In this document: one piece after another, positions 1-32,307 of the stretch
Layout: every line of letters starts with the position of its first letter
Numbering within the stretch: the first letter of the stretch is position 1
Source: Clostridia bacterium
GTDB taxonomy: Bacteria > Bacillota > Clostridia > Oscillospirales > Acutalibacteraceae
NCBI GenBank assembly: GCA_017449935.1
Contig: JAFSYP010000030.1
Span: 1-32,307 of the forward strand
Direction of reading: 5' to 3'
Length of the DNA stretch: 32,307 nucleotides
Made by a program: the position numbers and the translations under genes
The notes under the pieces: generated by a model
Database searches by the model: none
The model's input: the letters and a program-made list of their open reading frames with translations, nothing else
What the model was told of the DNA's origin: nothing

Positions 1-146
1 ATTCTTTCTTCGCTTGTTACAGGAATTTCAGAATCGCACAGTTCGATTCCCATTCCGGCAAGCTGCTGAATCGCCGCATTTGCAGACTGTAAATGTGTAT
101 ACCATGTCCTTGCACACCTGTTTACCATGTTACTCTTGACAGTCAT
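1..146 (-). CDS. 5' fragment of an unidentified membrane-anchored protein, cut by the window edge
   Basis: A minus-strand reading frame runs off the left edge. From an ATG at 146 it reads MTVKSN..., with a second in-frame ATG at 128, and continues through a polar, helix-like stretch (NAAIQQLAGMGIELCDSEI). The same frame is open upstream to 227 and there encodes a strongly hydrophobic stretch (WLLFYVVFGVIVGAG) that looks like a genuine transmembrane segment, so the true start is probably upstream of 146. No good start codon with a ribosome site exists there, however. An ATG at 242 is in frame but a TGA at 228-230 interrupts it after four codons. AGGGG lies 5 nt before the ATG at 146. I do not recognise the family. 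It could be a gene with a non-standard start, a damaged 5' end, or a sequencing error. Confidence 0.4.
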   Translation of the reverse strand, partial: MTVKSNMVNRCARTWYTHLQSANAAIQQLAGMGIELCDSEIPVTSEER

Positions 147-252
147 GCCCGCCCCTACAATCACGCCGAAGACGACATAAAACAGCAGCCAGACAAATTC
201 CGCTTTGCAGGTGCGGATCTTAACCCGTCATTTATGAGACATCCATGGGGAA

Positions 253-344
253 TGACACCCAGTGACACCCAATTACAAAAGATCCTATAGGAGACTGTTT
301 TTTTGAAATGAAAAAGATCTGTATTTGGGCGTCATCGGGTGTCA
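253..344. repeat. Imperfect ~30-bp inverted repeat with tandem TGACACCC octamers
   Basis: TGACACCC occurs twice, ten bases apart (253-260 and 263-270). Its inverse occurs twice with the same spacing (GGGCGTCA 327-334, GGGTGTCA 337-344). The arms continue inward with matching AAT/AC/GATC blocks, giving about 30 bp of imperfect inverted repeat around a 33-bp AT-rich centre. The element begins TG and ends CA. It contains no gene. Confidence 0.6.
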
Positions 345-425
345 TTTCATGACAGGAATATATCGTCTCTGTCCGCAAAGTCCGTTTTCAGCTGTATCCC
401 GTAGTTGACTGTTAGCGCATTGCGG

Positions 426-557
426 ACGGGCTTCGCCCGTACCCATTTAAAATGGGGCGCGGGGTTTGCCCCGCCCTCAATGCATTGCAGTGCAATGCAA
501 TTCATGTTGCGCAGCGGCAATTCATGGCGTCAGCCAATTCATGACGCATAGCGTCAT
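426..557. repeat. Array of seven small hairpins, three separated by ATTCAT
   Basis: Seven short palindromes follow one another in 132 bp: ACGGGC/GCCCGT (426-440), CCCATT/AATGGG (442-456), GCGGGG/CCCCGC (459-474), TGCATTGC/GCAATGCA (481-499), TTGC/GCAA (507-520), TGGC/GCCA (525-536) and ATGACGC/GCGTCAT (541-557). ATTCAT recurs at 500-505, 520-525 and 537-542 between the last hairpins. A diverged copy of the first three hairpins lies inverted at 9898-9953, so this is a dispersed element. No coding frame is evident. Confidence 0.7.
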
Positions 558-627
558 ATCATTCGGACAAAGCCCGCCCGACAAATTCCGCTCTGCCTCC
601 CGCTAAGGCGCGCTTTAGAATCATCAG

Positions 628-665
628 TCCAAACAAAAGCGCACGGGCGGTCGTACCCGTGCGCT
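628..665 (-). terminator. Rho-independent terminator after the ceramidase-like gene
   Basis: On the minus strand a perfect 10-bp stem (AGCGCACGGG / CCCGTGCGCT, plus-strand arms 638-647 and 656-665) with an 8-nt loop is followed by TTTGTTT. It starts 35 bp beyond the stop codon of the gene ending at 701. Confidence 0.8.
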
Positions 666-700
666 GCTGTGTGTTGTGTGCGGTGCGCTGTGACGCATCC

Positions 701-2419
701 TCAATCAGAGAGAGAATCCATCATTTTTTGGAATTCCGTCACGACGGTGGATGCGGTGTGCCTGCCCATCGAGAGCACTTCGTCCGCGATGCCGTCGCCG
801 ATGATGTGGCCGAAGAAGGCGTAGTTGTTGTCGAGCACACAGTAACCCAGCGAATCGTTGGCCAGGTGCAGGGCGTACATGTCGATCCCCCTGCGCGGGG
901 CAAGGTCGACAGGCGCGGGGTATGTCCAGTCGGAATTGTCCCACACGACTTTCTGATAGTCGCCGCTGTTCAGAATCCGTGCGCCGTAGAATACTTCGGG
1001 ATACAGCTCGACCGGGAACAGGCACAGGCTGACGCGGCCGCCGAACTCGATATAGCCCTCTTCCAGCACGATATGCATTTTTGTGCCGAGACGGCTTGTA
1101 TAAACCTGGTTGTTGACAAGCTGCGCTTTGACCGCAAGACCGAGCAGATAGTTGGTCGGCGTGTGCAGGAACTGCGTATGGCGCACGTTCAGCACAGGCT
1201 GAAGCTGCTCAAAGTCGGCGGCGAGGATCATATCGGCAAAGACCTTGCCCATGTAGCGCGTTTCGGCGCCCAGCCGTTCTTCTTCCGGCAGCTTGTCTCT
1301 CTGCAGACCGACGTTGCGGCGCGAGACCTGCCCGGACGCGCCCTGCGCAAACAGGAAATGACAGCCCGTTTTTTCCGCGACGCGCTGCTCCATGTAGGCG
1401 ATGTAGTCGGCGGTCAGCAGATGGTTGTCCGCGCTGAAGGACGTCGGATGGCAGGCGACGTCGGCAAGGTAGAGACCGGCGCTGCCGTCTGCGGGATCAA
1501 AACGGAAAACGGCGGCTTTCGGCAGATCCTCTTCGGCGATCAGACCGCGCTTATCTTTGGCATAAGCGGCGGTGTCGACACGTCCGTAGGAGAGCTTGCC
1601 GGGGCGCATATCCCGGACGGCGTCCTGCATGGCCTCGGTGACGGCGTTTATGTAGAAGACCTTGAACGCTTCGGCGTCTTCCAGTTTTTTATCTTTTTTT
1701 ATATTCAGCAGTGATTTCCAGCCCGTGGTCAGGAGCTTGTATATGGCGTCCGTCGCCACGCCCTGCGCGTCAAGCGCACTGTGGCTGTGTGTGGCGGACA
1801 GGTTGATCGAGGCGATCGCAATATTCTCCTTTGCCGCCCAGTCGAGAATGCGTTCGCGCACGGTCAGCGTATCGGCACGCGTCACGCCGAGCGAATCCAC
1901 CACCGCGATAATGACCAGCCCTTCGCCGCTGCCGTCGTCAAACGCGGCGGCGCGCACGCGGTTATCGTCCAGAATGCCGACGGGGTGATTGGTGAACAGG
2001 TCGCGGCCGATGTAATACTTGCCGCTCTCAAAATCGGTCGGGATGACGCTGCGCGAACCATAGCCGACGCGCCATTCGTTGCTGTCCGCGACGCTCGTCG
2101 CATACGTTTGGCGGCCGGGCAGAAAGCCGCTGCCGTCAAATTCCGACACGTCTTTCCAGTTGCGGGGGGAGGGGTACACCGCGCAGAGCGTACGCAGCAG
2201 CACGTCGCCCACGACGTTGAGCGCGTTGTAGAACGCTTTCTGCACTTTGTTCATCGTCGAGCTGGGTTCCCATTCTTCGGGGTCGCTGTTTTTTACGGCG
2301 ATGTCGTCGTATTCATACGGACCGTAGACAGCGTCGGCAGCGAAGCCGTGCATGCCCAGCGCCGACAAAAACAGGCACAGGCAAAGAAGAAGAGCCAGTG
2401 ATTTGCGGATCGTTTTCAT
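701..2419 (-). CDS. Exported neutral/alkaline ceramidase-like protein
   Basis: 572 residues from an ATG at 2419 with GGAGG 6 nt upstream; the frame stays open upstream but there only overlaps malQ. It begins with a clear signal peptide (MKTIRKS, a Leu/Cys-rich core, then GFAADA at about 24-29), so the product is secreted. The body resembles the N-terminal catalytic domain of neutral ceramidases: NLSATHSHSA matches the zinc-binding ATHTHSG motif, ACHPTSFSADN matches the second histidine motif, and QGASGQVSRRN occupies the position of the catalytic GDVSPN loop. Family members hydrolyse the amide bond of ceramide, but the altered loop makes the substrate uncertain. It lies 11 bp after malQ and probably shares its transcript. 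A related amidase with another lipid or polyol substrate is possible. Confidence 0.75.
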   Translation of the reverse strand: MKTIRKSLALLLCLCLFLSALGMHGFAADAVYGPYEYDDIAVKNSDPEEWEPSSTMNKVQKAFYNALNVVGDVLLRTLCAVYPSPRNWKDVSEFDGSGFLPGRQTYATSVADSNEWRVGYGSRSVIPTDFESGKYYIGRDLFTNHPVGILDDNRVRAAAFDDGSGEGLVIIAVVDSLGVTRADTLTVRERILDWAAKENIAIASINLSATHSHSALDAQGVATDAIYKLLTTGWKSLLNIKKDKKLEDAEAFKVFYINAVTEAMQDAVRDMRPGKLSYGRVDTAAYAKDKRGLIAEEDLPKAAVFRFDPADGSAGLYLADVACHPTSFSADNHLLTADYIAYMEQRVAEKTGCHFLFAQGASGQVSRRNVGLQRDKLPEEERLGAETRYMGKVFADMILAADFEQLQPVLNVRHTQFLHTPTNYLLGLAVKAQLVNNQVYTSRLGTKMHIVLEEGYIEFGGRVSLCLFPVELYPEVFYGARILNSGDYQKVVWDNSDWTYPAPVDLAPRRGIDMYALHLANDSLGYCVLDNNYAFFGHIIGDGIADEVLSMGRHTASTVVTEFQKMMDSLSD

Positions 2420-2430
2420 AAAGAACCTCC

Positions 2431-3867
2431 TTATCGTTTGTACAGATCGTTCAGTCTGCGGAAGCGGCCGCGGTCGATGGAGTCGAGCTGTTCGCGTGTG
2501 ACGCGGTACTGCCAGTTGCCGTCCGCCTTGCCCGGGATGTTCAGCCGCGTATCGGAGCCGTAGCCGAGTAGGTCCTGAATCGGCAGGATGACCAGTCCCG
2601 CGGCGCTTTGGAACATGGTGCGGATCACGGCCGGACAGCCGTTTGTCCAGTCCGGCGACGTATAGCCGCAGTATTCGAGCATGCGGCGGCGGTCGCTGTC
2701 GTGCATTTCCCATAGGTAGCCAAGGAGCGTATTGTTGTCGTGCGTGCCGGTATAGGCCACGCAGTTCGGTACATAGTTGTGCGGCAGGTGCGGGTTGTCG
2801 TCGTGGTCAAGGAACGCGAATTGAAATACGCGCATGCCCGGAAAACCGCTTTCCTTGACGAGCGCCGCAGCTTCCGGCGTGATGTCGCCGAGATCCTCCG
2901 CGATAATCAGCCGATCCCCCGCCACCTCCTGCAATTTGCGGATAAGCGCCATGCCCGGTCCTTTGCGCCACTCGCCCTCGCGCGCGGTTTTGGCCGTACC
3001 CGGTACTGCCCAATAGGCTTCCAGTCCGCGGAAGTGGTCGATCCGCACGCCGTCAAAGAGCATGAGCGCATGACGCAGCCGGTCGCACCACCAGGCGTAG
3101 CCGTCGGCAGCCATCGCGTCCCAGTCGTACAGGGGATTGCCCCAGAGCTGACCGTCCTCGGCAAAGTAATCCGGCGGGACGCCGGCGACGCAGGAGGGCT
3201 TGTTGTCCTTGTCCAGACAGAACAAATCTTTCGAGCTGTACACGTCGCAGCTGTCGAGCGCGACGTAGATCGGGATATCGCCGATGATGCGCACGCCGCG
3301 TGCATTGGCGTATTCCTTGATATGCGCCCACTGGAGGAAGAATTCGTACTGGATGAACTTCCACAGGAAAAGCGTTTCGGCGTCGCCCTCGGTCTGCGTC
3401 CACTGCATCCACGGCTTTTCGCCGTTGGCGTGCTTGAGACTCATGAAGCGGCAGAAAGCGTCGAGATACGGGTCGGCGGCGATGAACGACTCGATTTTTT
3501 GGCGTGTCGCGTCGTCGACGCGTCCGGCTGCGCGCTGCAGCAGATCGAACCGCGTGTGGTATAGGCGCACGAATTCGCAGCTGTAGGGCGTTGTCTGCCG
3601 CGCGCCGTCGAGTTCTTCGCGCGTGAGCAGTCCGTCCGCATACAGCGTGTCGAGGTCGACAAAGTACGGATTGCCGCCGAAGGTCGAGTAGGATTTATAG
3701 GGCGAGTTGCACTCGTCCACCATGCAGAACGGCAGCACCTGCCAGTATGAAAAACCGCAGTCTGCCAAAAAGTCGATGAAATGCAGCGCTTCTTTGCCGA
3801 ATGCGCCGCAGCCGTAGTCGCCGGGCAGGGAGGAGACGTGCATGAGCACGCCGCTTTTTCGATTCAA
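2431..3867 (-). CDS. malQ: 4-alpha-glucanotransferase (amylomaltase, GH77)
   Basis: 478 residues, usual for the family. It transfers alpha-1,4-glucan segments between maltodextrins and acts in cytosolic starch or glycogen use. The start is taken as a TTG at 3867, giving MNRKSGVLMHVSSLPGDYGCG, which matches the typical MalQ N-terminus and has GAGGTG 6 nt upstream; an ATG or GTG further out would add 44 residues unlike the family. Catalytic signatures are visible: the nucleophile in DGVRIDHFRG (D277), the acid/base in IIAEDLGD (E324) and the transition-state Asp in TGTHDNNT (D377), plus the donor-site KSYSTFGGNPYF. It heads a two-gene unit with the ceramidase-like gene and follows a terminator at 3910-3962. 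A GH13 amylase encoded at 19949-21802 may supply its substrates. Confidence 0.95.
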   Translation of the reverse strand: MNRKSGVLMHVSSLPGDYGCGAFGKEALHFIDFLADCGFSYWQVLPFCMVDECNSPYKSYSTFGGNPYFVDLDTLYADGLLTREELDGARQTTPYSCEFVRLYHTRFDLLQRAAGRVDDATRQKIESFIAADPYLDAFCRFMSLKHANGEKPWMQWTQTEGDAETLFLWKFIQYEFFLQWAHIKEYANARGVRIIGDIPIYVALDSCDVYSSKDLFCLDKDNKPSCVAGVPPDYFAEDGQLWGNPLYDWDAMAADGYAWWCDRLRHALMLFDGVRIDHFRGLEAYWAVPGTAKTAREGEWRKGPGMALIRKLQEVAGDRLIIAEDLGDITPEAAALVKESGFPGMRVFQFAFLDHDDNPHLPHNYVPNCVAYTGTHDNNTLLGYLWEMHDSDRRRMLEYCGYTSPDWTNGCPAVIRTMFQSAAGLVILPIQDLLGYGSDTRLNIPGKADGNWQYRVTREQLDSIDRGRFRRLNDLYKR

Positions 3868-3909
3868 GTCCAACACCTCGTTGTCAGTATTATTGCCAAA
3901 AGACGGCTG

Positions 3910-3962
3910 AAAAAAAACGGGGCAGCCGCATGCCGCGGTCTGATCCGCAGAATGTGCCGCCC
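3910..3962 (-). terminator. Rho-independent terminator after the rlmB/ATPase-like operon
   Basis: On the minus strand, GGGCGGC (plus 3956-3962) pairs with GCTGCCC (plus 3920-3926). An inner GCGG/CCGC helix lies between them, and CG plus eight T residues follow (plus 3910-3917). It starts 8 bp past the stop codon at 3971. Confidence 0.75.
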
Positions 3963-3970
3963 GGTTTTTG

Positions 3971-6628
3971 TTATTGGATTGCTTTACGCGACTGCACAAT
4001 GCCTATCGCGAGAGAAACAGCGATCCAGAGCGCCGGATACAGAATCGCAAAAATCCAGTTGAGCGTCGCGGTGCCTTTGATCATCAGCAGGATGAAGGAC
4101 ACGAGCCAGCCGATCCCGCAGCCGATGATCGCGATAAAGGCCGCGATGCGCTGGATGTTCTGCATGACGGCAGCGTCGGCCAGCGTATGCATGAGTGAAT
4201 CGGCCGTGCCGTTGTGCAGCACGGTGGCCGGCGCGTTTTCGGCAGTCTCCTTCTGCCGCGCGCGAAGCAGATCGCCCGCAGCAGGCGCAATCAACTGCAC
4301 GTCGCCCTTTCTCAGGCCGAACCCGGACGCGAGAAAATCCTCGCTCACGTTGCAGTCCGGCGCATAGGCGAGCAGATGTGTGTCGTTGTCCTGCAGGATA
4401 CGCAGCGGCGCGGACAACGACCTGCGCGGCGCGTACTGCAGCACAAACATTGCGCAGACCTTGCTGTCCACGGCAAGATACAGAATGCGTTTGCCTTCCT
4501 GCAGGTATTCTACCTCCGCGCTCTTGGGCGGCGGATCAATGCTGTGGTTGCTCAGCAGGTTGCGGTTGCCGAGCAGGACGCTTTGGTTGCGGATATAGGC
4601 GCTGATACCCAGACGCTCCTCATAGATCAGCGCGTGTGCCGGCGGCAGGATATCCGGGTTTCCGACGGTATGCAGGAAAGCCGGTTCCACCGGACTGTGC
4701 GCGCCGATTGCCAGCGCCGCAGCATACAGGAATACGTCGTCGATACGGATCGCGCCGTAATCCTGATAGCAGTAGATTTCTGTATGTTTCGGGTCGAACA
4801 GATCGACCGCGTCCACTGCAACGGCGTGAAGGTCGGCACAGGATGCGGCTGCATCAGGCGACGCGATCATACCGCCGCGGCGGTTGAGATTGTGCATGAG
4901 GATCACGCTCGGGATCGACACGGTCAGCGCAGCGCCGGCAGGCAGCGCTACACACAGAGAGCCGGTAAACGCGCTGAGCGCGCCGAGCGCGGACTTAGAA
5001 ACAATCCATCCGGTCAGCGCCATGATCAGCGCCGCGCCGAACGACGCGGGCAGCAGAATCCTGCACAGGCGATCGAGCAAGGAACGGAAAGAGGCGTGCG
5101 TGCGGAACTTTGTTGCAAAGCGCACCGGCTGCGAATAGCGCAGACGCGGATGCGACTGATTGAGCGGCTGACCGATTGCAAATGCATCGGCGTGAAATTC
5201 AAAATCACGGATCGTATGCAGACGCTCCGCTGCGGAAAACGCGCAGAATTTGAAGTTGCCGAGAATTCCGACAGCTTCAAACAGGCGCGCGCACTTGCCG
5301 AGCAGCAGCATAAATACGGCCGGTGCACAGAATGTGCCGCTGATGTGCTCCGAGCCAGGCAGGATAAACGCAACGATGCCGTGAATCAGCGCAAAGATGA
5401 TCGTTACAAACGCTGCGCTGTCGCACGACGGTTTCCAGTGAATCAGATCCTGCATGCCGGCAAAGACCGACGGGATCGAGAGCGCAACGGAAAGCGAGAG
5501 AAGAACGAGATTGACCGCATACAGAATCTGCGGTGTGTCGCCGCTCGTTTTTTCGGCGACGGCGGACAATACGACGGATGCAATCGCCAGCAGCAGAAGC
5601 GCACACAGGGAGAAGAAAGACCTGCGCCGTTCTTCCTGCAGGAGTCGGCCGATACGTTTGCGGTCGCTCAGACGCACATATTCTTCCTGGTCATCGGTAT
5701 CGTCCGCATCGAGTGCGGCCGGTTCCGGCTGCGGCTCAAAAATATCGGTTCTGGCAGGCAGATCCGGCTCATACCGCTCGGCTGCCTCCAAAAGACGGAA
5801 CTGCTTGACCTGCTTCTTCCGGCGGGCACGCAGATCGCGTTCTGCCTGCGCCTCGTCCACCTGCTGCACAGGCTCCTCTGTATCGAACCCCTGCAGCATC
5901 ATCTGTCCGTCGACCATTTCCGGGTCGCTTTTTGCGCGGGGCTTGCTCTGCGGTTTGTTGCCTTTCAGGTGCGCGGCAAGTTTGCCGATCACGCGCGTTT
6001 TGCCTTCCGAGCGCGTTTCCACCGTCGGGACAACGCGTGTTTTCTCCGCCTGCGCATTTTCTTCCTCCGGCTGCACGTCGACCGCTTCGGTGTCAGGCGC
6101 ATCCGATACGGCTTCGGCAGGCGTCGGAACGACGCGCGTATACCCCGTCTCGTCGGGAACCTCGTCGGGAAGCGGTTCTTCGTCGACTGTTTCATCGAGC
6201 GGGACAGGATCAGCCGGCGCACGCTCAATAAAGGATGGCATGACCTGTGTCTTTTCGGCGGCCGGCTCCGGCTGCGGCTGCGGCTCCGGTTCCGGCGCAG
6301 TCAGCGTGGAGGAGGAAACTTCCGGCATCGGCGTGAGCGCAGGCGGTGCAAAGACAGGAGGACGCACCGGGGGCGGTACAGGCGCTTCGTCCGCATCATC
6401 TGTTTCAACCGTTTCGGTTGTTTCGGCTGCTTGGGTCGTTTCGGCCGGCGATGCCGCCAGCGGATCGTCCAGCCCCAGAAGCCGGTCGATCTCGTTCATT
6501 GTCCATTTGTGCTGCGGGGCGACAACGGGCTGATCTTCGTCCGATTCCGCCTCGCTGCGCTCGCGCTGCATACGTGCCACGTCCGCTAAAATATCATCTA
6601 ACGTTTGGTCATTCCATTGGTCACTCAA
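3971..6628 (-). CDS. Degenerate P-type ATPase-like membrane protein with a long disordered N-terminal region
   Basis: 885 residues. It starts at a TTG at 6628 that overlaps the rlmB stop as TTGA, with GGAGGGG 7 nt upstream. Residues 1-330 are acidic, Pro-rich and low-complexity, containing four related motifs (KTQVMP 126, YTRVVP 163, KTRVVP 196, KTRVIG 210). From about 338 there are paired membrane helices (338-390, 405-450, 522-575) and a final pair (828-880). Between them the layout is that of a heavy-metal P-type ATPase: a helix followed by NRRGGMIAS, a phosphorylation-like segment VDAVDLFDPKHTEIY (604-618), and an N-domain-like LGNRNLLS...GKRILYLAVD (686-720). The invariant DKTGT is absent (FDPKHTE instead) and GDGxND is replaced by LHNGTADS (804-811). 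It is therefore unlikely to pump ions and may be a regulator or scaffold. The fold assignment rests on motif order seen by eye. Confidence 0.7.
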   Translation of the reverse strand: MSDQWNDQTLDDILADVARMQRERSEAESDEDQPVVAPQHKWTMNEIDRLLGLDDPLAASPAETTQAAETTETVETDDADEAPVPPPVRPPVFAPPALTPMPEVSSSTLTAPEPEPQPQPEPAAEKTQVMPSFIERAPADPVPLDETVDEEPLPDEVPDETGYTRVVPTPAEAVSDAPDTEAVDVQPEEENAQAEKTRVVPTVETRSEGKTRVIGKLAAHLKGNKPQSKPRAKSDPEMVDGQMMLQGFDTEEPVQQVDEAQAERDLRARRKKQVKQFRLLEAAERYEPDLPARTDIFEPQPEPAALDADDTDDQEEYVRLSDRKRIGRLLQEERRRSFFSLCALLLLAIASVVLSAVAEKTSGDTPQILYAVNLVLLSLSVALSIPSVFAGMQDLIHWKPSCDSAAFVTIIFALIHGIVAFILPGSEHISGTFCAPAVFMLLLGKCARLFEAVGILGNFKFCAFSAAERLHTIRDFEFHADAFAIGQPLNQSHPRLRYSQPVRFATKFRTHASFRSLLDRLCRILLPASFGAALIMALTGWIVSKSALGALSAFTGSLCVALPAGAALTVSIPSVILMHNLNRRGGMIASPDAAASCADLHAVAVDAVDLFDPKHTEIYCYQDYGAIRIDDVFLYAAALAIGAHSPVEPAFLHTVGNPDILPPAHALIYEERLGISAYIRNQSVLLGNRNLLSNHSIDPPPKSAEVEYLQEGKRILYLAVDSKVCAMFVLQYAPRRSLSAPLRILQDNDTHLLAYAPDCNVSEDFLASGFGLRKGDVQLIAPAAGDLLRARQKETAENAPATVLHNGTADSLMHTLADAAVMQNIQRIAAFIAIIGCGIGWLVSFILLMIKGTATLNWIFAILYPALWIAVSLAIGIVQSRKAIQ

Positions 6629-7395
6629 TTTCCGACCCCTCCGTTCTTCATTCTTTGTCTTGCAACTTCAAACAGCAGAATCCCTGCGGCGACAGACGCG
6701 TTCAGGGAGTTGACCTTGCCGTGCATCGGCAGCGATACGGTAAAGTCGCAGCGTTCCCTGACCAGCCGGCCGACGCCGCGTCCCTCCGAGCCGATCACAA
6801 GTGCGACCGCGCCGCCGAAATCCGTATCGCACCAGAGCTGGCCGTCCATATCCGCGGCATAGATCCAGACGCCGCGCTTTTTCAGATCCTCCAGCAGCGC
6901 CGGAATATTCGGCACACGCGCTACGGGGACGTATTCGATGGCGCCGGCGGAGGTTTTGGCCACTGCCCAGCTCAGCGAAGCCGAGCGGCGCTTGGGGATA
7001 ATGACGCCGTGCGCGCCCGCAGCCTCCGCGCTGCGCAGGATCGCGCCGAGATTGTGCGGATCCTCCACCTCGTCGCACACGAGGATGAAGGGCGCTTCCC
7101 CGCGTGAGGCGGCCAGCGCAAAGATGTCCTCGACTTCGGCGTATTCATGCGCGGCGGCAAAGGCAGCGACGCCCTGATGATTGGCGTGCCCGCAGGAAAA
7201 GGACAGTTTTTTTTCATCGACGTCCTTGACGACGACGCCCTTTTCACGGCAAAGATGCAGTATCTTGCCGATAGAGCCCGTGCGATCGCCGCGCGCAATC
7301 CATACACTGTCGATGGCGCGTCCGCTTTGCAGCGCTTCCAGAACGGCGTTGCGGCCGACGATCAGGTCGGTTCTGGCACCCTGTTTTTCATCCAT
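6625..7395 (-). CDS. rlmB: 23S rRNA (guanosine-2'-O)-methyltransferase, TrmH/SpoU family
   Basis: 256 residues. It 2'-O-methylates a guanosine of 23S rRNA (G2251 in E. coli numbering) using S-adenosylmethionine. The N-terminal substrate-binding domain (VGRNAVLEALQSGRAI, then HQGVAAF) is followed by the SPOUT knot with its three motifs: EDPHNLGAILRSAEAAGAHG, LVIGSEGRGVGRLVRERC and VSLPMHGKVNSLNASVAAGI. The ATG at 7395 is preferred over an in-frame TTG at 7413 because GAAAGGG lies 9 nt before the ATG. It is the first gene of a two-gene unit behind a good sigma-A promoter (7437-7466) and is translationally coupled to the ATPase-like gene by a 4-bp overlap. Confidence 0.92.
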   Translation of the reverse strand: MDEKQGARTDLIVGRNAVLEALQSGRAIDSVWIARGDRTGSIGKILHLCREKGVVVKDVDEKKLSFSCGHANHQGVAAFAAAHEYAEVEDIFALAASRGEAPFILVCDEVEDPHNLGAILRSAEAAGAHGVIIPKRRSASLSWAVAKTSAGAIEYVPVARVPNIPALLEDLKKRGVWIYAADMDGQLWCDTDFGGAVALVIGSEGRGVGRLVRERCDFTVSLPMHGKVNSLNASVAAGILLFEVARQRMKNGGVGN

Positions 7396-7436
7396 AGACG
7401 GTAACCCTTTCAAGTGTAAAGATAATAATTCAAATT

Positions 7437-7466
7437 ATTATAACATACTTCACGCAAAAATGACAG
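7437..7466 (-). promoter_or_regulatory. Sigma-A promoter of rlmB
   Basis: On the minus strand: CTGTCA (-35, 7466-7461), an 18-bp spacer and a perfect TATAAT (-10, 7442-7437). It lies about 42 bp before the rlmB start in an AT-rich divergent region shared with spoIIE. Confidence 0.75.
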
Positions 7467-7533
7467 AAAAAATTTAAAAAATAGTAAAAAATTTTTTCTT
7501 CCCGCAGATCCCGAAAGAACAGACAGCCTGTCC

Positions 7534-7566
7534 CTGACAGATTTTTCTTTTTTCGTGCGCTAATCT
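7534..7566 (+). promoter_or_regulatory. Possible Spo0A-type promoter of spoIIE with a 21-bp spacer
   Basis: CTGACA (7534-7539, five of six to the -35 consensus) and TAATCT (7561-7566, weak -10) are 21 bp apart, 24 bp before the spoIIE start. In B. subtilis the spoIIE and spoIIG promoters are known for such abnormally long spacers and depend on Spo0A. I do not see a convincing 0A box (TGTCGAA); TTCGTGC at 7552 is only a partial match. Confidence 0.35.
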
Positions 7567-7589
7567 ACCGGTAAGAAAGGGTGATGAAC

Positions 7590-9830
7590 GTGGAAAACGC
7601 CGGGAAACGATGGGCACGGATGCCGCGTGCGCTGCAATGGTCGCTGCGTCAGTTCGCATGGTGCGGCGCGGGATTTCTGCTGGCACGTACGCGGCTGTTT
7701 GACGGACTGCCGTCTTTTGCGCTTGCGCTCACAGCCGCAGCGCCGGGCGGCAGCGTGGTTGCCGCATGCGCGGGCGCGGCGGCAGGTGCGCTGGCGTTTG
7801 CGCCGGATCTGCTCACGGGATTGACCGGAGCAGCGGCCGTCATTGCGTGCGGTGTCATCTGCTTTGCGCTGCAGGCGATCACGGGTGCGCCGCGCACTGC
7901 GCTCATGTCTTTCTTCATCGCTGCGCTGTGCTGCTGCACCGCGGGATTTACGACGCTGCTGGCCGCCGGCTTTTACCGCAGCGGCGTACTGCTGTATCTT
8001 TGCGACGCGATTCTCGCGGGCGGCGCGGCATTTTTTCTGATGCGCGCCTTGGCGCTCGTGCCGATGCTGCGGCGGCCGTCCGTGCCGAGCGCGGAGGAAG
8101 CTCTGGCCGTGTCCGCTGCCGTGAGTATCCTGCTGGCGTCTGCGGCTTCGTGGACGATCTATGTGTTTGTGCCGGCGCGCGCGCTGGCGGCGCTGGCGAT
8201 ACTGCTCGCCGCGTACCTGTTCGGTCAGGCGGGCGGCGGCGCGGCGGGCGTGCTGTGCGGCACGGCCATGGAGATCGTCTGCCGTTCGCCGGGGCTTGCC
8301 TGCTGCTTCGGCGTCGGGGGTCTTCTGAGCGGATTGGGCAGCCGACGCGCGCGGGCATGGACAGCGGCCTGCATGGCTGTAATCGCCGGCTTTTATCCGC
8401 TGCTGATGCAGACGAACGACGCAGTGGCGGCATTTGCCGAGACATGTCTGGCGTGCGCCGTGTTCTGCGCCGTTCCGAAGCGGTATTTGCAGAAGATCCG
8501 CCGCAAAGTCGCCGCGATCTCGCTGGAGAAGCCTGTTGCAGCCGCGATGCAGAATCGTTTGCGCACGACCTCGCGGGCTGTCTCACACATCGCGCCGTAT
8601 CTGGACGCGCAGCAGCTCCGGCAGGGCAGAGCGCCCGGCACGAAGCGTATGCTCAAACGCGTACACGCGCTCGCATGCAGCGACTGTGCGCAATGTTCAC
8701 AGTGCTGGCAGACGGATGAGCCTGTCGTGACGGATGCGTTGTCCGGCGCGTTTGTGCTGCTGCACCGCAAGCAGTTTCTCTCCCCCGAACTGCTGCCGGA
8801 ACCCCTCGCGTCACGCTGCATTCGCCGCAATATTCTGGTTGCGGCATGTGTGCAGGCGTTCGAGGAATCGTCGCACAGCGCGTCCGTGCCGGACAGCTTC
8901 GCTATTGCCTGCGATCTGCTGGAGGACGCGGCAGAACAATGCGGCGAAATGCAGCAGACGCTTCCGCAGGACAGCGCCGCGGCCGAACAGGCATTCCGCG
9001 CCAATGGTGTGGCGGTGCAAAGCGTGCGCGTGACGACGCTGCGCGGACGCAAGTATCTGACGGCGACAAGCGAACCGTTTCCCGAAACGCTCAGCAAGAC
9101 CGCACTGACCGACGCGCTTTCCAAAATCTGTGCCTGCGCGTTTTCTCTGCCGACCGTCAGTGCGGAAGGCGAGGTATTCCGCTGGCAGTTCGTGCAGACG
9201 GCGCGATACCGTCTGCGCACAGGAACGGCGCAATCGGCTGCGGACGGCAAGGTGTGCGGCGACTGTTTTCTGACGTTTGCGCGTGAGGGGCGGCAGACGA
9301 TGATTCTCTGCGACGGTATGGGCACCGGCAGCGCTGCGGCAGCGGACGCCGAGGCGTCGGCGGAGATTTTTGCGTCGCTTTTGCGTGCGGATGTGCATGC
9401 GGACTGCGCGTTCCGTGTGCTCAACAGCGCGCTGCTGCGGCGCGAAGACGTTGAATCCGTCTCGACGCTGGATATGGTCGTCGTCGATCTGTTCACGGGC
9501 GAGACGACGTTCAGCAAAGCGGGCGCTGCCGCTTCGTATGTGCTGCACAAGGGAAAGGTCGACCGTGTGGAAACGCCGTGCATGCCGGCAGGCATACTGG
9601 CGGAAACGTCCCTTGTGCACACGACGCGCACGCTGCAGAGCGGCGATGTGTTTGTGCTCGTGTCGGACGGCGCGTGCGCCATGCGCGACGATCACATTCT
9701 TGCCGCGCTTGCGGCATTCAGCGGCGGCAGCGCGCAGAAACTGGCCGAGGAAATCCTGCATCTGTCACACAGAGCGAACGGCAAAAAACGTCCGGACGAC
9801 GCCACGGTTCTGGCCGTCGTGGTGGAATAA
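7590..9830 (+). CDS. spoIIE: Stage II sporulation protein E, membrane-bound PP2C-type serine phosphatase
   Basis: About 746 residues, slightly shorter than B. subtilis SpoIIE. It dephosphorylates SpoIIAA to release sigma-F in the forespore and takes part in polar septation. The first ~310 residues are a run of roughly ten hydrophobic helices. A central region rich in Cys (ACSDCAQCSQCW) follows, then a C-terminal PP2C domain with LCDGMGTGSAA (near 575), VVVDLFTGETTFSKAGAA, VLVSDGA and RPDDATVLAVVV. The GTG at 7590 sits 9 nt after AAAGG (7576-7580); GTG 7581 and ATG 7584 are in frame but too close to that site. It is transcribed alone, divergent from rlmB and convergent with ymdB. Its presence implies the organism can make endospores. 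Confidence 0.93.
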   Translation: MENAGKRWARMPRALQWSLRQFAWCGAGFLLARTRLFDGLPSFALALTAAAPGGSVVAACAGAAAGALAFAPDLLTGLTGAAAVIACGVICFALQAITGAPRTALMSFFIAALCCCTAGFTTLLAAGFYRSGVLLYLCDAILAGGAAFFLMRALALVPMLRRPSVPSAEEALAVSAAVSILLASAASWTIYVFVPARALAALAILLAAYLFGQAGGGAAGVLCGTAMEIVCRSPGLACCFGVGGLLSGLGSRRARAWTAACMAVIAGFYPLLMQTNDAVAAFAETCLACAVFCAVPKRYLQKIRRKVAAISLEKPVAAAMQNRLRTTSRAVSHIAPYLDAQQLRQGRAPGTKRMLKRVHALACSDCAQCSQCWQTDEPVVTDALSGAFVLLHRKQFLSPELLPEPLASRCIRRNILVAACVQAFEESSHSASVPDSFAIACDLLEDAAEQCGEMQQTLPQDSAAAEQAFRANGVAVQSVRVTTLRGRKYLTATSEPFPETLSKTALTDALSKICACAFSLPTVSAEGEVFRWQFVQTARYRLRTGTAQSAADGKVCGDCFLTFAREGRQTMILCDGMGTGSAAAADAEASAEIFASLLRADVHADCAFRVLNSALLRREDVESVSTLDMVVVDLFTGETTFSKAGAAASYVLHKGKVDRVETPCMPAGILAETSLVHTTRTLQSGDVFVLVSDGACAMRDDHILAALAAFSGGSAQKLAEEILHLSHRANGKKRPDDATVLAVVVE

Positions 9831-9891
9831 AACGTTTCTTTACGGAAAAGCGATAAAGATAGCAGATAGCGGATGGCAGGTACAGATAGCG

Positions 9892-9953
9892 AAAAAAGGG
9901 CGGGACAAAATGCTCCGCACCCCGATCAAAACGGGTACGGGCACAGCCCGTCC
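9892..9953 (-). repeat. Diverged inverted copy of the 426-475 hairpin element, placed as the ymdB terminator
   Basis: Read on the minus strand, this 56-bp block matches the first three hairpins of the array at 426 (GACGGGCT, GCCCGTACCC, CGGGG, CCCGCCC in the same order). The first hairpin (ACGGGC/GCCCGT) is intact. In the second, CCCATT/AATGGG has become CCCG/CGGG, a compensatory A-T to G-C change. The third stem ends in CCCGCCC followed by TTTTTT (plus 9892-9897), so the copy can act as a rho-independent terminator for ymdB. The rest of the 186-bp spoIIE-ymdB gap shows nothing else. Confidence 0.65.
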
Positions 9954-10016
9954 TTCTCTACTATTTGACTTTTTTACGTTGTACGGACAGTTCCCGAAAC
10001 CGTGCTTTTGCGGGAG

Positions 10017-10793
10017 TTATTCCAAACAGATCCGCTCGGTGGAAAGCGTCTTTCCGCTCTTGTCGTCCACGTCGAAAATACAGCCGTTCAGGATGCATTC
10101 GCTTGTATCCGGCACGTCGAAACGCGCCGGCATGCCCGTGCGCATGCGGCCGATGATGATTTCCGGCTTGACGCCGAGGACGGACTGCTTCGGCCCGACC
10201 ATGCCGAGATCCGTGATATATCCCGTGCCGCCGGGCAGCACCTGCTCGTCGGCAGTCTGCACATGCGTGTGCGTGCCGGCGACGACGGAGACCTTGCCGT
10301 CGAGAAAAAAACCGACCGCGCGTTTTTCGCCCGTGGATTCCGCATGCAGATCAACGACGACGATCCTGTACTTCTGCATCTGCGGGAGCAGCCGCTGCGC
10401 GCACAGAAAGACGTTTTCATAGTTGTCGCCGAGGAAGGCGTTGCCCGAAAGATTCAGCACCGCGACCTGTACGCGCCCCATGTCGATTACTGAAAAGCCC
10501 TTGCCCGGATTGCCCGCGTAGTAGTTCGCGGGACGGATCACGTCGTCGCGCTCATCGAGGAACGGATAGACCTCGCACCGGGCGAATACATGGTTGCCGG
10601 TCGTGATGAAATCAACGCCGCTGTCAAACAGGTGCTGTGCCGAGGCAGGTGTGATGCCGTTGCCTGAGGCGGAGTTTTCTCCGTTGGCAATGCACAGGTC
10701 GACCGCCTTCATTTTTTTAAGAGCGGGCAGATGACGGCGCAGAAACGCGCAGCCGGGTACGCCGACGACGTCGCCGATCATGAATATGCGCAT
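10017..10793 (-). CDS. ymdB: YmdB-family metallophosphoesterase (cyclic-nucleotide phosphodiesterase)
   Basis: 258 residues, the usual length of the TIGR00282 family. B. subtilis YmdB hydrolyses 2',3'-cyclic nucleotides and affects the choice between biofilm and motility. Metal-binding motifs are all present: MIGDVVG at the start, IANGENSASGNG, TTGNHVF, VVDLHAES and GTHTHVQT, with GTGYITDLGMVGP toward the end. The ATG at 10793 (MRIFMIGDVVG) has AAAGGA 8 nt upstream; an in-frame start at 10814 would fall inside the preceding terminator. It follows rny, as in other Firmicutes, but a strong hairpin terminator separates the two, so its expression may depend on readthrough or a weak internal promoter. 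Confidence 0.92.
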   Translation of the reverse strand: MRIFMIGDVVGVPGCAFLRRHLPALKKMKAVDLCIANGENSASGNGITPASAQHLFDSGVDFITTGNHVFARCEVYPFLDERDDVIRPANYYAGNPGKGFSVIDMGRVQVAVLNLSGNAFLGDNYENVFLCAQRLLPQMQKYRIVVVDLHAESTGEKRAVGFFLDGKVSVVAGTHTHVQTADEQVLPGGTGYITDLGMVGPKQSVLGVKPEIIIGRMRTGMPARFDVPDTSECILNGCIFDVDDKSGKTLSTERICLE

Positions 10794-10811
10794 AATTCGT
10801 TTCCTTTCCGA

Positions 10812-10842
10812 CAAAAAAGAGGCTGTCGCGTGAACAGCCTCT
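10812..10842 (-). terminator. Rho-independent terminator between rny and ymdB
   Basis: A perfect 9-bp stem (AGAGGCTGT / ACAGCCTCT, plus arms 10818-10826 and 10834-10842) with a 7-nt loop is followed on the minus strand by a T-rich tract (plus 10813-10818). It begins 8 bp after the rny stop and lies 18 bp before the ymdB start. Confidence 0.85.
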
Positions 10843-10850
10843 TCGTTTTG

Positions 10851-12404
10851 TTATTTTGCGTAACCGACGGCGCGGCTCTCGCGGATCAGATTGACCTTGA
10901 TCTGGCCGGGGTATTCGAGCTCCTGCTCGATCTTCTGCGCAATCTCACGTGCAAGCAGCGTCATGCGGTCGTCCGAAACAGCTTCGGGTTTGACCATGAT
11001 GCGCACCTCGCGGCCTGCCTGGATGGCGAAGGAACGGTCGACGCCGTCGAAGGACGTGGCGATCTCTTCGAGCTTCTCCAGACGCTTGATGTAGTTCTGC
11101 ACGTTTTCACGACGTGCGCCGGGTCTGGCGGCGGAGATCGCGTCGGCTGCCTGCACGAGACAGGCGACGATCGTCTTGGCCTCGACGTCGCCGTGATGCG
11201 CGTGGATAGCGTGCACGACGGCTTCGTTTTCCTTGTACTTCTTTGCCCATTCGACACCCAGCTCGATGTGGCTGCCGTCCATCTCGTGGTCAAGCGCTTT
11301 GCCGATATCGTGCAGCAGACCTGCGCGTTTGGCCGTCTTGACGTCGGCGCCCAGCTCTGCGGCCATCAAACCCGCAAGGTAAGATACTTCCAGCGAATGG
11401 TTCAGCACGTTCTGGCCGAAGCTCGTGCGGTAGCGCAGTTTGCCCAGCAGCTTGACAAGCTCGGGATGTACACCCGCGACGCCCGCGTCAATCAGCGCGC
11501 GTTCGCCGGTCTGCTTGATGGTGGTTTCCACCTCGCGCTTGGCCTTTTCGTACATATCCTCGATGCGTGCCGGATGGATACGGCCGTCGGAGATCAGCTT
11601 TTCAAGCGTCAGACGCGCGATCTCGCGGCGCACCGGATCGAAGCTCGACACGGTGATGGTTTCGGGCGTGTCGTCGATGATCAGATCGACGCCGGTGATG
11701 GTTTCAAGCGTGCGGATATTGCGTCCCTCGCGGCCGATGATGCGGCCCTTCATTTCGTCGTTGGGCAGCGTGACGACGCCGACGGTCGTCTCGGATGCGT
11801 GATCCGCCGCGCAGCGCTGGATCGCCGTGGCGACGATTTCACGCGCAAGAGAGTCCGCTTCGTCCTTGGTCTTCTGCGTGAAGTCCATGATCCGGACTGC
11901 TTTTTCGTGCGTCAGCTCGGACTCAAGCGTCTGCAGCAGCAGCTCTTTGGCCTGCTCCTTGGTAAAGCCGGAAATACGTTCGAGCTTGTCGAACTCCTCG
12001 CGCTTGAGGTTCTCGATATCGACCAGGCGCGCTTCGGCTTCCTTGATCTTTTTGGCGAGTGTTTCCTCTTTCTTTTCGAGGTTTTCGGTCTTCTTGTCCA
12101 GAGATTCTTCTTTCTGGATGATGCGGCGCTCCTGCCGCTGCACTTCGGTACGGCGCTCGCGCAGCTCGCGCTCGGTCTCCGTACGCTGCCTGTGAATTTC
12201 ATCCTTGGCCTCGAGAATGGCCTCTTTCTTTTTGGATTCGGCCTGTGAGATCGCATCGGATACGATCTTTTTGGCCTGCTCTTCAGCGGAACCGATCTTC
12301 GCTTCCGACGTCTTCCGGCGGTACAGATTGCCCAGTACGAACCCGACGATGCCGAAAACCAGCGCCGCTGCCACTGCGATAATGATCGCAACTGTGGTGC
12401 TCAA
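10851..12404 (-). CDS. rny: Ribonuclease Y, membrane-anchored endoribonuclease
   Basis: 517 residues, matching the ~520 of B. subtilis RNase Y, which starts bulk mRNA decay from the membrane. An N-terminal transmembrane helix (about 4-26) is followed by a long charged coiled coil (about 30-160), a KH domain ([10 protein letters not shown] near 220-229) and an HD domain with the metal-binding pair in [16 protein letters not shown] (H365, D366). The likely start is TTG at 12404, 11 nt after AGGAGG (12421-12416); an in-frame GTG at 12416 overlaps that ribosome site and is unlikely. Transcription begins at a strong promoter about 290 nt upstream, leaving an unusually long leader. Confidence 0.95.
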
Positions 12405-12692
12405 GACTGTGTACACCTCCTATGTTTTTGACCAAAAATAAGAACGGTAAGCACGACGGCACGGGGGAAGTGCCGCCGGGATCTCACCGCCCGATAAAAT
12501 ACAGTATGCCGACCTGCAGAGAAGGTCGGTTGTCATGATCCGATGAACCTTGCCGAAAGGCATAGTATCAGAAACTCTATGGTTAAGAGTGCTGAAACGT
12601 AAAGCACATACGAAACGTTTATCCAGAAAGCTGTATATTAAAGCGGTGACGATCCAAATAATGTATAACATCTGGAACTATCACACATCATC
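12405..12692 (-). promoter_or_regulatory. Long structured 5' leader of rny
   Basis: The promoter at 12699-12727 places the transcript start near 12692, so the rny mRNA has ~288 untranslated nucleotides. Several hairpins can be drawn on the minus strand: GTGCT/AGCAC, ACTCT/AGAGT, CCGACCT/AGGTCGG with enclosing ATGCC/GGCAT, and CGGCAC/GTGCCG with a C-rich loop. The segment ACTTCC of that last hairpin could pair with the GGAGGT ribosome site. An 83-codon frame here has no ribosome site and no recognisable product. I cannot match the leader to a known riboswitch class. Confidence 0.5.
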
Positions 12693-12698
12693 TATGTT

Positions 12699-12727
12699 AT
12701 TCTAAATCTTTTTTTGCCTTTTGTCAA
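12699..12727 (-). promoter_or_regulatory. Strong sigma-A promoter of rny
   Basis: On the minus strand: perfect TTGACA (12727-12722), a 17-bp spacer and TAGAAT (12704-12699). A 10-bp AT-rich inverted repeat (AAAAAATCTT / AAGATTTTTT, 12729-12758) lies just upstream of the -35 box. Confidence 0.85.
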
Positions 12728-12811
12728 GAAAAAATCTTTACAATTATTAAGATTTTTTTAATTTTTTTCATCAGATCGGTCGAAAAACGGCACAACACGG
12801 CCGCAACTTAC

Positions 12812-12840
12812 TTGACCTTGCGCAAAAGTTAGAGTATAAT
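12812..12840 (+). promoter_or_regulatory. Sigma-A promoter of asnS
   Basis: TTGACC (12812-12817), a 17-bp spacer and perfect TATAAT (12835-12840), 35 bp before the asnS start. The leader is too short for a T-box, which is notable for a Firmicutes aminoacyl-tRNA synthetase gene. Confidence 0.85.
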
Positions 12841-12875
12841 AGGATATAATTCTATAGGAAAAAGAGGAAACCGAG

Positions 12876-14273
12876 ATGAGCAAACGCATCGAAATCGCAC
12901 AAATCTATGCGTCGCCGGAAGCCTTCGCCGACCGGACGATCGCCGTCAGCGGCTGGATTCGTACCGTCCGCGACAGCAAGAGCATCGGCTTTATGGAGAT
13001 CAACGACGGCAGCGCCTTCAAGGGGCTGCAGGTCATTCTGGAGCGCGAAAAGCTCGAAAACTACGCCGAGGCGGTCAGGCTGAACGTGAGCGCGGCAGTC
13101 AATGTGACGGGCCGGCTGATTCTCACGCCCGACGCCAAGCAGCCGTTTGAGCTGAACGCCGATTCGGTGGAGATCGAAGGACTGTCCACGCCGGACTATC
13201 CGCTGCAGAAAAAACGGCATACGCTCGAATATCTGCGCACGATCGGGCATCTGCGTCCGCGTGCCAACACGCTCAACGCCGCGTTCCGCGTGCGTTCGGC
13301 GGCGGCGTTCGCGCTGCATAAATTCTTCAACGAACGCGGGTTCATCTACGCGCACACGCCGCTGATCACATGCAGCGACTGCGAAGGCGCGGGCGAGATG
13401 TTCCGCGTGACGGCGCTCGATCCCGACGACCTGCCGCGCACCGAAGACGGCAAGGTCGACTACACGCAGGACTTTTTCGGCAAGCCCGCCTACCTGACCG
13501 TGTCCGGCCAGCTGCAGGGCGAGGCGATGGCGATGGCGTTCGGCAAGATCTACACATTCGGCCCCACGTTCCGCGCCGAGCGTTCCTACACGCAGCGCCA
13601 CGCGGCGGAATTATGGATGATCGAGCCGGTGATCGCCTTTGCCGACCTTGACGACGATATGGCGCTGGCGGAGGATATGATCAAATACGTGCTGTCCTAT
13701 GTGATGGAAAACTGCCCGGACGAGCTGAACTTCTTCAACAGCTTCGTCGACAAGGGCCTTCTGGAACGGCTGCGTCATGTGGTGGATTCCGACTTCGTGC
13801 GCTGCACGTACACGAAAGCCGTCGAGCTGCTCGAGGCGCATAACGACGAGTTTGAATACAAGGTTTCCTGGGGCTGCGACCTGCAGACCGAGCATGAGCG
13901 CTGCCTGACCGAGCGCATCTTCGGCTCGCCCGTGTTCGTCACGGATTACCCGAAGGAGATCAAGGCGTTCTATATGCGTCTGAACGACGACGGCAAGACG
14001 GTCGCGGCGGTCGATCTGCTGGTGCCCGGCATCGGCGAGATCATCGGCGGCAGTCAGCGTGAGGAGCGTTTGGAGCTGCTGGAGAAGCGCATCGTCGAGA
14101 GCGGTCTGGACCCCGCGGCTTACGACTGGTATATGGATCTTCGCCGCTACGGCGGCACGAAGCACGCCGGCTTCGGCCTGGGCTTCGAGCGTCTGGTCAT
14201 GTATCTGACCGGCGTGAGCAACATTCGCGACGTGCTTCCCTTCCCGCGCACGACCGGCTGCGCCGACTTTTAA
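12876..14273 (+). CDS. asnS: Asparaginyl-tRNA synthetase
   Basis: 465 residues, full length. It charges tRNA-Asn with asparagine using ATP. The N-terminal OB-fold anticodon domain ([25 protein letters not shown]) precedes a class II catalytic core with motif 2 ([20 protein letters not shown]) and motif 3 ([20 protein letters not shown], then PFPRT). The PFPRT ending and overall pattern fit AsnRS rather than AspRS. The ATG at 12876 has AGAGGAAA 5-12 nt upstream. An alpha/beta hydrolase gene starts 5 bp after its stop and is probably co-transcribed up to the terminator at 15054. Confidence 0.96.
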
Positions 14274-14278
14274 AAAGC

Positions 14279-15031
14279 ATGTACAAATATTTTGAAATAA
14301 ACGCACAGGGCAATAACATCCGCTGCAAGCTGTATTACAAGGACCTGACGCAGGCCGAAAAAGCCGTCGTCTTCTGCACGGGCTTCGCCGGTCATAAGGA
14401 TAACCGGGCGGCAGAGGGATTTGCGGAAAAGGTCCTCTCCAAATACAAGGACGTGCTCGTGGTCGTCTTTGACTGGCCGGCGCACGGCGACGACGTCCGG
14501 AAGAAGCTGGTCCTTGACGACTGCGACACATATCTCGGTCTGGTGATCCGTGAAATGCAGTCGCGGTTCGGCGTGCGGGAGCTGTACGCGTATGCGACCA
14601 GCTTCGGCGGGTATTTGGTTTTGAAATACATCTCCGAGCATGAAGATCCGTTTTGTAAGATCGCGCTGCGCTGTCCTGCCGTGGACATGTACGATACGCT
14701 GCGCTTCATCATCCAAAGCGACGAATACGACAAGCTGATGAAGGGCAAGGATGTCCGTGTCGGGTTCGACCGGAAGATCACCGTGACGCGAAAGCTGCTG
14801 GAGGATCTGCAGGCGAACGACGTCCGAACGCGCGAGTATTTCGACGTCGCGGATTCGGTGCTGATCCTGCACGGCACCGCGGACGAGGTGGTGCCTTTTG
14901 GATGCGGCAAAACATTCGCGGAGAAAAATGTGATCGAGTTCATTCCCGTGGAGGGCGCGGATCACCGGTTTCAGAATCCGACGCACATGAGCCTTGCGAA
15001 TAAATACGTGCTCGGCTTCTTCGATTTTTGA
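14279..15031 (+). CDS. Alpha/beta-hydrolase fold serine esterase/lipase-like protein
   Basis: 250 residues. The catalytic triad can be read: the nucleophile in the elbow ATSFGG (S108), the acid in HGTADEVVPF (D202) and the base in GADHRF (H229). The oxyanion region is FCTGFAGHKDN (about 32-42). There is no signal peptide, so it is cytosolic. Family members hydrolyse esters or peptides; the substrate cannot be deduced. The elbow has Ala where the usual G-x-S-x-G motif has its first Gly, which occurs in some family members. It lies 5 bp downstream of asnS, so translation probably relies on ribosomes finishing asnS. Confidence 0.8.
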   Translation: MYKYFEINAQGNNIRCKLYYKDLTQAEKAVVFCTGFAGHKDNRAAEGFAEKVLSKYKDVLVVVFDWPAHGDDVRKKLVLDDCDTYLGLVIREMQSRFGVRELYAYATSFGGYLVLKYISEHEDPFCKIALRCPAVDMYDTLRFIIQSDEYDKLMKGKDVRVGFDRKITVTRKLLEDLQANDVRTREYFDVADSVLILHGTADEVVPFGCGKTFAEKNVIEFIPVEGADHRFQNPTHMSLANKYVLGFFDF

Positions 15032-15053
15032 TTAAAAGTTCATTATGAAAAGG

Positions 15054-15093
15054 CAGCGGCAGACGGATGCGATCCGCCTGCCGCTGTTTTTTC
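15054..15093 (+). terminator. Rho-independent terminator of the asnS operon
   Basis: Perfect 9-bp outer stem (CAGCGGCAG 15054-15062 / CTGCCGCTG 15078-15086) with an inner GGAT/ATCC helix, followed by six T residues (15087-15092). In the reverse direction it ends in CCTTTTC, so it could weakly stop the convergent operon too. Confidence 0.88.
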
Positions 15094-15136
15094 TTAAGGC
15101 AATACCGCACAATTCCGGTGTGCGGTATTGCCTTAA
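15094..15136. repeat. Perfect 17-bp inverted repeat with 9-nt spacer
   Basis: TTAAGGCAATACCGCAC (15094-15110) is followed after 9 nt by its exact reverse complement (15120-15136). No T-tract follows on either strand, so it is not an ordinary terminator. It sits between the asnS terminator and the stop of the convergent gene at 15138. It may be a MITE or the joined ends of an insertion element. Confidence 0.8.
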
Positions 15137-15137
15137 A

Positions 15138-15641
15138 TCATTCCCGCACGAGCGTTTCTTCGATCTCGGCGACGTACATCCTGTGATAGTCCGTGCCGTT
15201 GTAGTTGTCGGCGACGGCGCCGTCCAGGAAGCCGTCGGGCGTCAGATCGTATTTGGCCATCTTGCGGCATTTGAGTACCAGCGCCGCTTCGGCGAAGTAC
15301 GTCACGTCGCCGTCGGATACCGGCGTCAGGCCGGCCTCGGCCGCTTTATCCGTGTCGCGTCCGCTCCGGCTGCCGCACAGCAAAAGCGCGTCGCGCTGCG
15401 CGCCGCCGAAAAAGCTGAGCGTGAAGCGGTCGTTCTCCTCCAGAAAGCCGAAGGTATACCGCTGCGGACGGATGAAAATGAACGCAGCGTCCCGGCCCCA
15501 CAGCTCGCCCAGGCCGCCCCAGCTGACGGTCATGGTGTTGAAGCTGTCCCGCGTGCCCGCGGTGACCAGCGCCCAATCTCCGGCGATCATCTGCACCGCG
15601 CTCTCTTTGATGTTACGGATGTTTTCCTGTTTAAACGGCAT
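15138..15641 (-). CDS. Flavin reductase-like, FMN-binding split-barrel protein
   Basis: 167 residues. The sequence resembles the flavoredoxin/flavin-reductase family: TAGTRDSFNTMTVSWGGLGELWGRDAAFIFIRPQRYT is the typical FMN-binding strand and loop region, with LSFFGGAQRDALLLCGSRSGRDTDKAAEAGL after it and a family-like HRMYVAEIEE near the end. Such proteins bind FMN and pass electrons; the partner is unknown. ATG at 15641 has TGGAGG 9 nt upstream and overlaps the 3' end of folK by 11 bp. It is the last gene of the long operon. A role in reducing pterins is possible from context but unproven. Confidence 0.82.
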   Translation of the reverse strand: MPFKQENIRNIKESAVQMIAGDWALVTAGTRDSFNTMTVSWGGLGELWGRDAAFIFIRPQRYTFGFLEENDRFTLSFFGGAQRDALLLCGSRSGRDTDKAAEAGLTPVSDGDVTYFAEAALVLKCRKMAKYDLTPDGFLDGAVADNYNGTDYHRMYVAEIEETLVRE

Positions 15642-16143
15642 TTTCCGGTACCTCCAAATGTATAGTATAGAGCGTCTGCGTCACGCCGGACGTATCCATT
15701 TCGCGCAGACGGCCGCCGAAGCTGCATCCCAGCGCGCGGCCGGACGGAAACAGATCGGAAAGCGGCACGAGCACGAACGCGCGTTCGAGCATACGCGGAT
15801 GCGGCAGCGTCAGCTCGAAGCTGTCGCGTTTGACGTTTTCATACAGCAGCACGTCGAGGTCCAGCACGCGCGGTCCGCCGGGGAGCGTCCGCTTGCGGCC
15901 GGCCGCCGCTTCGATGCCGAGGCACACGCCCAAAACGGTCTTTGGCGAAAGGTCCGTTTCCAGCAGCAGCGCGGCGTTGAGAAACTCCGGCTGATCGACA
16001 ATGCCGACAGGCTCCGTCTCATACACGCGGGACACGCCCAGCAGCTGCGTCTTCGGTACGCGGCGCAGCGTGTCCGCAGCAAATTGCAGATAGGACAGCC
16101 GGTCCCCCATATTGGAGCCGACGCCCAGCACGACTTGGTTCAT
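15631..16143 (-). CDS. folK: 6-hydroxymethyl-7,8-dihydropterin pyrophosphokinase
   Basis: 170 residues. It transfers pyrophosphate from ATP to hydroxymethyl-dihydropterin, the step before FolP in folate synthesis. Signatures: GVGSNMGDRLSYLQ at the N-terminus, SRVYETEPVG, PEFLNAALLLET, and the ATP/Mg motif GGPRVLDLDVLLYEN, then LPHPRMLERAFVLVPL. The ATG at 16143 overlaps the stop of the folP-folB fusion as ATGA, so the two are translationally coupled. The C-terminal tail after residue ~155 is not conserved family sequence. Confidence 0.95.
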   Translation of the reverse strand: MNQVVLGVGSNMGDRLSYLQFAADTLRRVPKTQLLGVSRVYETEPVGIVDQPEFLNAALLLETDLSPKTVLGVCLGIEAAAGRKRTLPGGPRVLDLDVLLYENVKRDSFELTLPHPRMLERAFVLVPLSDLFPSGRALGCSFGGRLREMDTSGVTQTLYTIHLEVPENAV

Positions 16144-17333
16144 TTGTCACGCTCCCTTTCGATCTCGACCGCCGCCCATGCGCACTGCGCTTTCATGGGC
16201 GCGTCCGGTTTTTTCAGCCGCAGACGCAGACGCAGGATCGCGGGGTATGCGCAGAACAGCGCGCGCGCCGCCGCGTCCGCGGCCGTTTCGATCAGATCGT
16301 ACCGCGTTTCGGTCAGCGTCCTTTGCAGCGTCTTGGCGACCTGCGCATAGCTGACCGTTTCGGCAATATCGTCTCCCGCTATGGCGGGTGCAAGGTCCAC
16401 GGTCATATCCGCGTCGACCAAAAAAGTCTGTCCGTATTCTTTTTCCTCGGGGTTGACGCCGTGATAGGCGAACACGCGCAGATCCCGCAACAGGATCTTG
16501 CCCTTCCGGCGCGCTTGCGGTATGCGCAGAACGGCGTCCGCCACGCGCGCGGCCTGTACGCTCTCGGCGACGTCGTGCACGCGCAGGATGTCCGCCCCGC
16601 CGGAAACGGCGATCGTATGGCACGCGACGGTCCCCGGCAGACGGCGCAGCGGATCGCCTTCGCCGCTGACCGCGCCGATCACGCGTTTGCGCGACGCGCC
16701 GACCAGCAGCGCACAGTCCGTTTTCAGATGCCGCAGCCCGCGCAGTACCTGAAGATCCCCTGCCCGGCTCTTGCCGAAGCCGATCCCCGGGTCCATGCAA
16801 AGCTGCGTTTTGCGCACGCCCGCCTGCTGCGCCTTTTGCTGCATTTCCGCGAAAAATGCGCGGATCTGCGGCAGCGGATCGTCCGTCCCGTCCGCGTCCG
16901 CGTCCTTGCCGTGCATGACGATCCAGCCGGCTTCATATTGCCGCACTGCCTCTGCCATCTGCGGCAGAAACACGCCGGAGACGTCGTTGATGATCGCCGC
17001 GCCGTTTTCCAGCGCCCACGCCGCCGTTTCGGGGTGGCGCGTATCGACGGACACGGGCACCTGAAGCAGCGCGCAAAGCTGTCCGAGCACCGGACGCAGC
17101 CGCGCGATCTCCTCCTGCGGCGTGATAGACGTGCTGCCCGGCGCCGTCGATTCCGCGCCGACGTCCACAATGTCCGCGCCCTCGGCCTGCATTTGCAGCG
17201 CGCGGTCGACAGCCGCCTGCGCGTCCGCATAGACGCCGCCGTCCGAAAAGGAATCGGGCGTTACGTTCAGGACGCCCATGATGTACGTTCTGTTTCCCGG
17301 CTCAAACCGGAACCGCTTTCCTTCAAACAGCAT
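16140..17333 (-). CDS. folP-folB: Fused dihydropteroate synthase / dihydroneopterin aldolase
   Basis: 397 residues carrying two enzymes. Residues 1 to ~270 are dihydropteroate synthase: NVTPDSFSDGG (23-33), GADIVDVGAESTAPGS, INDVSG, DPGIGFGKS, GASRKRVIG (212-220) and RVHDV. It joins p-aminobenzoate to hydroxymethyl-dihydropterin diphosphate and is the sulfonamide target. Residues ~279-397 are dihydroneopterin aldolase: RDLRVFAYHGVNPEEKEYGQTF, SYAQVAKTL, YDLIET and KKPDAPM. A short basic linker (PQARRKGK) joins them, and the reading frame is continuous with no internal stop. The loop usually written GGESTRPG reads GAESTAPG here, with Ala (64) in place of a usually conserved Arg. It lies 18 bp after folE and overlaps folK by 4 bp. 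Confidence 0.93.
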   Translation of the reverse strand: MLFEGKRFRFEPGNRTYIMGVLNVTPDSFSDGGVYADAQAAVDRALQMQAEGADIVDVGAESTAPGSTSITPQEEIARLRPVLGQLCALLQVPVSVDTRHPETAAWALENGAAIINDVSGVFLPQMAEAVRQYEAGWIVMHGKDADADGTDDPLPQIRAFFAEMQQKAQQAGVRKTQLCMDPGIGFGKSRAGDLQVLRGLRHLKTDCALLVGASRKRVIGAVSGEGDPLRRLPGTVACHTIAVSGGADILRVHDVAESVQAARVADAVLRIPQARRKGKILLRDLRVFAYHGVNPEEKEYGQTFLVDADMTVDLAPAIAGDDIAETVSYAQVAKTLQRTLTETRYDLIETAADAAARALFCAYPAILRLRLRLKKPDAPMKAQCAWAAVEIERERDK

Positions 17334-17351
17334 ATTCCGCCGTCCTTCTTT

Positions 17352-17912
17352 CTATTCCTTCAGAAGCGCCAGCGCTTCCGCACGCGTGCGCGCGTCGCTG
17401 CGCATTACGCCGCGCAGCGCGGAGGTACGCGTTTCGCTGCCCGCGGCACGCGCGCCGCGCATGGTCATGCACAGATGCTGCGCCTCGATCACGACCGCCA
17501 CGCCCATAGGCGACAGCTCCTCGTACAGAAAGTCCGCGATCTGCGCCGTCAGCCGTTCCTGAAGCTGCGGGCGCTTGGCGAACGTCCCGACGATCCGCGC
17601 CAGCTTGGACAGGCCGATCACCTTGCCGTTCTGCGGGATATACGCGATATGCGCCTTGCCCATGAAGGGGATCAGGTGATGCTCGCACATGGAGTACAGC
17701 GGGATGTCCCGCACGATCACCATTTCGTTGCCGTTCGGCTCGTCGAAGATCTTCAGATGCTGCCGCGGGTCCTCCTCCAGTCCGGCGAAGATCTCCGCAT
17801 ACATCCGCGCCACACGCGCCGGCGTCTCGACCAGTCCCTCGCGGTCGGGGTCCTCGCCGATGGCTTCCAGAATGTCGCGCACCGCCTGTTCAATTTTCGG
17901 TATGTTCATCAT
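17352..17912 (-). CDS. folE: GTP cyclohydrolase I
   Basis: 186 residues, full length. It converts GTP to dihydroneopterin triphosphate, the first step of folate (and tetrahydropterin) synthesis, as a zinc-dependent decamer. Zinc and catalytic residues are visible in [11 protein letters not shown] (C76, H78, H79) and QHLCMTMRG (C148), with PARVARMY and GLSKLARIV elsewhere. The tandem ATGs at 17912/17909 follow AAGGCGGTGA, a near-ideal ribosome site; GTG 17918 is too close to it. The start lies within the 3' end of the upstream transglutaminase gene (23-bp overlap), tying folate synthesis to the envelope genes of the same operon. Confidence 0.95.
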
Positions 17913-19077
17913 CGTCACCGCCTTGTACTTCCAAAATGATCTCTATTCGGTTGTCCGCGTCCGTGTTATAGTACGAAACGCGATCCGTCGCAAATTCCCG
18001 GCTCGTCTTTTTGGCGATCTGCTTGAGCAGCGCATAGATCTCCTCCTGCTCGAAGAGCTTCTGCTGCGCGCTTTTATACGATTCGGCGTCGGCAAACTGC
18101 AGCTCAAACCCGTCGCTGCCGTCCGAGATAATGCGTGATGCATACGTCGCAGCGCGTTTTTTCTCCGCGTCGCCGAACGATTTGAAGAGGAGCTTTTCGT
18201 GCACGAAGAAATTGTCCGCCGTCGCCGTGCATTCGACGAGCGCGTCAAAGTCCGCGTGTGTTTTTTTGATCTGCGCGTCCGTGACGTTGAAATAGGTGTA
18301 GCGGATCATGCTGCCGCCGTTCTCCATGACCGGATCGTCCCACGTCAGATCGAGATGATACCATTCGCCGTCCAGCTGCACCACGTTCCACATGTGGCTC
18401 TGCGTCCGGCTGCCGGGCGGCGTGGAGCTGCCGTGCACCACGAAGCAGGGTATGCCCAGCAGATCGAGCAGATACTTGGCCGTCTTGGCATATCCCTCGC
18501 AGGCGGCGTTTTCTCCGACCAGCGCGCCGTAGATGGTGTTCTTGAAGTTGTTGCCTTCGATGTCGGAATAGCCGCACAGCGCGATCAGACTGTCATGGAC
18601 GACGCGTTCGCGCTCGAACGCCGTCGACTGCGCGTTCGCTTTGGCCACGATACCCTCCGCCACCTCGGTGCATCTGCGGAACACAGCGGCGTAATCCTCC
18701 GCGTTCATGCGGTAGGACGGATAAAAATACGTGCGCTTCTTGCTCTGCCGCATCGTCGTGCCGTTGTTCAGGAAGAACAGCGTCGGGTTGTCGTACAGCA
18801 GCGCGCTGTACATCCGGCTGAGCTCCTCCTGCGTCATCTTCGGCACCTCGATGGATTGCGGGAAATCCGTCACCGCGGAAAGCACGGCGTTGTACGCGGC
18901 CTTCTCCGTGTCGTTCAGCAGCTCGAAGTAGTGCTTATGGGGACTGCCGATCTCCAGCGTCCGCGTGTCGGCCTGAAACTCCGGCGCATTGTCCGGAAGC
19001 AAGGCGCAGCCGCACGTTCCCAAAGCAACCAGCGCCGCCAGGCACAGGCAGAAAACGCCTCGGAACACTTTCTTCAC
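17890..19077 (-). CDS. Exported transglutaminase-like protein, probable lipoprotein
   Basis: 395 residues. The N-terminus (MKKVFRG, hydrophobic core, TCGC at 21-24) looks like a lipoprotein signal, though the lipobox is not ideal. A transglutaminase-like (papain-fold) domain follows, with a readable triad: Cys in [13 protein letters not shown] (C193), His in [17 protein letters not shown] (H228) and Asp in LTWDD (D243). Bacterial proteins of this kind are often surface peptidases or crosslinking enzymes of the cell envelope; the substrate is unknown. The start is GTG 19077, overlapping the stop of the LCP gene (GTGA) with GGAGGAGG upstream. The polar C-terminus after ~300 has no recognised domain. 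Confidence 0.85.
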
Positions 19078-19943
19078 CGCTGCACCTCCTCCTTTGGAAT
19101 GATCCGGAAATACTGGATGTCCTGCACTTCAAACGGATTACGCTGCATATATTCGAGCATATTCCCGGATTTCTTGAAATCCATGACGGAGATGTCGCTC
19201 GTCAGCGTGCCGATCAGCGAAGAATACAGATTGTCCTTCTTTTCCAGATTTTTTTCCGTGATGTACTGCAAGAACATCTCGCCGACGGCGCGCGCCTGCA
19301 TTTGCAGACCTTCCTCGCCGATCGCGCCGCAGTACCGCATATATTTCAGAAGATCGTCGCCGCGCAGCTTCTGCTCGCCCTCGATGAGCACGATGGCAAA
19401 GTCCTCGCCGCGGTAATTGATCTGCTTCGGGAAGGACAGCACGATCGGTCCCATGGAATTGACGGCGCGCTTGAACGTGTTGTCGTCGGAGGCGATGTAG
19501 CGGTCGATGTGGATGCCGCTGATCTTCTCGACGGCGCGGATGAGCTGCTTGACGCCGCCGGACTGGTAATGCTCCAGAAAGCTGCCGAAGCGCTCGCCCG
19601 TATTCACGCCCTCTCGCGGGGAAAACGCGCAGACGGAATACAGCTTCTCATCAAAGTTGATCTGCACCACGCAGAGCATCCGGATGTCCGTCTTTTCCGG
19701 CGTCGCGCACAAAAGCAGCAGATTCTTGACGCCGGACACGTCGGCAAGCGGCTGCGTGCTGTCCGTTTCCGTCTGTGTTTCGGTCGTCTCCTTCCGGGAA
19801 AAGCCGCCGGAATGCAGGCCGATATAGACCGCGCTCACAGCCAAAAACAGCACGAGGAACACGGACGCCGCGCCGAGAAAGCGCACCGATCTGCGTCGTA
19901 TAAGCTGCTGAAGGGATTGCAGCATTTGTAAAACGGTCTGCAT
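19074..19943 (-). CDS. LytR-CpsA-Psr (LCP)-family membrane protein, atypical
   Basis: 289 residues with a single N-terminal transmembrane helix (about 21-43), the remainder outside the cell. LCP proteins attach teichoic acids or capsule to peptidoglycan. Family pattern: TDIRMLCVVQINF...LYSVCAFSPRE (cf. TDTMMLVSI...SIPRD), YQSGGVKQLIRAVEKISGIHIDRYI, then LRGDDLLKYMRY. The usual C-terminal R-x-R...GR-x-x-RQ arginines that contact the polyprenyl pyrophosphate head appear replaced (MRYCGAIGEEGLQMQAR). It may therefore be a non-enzymatic or divergent member. ATG 19943 lies 5 bp after the amylase stop with GTGAGG just upstream; longer in-frame starts would overlap the amylase. Confidence 0.75.
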   Translation of the reverse strand: MQTVLQMLQSLQQLIRRRSVRFLGAASVFLVLFLAVSAVYIGLHSGGFSRKETTETQTETDSTQPLADVSGVKNLLLLCATPEKTDIRMLCVVQINFDEKLYSVCAFSPREGVNTGERFGSFLEHYQSGGVKQLIRAVEKISGIHIDRYIASDDNTFKRAVNSMGPIVLSFPKQINYRGEDFAIVLIEGEQKLRGDDLLKYMRYCGAIGEEGLQMQARAVGEMFLQYITEKNLEKKDNLYSSLIGTLTSDISVMDFKKSGNMLEYMQRNPFEVQDIQYFRIIPKEEVQR

Positions 19944-19948
19944 GATCC

Positions 19949-21802
19949 TCACTCTCCGTCCACCAATAGTGCGGCGCCGCAAGCGTCCAGACGCACGGCG
20001 CCCCCGTTCGGGCGGCTGCCACCGAGCGCCAGACGCAGGCTCTGCCACTGCGCGGGAAGATAGTAGTCAATGGGATGGTCGTTGCGGTTGACGATCGTCA
20101 GCGCACGCGAATCGCCGCGCACACGCGCAAACGCGACGCAGCCGAGCGCCGCCGATACGGGAACGAAATCGCCGTCCGTAAAGCATGCCGCCGTACGGCG
20201 AACGGCGCCGAGACTGCGGTAGTAGTCCACAAGCTGCGCGTCCTCGCGCCCCCACGGATAGCACTCGCGGTTGAAGGGATCTTCGCCGCCCTCCATGCCC
20301 GCCTCGTCCCCGTAGTACACGCAGGGAACGCCGGGCAGCGTGTATTGCAGCATCGCCGCCGCGCGCAGCAGCGCCGTGCCCTTTTTGCGCTCGTCGGGCG
20401 TAAGCCGTCCGCCGCCCGCCTTCCACGCAGAGCGCGAATAGCCGCTGCCGACCAGACGCGTGAGCGCCCGCGCGGTATCGTGCGTGCCGATATGGTTCAT
20501 CAGCGTGCGGATGCTCTGCGGCGGATAATTCTCCAGCACGGTCAGCACCGCGTCCATAAAACGCTCGGCGCTGCCGGTCTGCAGAAAGCGCAGGATCGCT
20601 TCGGCAAAGGGATAGTTCATCACGGAATCCATCTGGCCGCCCAGCAGATACCGCCGCCGGTGTCCGTAGCTGATCTTGATGCTCGCGTCCTCCCAGACCT
20701 CGCCGAGCACATAGGCGTCCGGCTTTTCCGCCTTGACCGCCGCGTAAAATTCGTCCAGAAAGGCGTCCGGCAGCTCGTCCGCCACGTCCAGCCGCCAGCC
20801 GTCCGCGCCGAGCGAGAGCCACTTGCGCGCGACGTCCGTGATGTAGGCGCGGTAGCTTTCGTTCTCCTCGCGCACCTCCGGCAGGATGTCGATCCCCCAC
20901 CAGCAGTCGTAGCTCCGCGGCCAGCGCCGGAACGTATACCACGGATAGTAGGGCGACTGCCGACTCTGGTATGCGCCCGTATCCTTATAATGCCCATATT
21001 TATTGAAATATCGGCTGTCGTCGCCGGTATGACTGAATACGCCGTCCAGCAGCACGCGTATCCCGTGTTCATGCGCCGCGTCGCACAGCGCCTTGAAATC
21101 CGCCTCGGTCCCCAGCAGCGGATCGATTGTCTCGTAATCCGCCGTGTCGTATCGGTGGTTGGACGCCGCCTCGAAGATCGGATTGAGATAAATGCAGCTC
21201 ACGCCCAGCGAGCGCAGATACGGCAGCTTTTCGCGGACGCCCGCCAGATCGCCGCCGAAAAAGTCGTATTTGCGGATGCGTCCGGCGCCGTCCGTCTCCC
21301 ACATCGGCTCGCCGCCCCAGTCCGCGCGCAGCACGCGCGAGGCGGGCACGTTCTTTTTCGGCTGTCCGGACGCGCGGAAACGGTCGGGAAATATCTGATA
21401 CAGGATGCCGCCGGGCACCCATGCGGGCGCGCGCGTCTGCGGATCATACACCGTCAGCTGCCACTCCCCGCCGCTGCGGGAAATCCTGCCGACGCCGTTT
21501 TCGGTCAGACGGATCTCCATGCTGCCGAAATCCGTTTCATAAAAAAAACGGTACCAGTACAGTCCGACGGCAGGCGGCGTCCAGACGACGCGCCACCATT
21601 CCTCGCCGTCACCCTCCATACGCTCCCATTCGGCCGGAACTGTTTCCGTCGGACCGGCGTCCTCGTGCACGGCCAGCTGTACGCTGCGGCAGCCGAATTC
21701 CCGCGGCAGGATGACGCGGAACGTGACCGGCTCGCCGACAGGCGCGGCGCCGAAGGGCGATTTATGATAGTCTTTTCTCGAATTATAGGGAATATAGAAC
21801 AT
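19949..21802 (-). CDS. GH13 alpha-amylase / neopullulanase-like glycosidase
   Basis: 617 residues without signal peptide, so probably cytosolic. An N-terminal beta domain (about 1-120, CBM34-like) precedes the barrel, which begins PGGILYQIFPDRF. Conserved regions: LLDGVFSHTGDDS, GWRLDVADELPD with nucleophile D339, VLGEVWEDA with acid/base E368, and MNHIGTHDTAR with D442. It hydrolyses alpha-1,4 (and possibly alpha-1,6) links in maltodextrins, pullulan or cyclodextrins. It fits functionally with MalQ encoded at 2431-3867. The ribosome site before ATG 21802 is poor (GAGGG about 13 nt away). It lies between a 62-residue membrane peptide gene and the LCP gene in the long operon. Confidence 0.92.
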   Translation of the reverse strand: MFYIPYNSRKDYHKSPFGAAPVGEPVTFRVILPREFGCRSVQLAVHEDAGPTETVPAEWERMEGDGEEWWRVVWTPPAVGLYWYRFFYETDFGSMEIRLTENGVGRISRSGGEWQLTVYDPQTRAPAWVPGGILYQIFPDRFRASGQPKKNVPASRVLRADWGGEPMWETDGAGRIRKYDFFGGDLAGVREKLPYLRSLGVSCIYLNPIFEAASNHRYDTADYETIDPLLGTEADFKALCDAAHEHGIRVLLDGVFSHTGDDSRYFNKYGHYKDTGAYQSRQSPYYPWYTFRRWPRSYDCWWGIDILPEVREENESYRAYITDVARKWLSLGADGWRLDVADELPDAFLDEFYAAVKAEKPDAYVLGEVWEDASIKISYGHRRRYLLGGQMDSVMNYPFAEAILRFLQTGSAERFMDAVLTVLENYPPQSIRTLMNHIGTHDTARALTRLVGSGYSRSAWKAGGGRLTPDERKKGTALLRAAAMLQYTLPGVPCVYYGDEAGMEGGEDPFNRECYPWGREDAQLVDYYRSLGAVRRTAACFTDGDFVPVSAALGCVAFARVRGDSRALTIVNRNDHPIDYYLPAQWQSLRLALGGSRPNGGAVRLDACGAALLVDGE

Positions 21803-21832
21803 GGTCGGATTCAGGCCCTCTTCCTTCTGCTT

Positions 21833-22021
21833 TTACATCGGCGGGAGCATGGAGATCTGCAGGAGCATCCGCATCAGGAAATACCCCAGCAGGAACACCA
21901 GCACGAACGCCGCCGCGCGCGTCACGCGCATCAGGATTTTGCGTCGGCGCACGCGCGCATGATAGGCGTACGTCCCGCTGTAATGCCGGATAAAAGGGAC
22001 CGTTTTTTTCTTTTTGGCCAT
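21833..22021 (-). CDS. Small single-span membrane protein, unknown function
   Basis: 62 residues. A strongly basic N-terminus (MAKKKKTVPF, then RVRRRKILMR near 24-33) is followed by one hydrophobic helix (about 35-57, AAAFVLVFLLGYFLMRML) and a short tail. It has an excellent ribosome site (AAGGAGGG, 6 nt before ATG 22021) and sits 12 bp after the RnfA-like gene and 30 bp before the amylase gene, so it is very likely translated. By the positive-inside rule the basic end is cytosolic. It could be an accessory subunit of the Rnf-like complex. No homology is claimed. Confidence 0.75.
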   Translation of the reverse strand: MAKKKKTVPFIRHYSGTYAYHARVRRRKILMRVTRAAAFVLVFLLGYFLMRMLLQISMLPPM

Positions 22022-22033
22022 CTTGTACCCTCC

Positions 22034-22630
22034 TTACGCGAACAGCGCCCGACCGGAAAGTCCCGCAAAGGCGAGCGAGAGCATCGCCACATACAGGAAC
22101 ATCGCGGGCGTGCCGCGGAACAGCGGCGGGATATCCGGATTCTTTTCCAGCCTGCGCAAGCCGATATTCACCAGAAACAGCGCAAGGATAAACGACAGGC
22201 CCGAACCGAGTCCCGTGCCGACGCTTTGCAGCAGCGTAAAGCCCGCCTGACGGTTTATCAGCGGCACCGCGAACACCATCGTGTTGAGCGCGGCGATGCC
22301 GAGCGTGTTGAAGAACCGGAGTCCCGGCCGCAGCAGCAGCCGGATCAGCGCCACCGTGACGATATACAGCGCGGCCAATACGCCGCCGAAGATCAGGATA
22401 TGCGGCGCGCTGCCGAGCGCGTTGATCTCGGGGATCGCGTCCAGCCGGCGGCACAGCAGCGCCGTGACGGTGGAATAGAACGCGATCATCACCGCGAACG
22501 GTATGAACCGACGCGGTTTTGTGGACATACGGATCGCTTCGCTTGCGCCGTAGCCGCCGCTGAAGACGAGGTTCTGCACAAAGATCATGTACAGCGCCGT
22601 CTGCAGCAGGGAGAACACACTATGCATCAT
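22034..22630 (-). CDS. RnfA/NqrE-like integral membrane protein lacking both cluster cysteines
   Basis: 198 residues with about six hydrophobic helices, the length and layout of RnfA. In Rnf/Nqr, RnfA and RnfE hold a [2Fe-2S] cluster inside the membrane with two Cys each. The RnfA signature NNFVLSRFLGICPFLG reads QNLVFSGGYGASEAIR here, with Ser30 at the first Cys. The second motif (TTNCAVLGVALLN) reads ALNTMVFAVPLIN, keeping Asn116 but with Thr117 for Cys. The downstream SVGTGLGSGLSFILALFLV matches the family well. Start: tandem ATGs at 22630/22627, GGAGGG 7 nt upstream, overlapping the RnfE-like gene by 11 bp. The homology is clear, but canonical electron transfer is doubtful. Confidence 0.82.
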   Translation of the reverse strand: MMHSVFSLLQTALYMIFVQNLVFSGGYGASEAIRMSTKPRRFIPFAVMIAFYSTVTALLCRRLDAIPEINALGSAPHILIFGGVLAALYIVTVALIRLLLRPGLRFFNTLGIAALNTMVFAVPLINRQAGFTLLQSVGTGLGSGLSFILALFLVNIGLRRLEKNPDIPPLFRGTPAMFLYVAMLSLAFAGLSGRALFA

Positions 22631-23630
22631 ACTGCGCCCCTCCTTCATCCGCCGCGTCGTCCGGATCGCCCAAGTCCGCCAGAATGGCGTCCAGCTCCGC
22701 CTGCACGGAAAAATCCAGCGCGGCGAACAGATCGTCCGGCAGCTCCTGCTGCGGATCGTCGTCCGCCTCCTGCTCGTAAAATGCCTCCGCCGCACTCTGC
22801 GCCGTGTCTTCGGGCAGCGTCTGCCGCGGCGGTAGCTCCGGCTGCGGGGCCGGCTCCGGCTCATCCTGCGGCAAAGGCTCGTCATTCGTTTCGGGTGTTT
22901 CTTCCGCCGCGTCCGCTTCGTCCGCCGGCGGCTGAGGCTGCGGCACGGCCGTCTGCACCTGTACGACCGGCGCGCTCTTGCGCTTCTGTCGGCGGATACC
23001 GAACGCCATCTGTACGTTCTGCCGCAGAGATACGGAAATAAACCACTTCAGGAACGCCGCCATAAAGCCCAACATCAAAAATCCGCCGAAGGGCATCGCC
23101 AGTCCGCGCAGCGGCGGATTTCGGAACACGACGAGATCGCCGACCGTTCCGCTGCCCAGAAGCCCGCGCAGGAAGCCCGATACCAGCAGCACCAGAGAGG
23201 CGCCGAGGCCGTTCGCCAGAGCGTCGAGAAAACTGACGCGCAGCTTTTGCTTGACCGCGATCTTTTCGCACCGCAGCGCGACCAGAGAGCTGGCCGCCAT
23301 CAGCGGCAGATACACGCCCGCCTGCTCGCGCAGCTCCGGCGCGTTCTGCTCCAGAAAGAACGCCGTTTCGGCGCAGACCAAAAGACCGATGATGAAATAG
23401 ACCGCCACACGGATGCGGCGCGGGATACGCTTGAGGAGCAGGGACGCGACGCACTCGCTGACGATGAGAAGCCCCGTCACCAGCGCCGACAGCAGCGCGG
23501 ACACATACAGATCCGCTGCCGCCGCCACAGCCGGACACAGGCCGATCACCTGCACCAGCACGGGATTTTGCAGCAGTACGCCGTGCATGAAAATACGCGA
23601 CGTGAGGCTGATCGGCTTTTTCTTACGCAT
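22620..23630 (-). CDS. RnfE/NqrD-like membrane protein with a long acidic C-terminal tail
   Basis: 336 residues. Residues 1 to ~205 are RnfE-like with about six helices, including NPVLVQVIGLCPAVAAA, which keeps the first cluster Cys (C32). The second ligand motif (YIPLIVVNC) reads YLPLMAASS, with Ser115 in its place; a Cys six residues on (C121) might substitute. Residues ~215-336 are an extension not found in ordinary RnfE: Pro/Glu/Asp-rich, low-complexity, ending in a helix-like LDAILADLG (313-321). ATG 23630 has GGAGGG 8 nt upstream; GTG 23639 is too close to it. It overlaps its neighbours on both sides, so D, E and A are translationally coupled. Confidence 0.82.
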   Translation of the reverse strand: MRKKKPISLTSRIFMHGVLLQNPVLVQVIGLCPAVAAAADLYVSALLSALVTGLLIVSECVASLLLKRIPRRIRVAVYFIIGLLVCAETAFFLEQNAPELREQAGVYLPLMAASSLVALRCEKIAVKQKLRVSFLDALANGLGASLVLLVSGFLRGLLGSGTVGDLVVFRNPPLRGLAMPFGGFLMLGFMAAFLKWFISVSLRQNVQMAFGIRRQKRKSAPVVQVQTAVPQPQPPADEADAAEETPETNDEPLPQDEPEPAPQPELPPRQTLPEDTAQSAAEAFYEQEADDDPQQELPDDLFAALDFSVQAELDAILADLGDPDDAADEGGAQYDA

Positions 23631-24615
23631 CGGACGCACCCTCCTTTGCCAAAGCCTTCGCCTTGCGCGCTTTCTTGCGTTTTTTCTCCGCGCGCTTGAG
23701 CCGCACCTCGACCGCCGGCCAGACCGCGTCCGCGATCAGGATGCCGAAGCAGACGCTGTCCTCAAAGTGGGAGAAGTAGCGCAGCAGCATACAGACGACG
23801 CCGGAGAAGAAGCCGTACAGAAAGCGGTGTCCCACCTTCTGCGGCGAGATCGCGGGATCGGTCACAAAGAAGACCGCCGCAAAGATCAGAAGTCCAGAAC
23901 ACAGCTCCATCAGCAGCGAGGTCAGCTGCGCGTTTCCGGCATGGACGCGCGGGAACGCCAGCGCCATGATCGACGCCGCCAGCAGAAAAGCGAGCGTGTT
24001 GACGATCGCGCGGCGGTAACGCACAGCCAGATAGATCATGCCCGCGGCCAGCACCAGCACGCACGAAGCGCCCATCGGGCCGGGGAAATTTCCGATGAGG
24101 ATGTCGAAGATATTGACCGTGTTCGGCCGGATAGAAATGCCGCGGTGCAGCATACCCGCCAAAGACGCGCCCTGCACGTATTCGCTGCCCGTGCCGATGG
24201 CGGGATAACGGAACACGAGATCCGGCCAGCACAGCGTCATAAAGGCGAAGCCCGCCGCCGTGGGGACGAAAGGAACGGAATCGGTGCCGCCGAGCGGGAG
24301 CTTGACGACCGCGATCGCGAAGGCGACGCCGCAGAGCGGGACATAGTAGGGTATGTCCGCCGGAAGCATCAGCGCCGTCGCCGCGCCGATGAACAAAGCG
24401 CTGCAGTCGCTGATGTCGCGCGGGCAGCGCATCAGACGCGCGCCGACCGCCTCGGCCAGCACGCCCGCGGCCATACACGCCAGAATACGCATGAGCGCGC
24501 CGACGCCGTGATAATATACGGCCATGACGCCCAGCGGAAGCAGCATGAGCAGCGCGTCAAAATGGAAGACGCCGCCCGCGCCTCGGCGGATGCGCTGTTT
24601 CTTTTTGGAAGGCAA
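23623..24615 (-). CDS. RnfD/NqrB-like membrane protein with altered flavinylation motif
   Basis: 330 residues with about nine to ten hydrophobic helices. RnfD normally carries FMN covalently on the Thr of an SGAT motif, and the whole complex couples ferredoxin/NAD electron flow to ion transport. Family-like stretches are VKLPLGGTDSVPFVPTAAG, NIFDILIGNFPGPMGASCVLVLAAG and FFVTDPAISPQKVGHRFLYGFFSG. At the flavin site the sequence reads YVQGASLAGM (G149-A150-S151), so Thr is replaced by Ser and the preceding Ser is lost. The start is taken as TTG 24615, 8 nt after GGAGG; the track upstream is antisense to a mecA-like gene. A basic C-terminal tail ends the protein. It is the first gene of the long minus-strand operon. 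Confidence 0.85.
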   Translation of the reverse strand: MPSKKKQRIRRGAGGVFHFDALLMLLPLGVMAVYYHGVGALMRILACMAAGVLAEAVGARLMRCPRDISDCSALFIGAATALMLPADIPYYVPLCGVAFAIAVVKLPLGGTDSVPFVPTAAGFAFMTLCWPDLVFRYPAIGTGSEYVQGASLAGMLHRGISIRPNTVNIFDILIGNFPGPMGASCVLVLAAGMIYLAVRYRRAIVNTLAFLLAASIMALAFPRVHAGNAQLTSLLMELCSGLLIFAAVFFVTDPAISPQKVGHRFLYGFFSGVVCMLLRYFSHFEDSVCFGILIADAVWPAVEVRLKRAEKKRKKARKAKALAKEGASDA

Positions 24616-24649
24616 ACCCTTCACCTCCGGATTTTCCAATAATTTGGCA

Positions 24650-24678
24650 TTGCAAGTTGCTTGTACGGATAATATGAT
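24650..24678 (+). promoter_or_regulatory. Sigma-A promoter of the mecA-like gene
   Basis: TTGCAA (24650-24655), a 17-bp spacer and TATGAT (24673-24678), 30 bp before the GTG start at 24709. Confidence 0.6.
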
Positions 24679-24697
24679 AAGAATAGAACAAATACAA
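24669..24697 (-). promoter_or_regulatory. Possible promoter of the long Rnf-like/fol operon
   Basis: On the minus strand: TTGTAT (24697-24692), 17 bp, TATTAT (24674-24669), about 53 bp before the RnfD-like start. The -35 box is weak. It overlaps the opposing mecA promoter, so the two could interfere. Confidence 0.4.
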
Positions 24698-24708
24698 AGG
24701 GGGCCGCC

Positions 24709-25293
24709 GTGTTGAGGATCGAAGCGCCGCAGGAAAACAGGATCGTCGTCGAGCTCACATGCGCCGATATGCGCGAGCTGGATATCACCTATGAGGAGAT
24801 GGACTACGGCAACGTCGAAACGCGGCGCGTCATCTGGACGATCCTCGACCGCGCACGCGCGTCTCTCGGCTGCGACATCGACCCGTCCGGAAAGCTGCTG
24901 ATCGAGATCGTCCCGACGGCGGAGAGCGGCTGTATGCTGTACTTCACCGTGCTCGATCCCGACCGGCAATCGCCGGGCTGCCGGAGCTTTCTGCGTATCC
25001 GCAAGGAAAGCAGCAGCTTCACCTATGCGTTCGACTCGCTGGCCGATCTGACCGAATGCGCCGTGCAGCTGCGGCAGACGCAGCCGACACTGCCGAAAAG
25101 CAGTCTGTTCCTGCTGGACGGACGGTACCGCCTGCAGGTGCGCACCGAGCTGCCGCCGCGGCGAATCCGCGCGGTGCTGTCGGAATACGGCACACGCTGC
25201 GCCGACGGCGCGCTGTCCGGCGCGTATCTGCGCGAGCACGGCAAGCTGCTGGCGGAAAACGACGCCATCGAAAAGCTGACGATCGGGTTATAA
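24709..25293 (+). CDS. mecA: MecA-family adaptor protein
   Basis: 194 residues, somewhat shorter than B. subtilis MecA (218). MecA-type adaptors deliver substrates such as ComK to the ClpCP protease. The N-terminal segment fits the family: NRIVVELTCADMRELDITYEEMDY, RRVIWTILDRARASLGCDID and GKLLIEIVPTAESGCMLYFTV. The C-terminal half (YAFDSLADLTECAVQL, LFLLDGRYRLQV) corresponds to the ClpC-binding domain. The start is GTG 24709 with AAAGGGGG upstream. It is monocistronic and convergent with rpe: the two stop codons share TTATAA at 25288-25293, leaving no room for a terminator. The substrate here is unknown. Confidence 0.82.
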   Translation: MLRIEAPQENRIVVELTCADMRELDITYEEMDYGNVETRRVIWTILDRARASLGCDIDPSGKLLIEIVPTAESGCMLYFTVLDPDRQSPGCRSFLRIRKESSSFTYAFDSLADLTECAVQLRQTQPTLPKSSLFLLDGRYRLQVRTELPPRRIRAVLSEYGTRCADGALSGAYLREHGKLLAENDAIEKLTIGL

Positions 25294-25962
25294 CGCCGCG
25301 CCGTAAGCACCCTCGGCGATCCTGCGCAGCGAAGCGATCGTCGCCTTTGCGTCCGCGCTGCGGAATACGGCGCTGCCCGCCACAAAGACGTTCGCGCCTG
25401 CCGCCGCCGCATCGGCGACGGTTATTTCGTCGATCCCGCCGTCCACTTCAATATCCGTAGAAAGTCCGCGCTTTGTGCATTCGTGCCGCAGAGCGCGGAT
25501 CTTTTCGCACATATCGCCCATGAACGACTGTCCGCCGAACCCCGGCTCGACCGTCATGACCAGGACCATATCCGCTTTTTCGAGCAGCGGGAACACGGCC
25601 TCGGCAGGCGTCGCGGGCTTTACGGAGACGGCCGCCCTGCAGCCGAGCGCGCGGATCGCGTCCAGCACGGCGGCGGGATCATCGGCCGCTTCGATATGGA
25701 AGGTGATCCCGTCGGCGCCGGCCTTGCGGAAATCCTCCACGTAGCGGATCGGATCGGTGATCATCAGATGTACGTCAAAAAACGCGTCGGAGCATTTGCG
25801 GATCGCGCGGATGACCGGCGCGCCGAAGGAAATATTCGGCACGAACACGCCGTCCATCACGTCCAGATGCAGATATTCCGCGCCGGAAGCCGCCATACGC
25901 GCCGCTTCGTCGCCCAGACGCGAAAAGTCCGACGCGAGTACGGAAGGAGAAATGCGGATCAT
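25288..25962 (-). CDS. rpe: Ribulose-phosphate 3-epimerase
   Basis: 224 residues, full-length TIM barrel. It interconverts ribulose-5-phosphate and xylulose-5-phosphate in the pentose phosphate pathway. Motifs: ISPSVLASDFSRLGDE at the N-terminus, HLDVMDGVFVPNISFG with metal-binding His/Asp, FFDVHLMITDP, MTVEPGFGGQSFM and EVDGGI with the second catalytic Asp. ATG 25962 follows AAGGAG. It is the last gene of the mtaD-ahcY-rpe unit, 22 bp after ahcY. A link with S-adenosylhomocysteine recycling could run through ribose released from inosine, which is inference. Confidence 0.95.
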   Translation of the reverse strand: MIRISPSVLASDFSRLGDEAARMAASGAEYLHLDVMDGVFVPNISFGAPVIRAIRKCSDAFFDVHLMITDPIRYVEDFRKAGADGITFHIEAADDPAAVLDAIRALGCRAAVSVKPATPAEAVFPLLEKADMVLVMTVEPGFGGQSFMGDMCEKIRALRHECTKRGLSTDIEVDGGIDEITVADAAAAGANVFVAGSAVFRSADAKATIASLRRIAEGAYGAAL

Positions 25963-25984
25963 ACGTTCACTCCTTATTCTCAGC

Positions 25985-27229
25985 TCAGTTGCTGCTCAGA
26001 TATTCGCGCTGCCTGTCGGTCAGCGTGTCGATGGAAAGTCCCGAAAAATGCAGCTTGCGCATCGCGACGTCGCGGTCGATCTCCCACGGGACGGGATAAA
26101 CGCCCGGCTGCATGGACTGCGTGCGGTTCTCCCTCACCAGATACAGCGCGCTCATCGCCTGGATCGCAAAGCTCATATCCATGATCTCCGCCGGATGTCC
26201 GTCGCCCGCGGCGAGATTGACGAGCCTGCCCTCGGCCAGCACGTTGATGCGCCGTCCGTCCGCCAGACGGTAGCCGACGATATTTTTGCGGCGCGTCTTT
26301 GCCTCCACGGCCATTTCGGAAAGCGTCTTCACGTCGACCTCCACGTTGAAATGGCCGGCGTTGCAGAGGATGGCGCCGTCCTTCATCTTCTCAAAATGCC
26401 GCGCCGTGATGACGTCGCAGCAGCCCGTGACGGTCACGAAGAAATCGCCCAGCGCGGCGGCCTCGTCCATCGGCATGACGGAGAAGCCGTCCATATACGC
26501 TTCGAGCGCCTTGACCGGGTCGACCTCCGTCACGATGACCTGCGCGCCGAGTCCCTTGGCACGCATGGCCACGCCTCTGCCGCACCAGCCGTAGCCGGCG
26601 ACGACGACCTTTTTGCCCGCGACGATCAGATTCGTCGTGCGGTTGATGCCGTCCCAGACGGACTGTCCCGTGCCGTAGCGGTTGTCGAACAGATGCTTGC
26701 AGTCCGCGTCGTTGACCGCGACCATCGGAAAACGCAGCGCGCCCGCTTTCGCCATCGCGTGCAGGCGGAGGATGCCGGTCGTCGTCTCCTCGCAGCCGCC
26801 GATCACGTTCGGCAGCAGATGCGGGTATTCCGTGTGGATCAGATGCACAAGATCTCCGCCGTCGTCGATGATGATCTGCGGCGCAGGCTCGATCACACGG
26901 CGCAGATGCGCCTGATACTCGTCGGCGCTGACGCCGTATTTTGCGAAAACATGCACGCCGCATTCCGCGAGCGCCGCCGCCACGTCGTCCTGCGTGGACA
27001 GCGGGTTGCTGCCGGTGACGTACATCTCGGCGCCGCCCGCAAGCAGCACGCGGCACAGATACGCCGTCTTAGCCTCCAGATGGATGGACAGCGCCAGACG
27101 GACGCCCTCGAAGGGCCTGTCGGCGGAAAACTCCTGTTCAAGACTGCGCAGCAGCGGCATATTGTCGCGCACCCAGTCGATCTTGTCCCGTCCGGACGGG
27201 GCAAGGGTAATATCCAGAATATCGTTCAT
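25985..27229 (-). CDS. ahcY: Adenosylhomocysteinase-type hydrolase (possibly S-inosylhomocysteine hydrolase)
   Basis: 414 residues, the shorter archaeal/Thermotoga type. It cleaves S-adenosylhomocysteine (or the deaminated S-inosyl form) to homocysteine and a nucleoside with tightly bound NAD. Motifs: SNPLSTQDDVAAAL, IIDDGGDL, GGCEETTTGI, NDADCKHLFDNRYGTGQS, Rossmann loop GYGWCGRG (212-219), CDVITARHF and NAGHFNVEVD. ATG 27229 has AAAGGAGTG upstream. The neighbour 13 bp upstream is an MtaD-type deaminase, the arrangement expected if SAH is first deaminated to S-inosylhomocysteine, as shown in Methanocaldococcus jannaschii. Sequence alone does not decide which substrate is used. Confidence 0.93.
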   Translation of the reverse strand: MNDILDITLAPSGRDKIDWVRDNMPLLRSLEQEFSADRPFEGVRLALSIHLEAKTAYLCRVLLAGGAEMYVTGSNPLSTQDDVAAALAECGVHVFAKYGVSADEYQAHLRRVIEPAPQIIIDDGGDLVHLIHTEYPHLLPNVIGGCEETTTGILRLHAMAKAGALRFPMVAVNDADCKHLFDNRYGTGQSVWDGINRTTNLIVAGKKVVVAGYGWCGRGVAMRAKGLGAQVIVTEVDPVKALEAYMDGFSVMPMDEAAALGDFFVTVTGCCDVITARHFEKMKDGAILCNAGHFNVEVDVKTLSEMAVEAKTRRKNIVGYRLADGRRINVLAEGRLVNLAAGDGHPAEIMDMSFAIQAMSALYLVRENRTQSMQPGVYPVPWEIDRDVAMRKLHFSGLSIDTLTDRQREYLSSN

Positions 27230-27242
27230 CAGATCACTCCTT

Positions 27243-28529
27243 TTAACACCCGATCCGTTCGAAGATCTTGCGGTTCTCGTAGCGGACGCGTTCCTCGTCG
27301 ATGGTCATGAGCGCGCGCCGGTCGAGCAGCACGCGGCCGTTTACGATCACGGTATCGACCTCGCTGCCGTTCGCGGAATAGACCAGCGACGAGAGCAGAT
27401 TCGTCTGCGGGTTCATCTGCGGGCAGGAAAGGTCCAGCAGCACGACGTCCGCCTTCTTGCCGACGGCGATCTCGCCGATCGGCAGATCGAGCGCGCGCGC
27501 GCCGCCGCGTGTCGCCGCCGTGAACGCCTCCAGAGAGGAGACCGATACGGCGTCCATGTGCGTGCCTTTATGAATGAGCGCGAGCAGATTCATCTCGTGG
27601 AACATATTCAGCGCGTTGTTGCTTGCGGCGCCGTCCGTGCCGAGCGCAACGTTGACGCCCGCCTCGAGCAGCTCCGGCACGGGCGCGAAGCCGTTGCCGA
27701 GCTTGAGATTGCTGGCCGGATTCGTCAGCACCGAAACGTTCCATTCGCGCAGGATGCGCATGTCGTTTTTCGTCAGATGTACGCAGTGCGCCGCCGCCGT
27801 TTTGCGGGAAAACAGACCGGCCTTCTCCATCATTTCGACGGGCGTGCAGCCGTATTTTTCACGGATCGTCTCGACTTCGCCGCGGCTCTCCGACAAATGC
27901 GTATGGATGCCGACGCCCAGCTGCGCCGCCGTTTCTGTCACATACCGCAGGTATTCCGGCGCGCAGGTGTACGGCGCGTGCGGCGCGAGCATGAAGCCGA
28001 GACGTCCCTCGGCCGTGCCGCCGTACGTTTCAATGTCGTGCTTCGCCTCGCGGATGCGGCGCAGTCCGCCCTCGTCGTCCGCCGTCTGTCCCTGAAGCCC
28101 GCGCGAGATCACCGCGCGGATACCGCTGTCCGCCACGGCGCGCGCCGTATCGTCGGGGATCATGTACATATCCAGAAACGTCGTCGTGCCCGTGCGCAGC
28201 ATCTCACAGATCCCGAGCAGCGTCGACCAGTAGCAATCGCCCGGACGCAGCCTTTCCTCCATCGGCATGACGCGGTCGAACAGCCACTTGTGGAACGGCT
28301 GATCGTCCGCGCTGTTGCGTAAGAGCGTCATATACGCATGGGTATGCGCGTTGACAAGGCCGGGGATCGCGAGCTTTCCGCTGCCGTCGATCATGCGGTC
28401 GCAGCCCGTCGCGCCCGTCCCGTCGAGCGAAGCGATCCGGTCGCCGTCGATCAAAATGTCGCACTTCTGCACCGCGAACGCGTCCGCGGACGGCACGACC
28501 GTCTGTACGTTCCGAATGAGTATTTTCAT
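27243..28529 (-). CDS. mtaD: 5-methylthioadenosine / S-adenosylhomocysteine deaminase
   Basis: 428 residues, amidohydrolase superfamily. It deaminates the adenine ring of SAH, 5'-methylthioadenosine or 5'-deoxyadenosine. Metal and catalytic residues: NAHTHAYM (H62, H64), LAPHAPYTCAPEYL (H184), GIHTHLSES (H209, H211), AAHCVHL (H248, H251) and LGTDGAASNN (D299). The C-terminal PIGEIAVGKKADVVLLDL is typical. ATG 28529 has a modest AGGTG ribosome site. It is the first gene of the mtaD-ahcY-rpe unit and is transcribed from a promoter whose spacer contains a palindrome shared with the divergent flippase promoter. Confidence 0.92.
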   Translation of the reverse strand: MKILIRNVQTVVPSADAFAVQKCDILIDGDRIASLDGTGATGCDRMIDGSGKLAIPGLVNAHTHAYMTLLRNSADDQPFHKWLFDRVMPMEERLRPGDCYWSTLLGICEMLRTGTTTFLDMYMIPDDTARAVADSGIRAVISRGLQGQTADDEGGLRRIREAKHDIETYGGTAEGRLGFMLAPHAPYTCAPEYLRYVTETAAQLGVGIHTHLSESRGEVETIREKYGCTPVEMMEKAGLFSRKTAAAHCVHLTKNDMRILREWNVSVLTNPASNLKLGNGFAPVPELLEAGVNVALGTDGAASNNALNMFHEMNLLALIHKGTHMDAVSVSSLEAFTAATRGGARALDLPIGEIAVGKKADVVLLDLSCPQMNPQTNLLSSLVYSANGSEVDTVIVNGRVLLDRRALMTIDEERVRYENRKIFERIGC

Positions 28530-28561
28530 AATACAAACACCTATCCATAATAGAATACCTT

Positions 28562-28590
28562 ATCATACCACATTCCGCCGGAAAATACAA
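28562..28590 (-). promoter_or_regulatory. Sigma-A promoter of mtaD-ahcY-rpe
   Basis: On the minus strand: TTGTAT (28590-28585), 17 bp, TATGAT (28567-28562), about 33 bp before the mtaD start. The spacer contains TTCCGGCGGAA. Confidence 0.7.
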
Positions 28591-28619
28591 CAGAATCATC
28601 TTGAAAAAAATCCGCCGGA
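28573..28619. promoter_or_regulatory. Pair of palindromic sites, one in each divergent promoter
   Basis: TTCCGCCGGAA (28573-28583) and TCCGCCGGA (28611-28619) are near-perfect palindromes with centres 37 bp apart. Each lies between the -35 and -10 boxes of one of the two back-to-back promoters, where a bound repressor would block both. No regulator gene is seen nearby. Confidence 0.5.
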
Positions 28620-28629
28620 ATGGTATACT
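28601..28629 (+). promoter_or_regulatory. Sigma-A promoter of the flippase operon
   Basis: TTGAAA (28601-28606), a 17-bp spacer and TATACT (28624-28629), 24 bp before the ATG at 28654. The spacer holds a TCCGCCGGA palindrome like that in the mtaD promoter. Confidence 0.75.
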
Positions 28630-28653
28630 TGTAAAAAATCATCGGAGGCGCGC

Positions 28654-29862
28654 ATGAAATCACGTTCGCAGCGGTATGCCGTACTGGAAAGCATCGTGCT
28701 GAGCATACTGGGGATCGGCGCATACAACGCGGTCATCCAGCTGCTGATCTATCCTTTCCTCAGCCGGCAGCTCGGCGCCGAGACGTTCGGGCAGACGCTG
28801 ACTCTTCTGTCCGTGATGACCGTACCGGCGATCTGCGTCGGCGCGGGGATCAATTATGCCCGCATGGCGAACGTTCCGCGGTTCGACGCGTCGAACGGCG
28901 ATTATAACCGGTGTCTTCTGCCCGGCGCGGCGGCCGTTGCCGTCCTGTGCGCGGCGGCGCTTTTCTATTTTGACGCGGCGCATCCCGCGTCGTGGGCGCT
29001 GTTCCCGCTGCTGGGCGTCGCCGCGACGCTGCGCTACTACGGCAGCGTGGCGTTCCGGCTCGAAGTCAATTACCGCAAAAACCTTCTGTTCTATCTGCTG
29101 CTGTCCGCGGGCTACGCGCTGGGGCTCGGCCTGTTCCGGCTGACCGGCGTCTGGGAAACGGCGTTGCTTTGCGGCGAGGCGCTCGCGGTCGGCTATGTTA
29201 CGCTGCGCAGTCCCGTCCTGCGCCGTCCGTTCTGGACGACGACGGAGAATGCGCGCGCGGTGCGCCGCTCCTGCGCCGCGCTGATCCCCGCGCAGTTTTT
29301 CTCGAATCTCACACTGCACGCGGACCGTCTGCTGATCGGCGCGCTCCTCGACGGCGAACAGGTGACGATCTTTTACACCGCCTCTCTTTTGGGCAAGGCG
29401 ATGGCCATGCTCACCGAACCGATCGCAGGCGTGGCGATCGGGTATCTCGCGCGGGCGAAGCGCTTCGGCAGGCGGGAATTCTCTCTGTGCGCGCTCGGCA
29501 GTCTTGCGCTCGGCGCGCTCTGCTGTCTTGTCTTTATCCCGCTTTCCCCGTTTTTGATCGGTCTGCTGTATCCGGACGTCGCCGCGCAGTCCGCGCCGCT
29601 GTTCCTTGTCGCCAACGGCGGCCAGATCGTCTATTTCACCGCCAATCTCCTGCTGGTGATCGTGCTGCGTTTCGCGGCGGAAAAGTACCAGTTCTATATC
29701 AACGTGACGTACTGCGCCGCGTTCTTCGCCGTCTGCATCCCCGCGCTGCTGCACGGCGGTCTTTCACTCTTCTGCACGGCGGTGCTGCTGCTGAACGCGC
29801 TGCGTCTTGCGGCGGTGCTGCTGCTCGGATTCCGAAAAAGCAAAGAGGTGACGAACGTATGA
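28654..29862 (+). CDS. Polysaccharide flippase-like membrane protein (MOP/Wzx type)
   Basis: 402 residues with about 11-12 hydrophobic helices. The layout and N-terminus (AYNAVIQLLIYPFLSRQLGAETFGQTLTLLSV) fit O-antigen/polysaccharide flippases, which move lipid-linked sugar units across the membrane. LHADRLLIGALLDGEQVTIFYTASLLGKAM is the usual mid-protein motif. ATG 28654 follows GGAGG at 28644-28648; the frame extends upstream but only across the divergent promoter and mtaD. Its stop overlaps the next start as ATGA. Paired with a pyruvyl-transferase-like gene, it suggests export of a modified cell-surface glycan, but no glycosyltransferases are present in the window. Confidence 0.85.
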   Translation: MKSRSQRYAVLESIVLSILGIGAYNAVIQLLIYPFLSRQLGAETFGQTLTLLSVMTVPAICVGAGINYARMANVPRFDASNGDYNRCLLPGAAAVAVLCAAALFYFDAAHPASWALFPLLGVAATLRYYGSVAFRLEVNYRKNLLFYLLLSAGYALGLGLFRLTGVWETALLCGEALAVGYVTLRSPVLRRPFWTTTENARAVRRSCAALIPAQFFSNLTLHADRLLIGALLDGEQVTIFYTASLLGKAMAMLTEPIAGVAIGYLARAKRFGRREFSLCALGSLALGALCCLVFIPLSPFLIGLLYPDVAAQSAPLFLVANGGQIVYFTANLLLVIVLRFAAEKYQFYINVTYCAAFFAVCIPALLHGGLSLFCTAVLLLNALRLAAVLLLGFRKSKEVTNV

Positions 29863-30902
29863 AATACGGCTATCTGTCCTTCGGCCGCAACCCGGCGCAG
29901 AGCCGCCGGCAGTACGGCAATCTCGGCGACTGGTACCAGACCTTCGCCGTACAGAACCTGTTCCGGAAAATGGGCGTCCCGTCTTCACAGTGGCAGAGCA
30001 TCGACCGCACGGACATCACGGGGTATCGCGGCGCGCGCACACGGCTGGTGCTTCAGGGCTGTTTTCTGCATCTGAAGGGCGCGCCGGTCTTTCCCGTATC
30101 GCCCGACATCGACCCGTGCTTCTTCGGCTTTCACTGTTTGTCCGCGCTGGACAGACGCGGCATCCGCGCGCTGCCGGACGACACAATGATCGGCTGCCGG
30201 GACGAGGCGACTTTTCGCCGGATGCAGGCGCTGGGCAAGACGGCTTTTTTATCCGGCTGTCTGACGGCGACGCTCGATAAACGCGCCGAAGCGCCGCAAA
30301 ACGGAAAGGTGTTTCTCGTCGACGCGCCGGAGAGCATCCTGCCGCATATCCCCGCCGCGCTGCGTGAGCGCGTGGAGTATGTGTCGCAGTCGTTCTTTCT
30401 CGATCCCGCGTGGGACGACCGTGAGACGCACCGCAAACTGCGCGAGGCGGCCGAACGCACGCTGGAAAAATACCGCAGCGAGGCGTCGCTCGTCGTGACG
30501 TCGCGGCTGCACGCCGCTTCGCCCTGCACGGCGCTCGGCGTCCCCGTGATCCTTGCGCGCAATTATTTCGACGAGCGGTACGCATGGATCGAAAAGCATG
30601 TCCCGCTGTACACGCCCGACCGCTTCGGCGAGATCGACTGGAACGTACAGGCGCCGGACACCGAAGCGCAGAAGCAGCTGATCCTCCGGACCGCCGCCGC
30701 CGCGCTGGAGCGCGCGCCGGAAGCCGCGCAGCTCGCCGAGGAACTGACGGCGTACTATCTCGACCGCTCCCGCGGCCCGATCCGCAAGCCGCTGTACGTC
30801 AAGGCGTACCATTTCCTGCAGGGCACAATGCCGAAAACGGCGGACTTCGTGCGGGAAGAGCTTCTTCAGAAATTCACCGTGGAGACCTCCCGGAACAAAT
30901 AA
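29859..30902 (+). CDS. Polysaccharide pyruvyl transferase-family protein
   Basis: 347 residues. The family (CsaB/WcaK) adds pyruvate ketals to surface polysaccharides from phosphoenolpyruvate. Fit to family: an N-terminal YGNLGDWYQTFAVQNLFRKMG in the position of the usual G-N-x-GD nucleotide-binding segment, a central MIGCRDEATFRRMQALG (cf. the SxRDxxS pattern) and SLVVTSRLHAASPCTALGVPVILARN, the conserved SRLH near residue 211. The C-terminal ~60 residues are family-divergent. ATG 29859 overlaps the flippase stop by 4 bp with GAGGTGACG upstream. No signal peptide, so cytosolic. The target glycan is unknown. Confidence 0.82.
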   Translation: MKYGYLSFGRNPAQSRRQYGNLGDWYQTFAVQNLFRKMGVPSSQWQSIDRTDITGYRGARTRLVLQGCFLHLKGAPVFPVSPDIDPCFFGFHCLSALDRRGIRALPDDTMIGCRDEATFRRMQALGKTAFLSGCLTATLDKRAEAPQNGKVFLVDAPESILPHIPAALRERVEYVSQSFFLDPAWDDRETHRKLREAAERTLEKYRSEASLVVTSRLHAASPCTALGVPVILARNYFDERYAWIEKHVPLYTPDRFGEIDWNVQAPDTEAQKQLILRTAAAALERAPEAAQLAEELTAYYLDRSRGPIRKPLYVKAYHFLQGTMPKTADFVREELLQKFTVETSRNK

Positions 30903-30921
30903 ACAATAAGGACGTGACACT

Positions 30922-32148
30922 ATGGCACTCGACAAGGATTTCAGACCCGTGCTGCGCTTCATGGTATGCAGCGACATTCACATCAAGGACGACCCGGACT
31001 GCGTAGAACGCGCGCGCTTTGCCAAGGCGATCCGCTGCGCGAACGCGATCGCCGAGCAGAGCGAAACGTATAAAAGCCTCGACGCGCTGTATATCGTGGG
31101 CGACTTTGCCAACTCCGGCACGGAGATTCAGATGCGCGCCGTCAAGCAGATCATCGACGAAAACCTGAAGCCCGGCACGCCGTACCGTCTGACGATGGCG
31201 AGCCACGAGTATCACGGCGACGGCGAGGAAAACGCCCGCAAGCGCTTTGCGGAGATCTTCGATATGCCGCTCGATTCACATGAGATCATCAACGGCTTCC
31301 ACTTTATTGCGATCACGACGACGCACGGCTGCGATTTCCACGAGCCGCAGCTGCGGTACGCGTTCGACGAGCTGAAAAAAGCGGCGGCGGACGACCCGCG
31401 CAAGCCTATCTTTTTCTTCCAGCATCCGCATCTGACCGACACGGTCTACGGCGGCATCTACTGGGCGGACGAAAAGCTGATCCCAATCCTGATGAACTAC
31501 CCGCAGGTCATCGACTTCTCCGGCCATTCGCACGCGCCGATCAACGATCCGCGCTCCGTTTTCCAGGATCATTTCACCGCGTTCGGCTGCGGCTCGATGA
31601 GCTACTTCGAGATGGAGGAATTCGACAAGATCAGCGGCACCTTCCCGCCCGACAAGGAGCAGTGCGCGCAGATGCTGATCGTCGAGGCCGACGCGGAAAA
31701 CCGCGTGCGCGTCTATCCGTACGACGTGCTGACCGACCGGTTCTTCCCGCAGACATGGAAGATCGACGTGCCGAGCGAGCCGTCCACCTTCCTCTACACG
31801 GACGCGCGGTACAGGACGACGGCCGTACCCGCGTTCGCCGACGACGCCGTGCTGACCGCCGAAGCGGGAGAAACAGACGTGACGCTGACCTTCCCGCAGG
31901 CAAAGCCGGACGCGGACAGCGACTATGTGAACGCCTATCTCATCGTGATCCGCAGCGCCGAAACCGGCGCCATCGTCCGTCAGGCGGGCATGTACTCCGG
32001 CTACCATCTCAGCGATATGCCGCAGATACTCACGCAGAAGGTCGACTGGCTGGAGCACGATACGGCATACACGGTCGAGGTATTCCCGGAAGGCTTCTTC
32101 CGCAATCGCGGCCCGAAGAGTATCAAAACGTCCTTCCGGACGAAATAA
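30922..32148 (+). CDS. Calcineurin-like metallophosphoesterase with altered GNH motif
   Basis: 408 residues. Residues ~10-215 form a metallophosphoesterase domain: CSDIHIKD (D18, H20), VGDFANSG (D61), FFQHPHL (H167, H169) and FSGHSHAP (H201, H203). The third motif, normally GNHE/GNHD, reads ASHEYHG (93-99): Ser94 replaces the metal-bridging Asn while His95 is kept. Residues ~290-408 look like a beta-sandwich (fibronectin-III-like) tail with TAEAGETDVTLTF and TAYTVEVFPEGFFRN. No signal peptide is visible. It lies 19 bp after the pyruvyl-transferase-like gene with AAGGACGTGA before ATG 30922, so it is probably co-transcribed. Substrate unknown. Confidence 0.82.
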   Translation: MALDKDFRPVLRFMVCSDIHIKDDPDCVERARFAKAIRCANAIAEQSETYKSLDALYIVGDFANSGTEIQMRAVKQIIDENLKPGTPYRLTMASHEYHGDGEENARKRFAEIFDMPLDSHEIINGFHFIAITTTHGCDFHEPQLRYAFDELKKAAADDPRKPIFFFQHPHLTDTVYGGIYWADEKLIPILMNYPQVIDFSGHSHAPINDPRSVFQDHFTAFGCGSMSYFEMEEFDKISGTFPPDKEQCAQMLIVEADAENRVRVYPYDVLTDRFFPQTWKIDVPSEPSTFLYTDARYRTTAVPAFADDAVLTAEAGETDVTLTFPQAKPDADSDYVNAYLIVIRSAETGAIVRQAGMYSGYHLSDMPQILTQKVDWLEHDTAYTVEVFPEGFFRNRGPKSIKTSFRTK

Positions 32149-32166
32149 AGCTGTATTAACGTATAT

Positions 32167-32206
32167 GGGGCTGTCGCAAGTAGGAAAAACCTACGGCGGC
32201 AGCCTC
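32167..32206. other. Strong hairpin after the flippase operon
   Basis: GGGGCTGTCG (32167-32176) pairs with CGGCAGCCTC (32197-32206) with wobbles, enclosing TAGG/CCTA. No U-tract follows on either strand. The arms share GGCTGTCGC and CAGCCTCTT with the rny terminator at 10812-10842, so it may be an mRNA 3'-end stabiliser or a terminator relic. Confidence 0.55.
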
Positions 32207-32229
32207 TTGATTAAAAGACAAGGTATCTT

Positions 32230-32256
32230 ATGGCAGTTAAAACAACCAACAATTGA
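32230..32256 (+). other. Possible 8-residue leader peptide
   Basis: ATG at 32230 with AAGG 6 nt upstream opens an 8-codon frame, MAVKTTNN, ending at TGA 32254-32256. It lies 22 bp before a terminator and might be an attenuation leader for a gene beyond the window. The case rests only on position and could be chance. Confidence 0.25.
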
Positions 32257-32278
32257 AGGAAAGAAACAACACATTCAG

Positions 32279-32305
32279 AGGTCGTGGAAAAGCGACCTTG
32301 TTTTT
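32279..32305 (+). terminator. Rho-independent terminator or attenuator at the right edge
   Basis: AGGTCG (32279-32284) and CGACCT (32293-32298) form a 6-bp stem with an 8-nt loop, followed by TGTTTTT. Its spacing from the operon end (~130 bp) and the small frame between leave open whether it ends the upstream operon or attenuates a downstream gene. Confidence 0.65.
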
Positions 32306-32307
32306 GC

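Follow-up and report, generated by a model that had tools for sequence, protein, structure and literature searches.

The gene content, phylogeny, and ligand residues of D', E', and A' suggest that this set of membrane proteins from a Clostridia bacterium of the Acutalibacteraceae is probably an Rnf paralogue that was kept vertically, was stripped of its redox cofactors, and acquired a new role. The genes lie in the stretch of DNA analysed here, which is 32,307 nucleotides long and is called the window below. The set is probably redox-dead and neofunctionalised in some way. Its specific job can only be suggested tentatively, and transport is the first guess.

Gene organization and relationship to Rnf

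The three genes are arranged head to tail on the minus strand (Table 1). D' and E' overlap by 8 nt and E' and A' by 11 nt, making translational coupling plausible. The start codon of D' is TTG, preceded by GGAGGTGA. E' has a membrane domain (residues 1 to about 196) followed by an acidic tail of about 140 amino acids. No rnfB, rnfC, or rnfG gene was found adjoining the set in the window, and the Pfam matches, the tree, and the reading of the locus bear out the original prediction of a D-E-A order without these genes beside it. The small protein downstream of A' had no match in Pfam and NCBIfam searches.

Table 1. Genes of the D'E'A' locus in the window
Feature	Position	Strand	Pfam match (E-value)
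D', RnfD paralogue, 330 aa	24615-23623	-	PF03116 (1.6e-51)
E', RnfE paralogue, 336 aa	23630-22620	-	PF02508 (1e-31)
A', RnfA paralogue, 198 aa	22630-22034	-	PF02508 (1e-17)
62-aa protein, one likely membrane helix, directly downstream of A'	21833-22021	-	none
Alpha-amylase-family enzyme, downstream	19949-21802	-	PF00128 (4e-56)
LytR-CpsA-Psr (LCP) protein, downstream	19074-20048	-	PF03816 (9.3e-13)
MecA-like gene, divergent from D'	24709-25293	+	PF05389 (8.5e-20)
rpe (ribulose-phosphate 3-epimerase), upstream, called an ordinary rpe gene	25288-25962	-	PF00834 (1.8e-72)

The proteins are related to RnfD, RnfE, and RnfA. Their PF03116 and PF02508 matches are above the cut-offs, and solved Rnf chains are also recognized (D' matches 9eri_D at 1.5e-22, E' matches 7zc6_E at 3.5e-21, and A' matches 9eri_A at 1e-6). 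With the NCBIfam rnfD, rnfE, and rnfA models they reach about half of the cut-off or less: 108 versus 207 bits for D', 94 versus 213 for E', and 44 versus 229 for A'. In a tree with 112 rows for the two subunits, for which the window and 42 randomly chosen loci carrying both A' and E' were used (43 in all), a branch with support of 100 separates every A and A' from every E and E', so the order D-E-A was assigned correctly. Taken together, the Pfam, PDB, and tree results rule out spurious matches and confusion of the subunits. The same genome has a separate and complete rnfCDGEAB operon on contig C110, which the original prediction had missed, and two ApbE genes, so D'E'A' is a paralogue. FMN_bind domains are found only on C110 in this genome and not beside D'E'A'. 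In the D' tree, 99 D' proteins form a clade separate from canonical D (support 100), and 64 D' from loci without the RnfC relative C' form one clade that includes the window (support 100). The set is therefore a conserved clade, and it occupies a fixed genomic place.

The rpe-linked family has the gene sets C'-D'-E'-A' (C'DEA) or D'-E'-A' (DEA). In related genomes this locus also carries C', which is missing from the set in the window; this partner at related loci had been overlooked earlier. DEA means that no C' was found, and it includes L183 and L188, which are at contig ends, and L068, all three outside the 64-row clade. Among the matches listed to the C' model in the same genome, a draft about 87% complete, there is no C' elsewhere; they are the canonical RnfC of C110 (185.6 bits), a weak RnfC/SLBB-like match of 39 bits on C74, and, on C50, a short match of 33 bits that resembles ferredoxin. 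The tree suggests that the ancestor was C'DEA and that the branch of the window lost C' once. At 93 distinct loci there is no B within the cluster and no match to the G model, which is weak even on true G.

The position of the set next to rpe is more widely kept than its downstream neighbours. The rpe gene is upstream in 74 of the 79 loci with enough sequence, and the MecA-like gene is upstream on the opposite strand in 57 of the 79. Downstream, the alpha-amylase is present in 27 of 51 DEA loci and the LCP gene in 31 of 51, while neither is found in the 20 C'DEA loci. They thus look like later neighbours and not core partners, and the earlier argument for repurposing from the operon partners is not supported. 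The 62-aa protein model matches 33 of 51 DEA loci, some weakly or within long frames, and 0 of 20 C'DEA loci; 22 loci have a frame of at most 130 aa scoring at least 40 bits. These tallies include five loci shorter than 6 kb. The tallies and the column counts below exclude twelve named loci that repeat unnamed ones, and the column counts also omit L197, L198, L199, and L201 and every hit scoring no more than 100 bits.

Cofactor ligands, ion-path residues, and new cysteines

Most of the ligands of the intramembrane AE1 [2Fe-2S] cluster are gone. In the window both cluster cysteines of A' are replaced, by S30 and T117, while E' retains C32 and has S115 at the second position, leaving one of the four ligands. 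Across the family, the first RnfA cluster cysteine (Cys25) is retained in 0 of 88 A' proteins, and the second RnfE cluster cysteine (Cys108) in 0 of the 92 E' proteins with a letter there. The loss is incomplete, since E' Cys25 is retained in 64 of 93 and A' Cys113 in 5 of 28 C'DEA proteins, as well as in the later-fetched L202, L203, L204, and L215. In D' of the window the FMN-acceptor Thr has become Ser151 in the motif QGAS, in which the first [S/T] is absent and the G, the A, and a Ser acceptor are present. The Thr is retained in 1 of 99 D' proteins and is Ser in 94, and the Ala before it is retained in 8 of 99, among them the window. The acceptor Ser by itself is not disabling because the flavinylation motif given in the available text of PMC8238504 is [S/T]GA[S/T]-like. 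Most D' have no ApbE-like motif, while QGAS still resembles one. The alignment columns agree with the residues originally reported for A', E', and D', including QGAS in D'; the canonical RnfD of the same genome reads TSAT at this motif, not SGAT.

The riboflavin site is also altered. Of its ligands (A. woodii numbering), N123 is V117 in D' of the window and D249 is retained as D253. N123 is retained in 27 of 32 C'DEA and 3 of 67 DEA proteins, and D249 is Asp in 31 of 32 and 48 of 67, respectively. In A. woodii, variants from which the AE1 cysteines or the riboflavin ligands had been removed were inactive, according to the portions of PMC11889175 available. With B, C, and G absent beside the set, three of the four AE1 ligands gone, and N123 changed to Val, D'E'A' is not expected to catalyse the canonical ferredoxin:NAD reaction, as had been proposed from the sequence. 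C' has kept all eight [4Fe-4S] cysteines in 32 of 32 proteins. In its GLGGAGFP loop the first Gly is kept in none of the 32, the third position in one, and the sixth-position Gly in 31; the FMN/NADH glycine loop is thus lost, though one Gly persists. D128/E129 is found in 30 of 32, where canonical proteins have Gly (12 of 12).

The family also has invariant residues of its own. D' F245 is present in 67 of 67 DEA and 32 of 32 C'DEA proteins, D' P107 and F135 in 67 of 67 DEA, and A' R34 and Y180 in 58 of 60 DEA, and none of these is found in the 13 canonical rows. D' R223 was dropped as a family-only residue; Arg also occurs in 2 of 13 canonical rows. DEA proteins have conserved cysteines at A' C60 (54 of 60), at E' C121 (56 of 64), and in D' at C129 (61 of 67), C185 (58 of 67), and C289 (60 of 67). 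C129 and C289 of D' are common in C'DEA too. The parts of PMC11889175 available place RnfE R67 and E115 on the cytosolic side and describe a two-fold axis relating A and E in the membrane plane. From this topology A' C60 and E' C121 should be on opposite faces of the membrane, and, as far as it shows, other cysteines probably do not restore a four-ligand site.

Residues of the ion path are partly retained. R74 and E122 of E' in the window correspond to R67 and E115 of the A. woodii Na+ site. In DEA, E' R67 is retained in 61 of 64 proteins, E' E115 in 58 of 64, and A' N112 in 59 of 60; E115 is retained in 1 of 29 C'DEA proteins. A' T110 is Ala in 58 of 60 DEA proteins. In A. woodii a T110G variant did not grow, showing that T110 is needed, and E115A grew like wild type, so the retention of E115 is weak evidence for transport (PMC11889175, available portions).

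Possible roles of the core

D', E', and A' presumably still assemble as an Rnf-type membrane core, one that probably transfers no electrons. If transport is the job, the A'/E' pair, as the counterpart of the pair forming the alternating-access Na+ path in Rnf, would carry ion- or solute-coupled transport that is no longer redox-driven, and the E' tail may be a cytosolic docking or control arm. RnfA/E is reported to be a Na+ channel in A. woodii in the available text of PMC11889175. In a stepwise origin, B and G might have gone first, along with the site for NADH in C, and C itself and the riboflavin site later. What is left would be a D-E-A core in which the movement of ions or solutes is independent of redox chemistry and is controlled by a disordered tail on E'; taken whole, this scenario is doubtful.

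A second guess, which is unlikely, is that the core is a membrane scaffold or localisation platform without transport, and that the acidic E' tail recruits cytosolic partners, such as envelope or ClpC/MecA machinery. The tails are long in DEA (median 131.5 aa, range 0 to 330, 24% D/E), compared with medians of 34 in canonical proteins and 17 in C'DEA. Many tails end in a short helix-like motif; a motif near the C-terminus occurs in 21 of 61 tails, while 200 shuffles gave a mean of 3.1 and a maximum of 10, though the motif was picked after the tails had been inspected. In L192 and L193, which have C' and D' without E'A', the long tail is on C'. The LCP gene downstream of many DEA sets would suit envelope partners, but neither it nor the amylase is universal. 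In addition, the tail is evolving rapidly (53% identity and dN/dS of 0.28 between the window and L046), and constraint falls on the membrane domains instead. Judged by dN/dS of 0.09-0.16 between the window and its nearest relatives L045 and L046, the D'E'A' membrane proteins are under purifying selection; the canonical RnfD of the same genome gives 0.14. These values rule out a decaying remnant of a duplicated rnf operon, an extremely improbable reading in any case given the intact frames in the window, the conserved place beside rpe, and the new invariant residues, even though C, B, G, and ligands have been lost and L045, from a genome of the same genus, has E' broken into two frames.

Residual or rebuilt redox activity is decidedly unlikely. 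In C'DEA, where the cysteines of C' and mostly also N123 and D249 of D' are kept, electrons might pass between the [4Fe-4S] clusters of C' and the riboflavin of D', and in DEA the new cysteines of A', E', and D' could hold another cofactor, which would speak against a redox-dead core; D249 is also Asp in most DEA proteins, and QGAS in the window still looks like an ApbE motif. Against this, DEA lacks C' and nearly always N123, the G/FMN carrier is absent beside the set, most D' have no ApbE-like motif, and C60 and C121 would face opposite sides of the membrane according to the published topology. It is very unlikely that the set acts on the cell's canonical Rnf as a partner or regulator, for example as a decoy core to which RnfB, RnfC, or RnfG would bind. 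Each of the 18 genomes whose A' match is 1e-39 or better, including that of the window, holds rnfB above the cut-off, but so do 48 of 60 genomes generally, and the co-occurrence is therefore weak evidence. Genome G021, which is 79% complete, has C'DEA and no rnfB above the cut-off.

Related systems and distribution

D'E'A' differs from each of the known systems that it resembles. It is like canonical Rnf in that D, E, and A (and C in C'DEA) are homologous, the relative order C-D-E-A is the same, and the Rnf domain models and solved chains recognize it. It differs in being a separate clade without B and G, with AE1 cysteines and most of the FMN motif of D lost, the riboflavin Asn lost in DEA, and no FMN/NADH glycine loop in C'. 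Na+-NQR retained the [2Fe-2S] cluster and covalent FMNs. It also gained NqrF, whereas D'E'A' is without three of the four cluster ligands and without G. The origin proposed for Na+-NQR is a duplicated rnf operon minus rnfB (PMC4014512, available text), and its NqrA subunit, which is related to RnfC, has no redox cofactors (PMC12174285, likewise). The accessible parts of PMC8238504 and PMC11334425 describe Nqr/Rnf-like two-subunit systems (Meheust 2021; mSystems 2024), in which an RnfD/NqrB-like domain without the conserved flavinylation Thr is fused to an NAD-binding domain (PF00175) and paired with a G/NqrC-like flavoprotein. In contrast, D' contains only PF03116 and has neither the fusion nor a G-like partner, and D'E'A' retains E' and A'. 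No Rnf paralogue of such a kind appears in the titles and abstract openings of the open-access full-text matches listed.

Which part of Rnf moves the ion is disputed (PMC11889175, portions available), and a D-E-A core minus most electron carriers is a natural test of the ion path. If A'/E' moves ions, the path is workable without redox chemistry; if it does not, the core has a second use. The set is liable to be annotated as plain Rnf, which may inflate the number of energy-conserving Rnf complexes counted in anaerobes. It is common in the host's family: of 200 genomes sampled there, roughly 66 match the D' model with at least 280 bits and 74 with at least 235 bits, a rough count made by eye. 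Both numbers are rough because bit score was rejected as a clean classifier; canonical D reaches about 275 bits across the order (G589, the genome of L206). L192 and L193, members of the locus, score only near 210 bits with the D' model, and G263 (L200) has a true C' that, at 230.5 bits, ranks among canonical C. A search of the wider phylum gave 2 of 299 with matches at E of 1e-66 or below, one being the same genome and the other canonical. Loci L202 to L220 were fetched later and are outside the column counts, D' tree, and locus tallies. Among them, L204 and L205 have an rpe-linked CDEA set of mixed features, and L209 has rpe close to a complete rnf. L217 has D' only, and L218 and L219 have D' and E', with A' not seen; rpe is not upstream in L218, and in L219 it was not seen. 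L215, L216, and L220 have the rpe-linked set.

A derived D-E-A set in a genome with a complete rnf operon

The D-E-A gene assignment and coordinates of the original prediction are correct. The window carries derived relatives of RnfD, RnfE and RnfA (D', E' and A'), all over the Pfam cut-offs, and sequence searches alone with these proteins retrieve solved Rnf and Nqr chains from the PDB. The scores of the NCBIfam RnfD, RnfE and RnfA models reach at most about half of the respective cut-offs. A single branch (support 100) of a 112-row tree splits all A and A' from all E and E'.

Features and coordinates in the window and in related loci
Feature	Location	Coordinates	Strand	Assignment
D'	window	24615-23623	-	RnfD/NqrB family
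E'	window	23630-22620	-	Rnf-Nqr family; overlaps D'
A'	window	22630-22034	-	Rnf-Nqr family; overlaps E'
LytR-CpsA-Psr (LCP) gene and transglutaminase-core gene	window	17890-20048	-	PF01841 (transglutaminase core)
SpoIIE-family gene	window	7581-9830	+	PF07228, PF19732
ApbE gene and adjoining frame	G000:C110	25015-27494		586-aa frame with two FMN-binding domains
Split E'	L045	7613-8561		two frames
C, D and G-like genes, hydrophobic protein	L197 (G033:C4)	6324-10369		297-aa protein
C-D-E-A set	L198 (G042:C33)	5532-9952		without G, B
rnfCDGEAB	L209 (G039:C12)	4162-11700		complete canonical operon

The D'E'A' set is a paralogue of canonical Rnf. The window (contig C114) belongs to a draft genome of 2.95 Mb, and a genome-wide check for a separate complete rnf operon and for apbE found both: contig C110 carries a full rnfC-D-G-E-A-B operon, and the genome has two genes of the flavin-attaching ApbE family. 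PF02508 matches two genes of C110 and two of the D'E'A' set, four in all, and a domain search placed FMN-binding domains on C110 only. The ApbE gene and adjoining frame on C110 are likely to represent a separate flavin-based extracytosolic electron-transfer system.

In comparisons with the two relatives closest to the window, dN/dS lies at 0.09-0.16, a range that covers D' and A' in both and the membrane domain of E' in L046 alone. It runs from 0.11 to 0.38 in pairs farther apart, with the maximum for E' versus L048, and is 0.14, 0.08 and 0.02 for this genome's canonical D, E and A when set against a single relative, L081. D'E'A' are therefore read as functional genes, with weaker constraint on A' and E' than on canonical A and E. 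The split E' of a same-genus genome, seen identically in L113, is a frameshift or an assembly error.

In rough counts, D'-model matches occur in at least 66 of 200 genomes of the host's family at 280 bits or more and in at least 74 of 200 at 235 bits or more. Only the 280-bit figure is safe, because canonical sets reach about 275 bits in the order-wide sample; a known canonical D from the family (G022:C3) scores 227.7 bits. Among 299 genomes of the phylum, the threshold of E <= 1e-66 was passed by two alone: this genome itself and one with a canonical set. A model of C', a derived RnfC relative found at some loci, scores above 300 bits in three of 291 genomes of the class, all from the same family, with the score of the true C' of G263 hidden among canonical C scores.

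A fixed locus in two versions

Loci were taken from an A' search of 60 genomes and then from named genomes scanned with a D' alignment (best 80 of 147 relatives used), leaving 93 distinct D'-bearing loci after removal of 12 duplicates. The carriers are Oscillospiraceae, Ruminococcaceae, Clostridiaceae and Clostridia assemblies and include a few named candidates, Candidatus Soleaferrea massiliensis among them. The steady neighbours of D' are the ribulose-phosphate 3-epimerase gene (rpe) and, to a lesser degree, a MecA-like gene: among the 79 loci with at least 3 kb of upstream sequence, rpe is found no more than 3 kb upstream, in the same orientation, in 74, and the MecA-like gene lies upstream on the opposite strand in 57. 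C' is present in 24 of these loci (C'DEA) and absent from 55 (DEA, the window's type); its relationship to RnfC is seen in the match of L063 C' to 7zc6_C (2.8e-34). The canonical G model had no match at the 93 loci, although its scores are low for genuine RnfG too and a highly diverged G might escape it. The B model had none within the cluster; its sole match, in L187, is a frame of 67 aa on the opposite strand, at a distance of about 7 kb.

The original prediction argued function from the operon partners, and these cannot define the original function. Among loci with at least 6 kb of downstream sequence, an amylase gene follows in 27 of 51 DEA versus 0 of 20 C'DEA, and a LytR-CpsA-Psr (LCP) gene in 31 of 51 versus 0 of 20. 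In the window the LCP gene is immediately followed by the transglutaminase-core gene, which belongs to the same minus-strand run as the D'E'A' genes. Given the SpoIIE-family gene, the host probably forms spores.

The phylogeny places the cysteine-poor set, with its fixed rpe-linked position, in a conserved clade. In a D tree of 115 rows, built by a quick method and containing several long branches, the 99 D' group together (SH-aLRT 100); nested among them is a clade of 64 C'-less D' (100) to which the window belongs. On the simplest reading, the ancestor was C'DEA and C' was lost once, in the branch of the window. C' may have been lost again in L202 and L203, two C'-less loci from a different family within the order.

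Other arrangements were also seen. L192 (G011:C32) and L193 (G027:C17) have D' and a C' with a long charged tail (894 and 784 aa), with no E' or A' seen; the L193 set adjoins rpe, and no rpe lies within the L192 stretch. L218 (G355:C52) and L219 (G473:C2) have D' and E' with no recognised A'; in L218 rpe stands downstream in the opposite orientation, and in L219 none was seen. L204 (G538:C99) and L205 (G525:C46) are rpe-MecA-linked C-D-E-A sets on which canonical and derived models score about equally, and are possible intermediates; L204 keeps the second cluster cysteine in A and neither in E. The L209 operon, with an E frame of 486 aa, lies about 0.9 kb downstream of rpe, possibly the ancestral form of the locus. 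L198 and L212 (G519:C5), from another family of the order, carry a separate-looking second C-D-E-A set without G and B, with no rpe match within the stretch examined. Their cluster cysteines are gone at the usual columns, the C glycine loop is altered, and E has a long charged N-side extension. Since L198 D branches among canonical D, such a reduction may have occurred on two occasions. In L197 the hydrophobic protein following the C, D and G-like genes was recognised by none of the RnfE and RnfA models applied and may be an E/A that is fused or has diverged strongly.

Redox sites and family-specific residues

The cofactor columns show that the window's version lacks most known electron sites. 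With A. woodii numbering, taken from PDB alignments and PMC11889175, RnfA Cys25 is kept in 0 of 88 A', and Cys113 in 0 of 60 DEA and 5 of 28 C'DEA (also in L202, L203, L204 and L215, added later and outside these counts). RnfE Cys108 is kept in 0 of 92 E' with a letter there, and Cys25 in 64 of 93 (55 of 64 in DEA). The RnfD flavin Thr column holds Ser in 94 of 99 D' and Thr in one, and the preceding Ala is found in 8 of 99, the window's D' included. Ser alone would not exclude flavin on D', because the ApbE motif as published is [S/T]GA[S/T]-like (PMC8238504); loss of the remaining motif argues against flavin on most D'.

Judging from the residues kept, riboflavin and Fe-S binding may still be possible in the C'DEA version. 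The riboflavin ligands N123 and D249 are kept in 27 and 31 of 32 C'DEA versus 3 and 48 of 67 DEA, and all eight [4Fe-4S] cysteines of C' are kept in 32 of 32. The canonical FMN/NADH glycine loop GLGGAGFP has become a D-E-x-D-G pattern in C': the first Gly is Asp (30/32), the third position Glu (30/32) and the fifth Asp (28/32), and only the sixth stays Gly (31/32). In A. woodii, Rnf activity requires the cluster cysteines and riboflavin ligands (PMC11889175).

The derived proteins also have conserved residues of their own. In D', F245 (67/67 DEA, 32/32 C'DEA), P107 (67/67, 28/32), F135 (67/67, 27/32) and Ser151 (65/67, 29/32) are each found in 0 of 13 canonical rows; R223 and E237 are near-invariant in D', yet occur in 2 and 3 of the 13. 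In A', R34 and Y180 occur in 58 of 60 DEA and 0 of 13 canonical rows. Conserved DEA cysteines are C60 in A' (54/60), C121 in E' (56/64), and C129 (61/67), C185 (58/67) and C289 (60/67) in D'.

Possible function of the set

The comparisons show a conserved Rnf-derived set, under selection, without B and G and with most redox sites removed. We infer the order of the losses; the set would still assemble, would be redox-silent in the window's branch and would do something other than redox work. NQR is the known precedent: it is proposed to stem from an rnf duplicate that shed rnfB and acquired a different function (PMC4014512). The RnfD Thr is also absent from two-subunit Nqr/Rnf-like systems (PMC11334425). 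The D'E'A' or C'D'E'A' set matches neither, and text searches of open-access papers gave no description of such an Rnf paralogue among the matches listed.

Transport through A'/E' is a tentative first guess, because RnfA/E is reported as the Na+ channel of Rnf (PMC11889175) and the RnfE cytosolic ion pair is kept in DEA (R67 in 61/64, E115 in 58/64). E115 is lost in C'DEA E' (kept in 1/29). RnfA N112 is kept in 59 of 60 DEA A', and the T110 column is Ala in 58 of 60. In the A. woodii mutants described in PMC11889175, R67A, T110G and E115K gave no growth, and E115A grew like wild type. A scaffold based on the E' tail, in place of transport, is a less likely second guess; this acidic tail has a median length of 131.5 aa in DEA versus 34 in canonical E.
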